A model generated the notes under the pieces. The model worked only from the letters and a program-made list of their open reading frames with translations, ran no database searches and was not told the origin of the DNA. A DNA stretch of 64,000 nt from Crambe crambe. Taxonomy: Eukaryota; Porifera; Demospongiae; Poecilosclerida; Crambeidae. A program made the position numbers and the translations under genes. This document shows, one piece after another, positions 1 to 64,000 of the stretch (its first letter is position 1; each line of letters begins with the position of its first letter). The stretch spans positions 3,814,501-3,878,500 of the forward strand of contig OZ004590.1 in assembly GCA_963924555.1 (NCBI GenBank). Direction: 5' to 3'.

Positions 1-260
1 GGGGGGGGGGGGGGGGGGGGGGGGGGGCCAACCCCAACTCCCATTGCACCATGTACCCGACAATAGTTGTGATTTAATTAGAGTCAAAATAGAGTTATAA
101 ATGTTTCACTTTGCACATGCAATCATGTATAATTGTCTCCTATAGCTACAATGATATAAATAGTTGAACGAAATCTGGGGGGGGGGGGGGGGGGGCCAAA
201 ACCATAAGTCTAAAAATCTGGGGGGGGGGGGGGCATGGCCCCCTGGCCCCCCCTGGTTCC
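1..260. repeat. G-tract low-complexity DNA
   Basis: Runs of G occupy 1-27, 177-195 and 220-233, and C-rich sequence follows to about 257. The stretch lies in the downstream intron of RPTP-A. The wording around 235-270 (Cs followed by GGTTCCTCCACC) resembles the end of a hAT-like repeat read on the minus strand. Homopolymer lengths here may not be reliable in an assembly. Confidence 0.7.
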
Positions 261-3200
261 TCCACCTATGCATTAATTATTATTATAGCCTATATTTAAT
301 CACAGTGTTATAAATCAAGCAGGATTCACTTCCTCCCCTTGTACCCAGAGTCTCAGCCAATACTTTTAATCATAGTCATATAATCATAAGTGAGATGCAT
401 TAGTGCTTGATATTTTTAGTAAGCTTATCATTTTAGGGCATAGTGTTATTCCTGAAGCAAAGAGTACTTTCTTCAAAGGCCTATATAAATGTATACCTAT
501 ACTTACTGAAGTCTGGACCATTAGCATGCGTTGGTGCCTCATTTTATTAATGGCTCCTGCAATATCCACCATGTTCTCTTTCTTGACCTGCTCCAAGACA
601 TAGTCAATGCAGACAAAAGTACCAGTACGTCCAACACCAGCACTAAAAATTCCCACATGAAACATGAAATAAAAAATAAAAGCAAAGATCCCATTTGAAA
701 AGCTGTATAACCACAATACAGAAAGCTTTTAGCCATCATACATTACTGAATGTGTTTGCTTATTTTGAGTAACTTGAATATTTCACTCTGTAGTTGTGAT
801 GATACAATTAGAGTTTACTAAGGTTCAATGTCCTGCTGTGCCTGTGGCACTAGCCTAGGGTGCACAACCTTGTTCAGCTCCCAATTTGGTAAGGATTGAT
901 TGATTGATGGATAGATTCATTTTTTTAAAATGCATGTGCAATCTATATAGCTATGGCAGGATCGAATTAACTGATTGCAGGCCGAGCCAGCAAGAAAAGC
1001 ATGCAAACCGTTCTGCAATGAAACCTGTCTAATCAAGCCACCTTTGATGAGATAATGCACCTCAAGCTCTGATAAGGTCACACCATGTCTCAAAAGTCCA
1101 GCTATTTCAAAGAGATCTCCTCCCACACTTTTTTCTGGCCCACAGGTTGGTGGTGTCACATATTTCACTGTATCGTACAAAAATTAATGGCTGACTGACC
1201 TGCAGTGGACTAGGATTGGACCTTTCCGAGGGTTGTGGGTGGAGTTCACTCTCCTGTGAAAGCCCAGCATGGATGAGGCATAATCAGGGACTCCGTGATC
1301 TGGCCAGGCAGTGAAATGGAACTGCTTCAGCTTATGGGGACGGTTACTTCCTTCAAGCTGAAAACAAAATGCATCAGAGAGTAGCTATTAACTATACCAA
1401 ATTTATTTATGATGTAGTTATAATGATGTACGTAGTATTCCTGTATGTAGACTAGTTAGCTTATTGCATCAGTCAGTATTATTACAAGTAAGGGAAAAAT
1501 CATTTCCTGAAATGAAAAAAGATGTAGGGATGACCACTGCTCAAAAAAGTAAGGAACAAGGATGGAAATGGGATCAATCTTTGTGCTGTATATCCAGCCA
1601 ACAATCCCTACATATACATACATTACTACACTATAATCTGAAGCTACCCGACGTATATGTAGGGATTGTTGGCTGGATATACAGCACAAAGATTGATCCC
1701 ATTTCCATCCTTGTTCCTTACTTTTTTGAGCAGTGGTCATCCCTACATCTTTTTTCATTTCAGGAAATGATTTTTCCCTTACTTGTTCCTGATCTTTTTT
1801 CTTCTTTTTTATGGTTTTAGCTATGTATACAGGGGCGGATCCAGGAATATTTAGAAGGGGGGGTCAGTTGTATAGCATTAGGCATATCCACACGGGTAAG
1901 CGGGTACTCAATGCAGATGGCATTCCACATCTGCCACTGTGCTTGACCGTGTCCAACGAGTTAATTAATAAAATCATAAATTGTTATGCTAAAATCGTAT
2001 ACCTTTTGAAATACTTGGTCAGTGGTTTGATGGCTGCTGCTCTCTTCATCGCTACAAACTCAGAAAGTGCATGTGCGCATGCTCAGTTTACCCAATGGTC
2101 GTCATCGAAAGAAATTGTAATCGCTTTCCAATTGATCGCATGCACTAGAATAGCATACCAGCCCACGAATCAAGGTGTTGTGTCATTGTTGAGCTATACT
2201 TGGAGGTCGAAGATGCTGAAATAGAGTCTACCGGTAGATGGATTGGTGAATCTAAATCCCCGAGTTGATGCAGTAGTCTATCATCATTATCTAGAGCTAG
2301 CTAGATAGCTGAGTAATATTATAATTTCGAATAATTGGATATCAAATACATGCGCTGCGCATGCATATTATATAGTCTGGCCATAGATATAAGAGGTTTA
2401 CGGGATTGGAAACGGATCACGTGCTCTCGTTAGCAACTAACAACCGAGGCGCGTTGACAGCTGAATGACATAGCACTTTTGTCAAAGTTGCTGTTCTGAC
2501 AAGATCCGTGAGGTAAGACTTATGCCAATGATACTATAATACACTAGGGCATAGATTTACTGTATGAAATAAATTTTAGCTCAGATTTTCAAGTTTATTC
2601 CTACAAATACTACTGTGGTGGTTAATGGGACTGTAATCCCTCTCACGCTTGATGGAATCAATTGCTGTTGCTCATTTTCTGATCAAAAGGCATGTAAACT
2701 TTAGCTACATGGAATAGTAATGTTAGTTTTTGTATTAGCTGATGTATATTGTCTCTAGCATTTGCAAGTGGTGTTAAAACTGTAATCCCTCTCTCAAGAA
2801 ATAGATTAACAATATTGAAACTGTATTAGTAGTTTCAGGGAAAGGATAGAACAGTAAATGGAATTGGTGCATTCGTTTTCTATACAATAGTCATCCTATG
2901 GAGATGGCAAGCTTACTATATTTCCTCCCTAATATCCATAGGGTCCACAGGACAGCTGACTGAGCCGAATTCTTGAGATGGATGGTGTCAAAATCCAACA
3001 GCCAAAAGCTGGAAGTATTGCAATAATGCTGATGAGGGAGAACTGAGCAGAAACTGGCGGATAACTTTGGGGCAAAATTATCTAGCTATAATAATAATGA
3101 ATTTATGTCTAATTTTAATACCAAACGTCATTCTGGCCTTTCTTTCAAATCAATCACATACAATTAATGTATAATGAGCAATGATAGGTACTCATAGTTA

Positions 3201-6200
3201 TAATTACAAGGAAAAAAGTTATGAATAATTAATAACTTCCTTCCTCAGACTCTCCAACTTCAACTCTCTGACTCTTCACTTCTTCAATACCTTCCCCTTA
3301 GCTTACTTGTACTATTCTGTGAGCTGTAGGGGCAGAACATCACTTTAACTGCCTTGAAAGGAGTGAATATTGATCTCCTTTCACGGCCATTAATATAATT
3401 AATGCTGCATGCGCGTGCGCATCTGTCAACGCGCCTCGGTTGTGCAGTTCATTGGGCGTTTCCAATCCCGTAAAACCTCTTATATCTATGGTCTGGCGGC
3501 GCAGCCCCGAGCGCGCGCGAGCGCGAGGGTCTGGAATCACATAATACTTCGAGTTGTTCCTTTATCAGAAAACCTGATAAATGAATGAATATCATTAATT
3601 TACGTGTTATGAGTCATAATGAGTCACGACATAGAATGACCTATTGACCTTTCTGAACGTTATGGCAACTAACCCAACTAACCTGAAAGAAGCAGCTACC
3701 CATGCTGCAGCGAAGCTGGGATATCAAGGGTTGAAGGAAGAGCAACTAGAGGTTCCGATAGCATTCCTATCTGGGAGAGATGTTTTTGCCGTCCTTCCCA
3801 CAGGATTCGGGAAAAGCTTGTGCTATGCATGTCTTCCTCTTGCTTTTGAAGAGATAGAATCTTCACCAGCTGATCAGAAACCTATAGTGATTGTTGTGAG
3901 CCCATTAATTGTTATCATGAAAGATCAGGTAAATACTAGCTGTAAATGAGCAGATTAGTGCAGCCGGTTATGCAGTTTTTAATATTCATACTAAGCAAGT
4001 CAAAGATGTGTTTATCTCTCATGGCACTGCAGGTGGATAGCTTCAGCAAAAGAGGGCTTTCTGTTGCTTGTGTTACTGGAGGTCGTGAGGATACTTCAAT
4101 GAAGAAAGGGGTGCATGCTGGAGAGTATCAGTTGGTATTCATCACTCCAGAGTTATTGCTAGATAGCAATGAATGATCTTTGAGATTTTCCTTCCATTTC
4201 TTTACCTTGATGTCATGGTTGGAGCCCAGCTGACTTAAAGTACGAATTACTGTTGAATGTGACATGCAGATATTCAGTCTTTGAAGCCTTATATACACCT
4301 TTCAGAGTAATATTACATAGAGTATCATATCTTAATAAATGTAAGGTACACACCTGTTTTGAAGTATGCCCAGCATAAAGAATGATAGATATTATTTTTT
4401 GAATAAGGCTCATTCTGGAGTAGCGATGCTTGAGGAGAATAGAGGCACACATGCCAATGACAGCTTTTTCATTAGAACGTTTGGTTTTTGTTTTGGTGAG
4501 GCATTGAAGTAAATTAATAAAGATAGGAGCATATTTGTTTAATTCATTCAGAAGCATATCCCATTTAAAATCTTCCAATTTAGAACTCTGAAGAATTGAG
4601 TTTGATTCCAGTGAGACCATTGTTTTTATTTCTTTGCATATGATATTACCAAGGTAATTAAGAACAAACTGCCTGGTTTTGGGATCAGTAAAGCACTCTC
4701 TAACTATAGCATATTTGCTCCCCCTGGCAACAGCTTTACCAATCTTTTTCCTAGTTGGAGTCAACATATATACCTACACAAAAATATAATGTTATAGCTA
4801 ATTATGCTTTTCTTTTATTGCAAGATTCATACCCCAACAGCTGGAGAAGAGCTTGCAGAGGAATCAGTTGACAACATAACAGGACTGGGGTCAAGTTTGA
4901 TTCGCTTGGGTGTAGTGCTTTGTTCATCAAAATATTTCACTAAATTATTTTCTATTTTTTTCTGTAGGTCTGCATATCGCTCAAATGCCAAGAAGCAAGA
5001 TCTACACATGTACTCAAAGCCTTCACCAAGGTTGCAAGAATAGTCTAAATGGGTTACAAAAGCCTTCCAGAGAGAAAAGACATGTTGTGATTTGGAAGAA
5101 CGTAGCAGTCTCCTGTTTGTCTTCTTATCTGTGACATCATTGCCACAACCACAGCAACGGTCACACTGACTCATAATTAACTCACCACGACATCGACTAT
5201 CACATTGACCACGTGGTCATGACGTGACGTATATATTGTATCATTTCCGTCATGCTACGTATTCAATTAACTTTTGACGCGTGCGCGTAGGGAACAACTC
5301 GAAGTATTATGTGATACCAGACCCTCGCGCTTCGCGCTCGGGGCTGCGCCGCCAGACTACATATTATAGAAAAGATGGCTTCCTAATTGAATTAGTCGAG
5401 TGCTGTGCTCTCCTTTTTCATCCACTCTTTCGAGGATCAACGAGTAGAAAAGATCGTAGCTGGTAGAATTTGGAGTGGATTTATCCAGAAATCATAGCTG
5501 CAGCTTGAGTGGTTCGAGAGATATGGTTGTCTAAGAAGAAGAATAACAATAATAGAGAAGAAGAAGAATCCAGCGATTTACCTGGTTGCCGTATTTCTGA
5601 AACGGTAAGCTCCCTGGTCATGAAACTTGGTCTGCGCATTGTAGTAGGCTCTAGTAGGCTGGATAATCATTCACAGTAGCTTTTGTTAGGTCTAAGTGGG
5701 GGAACTAGAATTTCACTTTTGTATTAGTCTATAGGCGGCGCGCGCGGCCGTCCGAGTCATCCCTACATAGAGAGTGCTACCGCACTCTCTGATTATCAGG
5801 ACAGTGTACAAACCTGCTACAGAGGTCAGTGGCGGTGCCAGGGTACGTAGTTTCCATGGTTTCTGGAAACTGGAACTTTTTTTTCTAGAACCACCACTGG
5901 AGGTCATAATTATGCTTACAGAAACTTGCAAGATCCTGATGCAGTAATCAACAAAATTCTGACTTTCATTGATGGTGACCTTGAAGGGACCATAATCGGT
6001 GCTCCCAGTCTCTGGCCAATACTGCTCACACTTGCTCTTGTTTTTTTCAATCAAATTGGTCACCATGACAAGAGTGTGGGGCTTCTCCTGCCAGATCAAC
6101 CTCCAAAAATCAACAATTGTCTTGGGAATGGGTCCTGTAAAGTAATACATTCACTATTGCCACATACCATTTTTTATGCATCAGAGCTAATTATGTAATA

Positions 6201-9200
6201 CTTCAAAATCCAATATCAAATTCTCATGCTGATCATAAACAAGTTGTGCACACTGATCTGTACATAGCTACTAACATTATACATGGATGAATGGTCTTCC
6301 TCTTAGCTAATTGCACCTGGACAAGCAGTGGTTTACATCCAGCTGCTTTGGAGTAGTGTCAACTCAAGGTCACACATTCAAAGTTACTATAATAAGGATC
6401 AAGACCTCTCTATATACATTATACATAATTATTATAGTGCCAACTTAGCACTCAATATTTTTTTCTATGAACTTACCCTGAGTGACAATGAATTTCTTTT
6501 TAATGGAGTAACCCTATAATCAAAAAGTACATAGATTATCATGCCCATACTAATACCATACCAAAATAAGTATGAATATTTTATACCCACACTTTTTGTT
6601 AATTATAGATTGTGGTACACTCCATTGAATTCAATCATGATTTAATGTGCACTCCACTCACATCAATGTAGCATGCATTGATAAAATCTCCACTGCAGTC
6701 ATCATATCCAGGAATGGGATTCAACACTATCCTGTTGTGATCATCTAAAGGAAAAAATCATAGTTAGGATTTGCAATTCTAATTGTACCTAGCTATAACA
6801 AATGCAGCAATTCTGATCCATGTTACCAATGTTTATACTCACAGACAGTGACGTTTACAAATCTGTTCAGTTTTTTGTATTGAGCACTCATTCCCACACT
6901 TCTGGAATGATCATCACCACTATCTAGTGCCTACGGTAAACAAGTGTTTAGTAATAATGTTGTTGTGGGAAAAAATTTACCTTAAATGGTTACCTGGAAT
7001 TGATCCCTGAATCCTTGGTTCTGGTACTTGTGGTTTGTTGCCACATAGTCCCCAAACTCTGCCATAGGGATGGGATAAAAATCCATGACTTTTCTCTGCA
7101 CTTCTGAAACATCCTCTCCTTTTAAGGTTACAATCAACTGGACCTGCTTCACAGCACTACCAGCTGCATTCTTGGCCTCCATCTTATAAATCCCTCCATG
7201 CTTCAACCCTACAGTCGGAATGGAAATACTTCCATCTCCTTGGATTTCAATGGCGTAGTCAGATGTAAGTTTGTCCCCATTGAAGAACCAAGTGATCGAG
7301 GGGTTCGGTTTCCCACTCACAACCAGTTTAAAGAAGACTCCCTCACCCTCGATGGCATAGGTATCTTCAGGAAACTCGTCAATAAAAGGCTCTAGTGAAT
7401 CACAATGGACTTATTATGAAAATATAGAGTAGATAGTACTTGGTTACCTTTTCCCATTGTTTGTCTCCTTTTTGGCTGTTGAGCTGCAGTATAGTTAGCA
7501 TAATCTGCATTATATTTTTGTCTACTGCCACCAACACAATATCTGAAACAGAGCAATCATTTTCAAGCTTCTAGTTACAACAACAACAAAAACACTTACA
7601 TCTTTTTCCGAAATATAAACACCAGGATGACCACAAGAATGATGATAGCTATGATGATAATGGCTGCTATGATTCCACCAGCTATCGCACCTAATAAGAG
7701 TAAGGTGGGAATGCATAGCTAAGCATGTAACACAAAAAGGTGATAATAGTGCTGGATCAGTGACCTCGTGAACTTTTGTTCTTGAATCCTTGAAGCATGC
7801 ATGTGTTAAGGGTGGTCAGACATACCGCCCACACATGGTTGCTAAGGAAGCCAATCTCCAAAGCTACTAATGCTAAGGACTTGAAACTCCACATGACTAA
7901 GACACACTATAACACTACCACACATACCAAACATGAAGGAGAAAGGACAATTCTTACCCAAGATATGAAGCTTCATCACTCTCAAAGTATAAAAAACTAT
8001 TTCTCACCAAATACTTGAGTTCAGTGGCTGATTTTTGGTCAGCCATTTCTTATTACTATCCTTTATAAATTTACGTGAGCTTTTGTTGATATCTTCCTAT
8101 GGCAACATTAGTGGTGACTACATGGCTTGCTAAATGAAGTTTTAGAATAGGTATCGATAAATCCAAATGTAAATTTGTTCACCTATTCAGGTAATAGCTA
8201 TATGCAAATTTTAGGCCCAGTGCTATACTTCACTCCAGAGAAACAATGCATTTCATATACGTAGTCCCATTGAAATTCTATGTATCACACTGGAAATTTA
8301 TGGTTAGTAATTACATTTTTTGTGACCACATGGTTACTATGTCTGACCACCCTTAAACATTATTGATCAATGATAGGATGGTCTAAAGAAAAAAATCTAT
8401 GTCATCATTACCAGCTGATGAAGGAACTGTGGTATCGAATCGTTTCATTGATGTCCTGGATGCACCAAACCTTCTGGCTATGACTGTGATAATAAAGGTA
8501 CTTTGTTCTCTGAGGTTAGAGTATGATATCATTAGGGTGTCTCTGTCTGTGGTATTAGTCTTGTTCTGACATTCGCCACAAGGTTGGTTGTTACTATCCA
8601 ATATTTGCATAAGGGATACAGTGTAGTTATCTGCTAGTAGACTCCCCTCAGGCTGGGTGAAAGATATGGTGACTGATATCCCAGTCACTGAAGAAATTGC
8701 TATAGTAGGCATCACGAAATCTGAACGATATCAATAAAATTAATATTGTGACGAATGTGGACAGAAGATGATGGTAAAGTCTAGCTATTACCTTTCACAG
8801 TGACTTCCTCTGTCATTATCTCACTAGGATAGTGCTGGGAAAGGGCCCTCATACGAATATCATACACACCTGGCTGTTGCATTATGGTGAGTGAAGAGGA
8901 AGTAACACTAATACCATCACTGAAATCTGCTGAATTAATTGTTATCTGGTACCCCATGTTAGGTGGAGGAGATGGTGGAGTCCAGGAGACTAATACAGTG
9001 CCAATCCCATTCTGGCTGACGTTAAGATTAGTAGGAGTTGTACCTAAGATGAACACATAAATAATTAATTATTGAGCAAACTTTTTAAAAATCAACCCTC
9101 TAAAATAATGTAGCTTAGCTAATTATAGTCTGTTCTCAAACCATGTAATTTCCAGACATGAACACTGTGAATAACTTTTTATTAGCTACTGCACATGATT

Positions 9201-10749
9201 GTGATGATACTGAAACTGCAATGTACACCATGCATACCTTTTGTAATATTAGTGATATCGGAGGTGAGAGTGTTGAGTGTGGCTCTATTGGAGACAGAGT
9301 ACTGGTACACTCCAGGTAGTATCCCAGTCACAGTCAGTGTGCTCCGATAGCGACTTTTGTCATATGCACTCGGGTCAGTTACATTATTTACTCCAATGGA
9401 AATGCTGAATGAGCCACCATTAGTGATGGGTGCACCATTTCTTGTCCAAGTAGAAGTTTCAGGAGGACCTCCTTCAGTATCACCAGCCAGAGTGAAGGAT
9501 GGGGAGGCAGCCAGAAATAAAGCTGTTATCATTTTTACTCCAGTTATTCTAACAACACCACGTACTGAAGAAAATAAATCATTTCAGAGAATGCATGTAA
9601 TTATACTCTGGTAAATGGGAAATATGTTACTAATTTTATATTTGCACTATAAAAAAACATGAAACTTAATTACCATGATAGTGTAAGGCTAATTACAAGT
9701 ATAGCTATACATCTATACATTTCCGTGAAATGAAAAAAATGAGATGAGTAGATGATGAAGATGGTACCAATCCGCTAGCTACCTGTACAGTTTTTACAGC
9801 AAGACTTACAAGTTGAACTTATCTACCATGCTATACTTTATAGTCTCAGGCACTAAGCCACTAACTGCTCAGTAGGGCTGAGTTATACTAAAACTGACCT
9901 TTTCTGGACGAAAATAACAAGAGGCTTTGCCTGACTCATACTTTTCTAGCAAGCTTACGATCGCTCGATTGAGCGTATGCACTTAGCACGCGCTTGCGCT
10001 TAAAATTATTCATTTTGAAAGGATAAACCACCTGAACCACCCCTGGCTACGCCCATGATGACCATTGCTCAAAAAAGTAAAGAAACAAGGTTAGGGATGA
10101 AGGATGGAATCATTATTCTGTAGCTATAATCCGCCAACAATCCCTACATATACGTTGTGTAGCTTCAGATAATAGTGCGTATAGCTATGTGGCTGGATAT
10201 ACAGAACAAAGATTGATTCCATTTCCATCCTTCATCCCTAACCTTGTTTCCTTGAGCAATGGTCATCCCTACATTTTTTTTTCTTTTTCATTTCACAGAA
10301 ATGTTTTCCCCTTAGCTACTTGTTCCTGGTCTTTTTTTCCCCTTTCTTTTATGGTTTTATGTATAGATTTCCTTCTTCTATGTGTATGCAGGGATAGATG
10401 AAAGAAGAATAGCATAGCAGGCTAATGATTATTTATCAGTGAGTCAAGGCTTGACTCACTGATATTGATAGATGGATTGGTGAATCTAAAATCCCCTAGT
10501 TGATAGAGTAGTCTATGATCTAGCACACACATATAGAGCTGGAGCTATAGCATAGCTAGCTGAGTATTATTATAATTTCAAATAGTACATGCGCACGTGT
10601 ATTATTGAAAAAATGGCTTCCAATAATTAAGTTAGTCAAGTACTATGCTCCATTTTCTTCAACTCTTTAGAGGATCGAAGAGTAGAAAAGATCGTAGCTG
10701 GTAGATTTGGAGCGGATGTAGCTTGAGTGATTTGCGAGATATTATTGTT

Positions 10750-10780
<31 letters not shown>

Positions 10781-13075
10781 ATGATGATGATGAAGAAGAA
10801 GAAGAAGAAGAATAGAAGAATCCAGCAACTTACCTGCTTGCAATATTTCTGAAACGGTAAGCTCCCTAGTCCCGAACCTGGTTTGCACTTTGTAGTAGGC
10901 TGTAGTAGGCTGGAAATCATTCATGTGCAATATAGCAAAATGGCTATATTGCACATGTGCTACTTGCATACAAAGGCACATATAATTATTATGTATACAG
11001 ATTATTGATCAATTTCATATTATTGTAAACACAAATAACTCACCTTTTCTACCACTTCTTTTATAAAATCCCACAGGAACTGCTGTTGAAATATCACCAT
11101 TCCGTCGACAAGTAAACAATCCATTATCAACATCAAATCTTGAAATATCCTCATTTCTCCCATCATTGACAATTTGAGCCATGAGGTTTCCACTTGGTAT
11201 TATCTGATAGATTTGCCTCATCTCTCTATTTTTAGCAAAGTCTGTCATTGCACCATTTCCCGGCCACCAAGCAATAGGGCCAACTGTAGAGTTGCAGAGT
11301 AGACCACCAGGACCATTAGGATTACTGAGTGTTGGTGGAGGGTTATACGTAACAGTTTCGACCTCATCATGATATATCAGTGTAGGAATGCCTGTGATGT
11401 TATTTCCTTTCCAAGTAACAGTCACTAGAGAGAGAATCATCAGTTATAATAATTCAGTGAGTGAGTGCAGTGAGTGAGCTGGTCATGACTCTATTAGTGA
11501 GTGCAGTAGCAACTCTGTATGTATAGGAATGACAATGGTGGATAGGTGGTTAGTTATCTTGTTTTGAATGTGCATGATGTTATAATTAATATGTAGTCAC
11601 TCACGTGCCCACGGGCTAGCGTCTGTGCACAAACCATATCTGTATAGGGGGCATTTTATTTCGAGAAGCCTGTAAAGAGTGTGCCTATTATCCTTTTAAT
11701 AAAATGATGTGAAACTATTCCTCAAAGTACAAGAAACGATAGTTATCAGCTAGCTAATTCTGACAAAGGGTTGTAGTGGTAAGTGAAAATAATAGCAGTT
11801 ATTTTGTTTAAAGCTACCATTCTCTTAACTGGCAGCGGTCTCATACAAATGCCAGCCTTTTAAACTTACAGCTACGTAAATGAAGGACATGCCTTCAAGT
11901 CCTTTAAGATAGGAATGGCCCTTGTTCAAATAAGCTATAGAGTGATTGAATTTCTTGCTATAGGTACAGGTAGCTAGCTTCGGTATGGAACCTCTGGTAC
12001 TTAACTTAGTTCAGAGCAATTATTGTAGCCTAAAATAATTATAAGTCAGTGTCAGGTAAAGTCAGTGTCAGGTACTTATCCAAGTTCTATAGAACTAGAA
12101 TCACCAAGTAAATATTGATGAAGGCAGTCATGGTATCGGCAGCTGAGGGCTAGAAGGAACCATTTATTGATGTATCGTAGCTGCAGCTATTACATTCTGA
12201 AGCTCTGTGGCTAACTTATCTAGAAATAAAATCACCCGAAAAAATTGTGTGCGGTTTGGCTACTGCACAGTTATGGAAGTAGCTATATTATTTTTATGCA
12301 CTCACATAATTGATTTGATGTGATAAGTAAAGGTCGTCCATAGATAATAATTATGGACTATACATACACGGGATAGGAAACCGCACATAGTAACATAATT
12401 AACCTGTGGTCTTCGAGTGACAGTTAGAAAGACTTATGTGTCAGTTTCACTGGAATATCGTCCACGGTATTATGTAAAACTAAAGTGTTGTCCAAGCAAG
12501 CATCTAAAATGCTGTGTACATGCATTGCTTAAATTGCTAGAAAGTGTCACAACAACTTCATGAAGGAAAATATTTCATATTCTACTAGTAAAAACCGAGA
12601 TGGGAAGAATGAAGCTCTAGAGTGCATATAAGAGCAGAAACATTATCTATTTGGTATGCAAATATATATATATTGTATAAGCTAGCTAGCTGTAAAAAAA
12701 TAATTTTTTCTTGACAGGCTGCTGTACTATCCATAGACATAGGTACATTTCCTTATGATGCAACACCTTGGATGCACTGCTTTCTATGATAATCAATCAT
12801 AGTGTTACCAGTAGCCTGTATTTGATTTTATTTGATTGATCATTCCCACAATTCAGGGTTGCCCCTGCTTCCTATACCAGTGCAGTCTTGCAATTTAGAG
12901 ATAGCTAAACATGCTAATTTAGCTAAAGCTAGCTAGCTAACCAGCTATCTAGCTAGCTAGTTTGAGACTCACATGGTTGACTTTGTACAGATATGAAAAT
13001 GAAGACAAGCTTTAATATCCACAGCACGTGTGCACCGCTACTATTGGACAGTTGGTTCTTCAGCTTAAACAACAT
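1..13075 (-). CDS. Receptor-type tyrosine phosphatase A (3' end beyond window)
   Basis: Cell-surface receptor predicted to dephosphorylate phosphotyrosine. Fourteen exons read in frame on the minus strand: 13075-12973, 11424-11044, 9564-9238, 9043-8792, 8720-8412, 7690-7600, 7542-7448, 7391-6994, 6930-6843, 6744-6662, 6513-6477, 6134-5920, 1357-1200, 642-507 (891 codons). The order is signal peptide (starts MLFKLKNQ, ends VQSQP), V-like Ig (LLCNST...IAWW...FTCR), second Ig-like, two FN3, transmembrane helix ([18 protein letters not shown] then RKK), a short Tyr-rich linker, an I-set Ig without cysteines, then PTP domain D1. D1 shows [16 protein letters not shown] and [10 protein letters not shown], with the P-loop split between the last two visible exons. 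The rest of D1 and all of D2 lie left of the window. Transposons swell the intron 1358-5919 to 4.6 kb, against about 0.4-0.6 kb in B and C. The ATG is chosen because it opens a hydrophobic leader shared with B and C. Confidence 0.88.
1484..1785. mobile_element. Long near-perfect hairpin (fold-back MITE)
   Basis: Two arms of about 134 bp (about 1484-1617 and 1652-1785) are almost perfect reverse complements around a spacer of about 35 bp. The arms include GTAGGGATGACCACTGCTC and its reverse complement. A diverged second copy lies at 10058-10330, also in an intron of the same gene. The open frames on both strands are by-products of the symmetry. It is probably a non-autonomous fold-back element; no target duplication was identified. 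Confidence 0.75.
2382..3490. mobile_element. 1.1-kb TIR element, copy 1, 7-bp TSD
   Basis: It starts CATAGATATAAGAGGTTTAC and ends with the reverse complement GTAAAACCTCTTATATCTATG. Flanking 7-bp repeats are GTCTGGC at 2375-2381 and 3491-3497. It was inserted into the left terminal repeat of the element 2373-5359. It is nearly identical to copy 2 (52555-53655), implying recent movement. No coding frame of note is present, so it is non-autonomous. Confidence 0.88.
3662..4176 (+). pseudogene. RecQ-like helicase N-terminal fragment carried by transposon
   Basis: Two exons, 3662-3928 and 4033-4176, join in phase (GT donor, AG acceptor) into about 136 residues ending at a stop. The Walker A motif [11 protein letters not shown], motif Ia-like [12 protein letters not shown] and motif Ib-like VFITPELLL are those of RecQ-family DNA helicases, which are 3'-5' unwinding enzymes. 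The frame stops before the DEAH box and lacks the second RecA lobe, RQC and HRDC, so it cannot be an active helicase. An in-frame ATG six codons upstream (3644) is an alternative start. It lies within the 2373-5359 element, so it is probably captured or element-borne rather than a host gene. Confidence 0.75.
4213..5174 (-). CDS. Cys-rich, transposon-borne uncharacterised protein
   Basis: Two exons read in phase on the minus strand: 5174-4833 and 4773-4213, about 300 residues. The N-terminal part has spaced cysteines ([11 protein letters not shown], then [20 protein letters not shown]), like a ZAD or other zinc-binding module followed by a short helix. A Ser-rich linker follows, then a helical region starting [19 protein letters not shown]. 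That combination is familiar from repeated uncharacterised proteins in cnidarian, sponge and fish genomes, most likely of mobile-element origin. It may be truncated at its C-terminus. It runs opposite to the RecQ-like fragment inside the same terminal repeats. Its function is not known; DNA binding is only an inference from the cysteines. Confidence 0.6.
5827..5899. mobile_element. hAT-like MITE remnant in A
   Basis: It starts CAGTGGCGGTGCCAGG and ends TTCTAGAACCACCACTG, typical hAT-type ends. Most of the interior is gone compared with the 405-bp copy at the same intron position in C. The same insertion is present in all three long paralogs, so it predates their duplication. Confidence 0.6.
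10058..10920. repeat. Second hairpin copy plus associated repeat, with (GAA)n
   Basis: A diverged fold-back copy (10058-10330, arms around GATGACCATTGCTC / GAGCAATGGTCATC) is followed by the same tail as at 1811-2372 and 5369-5690. A GAA/GAT-rich microsatellite occupies 10747-10811. The stretch fills the intron between the V-like Ig and second Ig exons of RPTP-A. Confidence 0.6.
10923..10958. repeat. Short perfect hairpin
   Basis: ATGTGCAATATAGC and GCTATATTGCACAT are perfect inverted arms around a few bases, at the border of the repeat in the RPTP-A intron. Confidence 0.7.
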
Positions 13076-14219
13076 CTCTGGAGAGGAAAAATGAATATGC
13101 CTAGCGCCCAGCCTGTGCCGGGAAATTTTTATTGAGCACGCTCAGACCCAGGCCACGCCCCTTTTATATTCATAGGCTAGGCCCAATAACCGAGGTGCGC
13201 GTTATTAGATGCACGCACATGCAGTATGCATATGAGGTTTTCATGTGCAAGAAATTGTGCTACTTTTGAGTTAATCAGTGTTGCCAGGGCCTGTGCCCTA
13301 GTAGGCGCCCCTGATTGAGATCACTATTCACTCCTTCAAGACAGTTTCTGTTGCTCTGCCCCTGCAGCTCACAGAAGAGTAGCTACAAGTAGCTAAGTTA
13401 AGGGGAAGGTATCGAAGAAGTGAAGAGTCAGAGAGTTGAAGTTGGAGAGTCTGAGGAAGGAACGTTAATTCATAGTTTTTTTTTCCTTGCATGTAATCAG
13501 TACCTATCATTGCACATAATGTGATTGATTTCCAAAATGATAAATTGGACATAGATTCATTATCGCGAGTGAAGCGATAGTGGTGATATTTGATGCCATC
13601 CACCTCAAGATCCTGGCTCAGTCAGCTGTCCTGCGTACCCTATGGGAAATAAAATATTAAATTATAGTAAGCTTGCCATCTCCATGCATAGGATGAGAAA
13701 ACAAATGCACTAATTCCATTTACTGTTCTATCCTTTTCCCTGAAATACAGTTCACAATATTGTTAATCTATTCCTAGCCTTTCTTGAGAAAGGGATCACA
13801 GTTTTAACACCACTTGCAATGCTAGAGACAATACAAGAACTAACATCACTATTCCATGTAGCTAAAGTTTAGCTAATGGTACATGCCTTTTGACCAGAAA
13901 ATGGTGTGATTCCATCAAGTGTGAGAGGCCCCATTTTACTTTATTTATTTTTGACTTAATTCACCACCAAGTGGCTGACGAGGAACCTGAAGTAGCCATA
14001 GGCTAATACTAACAGCCCCCCACCCGCTCCAGTAGATCCTGCTTGGTGGGAGTGGTGGTCTCAATCGGCACTGCAGGTAGAGGTCCATTAACCACTATGG
14101 TACTAACTCATACAGCTAGCAAGTGTCATTAAATCTTCCTCACGGTATGGATCTATCGCTAGGCATACATGCGCCATGCCTGACCTTAGTTATCCACAAT
14201 ATTATCCCAAGCTTATTAT
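13076..14219. promoter_or_regulatory. Head-to-head intergenic region of A, disrupted by a transposon remnant
   Basis: This separates the ATG of A from the leader-like ATG of the plus-strand pseudogene. GGCCACGCCCCTTTTATATTCAT near 13152-13174 joins a CACCC/Sp1-like box to a TATA-like string and is repeated upstream of B (around 36974). The stretch 13190-13935 is a degraded reversed copy of the 1.1-kb TIR element. The rest shows nothing gene-like. Confidence 0.45.
13190..13935 (-). mobile_element. 1.1-kb TIR element, degraded copy 3 (inverted)
   Basis: Its sequence is the reverse complement of much of the element at 2382-3490. Examples are GGGGAAGGTATCGAAGAAGTG at about 13400 against the 3' half of copy 1, and the reversed stretch on the initial TGTCTCTAGCATTTGCAAG at about 13800. 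Ends and target duplication are no longer clear. The identity is visibly lower than between copies 1 and 2, so it is an older insertion. Confidence 0.6.
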
Positions 14220-15197
14220 ATGCTTTTCTTTTTATTTTTAAAAGCACACTTCCGCACAAAATTATAACCCATAGTGAATTCCAAAGGGCCTGCTATGATG
14301 CTGTTTCCTTGCTCCTTTACTAAATTCTTCAGAGGAGGTTTTTGTATTGCATCCTGAATATGGAGAGTTCACTAAGAGAGGTTCCACTGTATTAGTGTAC
14401 ATCACTTGAAAAAAAATCAGCTTTAGAAATTTTTTAATTATTACAGTACCAACTGGAACTCCTCAAGATTTAATATATTCTGTCACCACCAGAAATCTTA
14501 CGAGCCCTATAGAATGTACTGAGCATAATGGACCAATGAAACTAATGTGACAGTTGCTATGGTGTGCCAGCAATGAGTCAGAACTTCTCAGTCAATGAGC
14601 TAATGCCCTACATGGTGTATGTGTTCCAAGTAGCTGGAGTGAATATTAATGGCACTGGCGTCGTTCTTACTGGGGGAGAGGGCTCTTTCTTATAATTATT
14701 TGTGTTACCAATCTCCAACTTTCTATCAGCTTCTATAAAATTGGTATTCAGTATTAAACTGTGATCTGACTGAGTCATTAGCTATTTTTTGAAATCTGTG
14801 GTAGCAAATGAGTCAAATCACTGAAATCATTAAAGTTGGAGACACATTTTACTAGCATTGTACAGTGTGCTGTGTTAGCAAGATCCATTGTACCAAGAAA
14901 GTATCAATTCACCTTTCATATCCACAAACCCCAAGCTCGTGTTAGCTAGATACTTATTACGCTGTAAAAGTGCTAGAGATGATTTGATATATTTTTTCCT
15001 TTTCAGTAAGAGCGCAACACTCTTGTGCCCTGTAGCTACATACAGTGTAGCTACTCGTGAGTATACATGTGATACGCAAACTAAGGTGAGTTAGTATGCC
15101 TAATTACATATAACACTGTGTTGATTATCGTTACTATCAAGACATCATATAGCATCAACGAGAACAGCAGCAGCAAGTGATACTACTCAGAAAGAAG
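14220..15197 (+). pseudogene. Broken copy of short RPTP-D next to A
   Basis: Remnants appear in the same order and spacing as in RPTP-D. There is a leader-like ATG exon at 14220 with a damaged splice donor (ATAGTGAATT instead of ATAGTGAGTT). The second FN3 exon lies at about 14452-14683, with internal deletions and a lost frame. The transmembrane exon at about 15008-15092 has a deletion and stop. The small juxtamembrane exon ends near 15197. The first FN3 exon is missing, and no Ig or PTP exons follow. It is a dead duplicate of the head-to-head partner. Confidence 0.75.
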
Positions 15198-15330
15198 GTA
15201 AATTCAGCTATAATTATTATAGATACCTGACCACTTGCATGACATACGTAGTATTTGAGCATGTATTGATATCATTTAAAATTTAGGCCCTTTTTGAGGT
15301 AGCTAAGGATTAAATAATTATGCTACAATG

Positions 15331-15735
15331 ATTAGCTCTGACAAGAGACATCTTTGAAGCAACACATGCATGGTCACATATGTGATTGTTAAAGGAAACA
15401 ACAGTAACTGTTTTATGTGGAAAGGATTTACCGAATAATCAATACTTTCATGTTTGTAACAAACATTGCCTAGATTCTCAACAAGAAACTTTTGTGAAGT
15501 CACAAGCTATAACTGCAGTTCAAGGTCACACATTGAGCAATAACTCATACCTGTGACCATGCATGTGTCACCATCAAAGATGTCTCTCAGAAAATAACTG
15601 TATAGCTACATTATTGCACTGTTACGTTGGCTTTACTTTCAAGGTCACATATTACTCGTACCTGTGACATGCATCTGTCACTTCAAAGATAATAAATGTA
15701 TGACACATCCCTATATTGGCTTGTAGCAATCATTA
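15331..15735. repeat. Palindromic repeat array with GTGACC/GGTCAC motifs
   Basis: Units containing AGGTCACA, ACCTGTGACCATGCATGTGTCAC and CAAAGATGTCTC recur several times, in both orientations. Related arrays lie in RPTP-D (55436-56260) and in the downstream part of the B-side pseudogene (37695-37780). The rest of 15198-16219 shows no supported gene; 15840-16070 has a homologous counterpart at 38060-38250. Confidence 0.5.
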
Positions 15736-16219
15736 TAGAACACATTTACAGAAGTTTTGGGATATTTCATCAAAGCATGTTTGAGAAATTGCCCATTCAG
15801 TTAAGCTACTTAAACGGGATAGTATTCTATTTCTACCTGGGACTGTCACATTTGAAAAACATACATACGTAGGTGGAGGACATGAAGGAATAACTACTTA
15901 TTATGAATATAAATTGGAATGACTTAACTTTTTCAAAGAAGGTACAGTACGCAAAGACACACCCAGCAAATGTGAATTAGCTACATGCAAGATTCACTAC
16001 ATTATAGGTAGCTATGAGGACATGTAGTAAGGTGTGTACTAAACTCTGAAACTGTACGTATATAAGTCTTTCATGTAAGGGGATACATGAATGAGAGTAT
16101 TTGAAAAAACATTGGGACAATGAGCCTGCATGACAGCTGCATAGTATGCAAAGCACATTACAAGGAAGCCAAACACACACACACCAGGTTTCGTCCCATA
16201 ATGGAAGAAAATTTAATTA

Positions 16220-17941
16220 GTGATTCCCACGAAACATCTTACCGATAGGGTCTATTGGGTTCATTGCATGTTTCCATACTCTCTTTCAGACTCGAAACTG
16301 ATCACTCCTTCTACAAGTTTAAGTGAACTCCAAGACACGCTGGATTCCAATCACCAACAGAATTTCCTATGCAAAAAACATTACAGTCAACTGTACAATC
16401 AGTTGAATACCCCCAGGTCATATGCAAGCTATGGTGCTCGAGCATCTGCTTTACCAGGCACATCAACCAAAGAAAAAGAGATGTGTGAGGAGTGAGGGTG
16501 TAGATTCCAAGTTTAAACTACCAATATTTTCACCAAATGTATGACAGTGCATCAAGAAGAATGCTTTCTATACTTCAATCACAACAAAATTCTCTAATTA
16601 AAGAGGCATGTACGGTCCTTCGTGGTTACTGCTGGGAAAGAGAGCAGCCTGTAAGTACTGACCTCAAGAGAGAATTAGCTAGCTAAGTCTTTGTATGAAC
16701 TGTCTCCAATGAGCCTTGGTGATCCAGAAAATGTCTCCATACCTGAGGTGAGTGTAATACCCATTTATGTGTATGGGTTTTGACATTTGGTTTCTTGAAG
16801 GCTAGTCTCTATGGCCAAATAATTAGATGGTTCCAGAATCATTCATACATACAACAAAAGTCAAGTAATAAATCTAGAAAGGGAGAAAATAAAGCTAATA
16901 TTCATGATGATGAAGAAGCAGTAGAATCCCACCTTTGTGAACTTAAAAAAGAGGTGAAGAAAAAAAAGATGGACATGGATAAAGTAGCAAGATTGATGTC
17001 ATTGACTTATACCTTTCGTCACAATGAATCGTTATCTGTATCTGCTAGTACCCACATCAGTACTGCCTTGAAAAGCTATCCATACCTCATGAAACCTATA
17101 TGTGAGTTGCATTCATATTATGCATGAATATGAGAGATTGAGATGTTTCTTCTGTAATAGTTGTTGGCACAAGAAATGTACCATTGCAAGGGGGATAGGT
17201 ATGCTGATTTGGAAAGTGTGAGGCAGAAAATTGGGTCAATTGCAATGCGATGGAACAATAAATTCATTCCAGCAATACTAAAATTGGCTGAAAAGTCCAA
17301 AATTGATAGCCCTGAGTTGGATGAAGTGAATGGTAAGTTTATTTGTGGCTTTAAATCTACCACAAATATTTTAGTGTTGATGAATTAATGTGCACATACT
17401 TACAAATGTCGCAATGTACTGTCTGAATCTATACTTGCAGAGAAACTCAAACCAAAGAAGAAGCTCTCTGTTGATCCACTGGACACCATTATTTACTTCG
17501 CCCCAGTAGCTATGAATTACAAAGTTTATAGCTATTGTAAAACTTAATTTTATTCCTATTATGATAATATTGTAGACTTTAGATGAGAACATGGATCCCT
17601 ATGCCATTTGCATTGGTTCAACTAAGATGATTACATCTTCTGTTATCGTATGTAACCAAAAGGTCATCACCGAAGAGACTGGCCACTATATTTTTTTCGA
17701 TTCTTTTGTCTCTCATAATGTATTCACTACACTTATATATAGTTTATCGTATAATCCAGCAAGTCAACAGGTCATGGAATTTCTCCAAAAAAAACAACAA
17801 AAAAACTGCTTGGAGATCATCTTTCTTCCTCAAGGAAGACGATTGCTGCTTATTCTAACCTGTATAGAGCTGTTAATTGTTTTGAACAAAAATTAGAAGA
17901 GGATTCACAGGATGAAGACAGTGCAATGTTTTTTTTTTGTT
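16220..17941 (+). CDS. Uncharacterised spliced gene, possibly element-derived
   Basis: I do not recognise this gene. Open blocks on the plus strand are about 16220-16495 (LCKKHYSQLYNQL), 16540-16650 (EACTVLRGYCWERE), 16780-17114 (Lys-rich), 17161-17330 (GSIAMRWNNKFIPAILKLAE), 17449-17530 and 17582-17930 (MDPYAICIGSTKMITSSVIV). The junction from 17330 to 17449 joins in phase. The last block changes frame near an A-rich stretch at about 17785-17810, and the continuation (LLGDHLSSSRKTIAAYSNLY) is in another frame, so the gene may be broken. A T-rich tract follows at 17926-17980. It has no counterpart beside B or C. It lies between the A-side pseudogene and the end of RPTP-B. Confidence 0.4.
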
Positions 17942-18492
17942 TTTTTTGTTTTTGTTTTTGTTTTGTTTTTTGTTTTTTTGATTTTTGAACAGTGTCTTTA
18001 TTGTAACTTTGCTAGTGCACTAATACTTGTAATAAGTATAATTTTAGTACATTTCTACTTCTGATGAGTTGTGTCAAGGCTGCATTTTGACCTTTGAAGT
18101 GCTTGAAAGTAGAGCATTTTACTCTCTAGTAGAGTTTCACTCCCTCAATGGTAAGTTACTTAATTGATTTCTAATATCAAGTTAAACCTTTTAAATTTAG
18201 TACTACGTAGCTACTCTTGTGTCAGTGAATATGGGACACGATGACTGATCACTTACCCCTTGCTACGCAAGAATGGCACAGGGTAACTAGTCAGATATGC
18301 ATGGCTAGTTGCAATTATATTGATTGATAGCTCAGTAGATATATCTACTAAGTTTATAGCATGTATTGCTTCACGCTAATTATTACCTACATCAGACAAA
18401 AAGCTAACAAAAAAGTTAGTATAAGATGCTACATGACTACATTGATCATAAACAGTAATTTCACAACAATATAGTTAGCTAGCTACAAAACT

Positions 18493-20358
18493 TTATACAT
18501 TTTGGAAGTTGGCGTAGGTGTCAAATGAATCCAAAAAGGTAAGAGTGGCATCAAATAGTGTCTTGTAGTTAGCCTGTGTGTAATAGAATGCGATCAGCTT
18601 TTTTAAAGCTTATATAATATATACATATATGAGACAGGATATTATATGGCTATAATATTATAATAAAGCAATTCTCTCCTCCCTGGTCATGCACCCCTGC
18701 ATGCTTATGCATCAGTGAAAGTGTACTGAACTCACCAGAGTAGGCACAGCTCCAGGTTTCTGTATGCGGAGAGCCTTGACCACTTGGAAGACATCCACCA
18801 CTCCCTCTGTCTTGCATCGATCAATGATGGTGGCTATGGCACAGAACATCCCACTCCTAGTCACTGTGTCACTAAAAAAGGTATCATAAAACAGTGGGGA
18901 GTTACACAGGAATAATATCAGCTATACAGCCATCATTCAAAGCATATAATAATGGTACAGTCAGTTATCCAGACTAGATTTTTTTTTCCTGACTAAAAAA
19001 ATTGTTGTGCTGTGGTTATGTCGTGTTGTTTATAAATTTTTCATAGCTATACATGTAGTAGCACTATAATGTACGTAGCTTATGTGCCACTCTCAAAAAT
19101 TAATGTCAAGATCCATTTAATCACTATAAACCAGGTGCAGATAACCAGGCAGGTGTGTAGCCAGGATTTTATCATAGGGGGTGCTTAAAATATCTGTGCG
19201 CTTGCGCGTGGGATCAATTTTCATAGCCATGCCCACTTTCCTACTAACCACACCCTTTTGGACAAACTGCGCCCACTTGATGTCACTTATCATAAGTCGA
19301 CCTTTGCGTTAGCAGAAGTAGTTAGTGCAGCTCAAAGGGGGTGTTCGAGCCCCCTGAGCCCCTCCCTGGCAACGCGCCTGCCAGGTTTCTTTATCATCCC
19401 AGATAGCATTAGCTTAATGTAGCTACATACTTAGCCAGTAGGTATTTATACTGACAACCATTGCATTGGGTGAACTGATCATAACTGTATGTTGTAGCTA
19501 GCTACCTGCAGTGTATAAATACAGGTTTGTTTCCAGTTCTCCTCTGAATCTTTTCCACTTCATTGATTACATCCACAACACTCCTGAGGTTGGAACATCG
19601 TCCAGATGGATCCCAGCAGGTAATGTGGAATTGATTCACTTGATGAGCCTCTTGAGACTGAATGGGAGAGGTGTGCATGCACATTGGGTCAATACATGGC
19701 AGGTACCTAACTTTGTACCTTATGTTCTAGAATACTGAGTGTCCTGATGGTGAATCCTTCTAAAATCTCCTCATCTATCAAGTCAACTGTGTACTCCCCA
19801 AACTGACTGAGTTGTCCAGAGGCTGGCCAGTATTTAACGCTACTCTCCTATGAAGTTTATAAAATATAACGAAGCTATTCAAAAAATATTTCTCACCATA
19901 ACTATAATGATGCATGCACAGCATAGCTACTACACACAATGACTCTGAATAGCTATAACCTTCCCACCCCTCCAAAAATAAATAATACGTAGTAAAACCC
20001 TGCCTTATGGTAAATATGCCTTACTTTTCCATTCTCAATAAGATCAGAGAGCATGACCACAGCCCCACACTTCCTATCATGGAGGGTCTTCAATATGTTC
20101 CTAACAGTAGATGCCATGGGTCCCTCAGCTATGATGTATGCTTTATGCTGTTTATAGCCCTAGAATGATGATGATTATGTACATGCATAAATATTTCTTG
20201 CAAGCTACATATTCCTATTGCTATCCATTAATCAGTTAGTTAGCTAGTTATTTTAGAGGTAAGAGAGATAGAATATTAATGCCTAGCTACCCAATTACCC
20301 TGCAACACATGCATAGCAAGGGGTTAAGCATTTGGTTAGATGTCCATATATGTCCCCC

Positions 20359-20389
<31 letters not shown>

Positions 20390-23300
20390 ATTAAAAAAAA
20401 TTCTGAACCAGCAAAACTACGCATTCAACTAACTCTTAATCTCCACTAAATCCATTTATAACCTCAGAAGTCAACCAACTGCAAAAAAGACCAGTCAAAA
20501 ACTAGCTCAATTCTTTTAATAAGAATTGAACTAGTTTTTGACTGGTCTTTTTCTACTGCAAAAAAATAAACGGCATGCATACAAGAATCACGCAGGGTCT
20601 GACTGCACTAGTTTCATCATGGAATAAATCCAAGTTTGGATCCCATTATATATGTGCTTGTGAGCTGTCATACTTACCGGTGCAAACACAGCATGAATGT
20701 AGTCAGGTACTTCTCCTTTTATGATAATACGATATTTATCAGCTGTAATAAAATATGAAGTACCTCTATAATGATTACAAAGCCCTGATTCTGTAATTAT
20801 ACTCAATATTGTAGTACATTGTCTATATTGCCAATCACAGACATGGGTATTAGCTATACCTTCTACCAATATACCATGTACAAATCTAGTTGGTAAAGGG
20901 TTGACATATCTGATAAGGGTATATCATTGATAATTCATATGTACACAGGATAGCTAATAGCTACATAGTGAAAATACTGACATCATAACTCTGTAGTTTA
21001 TACCCTCTAACATGATTAGCTAATTTAGAAGCTTAAATGATTACAGTATCAGCTCACAGGGTAAGAAATCATTCCTTCGATTCCGATCAGAATTCTTCTT
21101 AGCTACAGAACAGACAACTTCATTGGCTTTAGGGGACACTTTCTCTAGAACCTACACAGATATGAAGCATATTTATATCATTGTTTTACAACCTAAAACC
21201 CCATTGTTTATGATGACCAGGGCTTATTCTGGTGATCGAGCATTGTAGTGTATTCTGGTAAACTAAATATTGTAGCATTGCTAGTTTATTCTGCAGATCT
21301 GGTGATGACCATTGGGTAAAAGTATTGAGTTTATTCTGGTGATGACCATTGGGTAAATTAAGTATTGAGTTTATTCTGGTGATGACCATTGGGTAAATTG
21401 AGTATTGAGTTTATTGTGGTGATGACCATTGGGTAAATTGAGTATTGAGTTTATTCTGGTGATGACCATTGGGTAAACTAAGCATTGCAGTGATGATCAT
21501 AGGTAAACTGAGCATTGCAGTATATTCTGGTGAACCATTAGACAGTTTACCATTAAACTAACATTGCTGCTCTCTCCCCATCCACGTAGCATGGTTACTG
21601 TAACATCAGCATAATAAACATAAGGCCTTTATAACTAGTATTTTTTGATGTTTGGATTGCATTTTAGGTACTTTTGGGAAATAATGTCTCAAGTCTATAA
21701 GATTTACTATATCATTGTTTACATGGAATGTTGAAATGATCCAAAATCATGACTGTAGCTACCAGCATCAACATGGCCATGAATTATTAGTAGCTCACCT
21801 TTATCCATTATGTAATAAATTGTCTTTATGAATAATGTGATTATTATGTGATCATAGTCATGGGAATTGTGAGGGCACTGGGTTGGTTGATACTTATTAG
21901 ACTGGAAATTCCATATTAAACACTCACATTAAACTGCAACTTGAACTTTGTTACACCAGCAGATGAATCAACCTCATCATACTTGTTTATTTTGCTGCGG
22001 AGGTTGGCAGCAGAGATCTGGGTGTTTCCACACAAAACAGACTCCAATATAGTATCGTATAGGAATACGAGTTGCTCCTGTGATAACAATAAAACAATCC
22101 CTAGCTAATTTTTTTTTCGCTGTCATGTACGTAGCTGTCATACAGCATACATGTGACTACTAGTTTTTGTACATGGTTTTCATTGCCTATATTAATTTAA
22201 TCACAATGTTATAAATCAAGCAACTTCCCCTGAGCCCCTTGTACCCAGAGTCTCAGCCAATACTTTTAATCCTAAAAATAAAGGAAAGTGGATTTACTCG
22301 TAATCATGTTATTGTAAGTGAGATGCATTAGTGCTTGATAAGTTATTTTTAATGAGCTTATCATTTTAGGCTAAATAAGCATATTTCTCTGAAGCACAGA
22401 TGTTCTGAAGAGTACTTTCTTCAAAAGCCTATATAAATGTATAGCTACTTACTGAAGTCTGAACCATTAGCATGCGTTGGTGCCTCATTTTATTAATGGC
22501 TCCTACAATATCCACCATGTTCTCTTTCTCGACTTGCTCCAGGACATAGTCAATGCAGATAAAAGTACCAGTACGTCCAACACCAGCACTAAAAATTCAC
22601 ACATGAAAAATGAAATAAAAATAAAACTGAAGATCCCACTTGAAAAGCTGTATAACCACAATACGGAATGCTCTTAGCCATCATGCATTATTGAATCTAT
22701 TTGCTTATATCAAGTAACTTGAATATTTCCTCTGTAGTTGTGATGATACAACTAGAGTTCACAGAGTTCAATACCCTGCTGTAATAAGCCTGTGGCACCT
22801 AGGTGCACAACCTCATACAGCTCCCGATTTGGTAAGGATTGATCGATCGATGGATTATTATTTTTAAATGCATGTATGTGCAATCTATTATCTGGCAGGA
22901 TCAAATTAACTGATTGCCTTGGAGGTAGAACCAGCATGCATTCATGCCACCAAGAGAGCATTCTTTATGTTATCAGCATTATAGCTTCAAGAAAATGTGT
23001 ATTTTAGTAGTTACATAGCTATTACAAGTTTCAAAAATTTTCTGCAGATATATATTATATAATTATAGTGAATCCCTACCAATTGCTTAACCCCCTGCTG
23101 TGCATCCGCATTGGGACAATGAAACCTGTCTAATCGAGCCACCCTTTGATGAGACCATGCACCTCAAGCTTTAATAAGGTTACACCATGTCTCACTATTT
23201 TAAAGAGATCTCCTCCCACACTTTTTTCTGGCCCCAGTAAGTACCTGCAGGTTTCACGTATTGTACAAAACTAATGGCTGACTGACCTGCAGTGGACTAG

Positions 23301-26300
23301 GATGGGACCTTTCCGAGGGTTGAAGGTGGAGTTCACTCTCCTGTGAAAGCCCAGCATGGGTGAGGCATAATCAGGGACTCCGTGATCTGGCCAGGCAGTG
23401 AAGTGAAACTGCTTCAGCTTATGGGGACGGTTACTTCCTTCAAGCTGAAAACAATCAATGCATCAGAGAGTAGATATTAACTATATCATAATAATCTATA
23501 GTGTAGTTACACAGTGGAGTAAGTTTACATTGCCCAAATGAAGTTGGCGAGGCTTAGTAAGCCACAAGCGTGTGCACGTAAAAAGTTGATTGATCGTGAA
23601 CTTGAGCCTGATACTTGAAGCTAAATTCTAAGTCCTGTAGCTGTAAAAACTATGCAGGTACACATCAAGTGGGTGCAGTTTATAGAAAAGGTGTGGTTCG
23701 GCAAAAATGGGTGTGGCAAGGCAAATACTTTTCCGCATGCTATGCATGCAGATATTATATAACTGGATACTAGTGAACTTTTTTTTCTAGAACCGCCACT
23801 GGAGGTCATATAATTATGCTTACAGAAACTTGTAAGATCCTGATGCAGTAATCAGCAAAATTCTGACTTTCAGTGATGGTGACCTTGAAGGGACCATAAT
23901 CAATGTTCCCAGTCTCCGGCCAATACTGTTCACACTTGCTCTTGTTTTTTTCAATCAAATTGGTCACCATGACAACAGTGGTGGGCTTCTCCTGCCAGAT
24001 CAACCTCCAAAAATCAACAATTTTCTTGGGAATAGGTCCTGTGAAGTATACACTATTGCTACATATAGTTTCATGGCCATAGCTAATTATGTATTCAATG
24101 CAATACTTCAAAATCCAGATCATCACACTCACACAGTCAAATTCTCATGCTGATCACTGCTACCTGTGGAGCAGCCAATAACTGATAACTAGCTACAGTA
24201 TGACTCTAGCCACATTATTACATGGATGAATGATAATTATAGGTCACATTATTAGGTTATTTCCTCTTAATTGCACCTGGATAAGCAGTGGTTTACATCC
24301 AGCTGCTTTGGAGTAGTGTCAACTCAAGGTCGAAGTTGCTAACCTCTCTATACATTACGCATATTATAATGCTAACTTAGCACTAATGTTAGAGGCTTAA
24401 TTTTAGCTGCTCAGTATTTTTGCTATGAACTTACCCTGAGTGGCAATGAATTTCTTTTTAATGGAGTAACCCTATCATCAAAAAGTAGTATAGATTATCA
24501 TGCCCATACTAATACCATACCATAATAAGTATAGGATAAAATAGCGGGTTATACATTCATATAGCTCATGATTTTGTGCTTATCCCCGAGGCAAAGCCAA
24601 GGGATAACTGGAAATGAGCAACAATTCAGCTATAGCTAGGTTAGGCCTGCATGGTCTTAGTTTCTGCTTTAGACCAGCAGTCTAGCTACTGCTTCTCATA
24701 AAACTAGAGTGGTCACGGCTAAAAAGTGGTTTCGAACTAGAGTCAGAGAGAAACTAGTTTTTCGCCTCCTGGTGCTACAGAGCAAAGAACAACAATATAG
24801 TCACATTTCCAAGCGTATTAAAGCTGGAAAGCCTATTTAGTCTGTTGGATTCTCCATGCATGAAGTGTTTGGCCAACTATCTATAAAACAACAACAACGA
24901 CAACATAAAAATAATGCGAATATGAGATAGCCCATGGACAAAAGTGTGGGTTATTTTATAGCTACAACAGCAAAAAAAAAGGAATATTTTATACCCACAC
25001 TTTCTGTCTAGTGTATACTGTGGTATAAGTAGCTATAATAGTATACACTCCATTGAATTCATTCACAATCAAAATGTGCACTCCACTCACATCAATGTAG
25101 CATGCATTGATAAAATCTCCACTGCAGTCATCATATCCAGGAATGGGATTCAACACTATCCTGTTGTGATCATCTAAAGGAAAATTATAGTTAGGATTTG
25201 CAATACTTAGCTATAACAAATGCAGCAATTCTGATCCATTCTAAGACTTATTGATGTTTATACTTACAGACTGTGATGTTTGCAAATCTGTTCAGTTTTT
25301 TGTATTGAGCACTCATTCCCACACTTTTGGAATGATCATCACCACTATCTAGTGCCTACAATCAATACAAAAGGCAATCCAGTAATGTTGCTGTGGAAAA
25401 AGTTACTTTAAATTGTTACCTGAAATTCATCCCTGAATCCTTGGTTCTGGTGCTTGTGGTTTACAGCCACATAGTCCCCGAACTCTGCCATAGGGATGGG
25501 ATGAAACTCCATGACTTTTCTCTCCACTTCTGGAACATCTAAGGTTACTGTCAACTGGACCTGCTTCACAGCACTCCCAGCTGCATTCTTGGCCTCCATC
25601 TTATAAATCCCTCCATGCTTCAACTCTACAGTCGGGATGGAAATACTTCCATCTCCTTGGATTTCAATAGCATAGTCAGATGTAAGTTTGTCTCCATCAA
25701 AGAACCAGGTGATCGAGGGATTCGGTTTCCCACTCACAACCACTTTAAAGAAGACTCCCTCACCCTCAATGGCATAGGTATCTTCAGGAAACTCGTCAAT
25801 AAAAGGCTCTAGTGAAACACAATTTTATTATGAAAATTTACAGGCACAACATTAGAAAACTGATAATAAGAATATTATAACATCATGATGATTTCGTGTT
25901 TTATGTACTCTTGAGTCTCTCCTTATAGTTGCTAAATATAATTGGCGAGTGAAGCGAGCTTACCCCCTATTCATGCAAATTGAGATTTCAATACAGTACG
26001 TACGTCACATTTAATTTAATACGCATGCACATACATTTGTTTGACCTTTGACCCCACAAATGAAACATCCCCAAAACACTTAGCAACAAACAGCTTGCTT
26101 TCTACAGCATTTCGTCATAGAGGTGCTAAGTGGATTATGGTAAGCATTAGCCTTCTGTGTATGCAGCTGTTCATCCTGACAGCAATATCTTAGCCTAAGA
26201 AGTTAAAGTACTTCACAAACTGCTTCACTTGCCAATTGAATGTTACCCTAGTTATATTACTGCTCTGCATACTGTCACCTGATTGGTAACTTACATACGT

Positions 26301-29300
26301 ACATAGCTATAGTGATACATAGTACTTGGTTACCTTTTCCCATTGTTTGTCTCCTTTTTGGCAGTGGAGCTGCAGTATAGTTAGTATAATCTCCATTATA
26401 TTTTTGTCGGCTGCCACCAACACAATGTCTGAAATAGAGCAAGCTTCTAGTTAAAAAAAACAACAAAAAACAAAAACAAAACAAGAACACTTGCATCTTT
26501 TTCCGAAATATGAACACCAGGATGACCACAAGAATGATGATGATAATGGCTGCTATGATTCCACCAGCTATCGCACCTAAGGGTAAGGGGTAAGGGTGGG
26601 AATGCATAGCTAAGCATGTAACTAAGAAGATGATAATAATAACAATTATTGTTTGTGGTGGAAACTAATCTGCCACAGATACCAGTGACCTTCACCAATC
26701 ACCTCTGGTTTTTTTTTTGTTTTTTTTTTGAATCCTTGAAGCATGCATGTGGTCAATGATAGGGTGCATGGTCTTAATCAAAATTCTGGGGGGAAATTTG
26801 TCATCATTTCATTGTGACACTTACCAGCTGCTGGTGGTGAAACTGTACTGTCACGGGTAACGAATTGTTCCATTGATGTTCTGGACTCACCAAACCTTCC
26901 GGCTGTGACTGTGACATTAAAAGTACTTAGTTCACTGAGGTTAGAGTATGAAATCATTGTGGTGTCTCTGTCGGTGGTATTAGTCCTGTTCTGACATTCA
27001 TCACACATTTGGTTGCTACTGTTCAATATTTGCATAAGAATTACAGTGTAGTTATCTGCTAGTAGACTCCCCTTAGGCTGGGTGAAAGATATGGTGACTG
27101 ATGTCCTAGTCACTGAAGGAAATGTTATAGTAGGCATCAAGAAATCTAATATCAATAATTAAAAGATTGTGATGAATGCATGGATGCATGGACAGATGAT
27201 GGTAAATTTTGCATAGCTATTACCTTTCACGGTGATATTCACTGGTCCCACTATCTCACTAGGCAATTGCTGGGAAAGGGCCCTCATACGGATACTGTGC
27301 ACACCTGGCTCTAGTTCCATTATGGTGTGCGAAGTTGCAGAGGAAGCAACAATACCAGCACTGAAATTTGTTGAATTAATTGTTATCTGGTACCCCATAC
27401 TAGGTGGAGGGGATGGTGCAGTCCAGGAAACTAACACAGTGACAATCCCACTCTGGCTGATGTTAAGATCAGTAGGAGTAGTCGTACCTAAGATGAACAC
27501 ATACATAATTCTTACTATAAAATCATTAGAATAGTGTGAGCAAACTTTAAAATTCTCTAAATTTTAATCCGGCTGTAGCTAATTATAGTCTGTTGTGATT
27601 TCTGGATTATGATCACTGTGAATAATAGCTAGTGTGCATGAGTGTGATGCTGTAAAGTACGTCATGTGTACAAGAGGTTATACTACCATTTATATTGATA
27701 TTGGAGGTGAGATTGTTGTTAGTGGCTCTATTGGAGACAGAGTACTGGTACACTCCAGGTAGTATCCCAGTCACAGTCAGTGTGCTCCGATAGCGACTAT
27801 TGTTATATGCAATCGGGTCAGTCACTCCATTTACTCCAATGGAAATGCTGAATGAGCCACCATTAGTGATGGGTGTACCATTTCTTATCCAAGTATATGT
27901 TTCAGGAGGACCATTTTCAGTATCCCCAGCCAGAGTGAAGGATGGGGAGGTGTCCATGAATGAAGATGTTGTGATACTCACTACAGGTCTTGTAATAACA
28001 CCATCACGTACTGTAGAACAAATCATTTCAGAGAATGCATGTGGATTGTATACCAAAACCAAAATTAATAAGCACAGGGCTAATAATTATGCTTAATAAT
28101 GGGAATAATAGGGATTCACTGGAATAGCAGCATAATAGGCTAAAAAATAGAATAATAGGCTGCAGTCATTAGCTACTATAACCTCACTCCCTTGCCTGCA
28201 CACGGGTGTTCTTGAGTGCTAGCATTGCGAGTTTTTTTGCTTCCTTTTGCAAAATTACATCTTAAATGCTATGCACATTCAAAATAATACTCTTTCAGGA
28301 CATTTTGATATATTGTTGAGAATAATAGGCTACCATGAAAAAGTCTGCAGGATCGCCGCTGAATAGAAAAAAGAGCATTAAATTTTTAGCTGCATGCCTA
28401 CAATCAAACGTCTGGAAATACCTGGAAATTTGTTGCTAATTTATATATGCACCATGAACATTAGTTAGAAAGCTGTAAGGCCAATGTGACTAAATACCTT
28501 GTTTCCTGTCCTTCACTTGCTCAAATTGGATGAGGGAGGGAAGGAGGCTATTTTTTATTATTTATTATGCTAGGGCGATGTGCAATATTTGAAGCAAGCG
28601 AGCTTTTAGACTCCAACTTTGTTTCACGACCCTTAAAATTTTGCTGTTGGAGGTTCCAACCAAGCAGCTACATACTTAGGAAGGTGTAATTCGTACTACT
28701 AGATAAATCACCATGCAATAATTGCTGTAGAAATCAATCAAGCTTGCTTAGCAGATGTAATAAAGGAGTATGCAAATTAGCATGCAGGCGGTAGACAGGA
28801 AACAATGAATTTAATCACGTTGGCCTAAGTATGAAAAGAAATAAATTGTAAACATGAATTGCCTAACCTAAACTGCCATATAAAAGGGCAATCTTAGCCT
28901 TGTGGGCCAGACATATTAACTGAGGGAAGAGAGAAGGTCTCATACCTACATAATACATTGCACCAACATAGTCATTCAAAACCTCCCAGTTGTTGGGGTC
29001 ATGATTTTGATGCTTAATTGTCTCACTAAGTCATATTGAAAAGTGTAAAGACCAATTTACTCACCTGTTGTACCATTTCTATAATAAAATCCCACAGGAA
29101 TTGCTGTTGAAATGTCACCATTGCTTCGACAAGTAAATAATCCATTATGAAAAGAAAATCCCGAAAGATTCATCTCATTACTTCTCCCATCACGAACAAT
29201 TTGGGCCGTGAGGTTTTCACTTGGTATTATCTGGTAGATTTGCCTCACACGTATATTAGTATCAAAGGATGATGTACCATCTCCTGCCCACCAAGCAATA

Positions 29301-32300
29301 GGGGTGACTGTAGAGTTGCAGAGTAGACCACCAGGACCATTAGGATTACTGAGTGTTGGAGAGGAATCATACATAACAGCTTGAACTTCATCATGATATA
29401 TCAGTGTTGGTTGGTTTGTGATGTCAGTTCCATTCCAAGTAACAGTCACTACATATAGAGAATATTTGGTCATGATTACTAGGGAAATGATGAGTGCACA
29501 TGCTCAGTTTACCCTAGGCTGTCATGAAATGTATATACAAAAAATAGTAGAAATTTTGTTAATGTGGGGCTTGATGCTTCACTTGCCCTAATAGATTAAC
29601 TTGCAGTACTGTAAAAAAAAAAGTAGCTAGGGATGACTGTGAAATAAAAATTTCACAGTAATAGTAGAAATTGGCCCCGTTTCCTACAAGCTGATGAAAA
29701 GAGTAGTTATTCACCAACATCAAGTTGAATACACATGTTACCCTTGGAGATCATACTTTAATGCAGGCTGCAACATGGGGTAAAATTGGACACATTTTTG
29801 AATACATCAAAATACGTAGGTAGAAATTGCAAGCAAAGACAGGGGTGTGGGGATTTTGGGCATATTTTTTCTAAAAATATTTTTTAGTTAGCACTGTCGT
29901 AGCTACTGATCACCTAACCACAGTTGTAAATGTAGGGATTGTTTTCATACGAGGCTGCAGTACAATCATGATACAGCCCAGCTAGATTTTAGACTATCCC
30001 TACTTAACCTAGAAAAAATTTCTGCGCTCACTTGTTTCTATCCTTTTTCTTAGTACTTGAAGCTGAAAGTAAGTTTTGTGTATAATTTTGAGGGTGGCAG
30101 TATTGACCATCACTTCAACTGAGAGTATGCAGTGGTTATTAATTTGACATGAGGCTAAGTACAGTACTATGCTATAAACCTTACCTTTATCCTTTTCTTT
30201 TGTAGGTACATACACAGTCTACTGGTGATTGAAGAATTTGTTCAGCTACGTATTAAGTTTTGTCTATTATCAAACTTTACAGCAACAGCAATGTAAATGC
30301 AGCAAGGAACACCATCAGATAAGAATAAATAGCTAGCTAAACAATTAAACTGAAGGCCTAGCTTAGCTAGCTAGCTATCTTCAATAAATTCCTCAGCTAT
30401 TTCTTAGAGAGGAAAGAAAGCTATTTCTTACTAAGTTAGCTAGAGAGGAAAGAAATAGAGGATGTCTTTCTCTTGGCCATGTTGACTAATAAACTGTAGC
30501 ACTAGTTATGATATAATACTACAGCATGATACAAGATGCATGGAATGTGTACATTCATTGTTGTAGCTAAGTTGTTAATTACACACTAAAGTGGTTATTT
30601 CTTCTGTTTTATTGGGGGGCCAGGCCCCGGCCCCCACTTCCTACTCCACTGTATAGGCCAAAACAGAATTTTGATGACTATAGCCAGTAAGTCAGGGCGT
30701 TGATCCCAATAGTGCACAAAAGAGCCATATATAAGCATGCAGCAGAGGATTCTATGAATGATACTCCAAGGAAGCGTGGCCGTCCTAAAAGTATTATTAG
30801 CCTTGCTTCTAGGTATCCCTCTCTTCAACGGCATGGGAATGATAATGGGCAGCAGCAGCAACATATACAGGCTATTTTGAAGGAGATGGAGAAAGATAAG
30901 CTATCCTACTTCCTCTTATGAAGTCAACCTTCTATATACAAAGGCAGTACATACTAGAGAGTGAAGATTCAGTGTTCAATAAGCTAGAAAAGCATCCAGC
31001 TCTGAAGATACCACCACTGGTACATGTATCTTTCAAGTGTTTCAATATGCATAACTGCATAGTAGCTACCTGAACATCTCACTTAGTGCTATATAGAGTA
31101 TAAAGCATACATACCGTAATCGTATAAATTTTCGGAGGTTTAAGGGTGCAGACACACTCCGCCTACGGGGAAAATTAACTTAAAAACTATTCATGATAGA
31201 AATTTCTAACTTGCACCATGTTATCGAGTATCAGAATAGTACTACATACACAAAAAATAAAGGAGGACCAATCAAAATGACTGATGTTATGACTGATTCC
31301 ATTCTCAAGGTAAACTGCGTTACATCTCAATGAACACTTGGAATCAATGGCTGATTTTTGATATACAGCTTCTTATACTTATTGCCATAAAAATTACAGT
31401 CAATTCACATTCTACTTTTCAATTTATCCATTATAGGATCTTGTGTCCTGCACATTCTGTACTAGCTATAAACTAAAGCAAAATGTAACTTTTCAGACCT
31501 TATCAAGTAGTTGCCATATGCAAAATATTGGCCCATTCCCATGCATAGTTTCTGAGTTGCAATGACTTGTTCATTATTCATGCTAGCATGGATTTTACAT
31601 GTGCCAAAGCAGCAGCTGCTATTGTGTTTACTATCTGTTATTTTAGCGCGGTAGTGTTTGTGGTTAATTAGTGTTTGTACTAGCGCATGCCTTGGTTACT
31701 ATGTGTCTGCACCCTTAAAATTTCGTGATTCTGAAGCTGTTCCTACGTATAATAAAAAATTTCCACAGGTCTAATTTTCGTATCAAGCACATGGAAAATA
31801 ATGCACGCGCATAATAGCTATATCATTGCCTGCTGCTAGCTACCTTCTTGTGATTTGTGGCTACTACAGAGAAATCTAGATAGTCCCCCAAAAAGAAGAA
31901 AAGCTGGGCTGGCGACGCCAGACTAAAATCTAGACTGCTACGGAAAGCGAGACACTTCGTTGTAGAAGAGAGAAGGCAACGGCCGTAATGAAGCACGTCT
32001 CACGGACTATCTGCTCCAGGTTTTTTTTCCAGCTGCTATTGATATCGCATCACACACGCATGCGCATCGTCGTCATATATGATGTCATAGTACTAAGACT
32101 TCCGTTTATTATTTTCGAGGATTCTGATTGACTACGAAAAAAACGAAAATAAAACCCCATCGAAAATTTATATGATTATGGTACATGTACCCTCTACAGA
32201 TTGAGCAAGAATTGGAATTAATACGAGTGGAACCAAAAGTGGGTACCTGCTATTATTGATCATAGTAAAGGTATCAAGAGAAAGGATATTAAAGATTTGG

Positions 32301-35300
32301 TGACAGACATGGAAAAAGGTCAGTTAGTTTTGTATCTGTAAGCATAGTTAAATTTTGTGCAAGTCCACATTCATAGGCGTGGAACACAGGGGCACTTCCC
32401 CTGAAAAATTTTGCCATGTAATCACTTGTGATGCCTCTGAATATGAACCTTATGTTAATGTGTGTAAAGATGTTCTCCTTGGGATGCAGACGTCTTTTAT
32501 TTGATGGGCCTTTTATTAACAATATGATTGTGTATAATAATTATACTGTGTCTCTAATCTAACTCTGAATTCTAATTATAGAGGTGTACCTTATTTAGAA
32601 CATCTGATTTTTTAGGACTAAAATATTGTCCATAATTAGCTATACAAATGGAACTAGAGCTGACAGACATACTGCATGATTATTATCAGATCAAGGGGGC
32701 TTTATTTGAAGTGTGGTTAATTATTTCCTGTACTTAAAGGTGGGCTATTTACATATTGTACCATCTATCTGTATTCTTCACTTGGTGTAATTGTTTCCTA
32801 CAGCCTTTTGTCATAGAGGTGCTAGGCTTATCTAAGTGAATTGTAGGCTCTAGGTTTATCTAAGTGCTTTGTTACATATAAACTCAACAGCAAAATCTTC
32901 TAAAGAGCTGCACATAGCTACTGTAATGGATTCTTAGATGAGTTTATCTAAGTCGATTGTAGGTGCTACTGTAGGCTTATCTAAGTAAGCTATGTATGCA
33001 GAAGCCTGCACATGCCTAGCAACAAAGAGCTGGAGTTTGTTGCTTTCTATGCTTTCTACAGCATTTTGTCATAGAGGCACTAGGCTTATCTAAGTGGCTT
33101 GGCTTTCTAAGTGCTTGTAGTAAGTATTTATAGAGCCTCCTGTGTATGCAGCGGTTCATCCTGACATCTCATAAGAAGTCGAAGTACAAACAACTTTCAC
33201 CAATTAGGGTTTTGCACTGTTGTTATTGCAAATAATTTGTTATAAAAATTAGTCTTTAATTGTTGTAAAAAATCATTTTTATTGTACAAATATTACTGAA
33301 GGAACCTGTTAAAATGAATATTAAAGTAGTTTAGTGCTGGTCACATGACTTGTGACCAATCAGATTCTCTGAAAAGTGTGCTTTAAATCTCATAAAGCAC
33401 ACTTTCATGTGCACATATTTAGTGCACACTTGAGAAACTGTGCTGAAGGTACATAGGAGCCTAGTGGAAGATCCACTAGGACTATGACCTTCCAGCCTCA
33501 GTCCCTAGTGCTTAAGGTAAGTCATGTCTGAATGTCTCCTTTTATAGACTTTAGCATTTCACTTTTTACATTGGGTTTCAAACAGGAAAACCTCAGGAAT
33601 TTACCTCATTTATTTTTTTGAATATCATTAAATTAGAGCATTCTTACTGAACCAAAGTGTGTCATAGCTTGCTAGGTACTAGGGCTAGCTAGGGCTAGGC
33701 TAGGGCTAGGGTTCTGTGAGGACCAACTGGAATTTGATTGGTCACAAGTCATGTGACCAGCACTAAAATGTTTAGATCACTCTTTTCTAGCTCCATGTGT
33801 TTTTATGCATGGTGCATTAAAATACTTAGAGCTAGAAAAGAGTGAACTAAATATTACTAAAATCATAGATTAAGAGTATTAATTTAACTGCCATTATTGG
33901 CCAGTTAAAATAATGGTTACCCCAGTTGCATGAAAAATAACTCTTTTTTTTTGGTTGATTTAACTAAACACTTTTTATGGTGTACTTAGAGAGTGCGTTA
34001 GCACTCTCGATATATATATATATATATATATTTATAGCCCGTTGCCATGGTAATGGTAACGGGCCGATTTACATGGATTTATAAATGTGATACAGTGCAT
34101 GTAATCATTAGTCTCGCGGGCCAGACCCTTTACCAACCGCGAGGGAAGGAAAGAGTCTGGTCAAATCCAATACATGATCTTGTTTCAATTGCCCAAAGAT
34201 TTGGTGGGGGGCATGCGCAAAACGTCACGATACGTCACGGCTCTCAAACAGATTTTTTCGCGCGTGCACTTACAGAGTAGTCCTAGAGTTTAGTCATGTC
34301 ATAGATATATCTATGGTCATGTTAATGAACTGCTTGCTTGTATGCAGAGATCTCATTGGTGATCATAGGAAAAAGAAAAGGCTGCATGGTCCAGGGTGTG
34401 CATCAGCCAAAGAACTGCTCCAGGTACTTGCAGGAGTTGCACTGGAAAAATTTCCGACACTTTCTGACCAGAAAGCTGTTTCCAAGCCTCCTCCCACTCT
34501 CTTAAATAGCCGCCTCCAGTCTGTAATCATATTCCTGCTCAGCCATGTAGCGCTAAGAAATCCAGAGCGCAGATTTTTCCTAAATTCGTGATGTATAATA
34601 ACGTCATAGTCGTGCCCCTCCTTCCGAAGATTGCTGACTGTGCACAACAAGATCATGTATTGGATTTGACCAGACTCTTTCCTTCCCTCGCGGTTGGTAA
34701 AGGGTCTGGCCCGCGAGACTATGTAATCATAGCCTGGGGTGGTGTTTACAGGGAAAAGTTAGATATAGATTCTGCAAAGTTGATATTGCACTTTTAAAGA
34801 GTTGTGACTAGACTGAAAGGTGAGTATGTGACAGTATAGAGTTCTGTCCTTATACTAACTACTCTCAGAAAAGAATTTTATCATTGAACACGGTGCACAC
34901 GCTATAATGATATTCATTGACCACATTCCACATTTCAAACCCAACAAGCTTTTCAGAAAGTAGCCAGCATAAAAGGCAGAACTTGCGAGCTGTGTAACAG
35001 CGTGGCTGGTATTCTGCACTAGCTGCCCTACTTGCCATTCAGGGTCCAACCATAATTATGACGCTGTGCCCCTACCTTACGTGAGCAAGTTAAAGCACAG
35101 CGAGTGGGTGGATTATAGAGTGAAAGATAGTTCGGTACCGTATGAATCACGACGTTGAAGTGGGATGGCCATATTCTTGTAAGCAGCCAAAAAGTAGCTA
35201 CATCGCTATAGAGACAGAAGCACTGAGCATGCGTAGTACACTCGCGCGGGCTATAAAATAGTTATTAACCGCGCGTGCGGTTTATAGTGAATTATAAGCA

Positions 35301-36925
35301 CTCGCCCCTCGTGCTATAATTCGACTACAAACCTAGCGCTTGGTTAATAACTATTACTTATATATATATATATAGAACAATTTCAATGAGTCATGACCTG
35401 AAAGTCAGCTTGCTTGCTCACTGAACTAGGGTATGTTCATGTAACATAATCAATTGGCGAGTGAAGTGCAGTGATGCCCACCCAGGCCCCTTACATTTAT
35501 GTTTAAATTTGTGTTTATTTTGTAGGAGATGATGATCAAAAGGCAGCCCTGAAATTACTATTCCAACTTCTTTGTGTGCAACCAAAAAAGGGTGATCATG
35601 GAGATTTGAGCTATTTGTTTTCGGAATATGAGGTAGTATAGACAGCTAGTTTATGAAAACTGTAAATAACATTATTTTTATAACAGATATCTGATGAACC
35701 AGAGACTGTGGCAGCTGCTCCTCCTGTTCGTAATGCACCATGGATAGGGGAGTTCAAGATAGAAGATGGAGACTCTGTTTATTTCATTTTTGTTGAGAAG
35801 AAGGTTCTATGTACCTAGGTCACTTTTTGTTTGGTTTTCTCTATTTTATATATTCAACCTAGAGTACGACAAAAATGCTAGGGAAATATGTGTATTTTTC
35901 AAGAGTTTGTGTTTGGTCTTCCCAGTAACTCGCATAAAAAACTTCTACATACTTATCTGTAACCACTGACATTCGCACCAGCAGGGTGCTACTATTACAT
36001 GATATGTAAGTATACATAGGCCTAGGAGTGTAGACCTAGATATATACCCGTATATCCACAATTTTAATGAGTTAAAGTCAGCTAGCTTGCTGAACTACAT
36101 ATATAATGTAGAACTACAGTGTTGCTCTAGAAGCATCTTCACCTATATTATGTTATACAGTGTATTTTTGCAAGCCACCAATTAGCTAAGCCTGACAATA
36201 TTTCACAATGGAAAATGTTTCACATTGACTAGATGCATGACCTCAACTGACAAAGAAGGCAAACAGAATTGCAATATAAAGGGAGTACCTTTCTCAGTTG
36301 TAGAGTTCACTTAGCAACTGTTTGTTAATGTACATAGTCTATCTACCACTACTGTATGTAACAAAATAAAATGGCGTCATGCTGTTCTATGCAATGGTTA
36401 ATTTTTTGGACGATAGTAGCTAGCTAGGTAACAAAGTGCCTAAACAAAAGCAGTAAAAAAAAATTTGTATGTAGCTTTTTTGTTTTGTTTTGCAACCAAG
36501 TTGTACAAGAAATTTTTTTTTTGACTGGCTGCTGTACTAACCAAAGGCTAGGCATAGGCTCATTTTCCTTATGATAGCAACACTCACTGTAAAAAATAAG
36601 CATTGAACAGGCAACACTCTTGGATGCACTGCATACTTCCATGGATGTTGCCAGTACCTACACTCAGTGTATTCGATTCCCACAATTTAGGGTTGCTCCC
36701 ACCAGTCCAGTCTTTAGGAGCTATTTATTGTACTTTTAGAACTAAAGATATATGTTAATTCAGCAGCACTTTTAGCTGAAGCTAGCTAGAAGCTAGAATT
36801 AACCAGCTATATCTAGCTAAATGTTAGAACTCACACGGTTGACTTTGTACGGATATGGAAAAGAAGACAAGCCTTAATATGCACAGCATGTGTACACCGC
36901 TACTATTGGATAGTTGGTTCTTCAT
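18493..36925 (-). CDS. Receptor-type tyrosine phosphatase B (complete)
   Basis: Complete model of 22 exons, about 1202 aa: 36925-36835, 29448-29065, 28010-27687, 27487-27224, 27145-26825, 26576-26495, 26428-26334, 25808-25420, 25355-25268, 25173-25091, 24471-24435, 24038-23824, 23444-23287, 22588-22453, 22077-21928, 21151-21058, 20742-20678, 20159-20025, 19847-19719, 19657-19506, 18871-18736, 18573-18493. Approximate domains: signal peptide 1-30, V-like Ig 31-158, Ig-like 159-266, FN3 267-354 and 355-461, transmembrane 462-488, Tyr/Pro linker, cysteine-less Ig 521-610, D1 625-939, D2 945-1202. D1 keeps [15 protein letters not shown] (Cys about 843) and the Q-loop (QTSEQL), so it should be active. 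D2 has WDPSG in place of WPD and CSDTVTRSG as P-loop, so it should be inactive. Intron 1 (29449-36834) is 7.4 kb and full of repeats. The transmembrane exon uses a GC donor. Confidence 0.9.
19150..19380. mobile_element. hAT-like MITE in B, absent from C
   Basis: The ends CAGGTGTGTAGCCAGG and CCTGGCAACGCGCCTG are inverted repeats of the hAT type. CCAGG flanks both sides (19145-19149 and 19381-19385). In RPTP-C the homologous intron reads ATAACCAGGTTCCC without interruption (around 39725), giving an empty site. No coding potential. Confidence 0.75.
20354..20400. repeat. Poly-C followed by poly-A tract
   Basis: About 25 Cs followed by an A-rich run in an intron of RPTP-B, absent from the same intron in C. 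Confidence 0.85.
20483..20552. repeat. Hairpin with 30-bp arms in B intron
   Basis: Left arm AAAAGACCAGTCAAAAACTA and right arm TAGTTTTTGACTGGTCTTTT are inverted copies, extended by TCAATTCTT and AAGAATTGA. It is absent from the C intron and is probably a small MITE. Confidence 0.7.
21285..21500. repeat. Intronic minisatellite, unit about 39 bp
   Basis: GGTGATGACCATTGGGTAAA recurs with spacers like TTGAGTATTGAGTTTATTCT, giving about five clear units plus degenerate ones up to 21545. The same intron of C (41255-41470) holds only two or three units. It lies between the last D1 exon and the first D2 exon. Confidence 0.85.
23624..23801. mobile_element. hAT-like MITE, 5'-truncated, in B
   Basis: It ends TTCTAGAACCGCCACTG like the copies in A and C and shares the interior of the C copy (AAGTGGGTGCAGTTTATAG). 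The left end is missing. It occupies the intron before the WPD exon. Confidence 0.55.
24570..24615. repeat. Short palindromic repeat TTATCCC...GGGATAA
   Basis: TTATCCCCGAGGCAAAGCCAAGGGATAACTGG recurs as TTATCCCTGAGGCGAAGCCAAGGGATAACTGG at about 45066-45097 in the matching intron of C. The ends are inverted. Confidence 0.5.
31112..32183. mobile_element. TIR element nested in SAMD3-like remnant
   Basis: It starts TACCGTAATCGTATAAATTTTCG and ends with CGAAAATTTATATGATTATGGTA, an imperfect inverted repeat of about 23 bp. It interrupts the SAMD3-like coding pieces. The interior has no convincing ORF. Confidence 0.65.
32800..33180. repeat. Degenerate direct repeats TCATAGAGGTGCTAGGCTTATCTAAGT
   Basis: TTTGTCATAGAGG(T/C)(G/A)CTAGGCTTATCTAAGTG or parts of it recur at about 32808, 32863, 32940 and 33065, and a related string is at 26115. 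No gene was seen. Confidence 0.55.
33331..33767. mobile_element. Inverted-repeat element, 437 bp
   Basis: TTTAGTGCTGGTCACATGAC and GTCATGTGACCAGCACTAAA form the ends and continue inward (TTGTGACCAATCAGATT / AATTTGATTGGTCACAA). Small internal hairpins occur at 33380-33415 and 33450-33490. Another hairpin (ACTCTTTTCTAGCTC / GAGCTAGAAAAGAGT) follows at 33779-33848. Non-coding MITE. Confidence 0.75.
34109..34721. mobile_element. 613-bp TIR element, TAGTCT ends, 9-bp TSD
   Basis: The terminal repeats extend about 70 bp: TAGTCTCGCGGGCCAGACCC at the left and its exact reverse complement at the right. A perfect 9-bp duplication TGTAATCAT lies at 34100-34108 and 34722-34730. The ends and the duplication length match the RecQ-bearing element at 2373-5359. 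Frames inside are short and unrecognised. It lies in intron 1 of RPTP-B. Confidence 0.88.
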
Positions 36926-37087
36926 CGATGGAGAGGAGAAATGAATAGTAACTTGTCATTGCGAACCAGACCAGGCCACGCCCCTTTTATATTCATGTCA
37001 GGCGCGCGCTAGGCACACGTGCGCATAGTGCTAGATCGATAGTGCGCATGCGCAAACGCACGCGCTCTGCCGATGCCATCATCAGGA
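36926..37087. promoter_or_regulatory. Compact bidirectional promoter of B and its dead partner
   Basis: Only about 160 bp separate the ATG of B (minus strand) from the leader ATG of the plus-strand pseudogene. It contains GGCCACGCCCCTTTTATATTCAT (CACCC/Sp1-like box plus TATA-like string, shared with the A region) and a palindromic TGCGCATGCGCA at 37043-37054. The latter matches the NRF-1 consensus. The CpG content is locally high. This appears to be the least disturbed version of the three head-to-head promoters. Confidence 0.6.
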
Positions 37088-37690
37088 TGCTTTCTCTTTT
37101 TTATTTGTAATAATCACACTTCCTCACAAAACTAGTAGGCCAGCTAGTTAGAACTCCAAAGGTACCCAAAAGTTAAGGCTGTGTGGCTGGCATTTTGTAC
37201 TTTACTTGATTATCTAGTCAGATGGCAAGTTACAATTATATTACGAGCTCAGTATAGCTGTAGCATGTTATTAACTATATTGCTTCACATTACAATTTGT
37301 AGTATCCAATATTGTATCATACCCTACGGCCACATCAGTAAGCATATCCTGGACCCCAAATGACACCCTTTCAATGCACACATACCTAGTGCTTCTAGAA
37401 AGATATTCAGATCTTACTGAGCCATTAGCTGAAATCTGTGGTAGCAAATGAGTCAAATCACTGAAATCATTAAAGTTGGAGACACATTTTACTAGCACTG
37501 TCAGTGTGCTGTGTTAGCAAGATCCATTAGACCAAGAAAGTATCAATTCACCTTTCATATCCACACTCGTGTTAGCTAGATAGTTAGTACACTGTAAAAG
37601 TGGTAGAGATGATTTTGATATATTTTTTTCCTTTTCAGTAAGAGCACAACATTCTTGTGCCCTGTAACATTGTATCATGCATTGTATACC
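37088..37690 (+). pseudogene. Broken copy of short RPTP-D next to B
   Basis: The leader exon copy at 37088 has one extra base that shifts the frame to an early stop (TTGTAA). Its donor is lost (AGTAGGCC instead of AGTGAGTT). Part of the first FN3 exon ([14 protein letters not shown]-like bases, about 37315-37405) survives. So does the start of the transmembrane exon, at about 37640-37690. The second FN3 exon and everything downstream are missing. A further leader-like fragment occurs at 38680-38722. Confidence 0.72.
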
Positions 37691-37836
37691 TTCAAGGTCT
37701 AACTTGCATAGCTACTAACTTTAATAATCACACCTGTTGACCATGCATCATGGGTTAGCTGCTTCAAAGAACTGATAGCAATTATGGCCAAGCACCAATT
37801 TATCTCCACTCATGCAGCATGAAGCAAGTGTCTTGT

Positions 37837-37885
<49 letters not shown>

Positions 37886-39146
37886 GGTAATTACGGAACT
37901 TTGACAAACTCCTGTAGAATTCAATTAAGCTTGCCTACATCATCTTTGGCCAAAATGTTACTATAGGCTAGTCTGCACATGTGTAGACAAGGCGCTGAAT
38001 AATGCCATTGAATACTGTGAATTATTCAACAGCAACAGACCAATCCACGTATATATATATAATAATAATGATTAATAGTGACACATTTGAAAAGCATAGG
38101 TGGAGGACATGAAGGAACGACTACTTATAAATTAACTTTTTCGAATAAGGTACGCAAAGACACACCCAGCAAATGTGAATTAGCTACATGCAAAATTCAC
38201 TACATTTAGGTAGTTATGAGGACATGTAGTAATTATTGTGTACTGAACTCTAAAACTGTATAATATAAAATTAATTGCAAATTATTCTTTCATGTAAGGG
38301 GATACAGGTACACAAAGCGAAAACTGGCCTTAAACAGGCTAGTATGGATGTATAAGAAAGGTGGTAGCTGAAGTTACTAGCCTGTGCTATGGACTTACCT
38401 CAGAAATATTGATTCAGGCACAGTAAAGCTTTAGGTCTCTTCCACACACTGCAATACGGATTGTACCACGCAGATCGTATTGTTGCTATGGGGGCATTAA
38501 TTTCCAATTCCCTATTACATAGCTCGTTTATACAAGGATTTTTTCTCCAGTGTTTACAGTATAATAGGCTTTTAAAACTTGATAATAGTGCTAAATTTCA
38601 CTTTACAAGAGAGGGTGTGTGCATATCCGTGTTGAATCCAGGATTAAAATCTATGGATTATGATCCATTTTTATGTGTATTATAAATGATCACGCTTCCC
38701 CACAAAACTACAAGCCATAGTGAGTTGCTCTAGGCCATTCAGAAGCTGATAAAGATAATAAGAGTGGTTAGGTCGTGTTTGCTTTGCTGAAATCATGAAA
38801 GAAATTTTTTCCACCATAAAATCCTGCAAGAGTTTGTGAGCATGAAAAATTTGAGCATGAAAATTTTGTGCATGAATTTTTAATTGTGAGCATGAAAAAA
38901 TATTTTTTTTGGATATGATATGGGACACCATGACTGATCACTTACCCCTTGCTGCACATGCACAGCACGGGGTAACTAGTCAGATGGCTAGTTACAATTG
39001 ATACTATAGTTACTAAGTTTGTAGCATGTATTACTAATTATTACCTGCATCAGACAAAAAGCTAATAAATTAATAGTTAGCATAAGATGCTACATGACTA
39101 CATTGATCACAAATAATTTCATAGCTAGCTAGCTAGCTACAAAACT
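37691..39146. other. Intergenic region between B-side pseudogene and end of C
   Basis: It contains a (GT)n tract and a long G run (37833-37883), and a stretch (38060-38310) homologous to 15840-16090. It also holds a leader-exon-like fragment of RPTP-D (38680-38722) and a small repeat of GAGCATGAAAA strings (38830-38900). The stretch 38925-39000 is homologous to 18225-18310 downstream of B. No gene is supported; the frame at 38461-38685 has no recognisable features. Confidence 0.5.
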
Positions 39147-42100
39147 TTACACATTTTGAAAGTTGGCGTAGGTGTCAAATGAATCCAAGAAGGTAAGAGT
39201 GGCATCAAATAGTGTCTTGTAGTTTGCCTGTGTGTGATAGAATGCAATCAGCTATTTCCCTCCTCCCTGGTCATGCACCCCTGCTTCTGCATCAGTGAAA
39301 GTGTACCGAACTCACCAGAGTAGGCACAGCTCCAGGTTTCTGTATGCGGAGAGCTTTGACCACTTGGAAGACATCCACCACTCCCTCTGTCTTGCATCGA
39401 TCAATGATGGTGGCTATGGCACAGAACATCCCACTCCTGGTCACTGTGTCACTATTATACAAAAAAGGTATCATAAAATAGTGGGGAGTTACACAGGAAT
39501 GATATCAGCTAGCTATACAGCCATCATTCAAAGCATCCGGACACCTTTGTTCAAGCTTTTTTTCCAGACTATAAATTGTTATGTTATGGTTATCTTGTGT
39601 TGTTTAAAAAATCTTCATACGTAGCTATGGTGGTAGCACTAATGTAGCTTGTGTGCCTGTGCAAAGCATTCTCAAAAAATTAATGTCATTAGGCATGTAT
39701 TAATCACTATAAGCAAGGTACAGATAACCAGGTTCCCTTATCATCCCAGATAGCATTAGCTTAAAGTAGCTACATACTTAGCCAGTAGCTATTTATGCAT
39801 TGGGTGAACTGATCATTAACTGTATGTTGTAGCTAGCTACCTGCAGTGTATAAATACAGGTCTGTTTCCAGTTCTCCTCTGAATCTTTTCCACTTCATCG
39901 ATTACATCCACAACACTCCTGAGGTTGGAACATCGTCCAGATGGATCCCAACAGGTGATGTGGAATTGATTCACTTGATGAGCCTCTTGAGACTTGAATG
40001 GGAGAGGTGTGCATGCACATTGGGTCAATACATGGCCATATTAACTTTGTACCTTATGTTCTAAAATACTGAGTGTCCTGATGGTGAATCCTTCTAAAAC
40101 CTCCTCATCAATCAAGTCCACTGTGTACTCCCCAAACTGACTGAGTTGTCCAGAGGCTGGCCAGTACTTAACGCTACTCTCCTATGAAGTTTATGAACTA
40201 TAATAAAGCTATTCAAAACAATTTTCTCACCATAGCTGATGGTACAACACACAATGACTCTGAATAGCTAACCTTCCCACCCCTCCAAAAATAAATAATA
40301 CATGGTAAACCCTGTCTTATGGTAAATATGCCTTACTTTTCCATTCTCAATAACATCAGAGAGCATGACCACAGCCCCACACTTCCTATCATGGAGGGTC
40401 TTCAACATGTTCCTAACAGTAGATGCCATGGGTCCCTCGGCTATGATGTATGCCTTATGCTCTTTATAGCCCTAGAATGATGATACTGCTATTCCTATTG
40501 CTATCATATTTCATGCATTAGTGAGTTAGTTAGCTAAATGTATGTAATTCGCTCTGTATCTATTGCAAAAAATATACGGCATGCATACAAAAAATCACGC
40601 AGGGTATGAAATCTCTAGTTTCATCATGGAATAAATCCAAGTTTGGATCCCATTGTGTTATGTCAATGTCCTTGTGAGCTGTCATACTTACCGGTGCAAA
40701 CACAGCATGAATGTAGTCAGGCACTTCTCCTTTTATGATAATACGATATTTATCAGCTGTAATAATATATGAAGTACATTTATGATTACAAAGCCCTGAT
40801 TCTGTAATTATACTCAATAGCTATACATACGTAGTACATTGTCTAGCAAAGGCACCTTCATACAAAGCTCATTGTAAGTAGACGAGGATGCCAATCACAG
40901 ATATAGGTATTAAACTCTACCTTCTACCAATACAAATCTAGTTGGTAAAGGGTTGACATATCTGATAATTCATATGTACACAGGATAGCTAATACATAGT
41001 GAAAATACTGACATCATAGCTCTGTAGTTTATACCCTCTAACAAGAAGCTTAAGTGATTACAGTATTAGCTCACAGGGTAAGAAATCATTCCTTCGATTC
41101 TGATCAGAATTCTTCTTAGCTACAGAACAGACAACTTCATTGGCTTTAGGGGACATTTTTTCCAGAACCTACACAGATATGAAGCATATTAGTTAATTCT
41201 TGTGTGCGTACCTCATTGTTTTAGCTACAACCTGAAACCCCATGACCAGGGCAAACTGTAGTTTATTCTGGTGATCGAACATTGTAGTGTATTCTAGTGC
41301 ACATGACCACTTTGGGTAAACTAAACATGTAGTTTATTGGTGATGACCATTGGTAAATTAAGTATTGAGTTTATTCTGGTGATGACCATTGGGTAAACTA
41401 AGCATTGCAGTGATGAACATAGATAAACTGAGCATTGCCATGCAGTATATTCTGGTGATGACCATTAACATTGCTGCTCTCTCCCCACCCACATTTCCCT
41501 AGTAGCTTGCTAGCTATAGTAAATACTCCACAGTTACTATAACATCAGCATAATAAACATAAAACCTTTCTAACTAGTATTTTTTCATGTTTGGATTCCT
41601 TATCATAGCATTTTGGTAAAGTGAATTATTATAACATAGCTAAACATGTACATGTTGATGCTACATGCAGTCATGATTTTGGATCATTTCAACATTCCAT
41701 GTAAACAATGGTATAGTAATTTTTATAGTTGAGACAATTCTCATAGACTTAGCTATTACTTCCCAAAGATAACTCCATCTTCAAAATTAAGACCATGGAT
41801 TATTAGTGGATCACCTTTAATCCATGATGCTATAAATTGTCTTTATGAATAGCTAATGTGATTATTATGTGATCATAGTCATGGGAATCGTGAGGGCACT
41901 GGGTTGGTTGATACTTATTAGACTAGAAATTCCATATTAAGCACTCACATTAAACTGCAATCTGAACTTTGTTACACCAGCAGATGAATCAACCTCATCA
42001 TACTTGCTTATTTTGCTGCGGAGGTTGGCAGCAGAGATCTGGGTGTTTCCACACAAAACAGACTCCAATATAGCATCGTATAGGAATATGAGTTGCTCCT

Positions 42101-45100
42101 GTGATAACAAGAAGGAGAGTGAATGCTGCATAAAAACAATCCCTAGCTTAATTAAATTTTTTCATTAATACAGCTTACACGCAGCTACTAGTTTTTGTAC
42201 GCGATTTTCATTAACTACTGAGCAGCAGCTGGAGTCTGAAGTGCAAACTAATACAATTTTGCCTATACAGTATCTTGTTCACCAACATGGCAGCTGTGCA
42301 TGATAATATCCGGATTAGGTTAAAAATTTACAGAAATGCTGAGTCAACTGCAAGGGGTCTATATGCCAAATGATGCATGGGCTCATCCCAAGTCAATAAT
42401 TATTATAGCCTATATTTTTAATCACAGTGTTATAAATCAAGCAGGATTCACCTCCTTGCCCTGAGCCCCTTGCAGAGACTCAGCCAATACTTTTAATAAA
42501 TAAAGGAATGTGGATTTACTCATAATCATATGTTATTATAAGTGAGATGCATAAGTGCTTGATAAGTTTTTTTAGTAAGCTTATCATTTTAGGCTAAAAT
42601 TAATAAGCATAGTGTTATTCTCGGAAGCACAGATGTTCTTAAAACTCCTAAAGAGTACTTTCTTCAAAAACCTATATAAATGTACAGCTACTTACTGAAG
42701 TCTGAACCATTAGCATGCGTTGGTGCCTCATTTTATTAATGGCTCCTGCAATATCCACCATGTTCTCTTTCTTGACTTGCTCCAGGACATAGTCAATGCA
42801 GATAAAAGTACCAGTACGTCCAACACCAGCACTACAAATTCGCACATGAAACATGAAATAAAAATAAAACCGAAGATCCCATTTGAAAAGCTCTATAACC
42901 ACAATACGGAAAGCTTTTATCCATCATGCATTACTGAATGTGTTTGCTTATTTTGAGTAACTTGAATATTTCACTCTGTAGTTGTGATGATAGCTACAAC
43001 TAGTGTTCATTAAGGGTTCAATGCCCTGCTGTAATAAGCAGCCTTGGTGCACAACCTTGTTCAGCTCCCAATTTGGTAAGGATCGATCGATCCATTGATA
43101 GATTATTATTTTTAAATGCATGTGCAATCTATATCTGGCAGGATCAAATTAGCTGATTACCTTGGAGGCGGAGCTAGCAAGAAAAACATGCATTCAAGTC
43201 ACCAAGAGACCGTTCTCTTTATGTTATTATGGCTTCATAAATGTAAGTACAAAATACATATGCTAGCAATAAGTGTCAAATAAGCACATACATTAGTAGT
43301 TGTTTCAAAATTTTCTGTTATATAATAGTGAATCCCAACCAATTACTTAACCCCTTGCTGAGCATGCACAGTGGGGCAATGAAACCTGTCTAATCAAGCC
43401 ACCCTTTGATGAGACAATGCACCTCAAGCTCTAATAAGGCCACACCATGTCTCAAAATCCAGCTATTTCAAAGAGACCTCCTCCGCCCACACTTTTTTTC
43501 TGGCCCACAGGTGGGTGGGGTCACAGTATTTCACTGTATCGTACAAAAATTATAATGGCTAACTGACCTGCAGTGGACTAGGATGGGACCCTTCCGAGGG
43601 TTGTGGGTGGAGTTCACTCTCCTGTGAAAGCCCAGCATGGGTGAGGCATAATCAGGGACTCCGTGATCTGGCCAGGCAGTGAAGTGGAACTGCTTCAGCT
43701 TGTGGGGACGATTACTTCCTTCAAGCTGAAAACAATCAATGCATCAGAGAGTAGCTATTAACTATGATGTGGTATTCCTGTATGCATGTGGTTAGCTTAT
43801 TTGATCAGTCAGTATATTATTGTCAGAACAGTGTACAAAACCTGCTACAGAGATCAGTGGCGGTGCCAGGATAAGTAGTTTCCATGGTTTCTGGAAACTA
43901 GTCAACTAACCAGACCTGAATCACCCAGTTGCAGTAGCCAGCTAGCTAGCAAATTTACATTACCCAAACGAAAAGTTGGAGAGGCTTAGTAAGCCACAAG
44001 CACGTGCATGTAAAAAGTTGATTGATCATGACCAGTCCATGCTAACTTGAAGTGTGCACAGTTAAATTCTAAGTCTTGCTATAAAAACTGTGCAGGTAGC
44101 TGTAAAAACTGTGCAGGTAACATCAAGTGGGTGCAGTTTATAGAAAAGGTGTGGTTCGGCAAAAATGGGTGTGGCAAGGCAAATAATTTTCCACATGCTA
44201 TGCATGCGGATATTATATAACTGGATACTAGTGAACTTTTTTTTCTAGAACTGCCACTGGTGGTCATATAATTACGCTTACAGAAACTTGCAAGATCCTG
44301 ATGCAGTAATCAGCAAAATTCTGACTTTCAGTTATGGTGACCTTAAAGGGACCATGATCGGTGCTCCCAGTCTCCGGCCAATACTGCTCACACTTGCTCT
44401 TGTTTTTTTCAATCAAATTGGTCACCATGACAATAGTGGGGGGCTTCTCCTGCCAGATCAACCTCCAAAAATCAACAATTCTCTTGGGAATAGGTCCTGT
44501 GAAGTAATACATTCACTATTGCTACATACCATTTTTTATGCATAGTTCATGGTCATAATTATGCATATTCAAAATCCAATATCAACAGGATCATCACATT
44601 CACACAATCGAATTCTCATGCTGATCACAAACAAGTTGACAATGTGCTACCTGTGGAGCAGCCAATAATAACTACGAGCACACTATACTAATTTGATCTG
44701 TAGCTATTAACATTAGATGAATGGTTACATTATTAGTGGTTTTTCCTCTTAATTGCACCTGGACAAGCAGTGGTTTACATCCAGCTGCTTTGGAGCAGTG
44801 TCAACTCATTCAAAGTTGCTATAATAAGGAAACCTCTCTATATACATTATGCATAATATCATAATGCCAACTTAGCACTCTAGTTAGAGGCTTAATTTTG
44901 TAGCTGCTCAGTATTTTTGCTATGAACTTACCCTGAGTGGCAATGAACTTCTTTTTAATGGAGTAACCCTATAATCAAAAAGTACATAGATTATTGTGCC
45001 CAAGCATACATACCATAATAAGTATAGGATAAATCAGTGGGTTATGCACTCATATAAAGTTTATGGTTATCCCTGAGGCGAAGCCAAGGGATAACTGGAA

Positions 45101-45484
45101 ACGAGTGAGGACCCACGAGTGAATATAGCACTATGCATGTGCATCTATTAGTGCTTATAGCAACAATTCAGCTATAGCTAGCTAGCTCACATTAGGCCTG
45201 GTCTTAGTTTCTGCTTTAGCAGTCTAGCTACTACTTCTCAAGAATGTAGAGTGGTCACGGCTAAAAAGTAAGTGGGAGGGGTTTCAAACTAGAGTCAGCT
45301 AGTTTCTTGCCTCCTGGCACTACAGAGCACCAATCAAAGCCAAGAGCAACAAGGTACCAAAGGTAGCATAGATGGTCATATTTCCAAGTGTATTAAAGCT
45401 GGAAAGCCTACTTAGTCTGTTGGATTCTCCATGCACGAAACTTTCATGGCCAGCTAACTATAAAATAACAACAACAACAACAAT

Positions 45485-45518
<34 letters not shown>

Positions 45519-48500
45519 GCAAAACAATTCTAGAAGCAAAGAAAATGTGGGTTATGAGATAGCCCATGGCAACAAAAGTGTGGGTTTATTTTTAGCTACA
45601 ACAGCAAAAAAAGTATAGAAAATGTACGTACACCTCATGAATTCATTCACGATTTAATGTGCACTCCACTCACATCAATGTAGCATGCATTGATAAAATG
45701 TCCACTGCAGTCATCATATCCAGGAATGGGATTCAACACTATCCTGTTGTGATCATCTAAAGGAAAAATTATAGTCAGGAATTACGTAGCTATAACAAAT
45801 GTAGTAATTCTGATCCTTTCTAAGACTTATTGATGTTTATACTCACAGACTGTGATGTTTGCAAATCTGTTCAGTTTTTTGTATTGAGCACTCATTCCTA
45901 CACTTCTGGAATGATCATCACCACTATCTAGTGCCTATGATCAATACAAAATGCAATCCAGTGTTTAGTAATAATGTTGTTGTGGGAAAAGTTACCTTAA
46001 ATGGTTACCTGGAATTCATCCCTGAATCCTTGGTTCTGGTACTTGTGGTTCGTGGCCACGTAGTCCCCAAACTCTGCCATAGGGATGGGATGAAACTCCA
46101 TAACTTTTCTCTCCACTTCTGGAACATCCTCCCCCTCTAAGGTCACAATCAACTGGACCTGCTTCACAGCACTCCCAGCTGCATTTTTGGCCTCCATCTT
46201 ATAAATCCCTCCATGCTTCAACTCTACAGTCGGGATGGAAATACTTCCATCTCCTTGGATTTCAATAGCGTAATCAGATGTAAGCTTATCTCCATCGAAG
46301 AACCAAGTGATCAGGGGATTTGGTTTTCCACTCACAACCACTTTAAAGAAGACTCCCTCACCCTCAATGGCATAGGTATCTTCAGGAAACTCGTCAATAA
46401 AAGGCTCTAGTGAAACACAATGGACTTATTATGAAAATAATTATAGAGGCACAACATTAGAAAACTGATAATAAGAACGCCATAACATCATGAAGATTGA
46501 TTTTCATGTTTACTCTTGAGTCTCTCCAACATATAACTACTCTGCATACTGTCACCTGATTGATAACCCATGTTACGTAGTACTTGGTTACCTTTTCCCA
46601 TTGTTTGTCTCCTTTTTGGCAGTGGATAGTTATCATAATCTGCATATTTTTGTCTGCTGCCACCAACAAAATGTCTGAAACAGAGCAATAATTTTCAAGT
46701 TTCTAGTTAAAACAAAAAAAAAACACTTTACATCTTTTTCCGAAATATGAACACCAAGATGACCACAAGAATGATGAGAGCTATGATGATAATGGCTGCT
46801 ATGATTCCACCAGTTGTCGAACCTAAGAGTAAGGGATAAAAGTGGGAATGTATAGCTAAGCATGTAACAAAAAAGGTGATCGTAATTGTGGTGGAAACTA
46901 TTCTGGCACAGACATAATACAGGAATTTTATCGAATAAAAATTTTGTTTCGAATCCTTGAAGCATGCATGTGTTAAACATTATTGATCAATGATAGGATG
47001 ATCTTAATAAATGGGGGGGAAATCATTACCAGCTGATGAAGGAACTGTGGTATCGAATCGTTTCATTGATGTCCTGGATGCACCAAACCTTTTGGCTATG
47101 ACTGTGACAATAAAGGTACTTTGTTCTCTGAGGTTGAAGTATGATATCATTAGGGTGTCTCTGTCAGTGGTATTAGTCCTGTTCTGACATTCGCCACAGG
47201 GTTGGTTGTTACTGTCCAATACTTGCATTAGGGATACAGTGTAGTTATCTGCTGATAGACTCCCCTCAGGCTGGGTGAAAGATATGGTGACTGATGTCCT
47301 AGTCACTGAAGAAATTGCTATAGTAGGCATCACGAAATCTGAACAATATCAATGTAAGTATTATGACAAATGCATGGGCAAATGATGGTCTAGCTATTAC
47401 CTTTCACATTGACCTCCACTGGTCCCAGTAGCTCACTAGGATAGTGCTGGGAAAGGGCCCTCATACGAATACTGTGCACACCAATTGACAGTGATGGTAT
47501 GGTGAATGAAGTTATAGAGGAATTAGCATCAATACCAGAGTTGAAATCTGCTGAATTAACTGTTATCCGGTACCCCCTACTAGGTGGAGGGGATGGTGCA
47601 GTCCAGGAGACTAATACAGCACCAATCCCATTCTGATTGACCCTAAGACTAGTAGGAGTTGTACCTAAGATGAAAACATAGCTATATGTTATTCTTACTA
47701 TGGTATAAAATTATTGGAACAGTGTTAGCACTACAATATCAAAACCTTTTTTAATTTGGCTGTAGTCAACTTAGCTAATTACATAATTATAGTATTTTTT
47801 TTCAAACCCATTTATACTGTGATTTCAAGATTATTATGTATAATCACAGCCACTTAGCCTGAGTGAATATACAACCTTCTTTTAGCTACTGCACATGTAG
47901 TGTGTGGTGGTAAAGTGCATTATGTTTATTATAAGGTTATACAGCTGAATTAACCTTTAACTACATACTTTCTATAATATTGGTATCAGAGGTGAGAATG
48001 TTTGTGGCTCTATTGGAGACAGAGTACTGGTACACTCCAGGTAGCCTCCCAGTCACAGTCAGTGTGCTCCGATAGCGACTATTAGTATATGTATCTGGGT
48101 CAGTTATATTCTTTACTCCAATAGAAATGCTGAATGAGTCATTATTAGTTATGGGTGCATCATTTCTTGTCCAAGTGTAATTTTCAGGAGGACCTCCTTC
48201 AGTATCACCAGCCAGAGTGAAGGATGGGGAGGCAGCCATAAATGAAGATGATGTGATATTTACTCCAGTTATTCTAACAACACCACGTACTGGAGAAAAT
48301 TAATCATTTCAGATAATTATGTGGATTATACTCAACTAAAACAGGTGTAGCTAGTCATCTAGATCTTCCACTATGAAATAAATTGCGCATTGTAAAGATT
48401 TAGCTGTAACTCCTAAAAGACTATCAGAGAGTGTGGTATAGCACTCTCTATATAGGAATGGGCGTGGCTTCTCTCATTAAAACAATACGAACAAGACTCT

Positions 48501-51500
48501 CTGCGTCTAAATCTGAAATTTTTCTGATTCATTAATCAGATTCATCTTCTTAGCAGGCTGTAACTTCATGATCCTTTCACATACGACAATCAAATTCATA
48601 TCAAATTGTACAGTTATAGCTAACCACATATTATGCTTTTACCATCATTATCCACACAGTTTCCTTCAAAACAATCACTCGCTTTTCATTATAAACGATA
48701 CTATGTCAGCCATTTTAGATGACATCATTTGCGCGTGCATCTGTCATGATCACGTGCGCGTGCAAGCCATATTATGATCAGTACCCAGTGAGCTATTATA
48801 CAGTAATTAAGTAAACTAAAGGTTATTAATAACTAAAACATAGTTGATACAGTAAGTAAAGGTCATATAAAAAGTAAACAAACAAGTGAAGGGGAAAAAA
48901 TTATGCTAGATAAAAAGGCCATGTAGAGTTAGTCTGTACTTTTACCTATAGCAGTTTCTGTGGGTTATGCTACCTTTAATAATAATCCCTACATCACTGC
49001 CTAAACCAAGCAGAACTTTTACACTGACATGAATAATTAAAGCAGCTTGATGGGAGTGACTTGATGCAATGAGTATTGTAGGTCATGGAACATTAAATTT
49101 AGAAGCTGCAAGCTAATCTTGTCAGTTGAAGTATAAAGACAAATTAACTCACCTGAGTCACCTATCCTACCACCTCTTTGATAAAATCCCACATGAACTG
49201 CTGTTGAAATATCACCATTCCGTCGACAAGCAAATAATCCATTATGATAACTAAACCTTGAAACATCCACACTTCTTCCATCATTGACAATTTGGGCTGT
49301 GGTGCCTTCTATTGGTATTATCTGGTAGATGGACTTCCCAGGTTCATTATAATCAATGCGTGATAAGCTATCTCCTGACCACCAAGCAATAGGGCCAACT
49401 GTAGAGCTGCAGAGCAGACCACGAGGACCATTAGGATTACTGAGTCTTGGTGGAGATGAATACATAACAGTTTGAACTTCATCATGATATATCAGTGTTG
49501 GAATGTCTGTGATGTTATTTCCTCTCCAAGTAACAGTCACTGCATATAGAGAGAATCAATTCAGTGAGCGAGTCTCAGGTCATGACTAAATTGTAGTAGC
49601 AACTGGATAATAATGACAGATAGGTGTTAACATGTTGCTGTACCAGCATCTGTATAAGTGTGTGTAGCTAGATTTCTAATAATGTTTGACATGTGTGGTT
49701 TTATGAGTGTTTGTAATGGCATACAGATACTAGCTATGCAGATGCTGATGCTAAAGCGGAGATTCAGAGATTTTTTTAATATGGCGAATCTTTCTTTCTT
49801 TCTTTCCTTTCTTTCTATAAGAGAAAAAATTATGGTGAAATGAAAAAAATTATAGTGAAATGAAAGCTGTGTAGGTATTTGTGTGCATGTGCATGCATGG
49901 TAAAATAAAAAATAAAAATACTGCATTAATATCCAGAAATCAGGAAGGACTACCTGATAAAGCCTTCTGCAACAAGCTAATTTATTTGAAAGTGACTGAG
50001 AGTGACAGTGGTGATTTAAGGTACGTATACCACCATTAACTATTTAAGTTAAGTGCAACCAGCTAGCTATAGCAATCACAGCTTGTTTAAACAAGGGGAT
50101 GTGATGATCCCTTCTAGCCCTCCTTGTCTCGTGTAAGTGAGCAGATGTTATGTTTAAGACTCGAATTTTTTCACCATTCTCTTGCCACAAGGTTTGGCCA
50201 CTAGAAAATAATAGCCATTTCAACTTACAGCTGTAAAATTAAGAAAACTTGTATACAAGATATGGAAGTACCTGGCATTATTAAATGCACACCCATAAAC
50301 GTGATATAGATAAAACATTGAATCATAGCTAGATACCATAGACAATTTTCATGGGATAGGAAACCACATGCTCCTGCACACGTTAATCATGTGCAGGATT
50401 AATGTGTGCAGGAGCATGCAGTTTCCTATCCCATATTCTGCTCCGGTCTTCATGTGACAGTTAGGAAGGCAGTTTCACGGGACTGATGGAGAATATAATC
50501 CATGGACCTCTCAAGTCATACCTCCTCATGGAAGAACTCCAGTAAATGAGCACATAGTGTGTTATGAGCTTCATCACATAGATACAGTAGCTACATAGAT
50601 ACTTGAATGCTTGAGAGTCATTATGGGTCAGGACCAAGCCTTTTTCTTCAATAGCTAGTCATACAGAGTTTATTTTCTATAGTTTAATAGTTTGTTGTTT
50701 TTTTTATATTGTTGTTGTTGAAAGCCATGGATGTTGAAAGAATAATTGTGTACATTCTTAAAAGGCTGTACGTAGCTACTTGTACACATGGGATAGAGCT
50801 AAGTGATCTGGAAATGATGATTGTGGTAGCTAATATTAAGGTATGTAGCACTGATTGTACAATGGTAGTGCAATAGTAGCGCCATGCTGCGCATGCATAA
50901 TGCGCATGCTCCAATTATGCACCCAAATTCCAGTGTGCACTAATTGGACCACAGCAGTATGGTGATAACTGTCGTGGTTACTATGAATCTCATTAATGAG
51001 TTCAGCCTGCAATCATTGCAAGGATTAGTTAGCTAGCTCACTGTGACATGATTTCTTACCTGTCTCCTGTTATTCCATGCAGTTTCTTCCTTGGCTCAGA
51101 TTCATAGTAACCACAGTGGTTATTGCCTTACCACTGTGGTCAATTAGTGCACACTGGAATTTGGGTGTACCAGAACTATCTTTCTCCCACTAGGCCCTGC
51201 CATATGCCAACTTTTATTCTATTCTTTTATTCTCAAAAAGTTGGTAATTAGCTATTCCCCTCAAACCTCAAATTATTCCAGCAAGAAAGGTTTATTATTC
51301 CATCAAATTCTATAGTGCATGTTTGTAACCTGACAGATGTTTCTATATAGTCTTGCAGTGAGGATGCCTATTTATCTATAAAATTGTTAAAAAGAATGGA
51401 AAAAACAGGAATTCTCTGCATGCATCACAAGAGTTTACCCTTATTGATAGAAAGATGCTGATCAGGAAATTCTAGACGAGAGAGAAACATTCTGTGGTTC

Positions 51501-52432
51501 AAAAGAAGCAGCACCTTTACTTCTCTTGACTCCCTTACATGGATTGGTTTGTACCTTTCTTTTACATGCTAAATCAGATTCTCTTGGGCATTTCAAACTA
51601 TCCAGAAGGCAAACAACAGCTCTTGAACTGGAATATCTTCAGAAGCCATTGCTGCTATCCAGCAGGCCAAGCTATGCAAGCTCAGCTATGCTAGCAATAA
51701 ATTGCTTACTACGTACATCATCTACATGTAAATATTACCTGTGAAGATGATCCAACAAAATAATATCAATAGCCAAGCCAATTTAGCTAATTATTACCCC
51801 TTCTAGAATTATTCTATTGTGCTACCTCAAAATTATGCTGGAATAATAATATGGCGAGGCCTATCTCCCACCCAATATAAAAAATAAAATAAAAATTGGG
51901 TCTGGCTACACAAGACTAGGCACTAGGCGTATCCAAGTGCTTTGTATGTATGCAGCTGCCTGCCACTTAGCTACATAACTCAACAGCAAAGTCTTGAAGT
52001 ATAATAATTAGTATAGCTAAATGAATATCAGCTCTAAAAACCTATAGAAATACTTGCTCGCTGTGACTCAAATGCTGCACATTGCCCTAGTTTATTTACA
52101 TTACATTAATTTTTCTACTCAGTATGTAGTTAATTTTTCTACATAGTGTAATTTTATTTTTTTTTTGTTAAAATGATTAAGCCGGTAGCTAGTGTAGCTA
52201 TTCAGTTAGGGTTGCCCTTGCTCCCTAACTGGTCATTTACTGCAACATGCTAATTCACCAATACTTTAGCTGAAGCTATAATTTAGCTAGAAGCTACCTC
52301 ATCTTAACTGTATCTAATTAGTTAGAACTCACATGGTTGACTTTGCACAGATATGGAAAAGAAGATAATCCTTAATATGCACAGCACGTGTGCACTACTA
52401 TTGGAAAGTTGGTTCTTCAGCTTAAACAGCAT
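39147..52432 (-). CDS. Receptor-type tyrosine phosphatase C (complete)
   Basis: Complete model of 22 exons, about 1203 aa: 52432-52333, 49539-49153, 48289-47969, 47664-47401, 47338-47030, 46822-46732, 46674-46592, 46406-46009, 45934-45847, 45756-45674, 44968-44932, 44496-44282, 43725-43568, 42831-42696, 42098-41949, 41168-41075, 40756-40692, 40471-40337, 40181-40053, 39992-39841, 39451-39316, 39227-39147. Exon lengths equal those of B except for small in-frame changes. The leader starts [16 protein letters not shown] and ends in SVQSQP. The same domain order follows: two Ig-like, two FN3, transmembrane, intracellular I-set Ig, D1 with WPDHG and [10 protein letters not shown] (Cys about 844), and D2 with WDPSG and CSDTVTRSG. 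The juxtamembrane linker is four codons shorter than in A and B. It is divergently arranged with RPTP-D. Confidence 0.9.
43855..44259. mobile_element. hAT-like MITE, fullest copy (C)
   Basis: It starts CAGTGGCGGTGCCAGG and ends TTCTAGAACTGCCACTG, 405 bp, in the intron before the WPD exon. Counterparts sit at 5827-5899 (A) and 23624-23801 (B) in the same intron. Confidence 0.65.
45467..45520 (+). repeat. (AAC)n microsatellite
   Basis: About 17 AAC/ACA units with one interruption, in an intron of RPTP-C. The B counterpart (about 24890) has only a few units. Confidence 0.9.
48424..48450. repeat. AGAGAGTG...CACTCTCT short hairpin
   Basis: An inverted pair of about 8-9 bp around TGGTATAG. Related hairpins occur at 5772-5794 (AGAGAGTGCTACCGCACTCTCT) and at 33989-34009 (AGAGAGTGCGTTAGCACTCTC). 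It lies in an intron of C. Confidence 0.5.
50352..50433. repeat. Hairpin, 35-bp arms, in C intron 1
   Basis: GGGATAGGAAACCACATGCTCCTGCACAC pairs with GTGTGCAGGAGCATGCAGTTTCCTATCCC around about 15 bp. The same GGGATAGGAAACC string appears singly at 12370 in A intron 1. Confidence 0.7.
50920..51168. mobile_element. Inverted-repeat element, 249 bp
   Basis: CACCCAAATTCCAGTGTGCA and TGCACACTGGAATTTGGGTG are perfect inverted ends. They are followed inward by a second inverted pair (GTGGTTACTATGAATCT / AGATTCATAGTAACCAC). Non-coding, in intron 1 of C. Confidence 0.8.
51187..51872. mobile_element. Possible TIR element in C intron 1
   Basis: TAGGCCCTGCCATAT near the left and ATATGGCGAGGCCTA near the right are imperfect inverted repeats about 670 bp apart. 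The interior holds one 72-codon frame (51526-51744) without recognisable features. It is weakly supported. Confidence 0.3.
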
Positions 52433-53741
52433 CGTTGGAGAGGAGAAATGAATAATATGCCCAGAAAGGTAAAAAATTTTATTGCGCACGCTCGATCCTG
52501 CCTGGCCACCCACGTACGCCCGCCCGCGGCCGGCCGCGGCCGGCCGGGTTCAATCATAGATATAAGAGGTTTACGGGATTGGAAACGGATCACGTGCTCT
52601 CGTTAGCAACTAACAACCGAGGCGCGTTGACAGCTGAATGACATAGCACTTTTGTCAAAGTTGCTGTTCTGACAAGATCCGTGAGGTAAGACTTATGCCA
52701 ATGATACTATAATACACTAGGGCATAGATTTACTGTATGAAATAAATTTCAGCTCAGATTTTCAAGTTTATTCCTACAAATACTACTGTAGTGGTTAATG
52801 GGACTGTAATCCCTCTCACGCCAATTGCTGTTGCCCATTTTCTGATCAAAAGGCATGTAAACTTTAGCTACATGGAATAGTAATGTTGGTTTTTGTATTA
52901 GCTGACATATATTGTCTCTAGCATTTGCAAGTGGTGTTAAAACTGTAATCCCTCTCCCAAGAAATAGATTAACAATATTGAAACTGTATTAGTTATTTCA
53001 GGGAAAGGATAGAACAGTAAATGGAATTGGTGCATTCGTTTTCTATACAATAGTCATCCTATGGAGATGGCAAGCTTACTATATTTCCCCCCTAATATCC
53101 ATAGGGTCCACAGGACAGCTGACTGAGCCGAATTCTTGTGGTGGATGGTGTCAAAATCCAACAGCCAAAAGCTGGAAGTATTGCAATAATGTTGATATGG
53201 GAGAACTGAGCAGAAACTGGCGGATAACTTTGGGGCAAAATTATCTAGCTATAATAATAATGAATTTATGTCTAATTTTAATACCAAAAGTCATTCTGGC
53301 CTTTCTTTCAAATCAATCACATAAAATTAATGTATAATGAGCAATGATAGGTACTCATAGTTATAATTACAAGGAAAAAAGTTATGAATAATTAATAACT
53401 TCCTTCCTCAGACTCTCCAACTTCAACTCTCTGACTCTTCACTTCTTCAATACCTTCCCCTTAGCTTACTTGTACTATTCTATGAGCTGTAGGGGCAGAA
53501 TATCACTTTAACTGCCTTGAAAGGAGTGAATATTGATCTCTTTTCACAACGATTAATATAATTAATGCTGCATGCGCGTGCGCATCTGTCAACGCGCCAC
53601 GGTTGTGCAGTTCATTGGGCGTTTCCAATCCCGTAAAACCTCTTATATATCTATGGTTCAATTCAGCACGCGCGCGTGAGCGTACTAGTGCGCATGCGCC
53701 AACGCACGCGCGCCTGCTTAGCTTAGTTACCCATCAAGAGG
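52433..53741. promoter_or_regulatory. Bidirectional C/D promoter split by a transposon
   Basis: Between the ATGs of C and D, about 1.1 kb is the TIR element (52555-53655). Without it and its duplicated bases the gap would be about 200 bp. GC-rich sequence (CCGCGGCCGGCCGCGG) lies on the C side. A TGCGCATGCGC palindrome (53689-53699), matching the NRF-1 consensus, lies on the D side and is also present in the B promoter region. The insertion moves that motif more than 1.2 kb from the C start. Confidence 0.6.
52555..53655. mobile_element. 1.1-kb TIR element, copy 2, 7-bp TSD
   Basis: It starts CATAGATATAAGAGGTTTAC and ends GTAAAACCTCTTATATATCTATG. It is flanked by perfect 7-bp GTTCAAT (52548-52554 and 53656-53662). 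It is almost identical to copy 1 over its whole length, with a few substitutions and one short deletion (around 52820). Non-coding. Confidence 0.9.
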
Positions 53742-56700
53742 ATGTTTCTCTTTTTATTTGTAATAATCACACTTCCGCATAAAACTATAAGCCATAGTGA
53801 GTTGGCTAGTTAAAACTCTAAAGCACTAAAAGGGTGAAGGCTGCGTGGCCAGCATTTTTTTTGCCATTTTTACTTATTAGATCAATTGTAAGCTCACTAA
53901 GCTTGTACACTGCTTCACAATTGTACTTTTCACAGTATTCAATATTGTATCCTACCCTACGGCCACATCAGTAAGCATATCCTGGACCCCAAATGACACC
54001 CTTTCAATGCACACATACCTAGTGCTTCTAGAAAAAGCCAATGATGCAAGCCAGTTCTCATGTGACTCCAGCATTGACTCCAAGTCTGAATCAACAAGAT
54101 TTAATTTCATGAGATTTACCAACCTCCATGAGTTCAGTTTATATCAAGTCACTATCAGTATCATATCATTACAATTCTCCTCATTAACTAATTTCTCCAC
54201 ACTTTCAGCTGGTGAGTTACAAGAGTGGCTAATTATTATGTATTAGCTATAGCTAAGTCATATTTTTAGCTCTCAAAAATTTCAAGATAGCTACATCTCA
54301 GTGACATAGCTTCAATGGAACATCTGTACTTATAGTAGCTAGACAATAAAAAGGTTTCCATTCTTCAGAGGTCCCTAATATGGAGATTTTTATATTACAT
54401 AATATAATTATACTAAGAGAGTTTCCACTGTATTAGCGTATTACATATAGCTTGGGGAAAAAATCAGCTTTAGAAATTTTGTATATAGCTAGCTATAGCT
54501 ATAATGATTAATTTTTACAGTATCAACTGGAACTCCTCAAGATTTGATATATTCTGTCACCACCAGAAATATTACCATATATTGGAGCCCTATAGAATGT
54601 ACTGAGCGTAATGGACATATCACCCAGTACATTGTGAAATTCAGTAGAACCAATGAGACTAATGTGACAGTTGCTATGGTGCCAGCAACGAGTCAGAACT
54701 TCTCAGTCAATGAGCTAATGCCCTACACAGTGTATGTGTTCCAAGTGGCTGGAGTGAATGTTAATGGCACTGGACCTTTCTCCCGTCCCATCAACGTTCT
54801 TACTGGGGGAGAAGGTAACTAACTATGATAACTCTTTCTTATATTAAACTGTGATCTTACTGGGCTAATTAAAATATTAGGCTAAAGCTATTAGCTATTT
54901 GAAATTTGTGGTAGCAAATGAGTAATCAAATCATTAAAGTTGGAGACACACTTACTAGCACTGTACGTACATTGTGCTGTGTTAGCAAGATCCATTGTAC
55001 CAAAAAAAGTATTTAGAATAACAATACACCTTTCATATCTACAAATCCCAAGCTTGTGTTAGTAAAAGTGCTAGCTAAAAGATGATTTTGATATTATTTC
55101 CTTTTCAGTAAGAGCACAACATTCTAGTGCCCTGTATATTGTATCATGCATAGCTACTGTAATAGCTTTTATTGTGATTGTCCTCGTGAGTATACATGTG
55201 ATACGCAAACTAAGGTGAGAGTTAGTAGCTACGCCTAATTATAACACTGTTAGTTATCATTACTATCAAGACATCATATAGCATTAACGAGAACAGCAGC
55301 AGCAAGTGATACTACTCAGAAGGAAGGTAAATTCAGCTATAATTATACCTAACATAGTATTGGAGCATTATTTAAAATTTAGGCCTTTTTTCTTGTCTTT
55401 CTTTGAGGTAGCTAAGTAGCTAGTTATGCAACAAGGATTAGCTCTGACGAGAGACATATTTGATGGTACACATTTATTTTCTGAGATGACATGTGCATGG
55501 TCACAGGTAATAAGTCATGTGACCTTGAAAGTACAAGCCAATATGGGATGCGTCATGTATGCATTTATCATCTTTGAAGTGACGCGTGCATGTCACAGGT
55601 ATGAGTTATGTAATGTGTGACCTTGAAAATAAAGCCAAAGTAACAGTGCAATAATATATTATTTTCCAAGAGATATTTTTGAAGGTGACACGTGCGTGGT
55701 CACAGGTATGAGTTATGCAATGTGGTGACCTTGAAAGTACAAGCCTACGTAGCTACTGTAAGTACAGTGCAATATGGATAGCTATTATGTATACATAGAC
55801 TATTTTCTAATTTCCGATACATAAACTTTCCCCATCATAACTGCAGCTAGCTTGTGACTTCACAAAAGTTTCTTATTGAAAATTTTCACACATGAAGCTA
55901 GACACTTATGACCATTGTTTGTTATAAATAAGCAAGTAGCTATCAATTGGTAAATCCTTTCCAGTTACTATTGTTTCCTTTAACAATCACACATGTGACC
56001 ATGCATGTGTTGTTGCTTATTGCACTTGTAGCTATACTTTCAAGGTAGATAATAACTGTTAGCTATTTCCTTACCTGTGATGTACATGTGTCACTTCAAA
56101 GACGTCATAATCTATATTATAGGAGTATGTACACATCATTCTGTATTGCATTGTACTATGGCTTATACTTCTTTCAAGGTTGTAAACTAACGTAACTTTA
56201 ACAATCACACCTGTTGACCATGCATCACGTGTTAGCCACTTCAAAGAACTAGTAACAATTTGGCCCAAGCACCCCTCATGCAGTATAGAGCAAGTCAGTT
56301 CTACCATTTACTACATACAGGCCTATGACCAAGAGAAGGGGCCTCAAAAAAAATTCCCATGTAGTATGGCGTAGTGAACCATTACCAGATATGGTAAAGG
56401 ATCAGCTACACCATATACCCCCCCCCCCCCCCCCCCCTGCACCTTCCCATGTGTGCTATGTATGCCCCTTTAATCCTGCAACCTGATGGTTTTAGGTTGG
56501 TCTGATTATACAGGACCTTTCTATTAGCTATAGGTAGGCCAAGCTTTTATAGCTATCAGAGGGGGAAAGTCGTTAATTATAATACTATATATTAGGGCCA
56601 GTTATTACAAAGTTTCCTGAAAATATGATTGTACAAGAAGGAGACACACTGCAATTTCAAGTGGCAGTGAGAGGAAATCCAAAGCCAGTCTTATCCTGGT

Positions 56701-58786
56701 ACTTTAAAGGAGAAAAATTGACTTCCAGCGATGTCTTAGAGATCAAGATAAACGGTAACCTTTCACTTAATCCAGTACAAACCAAGCACACTGGTGAGTA
56801 CATGTTTGTGGCAAAGAATAATCGAGGCACTGCTAAAAATCATGTGACTCTCTTTGTGATCGGCATTGGAGTGACTGCAGAAAAAGACTTACATGGCAAG
56901 GAAATGAAGGGCAGTATGAGAGGCAGTAATATAACTATTACAACAGAATATCTATCAAGTGGAAGCTCGAGAGTATCAAGCTTTAAGCCTGATGATCAGA
57001 TTTCTAGAGATATGTCAAGAATATCATCAAGAATAGGAAACTTTGAACAGATTTCTAGTGATAACTTGAAAATAGAACCTAATGATACTTCTAGAATATC
57101 AAAAACGGGAAACTTCAAGGCTGAAGAAAAGGATATCTCGAGTCAAAAAAAAGTGAACTTAAAGCCAGAAGAACATATTTCTGGTGATCACAATGATATA
57201 TTGATAATGGCTTTTAAGAAATATGTGATGGATAATCGTGCCCTCAATAATGCCGGATTCAAAGCTCAATATTTGGTGCGTAGCTATACGTACAGTCAAC
57301 GAGTACATATAAAAGTTATTAATTTTACCATTAATATTATAGGCTCTTGATAGTGGAGACGAACATCCAGCAACTATTGGGAGAGCTAAAGAGAATATGG
57401 AGTTGAATCGGTTCCCTAAAGTTGTAGTTTGTAAGTTATAGTATTTAAATGCACCTTGCACCTTGATCATTCACTATAACTTTCTCAAATCTTGAAATTT
57501 CAAACCACTAGCAGAGAGAGTGGATAATCAGCTTTCTGTTGATGCATTAAACTAAAAATTTGGTTAAGAATTGAGAAAATGATCAAGGGGCAAGGTGAAT
57601 GCAAATAGACTTTAGTTACCTATGAGCTAAGTCCTGGAAGAGGGTGCACTGGATGCATTTACAACGAAAATGTATAAGAATTGTTTTATACCTTACAGAT
57701 GATCACAACAGAATCATTCTCAATCAGTTCAAGCAGTTCAAACAACGTTACATCAATGCTTGCTACATTAATGTAAGTCCATTATACAATAATTATAGCT
57801 ATTAATATTATTTTTTATTTCTCCATGATAGGGGTACTCCCAACCTAAAAGGTTCATAGTAACACAAGGTAGCTAAAGCTAATACAGTGGAATCTCTGAT
57901 AAAGGACACTCCCAAAGAGACGATTTCAATAATAACAGTGGCTCTATACTTGTGTATTTGTGCTGAACCACAGCCTCCCCTGTTGCTCCCTCCAAACCTC
58001 TCAATAAAGGACAATTTAAGATATAATACCGTAATAGCGTGATATTTTCGTGGATTTCGTGGTTTTGAAAAAATAATAATGGTTCACACGTCAATATTTG
58101 CAAAACCACGAAAAATTTGACCCACGAAAAATACAGTACAATAACTTCCAAAAGAGGACTACAGAGGATAAAAGGATGGGTCCCAAGTATGTCCATTATT
58201 CAGAGGTTCCACTGTAAATATAGCCACGTAGCTAGTAGTGAGAAGCAATTATTAAATTCTGATTTTATAGGACCTAAAATGAACACCCTAATCGATTTTT
58301 GGCAAATGATTTGGCAAGAAAAACCTCCAATTATTGTCATGTTAACACAACTGAAGGAAGGTAATCAGACCAAGAGCCAACAATACTGGCCAGATGAAGG
58401 TAGTACCAATTATGGCCCCTTCACTGTCACTCTAAAGGAACGGATAACTCTGATTGATTATGTGGCAAGGACATTAGAAGTCCAAGTCGAAGTTTCCGTG
58501 AGTTACGTAGCTAGCTATTATAGTCTAAGGATCAGTATAGGCTACCAAGCAAACTTAATGCTGAATTCATGCACCAACACCTACATAGCTCCCAGATCCA
58601 ACAAGGGGCATTTGAGATGGCCTCTTTCCATCATGGAAATCAGAAAAAATAACTGTGATGATAATCATGTGGTGGGTGGTTTCTGATAGTGACTGTTATA
58701 ATTAGGGCTCTATTCCTATAAATGATATCTCTCTCAGATAACTAGCTACTTCTATGTGCCTGCTATTGCCCTTTAGCTCTCTCTCT

Positions 58787-58832
<46 letters not shown>

Positions 58833-59756
58833 CCTATACTTGGTATACATGAAACACCTATTATAGCTAATTATAATGCAGATGGGAATATCTGAGACAT
58901 TTGAACTAAAGCAATATCAATTTTTATCTTGGCCAAAGCAAAGCTTACCTACCTATCCTACCTACATGCCATTTCTTAAGAAGGTTATATCACAGCATAA
59001 TGACTCAACAGGCCCAATGCTTGTACACTGCAGGTAAGATCTGATAAAGGTAATACTATTTCTCTTTGGTTGCCTCTGTTACTACATGGGTAAGGGAAAT
59101 TATGCACCCTTTATGAGCCAAATTGAAGACATGAAAGAGAAGTACTGTTGCAGCTTTCCAGGCAGTGCTCTAAGAGTCCAACAGCTCTATAAGCCATGCA
59201 TATCAGAATACTTGCTCGCTGCATGATTCTAATGTATATACTTGCAGCTCTGGAGTTGGACGTACAGCTGTATTCGTTTGCATAGATATTGCAATGAAGC
59301 AGATCCAGATGGAACATAAAGTTAACATTATAGGAATCATTAACAACCTGAGACACCAGCATATGTGGATGATCCAGAGTCTTGTATGCATATATAATAT
59401 TTGCCAATGTAGTGGAACCTCCAGATAATGGACAAACTTGGCAATTGGGACCCAGACTTTTGTCTTTTTTGTAGAGTGGTTATCCATGGAGGTTATTTTG
59501 TATAGAATGTGGTACTTTTAGATTGAGGGGTTTATCCACTTTCAGAGTGCCCTTGTCTGAGGTTCTGTATAATAATTATAGCTAGCTATAGCTATACATT
59601 TATCAAGCTTTCAAAGACTGTACATAATCATTATAGGATCATTACATATTCATCCATGCAATCCTTCTAAAGTATTTGGAGCATAATGATTCTGAGATGG
59701 CTCAGTCCAGAACAGTTCAGTATGCACGCTCAAGATCTTCTAAAGTGGCAATATAG
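53742..59756 (+). CDS. Short receptor tyrosine phosphatase-like D, probable pseudophosphatase
   Basis: Complete model of 13 exons, about 766 aa: 53742-53796, 53936-54211, 54521-54814, 55109-55214, 55271-55326, 56596-57275, 57343-57430, 57699-57772, 57832-57868, 58271-58497, 58882-59033, 59248-59383, 59637-59756. Signal peptide [18 protein letters not shown] is followed by two FN3 domains (19-208), a transmembrane helix (about 213-240), an I-set Ig domain lacking cysteines (263-350), a Ser-rich linker to about 450, then one PTP domain. YDHNR and the P-loop HCSSGVGRT (Cys about 681) are kept. The WPD loop reads WPK and the Q-loop Gln is His (SLDHY), so catalysis should be weak or absent. There is no D2 and no extracellular Ig. 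It is divergent to C and shares its intracellular plan, so the two probably arose from one ancestral receptor. Confidence 0.88.
55436..56260. repeat. Palindromic repeat array in D intron
   Basis: Units with TGACACGTGC(A/G)TGGTCACAGGTATGAGTTATG and GTGACCTTGAAAGTACAAGCC recur about three times to 55760. They reappear in the opposite orientation at about 55975-56240 (ACCTGTTGACCATGCATCACG). The array fills the long intron before the intracellular Ig exon and matches 15331-15735 near the A-side pseudogene. A poly-C run lies at 56418-56437. Confidence 0.6.
57885..58214. mobile_element. Tigger/pogo-like MITE in D intron
   Basis: It starts CAGTGGAATCTCTGATAAAGGACA and ends TGTCCATTATTCAGAGGTTCCACTG, flanked by TA on both sides as in Tc1/mariner-superfamily insertions. 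A second inverted-repeat element sits inside (58027-58138: TACCGTAATAGCG ... TACAGTA with CACGAAAAAT/ATTTTCGTG arms). Non-coding. Confidence 0.75.
58777..58828 (+). repeat. (CT)n microsatellite
   Basis: A CT dinucleotide tract with one interruption, in the intron before the WPK exon of RPTP-D. Confidence 0.9.
59411..59567. mobile_element. Tigger/pogo-like MITE remnant in last D intron
   Basis: AGTGGAACCTCCAGATAATGGACAA at the left and TTGTCTGAGGTTCTGTA at the right are imperfect inverted ends of the same type as at 57885 and 63071. Confidence 0.6.
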
Positions 59757-60114
59757 GTAAGATCTAGCCACATGTAATTAAGCTAGCTAACTATCAGCCT
59801 CTTCGTGTGGGAGAAAATCATACCTTAATTATTTCAGCACCAATATTACATGTATCATGTCTCATACCAGGTTATTGTTGTTGTTGTTGTTGTCATTGTT
59901 GTTATTATTGTTGTTGTTGTTATATTATGCATTAACAGTGCTTATAGCTTATCACGAAGATGAGAAGCAAGCCAGCCAGTTAATGATCTGTACAAGGTAG
60001 ACTTAAGAGGAAATGTGTCATAGCTACGTAATTACAGCTTAGCCCATAACTCATTTCTAGAAAATTATACATAAAAAATTTCTATTGTGTACATGTAAGC
60101 TGGTATAGCTAGTA
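59757..60114. other. Intergenic region between convergent D and thioesterase E
   Basis: The 3' ends of D (plus) and the thioesterase gene (minus) face each other. The stretch contains a (GTT)n tract at 59876-59931. I see no gene or clear polyadenylation landmark that I would assign. Confidence 0.5.
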
Positions 60115-61655
60115 CTATAATTTTGGTCTCAAAAGTGACTCTTGCTTGCATGTTGCTACAACGACTCCATCCTCACTATAAATCCTATGAGAGAAGAGAA
60201 TAATAAAGCAGCTCAGTCTAGTAAAACTATCCTATAGCATAGTTAGTATGTAGCTATCAGTACAGTAATACTCTATCATCTATGGAAAGTGATGAAGTCA
60301 CTAATGCTGGACCAATTATCACTCACTAGCTACCTGCAGGAATTCCCAGTGTAGCTACAGCATGAACATTATATCTACACTGTTTGATATCTTGCAGTCA
60401 GGCAGCAATTACCTGGAAGAATTGAGTACTTGCCCATTCACTGAGTGTTCCGCTTCAGTAGCATAGACATACCATTTGTCTGCCTTCACATTGGAATGGA
60501 ACCACATGCAGTGGTCCAGTGAAGTAATAAGACCGGCCTTGAATTTAGGGTGGCGTTTCATAATGATTCCAGACATTGATAGATCAGAGGCAAAGGCAAT
60601 AGCTATACGATGGCAATTCTGGTGATCTGATTCTCCATACGTCCCTTTTCCTCTTATCCACATTGATCCCCTACATGAAAACGCATAGTACATACTAAAA
60701 GGAGTGATGTTCTTTCATACTAGGGATGTGGAGCGAGAGCACATCAAGCTCAGATCATCACAAAAAGAAGCTGCTTAGTGGGAGGTTCAAGGCTACAAGC
60801 TAGTATGTGGCTACATGATGAAATTTAAATTCTCTAAATAGTGATCATGGTTCTTATCACCTTTTTCCACTGCATGAGCCCTTCATGTATAGCCGCTAAA
60901 TTATGTTCAATTAGGTAGGGGTGGTAACTACATACTGAGAAGTAGTAAGCCATTGTATTGTGTACACTATAATAATGAGGGGGAGAGGGGGACATACCCC
61001 TTTATTGTTGCCCTTTGCAGACCTGCCTCTGATTAAGTGAATGCTTCCACACCTCCCTCGATCATTCACTGTATCCTTCTCAATTCTTAGCTAGGGAGGA
61101 TATAAAATCTCAGAAGCAAGAACACTTACTTGGGTTCGGGAAGTTCTTTTTCTTCAGCTATTCCAACATCTGCATTGTACCATATTTCCAAAGGTATCAT
61201 TTTTCCAGTCCGGCGATCTTTAGAAAAAATTGTCATCTTTAACATGGCAAGCACATCACTATCAGAAAGATCTGACATATCTTGTGCTCTATCTGGCTTT
61301 GCAATGACAGGCATCGGTTGACCATAAAAGTCCAGATCAGCTCTCACTTCTTCTGGTTTGTGGAAGGACGCTAAGCAATGAAAACACACTTTGCCATTCT
61401 GGATGGCTTGCACTGAAACTGAGCAGAAACTATTTCCATCTTTCACTCGGTTGACTTTATAAATCACATCAGGTGTCATTTGCATTGGACCAACGAAATA
61501 ACAGTGGTATGATTGGAGCAGAAAAGAGCTATGAAATTCAGAGATGCAGTCAGCAGCAGCCATTAGTGCCTGGCCCATCACTTGGCCACCATATGCACCT
61601 CTCATAAATTTATTCATCCAAAGGTTCTTTCCTCTGTATTCCCCATGGCCTAAAG
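60115..61655 (-). CDS. ACOT8: Acyl-CoA thioesterase 8-like E (5' exon not found)
   Basis: It hydrolyses fatty acyl-CoA to free acid and CoA; the ACOT8/TesB family is peroxisomal in animals. Exons 61655-61130, 60670-60413 and 60184-60115 join in phase into 283 residues. A family member is about 320, so about 35 N-terminal residues remain in an unfound upstream exon. The exon 61655 start follows an AG acceptor. Visible family features are RGAYGGQVMGQALMAA, the first hotdog (HCYFVGPM), and the second hotdog with SLDHCMWFH, which holds the Asp of the catalytic network. The C-terminal EDGVVVATCKQESLLRP supplies the conserved Gln. The protein ends PKL, a variant of the SKL-type peroxisomal signal. 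It is tandem with F. Confidence 0.85.
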
Positions 61656-62677
61656 CTATTAGAACATACAGTGTGAATAGAATGGTCAGTTAGAGAGCAC
61701 TATTTGACTTAGCCTCAAGCGTAGCGCTACGAGAATTTTCTGTTATCAAACTCCTCTATGATCATCATCATGTGTTCTATGTTTAGCTAGCTATGTCTTG
61801 CATAGATCATTAGGGGGCGTCTCCGAACTATCATTTGGATAACAAAACATCATTTTGACATTAGTGGGGAGGGGGTAAGTCACATGACATTGATATGCTG
61901 ACAAAGCAAACAAGAACCTGAGTTGGCTTAGCGAGCGCTTTCGATGTGCAGATAACCTAGTCTCACATGTACAGCCCCTGTAAAAAATACAGGGGTCTGG
62001 TCTAATCCGTATACCTTGATCTGGAGGAATGTACTAGAGCTGTCTCCTCTAAATATCAAGTTGCAGCCATAGCTGCATTCTCCCTGGTTCTATAAGAGAG
62101 AAGTGTTTGGGCTACTACTGACTACTGCTTGCAATATTGAGCTGCAACTCTGTTTCTTCTCCTCTGAGGAGACATCTCTTCCATAGCTGCAACAATTCAT
62201 ATAGTCAAATAAAAAATTTATGCTCATACTTTTTTAATGGTAGTAGAACAAGGTTGTTTGTAGTCTCGCGTGCGCAGCCCCCTAGCTACTGTAATCCATA
62301 TATGTTTATTTGACAAGGCACAATCAAAGGCTGGTTTTGTTTACAACACATCTTTTTAAAAATATCGTTTTTATCAATGGTAATAACTATGTGATGTTAT
62401 GGGGTAATGATTTCCCAAAATAGTTGGAGACACCCCCCTTCCTCTTACTTACATTCGACTTCTAGGAGTGTTCTTAGCTCTCCACGAGACATTTATGCCT
62501 TCTATACAACCCCTTAATCCGCAATTGCCTTTAGGGGGCGGGCTATGAAGTCCCACCGGACCGGGGCCCGCCCCCCCCAAAGGTCGACGCCGTGCGCGCC
62601 CAGACTAGCTACATTATTAAAAGCATGCTGAAAGTGAAAACTCATAAGAGAAGTGATATAAAAATTAATGAATAGTA
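61656..62677. other. Region between tandem thioesterase genes
   Basis: It should hold the missing first exon of E, but I could not identify it. At 61959 and 62262 there are TAGTCTC-starting fragments resembling the ends of the 34109 element; the former continues GGTCTGGTCTAATCCGTATACCTTGAT. A matching right end (CGCGCCCAGACTA) lies at 62594-62606. There is a G/C-rich patch at 62531-62600. Confidence 0.4.
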
Positions 62678-64000
62678 CTATAATTTTGGTCTCAATAATG
62701 ACTCTTGCTTGCATGTTGCTACAACGACTCCATCCTCACTATAAATCCTGCAGGGGGAGGGAGAACAAAAAATTTTTTTTCCTGTTTTTAGGTATAATTA
62801 TTATAGGGGCTGGTTGTAATCATAATCATGCAGTGTAGGAAAAAAAATTAAACTTTAAGAGGGAGAGATATGGCACCTATGCACACACTTTGTTAGGTCA
62901 GTATGGCAAAGAGTGTAAACAATACAATACCTTGGGGGGATATCCCAGGGCTCCCCCCTCTCCCCAGATCCATATGGATCCCGGCATAAGAGGCTATTTT
63001 GGAACACATTACTTTTGCCATAAGCACTTAGCTATGATCGAATTCATTCCCTTAAAATGCATAACTATTACAGAGGAACCTCCAAATAATGGACACTCCA
63101 AATAAAGGACACCTCTCTGTAAAGGACACTTGTTGCTGTCCCACCATAGTACTTTGTGTATTAAATGATCTCTGAATAAAGGTCACCTCTCTATAAAGGA
63201 CAATTTCAGTGGCCCCAGATTGTCTGTTATTGAGAGGTCCACTGTAATATGTACCTGGAAGAGTTGAGTGCCTTTCCATCCATGGAGTGTTCCAATTCAC
63301 AAGCATAGAGATACCACTTGTCTGCCTGCACATTGGAATGAAACCACATGCTATGGTCCAGTGAAGTAATAAGACCAGGCTTGAATCTAGGGTAGAGTTT
63401 CATGACAAGCCTGGCTAGTGACATGTCAGAGGCATAGGCTATAGCTATCCGATGACAGTTCTGGTGATCAGATTCTCCATACGTTCCATTTCCTTTCATC
63501 CACAACGATATCCTACATGAAATCAATTTAACAGCCAACTGGCTAAAGGAGTGTTCCTTCATACAAGATTGATGCTTTAGCTATAGCAAAAATAGCCAAG
63601 CCAACTATTTTGCCTGAACTTACTTAGGTTCAGTTGGTTTTCTTGCAAGTTCCTTTCGAACTGCTTCACCATCTGTGCAGTAGAGTATTTCCAATGGCAG
63701 CATCTTTTCAGCCCAGCGATGTTTAGACAAAAGCAATAGCTTCTTAAAGTCTATGGTGAACTTATCACTATCTGGGAGTTCTGATATAACCTGTGATTTA
63801 TCTGGCTTTGGAACGACAGGCATTGGTTGACCATAAAAGTCCAGATCAGCTTTCACTTCTTCTGGTTTGTGGAAGGATGCTAAACAATGAAAACAAACCT
63901 TGCCATTCTGGATAGCTTGCACAAAAACCGAGCAGAAATTGTTTCCATCTTTCACTCGGTTGACTTTATAAGTCACATCAGGTGTCGTTTGCATTGGACC
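62678..64000 (-). CDS. ACOT8: Acyl-CoA thioesterase 8-like F (5' end beyond window)
   Basis: Tandem paralog of E with the same exon structure: 62747-62678, 63512-63255 and an exon from 63624 to beyond the right edge. Middle and last exon lengths (258 and 70 bp) equal those of E. The second hotdog has SLDHSMWFHSNVQADKWYLY, keeping the catalytic-network Asp. The last exon repeats EDGVVVATCKQE and ends PKL, with almost no change from E, while the upstream exons differ clearly. Either the last exon is under strong constraint or it was homogenised by gene conversion. A Tigger-like MITE sits in its last intron. Confidence 0.83.
63071..63244. mobile_element. Tigger/pogo-like MITE in F intron
   Basis: CAGAGGAACCTCCAAATAATGGACA at the left and TGTCTGTTATTGAGAGGTCCACTG at the right, flanked by TA. 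Internal repeats of AAAGGACA are present. It ends 10 bp before the 3' end of the middle exon's splice donor side. Confidence 0.7.

Follow-up and report, generated by a model that had tools for sequence, protein, structure and literature searches.

Four receptor-type protein tyrosine phosphatase (RPTP) genes of the sponge Crambe crambe very probably encode an immunoglobulin (Ig) domain on the cytosolic side of the membrane, between the transmembrane (TM) segment and the phosphatase (PTP) domain. The window, by which we mean the whole stretch of 64,000 nucleotides that was analyzed (C13:3814501-3878500), has three of these genes (A, B, C) on its minus strand and the fourth (D) on its plus strand. 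This predicted layout is deduced from the genomic sequence and from splice models of A-C; the domain order, the sharing of one exon by Ig and wedge, the family-wide conservation and the pattern of selection can likewise be read from sequence, and from there we infer a docking or autoregulatory function for the cytosolic Ig. A plausible scenario, which taken whole we consider reasonably probable, is that these are LAR-type single-pass receptors in which a variable ectodomain is combined with a constant cytosolic Ig, the latter serving as a docking module tied to one phosphatase pathway. The exons concerned are the following.

11040-11428, minus strand: N-terminal ectodomain exon of gene A, Ig-like by eye only (C...W...C), no Pfam match
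9252-9520, minus strand: second ectodomain Ig-like exon of gene A, cysteine-free; weak Pfam Ig_3 match (E 0.02), Ig fold unconfirmed
8799-9044 and 8404-8715, minus strand: two ectodomain FN3-like exons of gene A, limits approximate; the first scores 27.4 bits with Pfam fn3, the second 15.7, which is below the cut-off
7600-7690, minus strand: TM exon of gene A, phase 1-2, Kyte-Doolittle score 3.86
7448-7542, minus strand: juxtamembrane (JM) exon of gene A, phase 2-1, C-terminal end KRRQTMGK
6994-7391, minus strand: predicted cytosolic I-set Ig (about 90 residues), short linker and first RPTP wedge helix of gene A, phases 1-0; Pfam I-set 55.5 bits
6844-6930, minus strand: second wedge exon of gene A, from the exon model
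5900-6748, minus strand: first exons of the first PTP domain (D1) of gene A, limits approximate
about 1200-1372 and about 540-695, minus strand: WPD exon and P-loop exon of gene A, limits approximate
26495-26576, minus strand: TM exon of gene B, from the splice model, with a GC donor
26334-26428, minus strand: JM exon of gene B, from the splice model
25420-25808, minus strand: predicted cytosolic Ig and wedge exon of gene B; Pfam I-set 60.5 bits
47401-47656 (5' edge not fixed) and 47030-47338, minus strand: membrane-proximal FN3 exons of gene C, from the splice model and Pfam
46732-46822, minus strand: TM exon of gene C, from the splice model
46592-46674, minus strand: JM exon of gene C, from the splice model
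46009-46406, minus strand: predicted cytosolic Ig and wedge exon of gene C; Pfam I-set 56.6 bits, 53.5 in the spliced protein
41949-45934, minus strand: second wedge exon and PTP D1 exons of gene C; Y_phosphatase 269 bits, best PDB match PTPRS
39295-41168, minus strand: exons of the second PTP domain (D2) of gene C, from Pfam on single exons, with WDP read by eye
about 55109-55214, plus strand: TM exon of gene D, start counted by hand on the sequence
56596-57275, plus strand: predicted cytosolic Ig, long linker and wedge helix of gene D in one exon; Pfam I-set 65.6 bits
57343-57426, plus strand: second wedge exon of gene D, ending ...LNRFPK, 3' end not fixed
58270-58488, plus strand: PTP D1 exon of gene D, from a PTP match

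In A, B and C the splice phases are compatible (TM 1-2, JM 2-1, Ig 1-0) and leave a single open frame from TM into Ig; the gene C model starts at the last two FN3 domains, continues across TM, JM, Ig, wedge and D1, and ends where D2 begins. For gene D the agreement with A-C is in the exon phases only, read by eye: its TM exon ends in phase 2 and its Ig exon begins in phase 1. All four genes have a basic end on the TM exon, which lies 5' of the Ig exon on the same strand, and in gene C a basic stretch follows the TM, with 31 residues between the end of the TM and the Ig. The exon coordinates put forward in the original prediction turned out, when the exon edges were rechecked, to be exact to the base in A-D. 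It had also placed the Ig after the TM helix and immediately before the PTP juxtamembrane segment; the position is confirmed in A-D, but immediate adjacency applies to A-C and not to D, where 112 residues separate Ig from the start of the wedge (16 in gene A). The gene D linker (56870-57275) contains similar SRIS...GNF stretches, perhaps internal repeats, and the TM exon donor of gene B at 26495 is GC (AT followed by GCAAGT), genes A and C using GT.

Since the Ig and the first wedge helix occupy one uninterrupted open exon in A-D, a membrane span between Ig and wedge is impossible, as had been claimed, and the Ig should share the phosphatase's side of the membrane. One way around this conclusion would be for the TM and JM exons to be skipped, so that the Ig ended up in a soluble or secreted product, or for the Ig exon to belong to another transcript. 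We regard this as highly improbable. The TM and JM exon pair is indeed symmetric in A-C (phase 1 in, phase 1 out) and its omission keeps the frame, but Ig and wedge share an exon, hence the Ig travels with the phosphatase, and a secreted phosphatase has no evident use. As the Ig exon itself is in phase 1-0, it cannot be skipped in frame in A-C. Also weighing against skipping is the finding, among the relatives of these genes, of a TM-like segment 5' of the Ig exon at 56 of 57 loci, even in copies (L051, L050, gene D and the C9 genes) that are only 33-47% identical to gene A.

The relatives were found by using the Ig-wedge exon of gene B as a query against the sponge's own 143-Mb genome, which gave at least 99 matches at E <=0.01 (at most the 150 best candidates were scored in this and in the PTP search, and PTP figures refer to the matches listed). 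We studied 61 Ig exon places, which form clusters at C13:3.58-3.88 Mb and C9:2.6-3.4 Mb, with single loci on C12, C13, C15 and C18; short second pieces and a 40-residue C5 fragment were left out of the family set. Among the PTP matches listed, 52/61 Ig exons have a same-strand PTP exon no more than 5 kb away on the 3' side, and none has one on the 5' side; the other nine have no PTP 3' among those matches and may pair with unlisted PTP exons. Four partial C9 Ig matches (near 3296625, 3328153, 3389631 and 3406646) were not fetched, which leaves 57 loci. A TM-like segment was defined as a hydrophobic segment within 1.5 kb 5' of the Ig exon, followed by Lys, Arg or Trp, low-complexity runs being discarded; the 56 loci refer to a threshold of 2.4, with 51 at 2.8 and 46 at 3.0. 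The 57th locus is most likely L055, whose segment scores 3.63 without a following Lys, Arg or Trp. For the 41 loci with both flanks, a threshold of 2.4 gave a TM-like segment 5' in 40 and 3' in three, against five and three on the opposite strand. A second span between Ig and PTP is rejected on these data as well, since a 3' hydrophobic stretch occurs in 0/41 loci at 2.8 and in the three at 2.4 (L011, L013 and L051). When low-complexity runs are kept, poly-Leu/Val runs appear 3' of the Ig at L010 (gene C), inside the intron after the first D1 exon.

The TM-Ig-PTP arrangement, originally described in four genes, thus extends to dozens of paralogues in this genome. Conservation of the arrangement in so many copies, together with strong purifying selection on the Ig, shows that the Ig exon is not mis-joined. 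A chance or pseudogene origin of the exon was also considered and is ruled out by the family counts together with a dN/dS of 0.07. Some copies seem incomplete or damaged: L052 contains a stop, and L056, L071 and L072 are short. At two loci (L046 and L065), some 380 bases upstream of the Ig exon, an unrelated exon (DGLILSALIFSTISFVVLLINTTLA...) has seemingly taken the place of the usual TM exon. In the distant gene L055 (C12:237739-241139), an I-set with Cys at the B-strand position and Val at the F-strand position is preceded by a TM-like segment and followed by a PTP exon; judging from this gene, the layout may predate the tandem clusters.

With regard to the identity of the Ig itself, Pfam I-set scores exceed the cut-off of 23.7 bits in all four genes. 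AlphaFold2 (AF2) run on the gene A Ig exon with 50 rows gave a mean pLDDT of 85.9, with 91-97 per ten-residue block over the Ig, values below 50 in the linker (residues 96-104) and a helix at 110-132. Foldseek gave matches to Ig structures at E 1.3e-9 to 5.3e-8 (among 50 listed rows), in keeping with an Ig sandwich fold. The top match was MLCK1 IgCam3, followed by a mix of cytosolic (titin M10/obscurin-like 1, myotilin, telokin) and extracellular (MuSK, Robo1) domains; a profile search ranked titin first, then Robo2 and DSCAM, in ranks that add up the multiple Ig domains of a chain. Extracellular Igs (MuSK, Robo, DSCAM, contactins) score about as well as cytosolic ones by both methods, and the fold alone therefore cannot tell the side of the membrane.

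A B-F disulfide is usual in I-sets and absent in many cytosolic I-sets. Neither canonical cysteine is present in any of 50 aligned copies of the Ig studied here. The B-strand position is Leu in A and Val in B, C and D; the F-strand position is Met in A, B and C and Phe in D (Y-M-F), so that replacement of both cysteines stands for all four genes while the reported Met is right for A, B and C but not for D. Cysteines elsewhere in the Ig occur in 4/50 copies (one each in three, four in L050), and 26/50 have an N-x-S/T motif, points that weigh against the reading favored here. The count covers 50 of the 57 loci, leaving out L063 (whose Ig protein equals that of L062), L071, L072, L052 (stop), L053, L054 and L055; L055 keeps the B-strand cysteine, as described, and the other six have no Cys at those of the two positions that could be read, partly by eye (L054 stops before the F strand). 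As a control we took other I-sets of the same genome, of which 21/23 domains have both cysteines and two (L079 and L085) have one; these come from 20 stretches hand-picked from the best 150 I-set matches, read in their longest open reading frames (ORFs) and partly by eye, with the second L074 domain omitted. Cysteine loss is thus nearly specific to the cytosolic Ig among I-sets here, a contrast to which we attach no probability as the Ig rows are related by descent. It had been argued that the loss fits a reducing cytosol. The two are consistent, but the loss does not amount to proof, being weakened as such by the cysteine-free Ig-like ectodomain exon of the same genes (9252-9520 in gene A, Ig fold unconfirmed). 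For that exon AF2 from 5 sequences gave a pLDDT of 57.8, and a hybrid-query sequence match to the PDB was marginal (best E 0.001).

The spliced gene C protein scores 34.8 (fn3), 53.5 (I-set) and 269 bits (Y_phosphatase) in Pfam, and a membrane span is followed by a PTP domain with HCX5R and WPD motifs, as in receptor PTPs. Both the HCX5R P-loop signature and WPDHG are intact, and D1 appears catalytically intact and active-looking. The best PDB match to wedge plus D1 is PTPRS (whole-chain E 7.7e-139; 281 bits for its D1, aligned from query residue 2), with PTPRF (LAR) also among the best; by sequence the wedge and D1 are LAR/PTPRS-like. Two of the three D2 exons scanned singly in gene C match Y_phosphatase (28.0 and 33.2 bits) and the third does not; the WPD loop of D2 reads WDP by eye. 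A tandem D1-D2 is indicated for gene C by these exons and for gene B by its similarity to C; in gene A no D2 was seen within the window, the edge of which its D1 reaches.

The R2A RPTPs (LAR/PTPRF, PTPRS, PTPRD) likewise combine an Ig-like and FN3 ectodomain, one span, a wedge and an active-looking D1, with tandem PTP domains as in gene C. A D1 and wedge of LAR/PTPRS type are present here, as judged from the best PDB matches (PTPRS and PTPRF) and from an alignment that starts in the wedge; R2A receptors, however, have three N-terminal Igs and then FN3, all Igs being extracellular. In the present family an Ig lies in the cytosol, and the ectodomain exons identified comprise two Ig-like and two FN3-like ones. 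We do not class the family as R2A. That the Igs of known RPTPs lie outside the cell, as the original prediction stated, agrees with the available text of PMC10815196 for the mammalian R2A and R2B subgroups, from which the present genes differ by an extra Ig between TM and wedge. The same text gives the R2B RPTPs (PTPRM, PTPRK, PTPRT, PTPRU) an added, cadherin-like segment between TM and D1; this is a likeness in position, but in that text the segment is not described as an Ig. R2B receptors also have a MAM domain, unlike the exons scanned here, which cover part of the ectodomain.

The cytosolic I-sets of titin, MLCK/telokin, obscurin-like 1, myotilin and palladin resemble the present domain in fold, profile and predicted location, and are often protein-docking modules. 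Their carriers differ in being soluble scaffolds or kinases, not membrane receptors as here. Among sponge proteins, the Ig-TIR receptors also join an Ig-bearing receptor to a cytosolic signaling domain early in animals, but their Igs are extracellular and their tail is TIR, according to the available text of PMC6208332, in place of a cytosolic Ig and PTP. A sponge RPTP of R3 type has been reported, with no mention of a cytosolic Ig in the accessible part of PMC5336234. A word search of the open-access literature, the coverage of which is incomplete, found no description of a TM-Ig-PTP protein, which leaves the original prediction's statement that no such family is known uncontradicted, and we provisionally regard this as a new receptor layout built of known RPTP and Ig parts.

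The pattern of selection also changes between the two sides of the membrane. Among A, B and C the cytosolic Ig has a dN/dS of 0.07 (0.01-0.19; dS 0.21), and the four ectodomain exons have 1.15, 0.92, 1.05 and 0.67 (pooled 0.97, 0.78-1.23; dS 0.17). The second wedge and D1 exons give 0.29 (0.16-0.51; dS 0.09), an interval that overlaps slightly with that of the Ig, and the linker with the first wedge helix 0.25 (0.08-0.72), a weaker constraint than the Ig's; the TM (0.73) and JM (1.15) exons are so short, and their intervals so wide, that no judgment is possible. These are Nei-Gojobori counts over approximate exon limits, and the bootstrap limits are approximate too, positions being indexed by each pair's first sequence. 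The ectodomain is thus nearly free to change and the cytosolic Ig is constrained at least as much as the enzyme. Since dS is similar in ectodomain and Ig, gene conversion of the Ig alone is an unlikely cause of the contrast; one D1 exon of A/B/C, with a dS of 0, may have undergone conversion. In the C9 cluster, for 13 loci with a nearby FN3 exon, dN/dS was 0.75 in the membrane-proximal FN3 and 0.26 in the Ig, the Ig being lower in 71 of 77 defined pairs (78 in all, one undefined). Across the wider family the median was 0.30 for the Ig (341 pairs with dS 0.05-1) and 0.42 for linker plus wedge (380 pairs). All these comparisons are within one genome and the paralogue pairs are not independent. 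An ectodomain dN/dS near 1 among A, B and C (8404-11428 in gene A and its equivalents) is unusual for conserved receptors.

What the constrained Ig might do can be considered in this light. Igs are commonly shuffled modules, and the domain could be a passive spacer or folding aid left behind by exon shuffling. An extra cytosolic segment ahead of D1 is known from the R2B RPTPs (available text of PMC10815196), but the dN/dS of 0.07 in A/B/C speaks against a mere spacer, as do six residues (S44, D45, Y46, E49, H65 and K70) each conserved in 45-49 of 50 Ig rows; in our judgment their conservation would exceed that of the general I-set core, and we think a passive role improbable.

A second possibility is that the Ig works as an autoregulatory lid, packing on wedge or D1 either within its own chain or on a dimer mate, gating the active site and shifted by receptor clustering. 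RPTPs are controlled through the wedge, a 16-residue linker connects the gene A Ig to the wedge within one exon, and the Ig is at least as conserved as D1 by dN/dS in A/B/C. A fixed Ig-D1 geometry is, however, difficult to reconcile with the low-confidence linker of gene A in AF2 (residues 96-104), and gene D retains its Ig behind a 112-residue linker. We therefore prefer to see the Ig as a docking module on a tether; a rigid lid we rate as rather unlikely, even though docking as the main role of the Ig is itself an evenly balanced call.

For a docking module the scheme would be as follows: (i) each protein would be a single-pass LAR-type RPTP with a rapidly evolving Ig-like and FN3 ectodomain and one membrane span; (ii) some 30 juxtamembrane residues rich in Lys and Arg would link the span to a cytosolic I-set Ig without the disulfide pair; (iii) wedge, active-looking D1 and, in gene C, D2 would follow; (iv) the Ig would bind a putative common cytosolic partner or pair with the Igs of neighboring clustered receptors, much as cytosolic I-sets of muscle scaffolds pair Ig-to-Ig; and (v) it would thereby keep the enzyme at the site of contact, irrespective of what the ectodomain recognizes. 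We infer that the Ig is a constant module, a common socket that would combine variable recognition outside with constant output inside. If true, an animal receptor family has recruited Igs for signaling inside the cell, with dN/dS falling steeply from the outer to the inner side of the membrane, and these genes make up a set of inhibitory-type receptors that can be tested in work on recognition systems.

The ectodomain exons also lead beyond the phosphatases. By our own count, fragments included, the N-terminal ectodomain exon has 79 genome matches, 69 of them on C13:3.13-4.53 Mb, and the second has 73, with 66 in the same region; 54 of the 69 N-terminal-exon matches lie outside 3.58-3.88 Mb. 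PTP matches on C13, among those listed, occur only around 3.59-3.88, 4.63 and 6.09 Mb. Two FN3-like exons and a TM-like segment were seen in one gene that shares the ectodomain exon (L096); its tail is short and basic, and inspection by eye of 3 kb revealed no PTP. A second such gene (L095) has no TM by the listing rule. As a lead, from the loci sampled (L093, L094, L095 and L096), C13 3.13-4.53 Mb may be a paired-receptor-like cluster with mixed tails.

Allorecognition and paired-receptor families (Botryllus fuhc/FcoR, cnidarian clusters and NK receptors) resemble this arrangement, in the available text of PMC12065747, in their tandem multigene clusters; in the sponge the ectodomain dN/dS is about 1, and genes of the cluster have ectodomain exons in common, some of these genes seemingly lacking the phosphatase tail. 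The likeness is drawn from the genes of one assembly alone and homology is not claimed; the mechanism of invertebrate allorecognition is given as unresolved in that text. A tentative extension, which we would not expect to hold in full, is a phosphatase-based system of self/non-self type, with some 60-70 tandem genes having fast-evolving shared ectodomain exons and a minority having a constant inhibitory tail (cytosolic Ig and LAR-type phosphatase) in which the Ig would act as a shared adaptor socket.

A few other features of the window may be recorded. At 1413-1863, ORFs overlapping on both strands encode a near-identical peptide, which looks like an inverted repeat and perhaps a small transposon, and an ORF piece at 10081-10401 is similar to it. 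Within the span of the gene A PTP exons, a plus-strand ORF (3635-3949) has helicase motif-I-like letters and is presumably RecQ-like. On the minus strand, the ORF at 61126-61689 is one that we take to resemble an acyl-CoA thioesterase.
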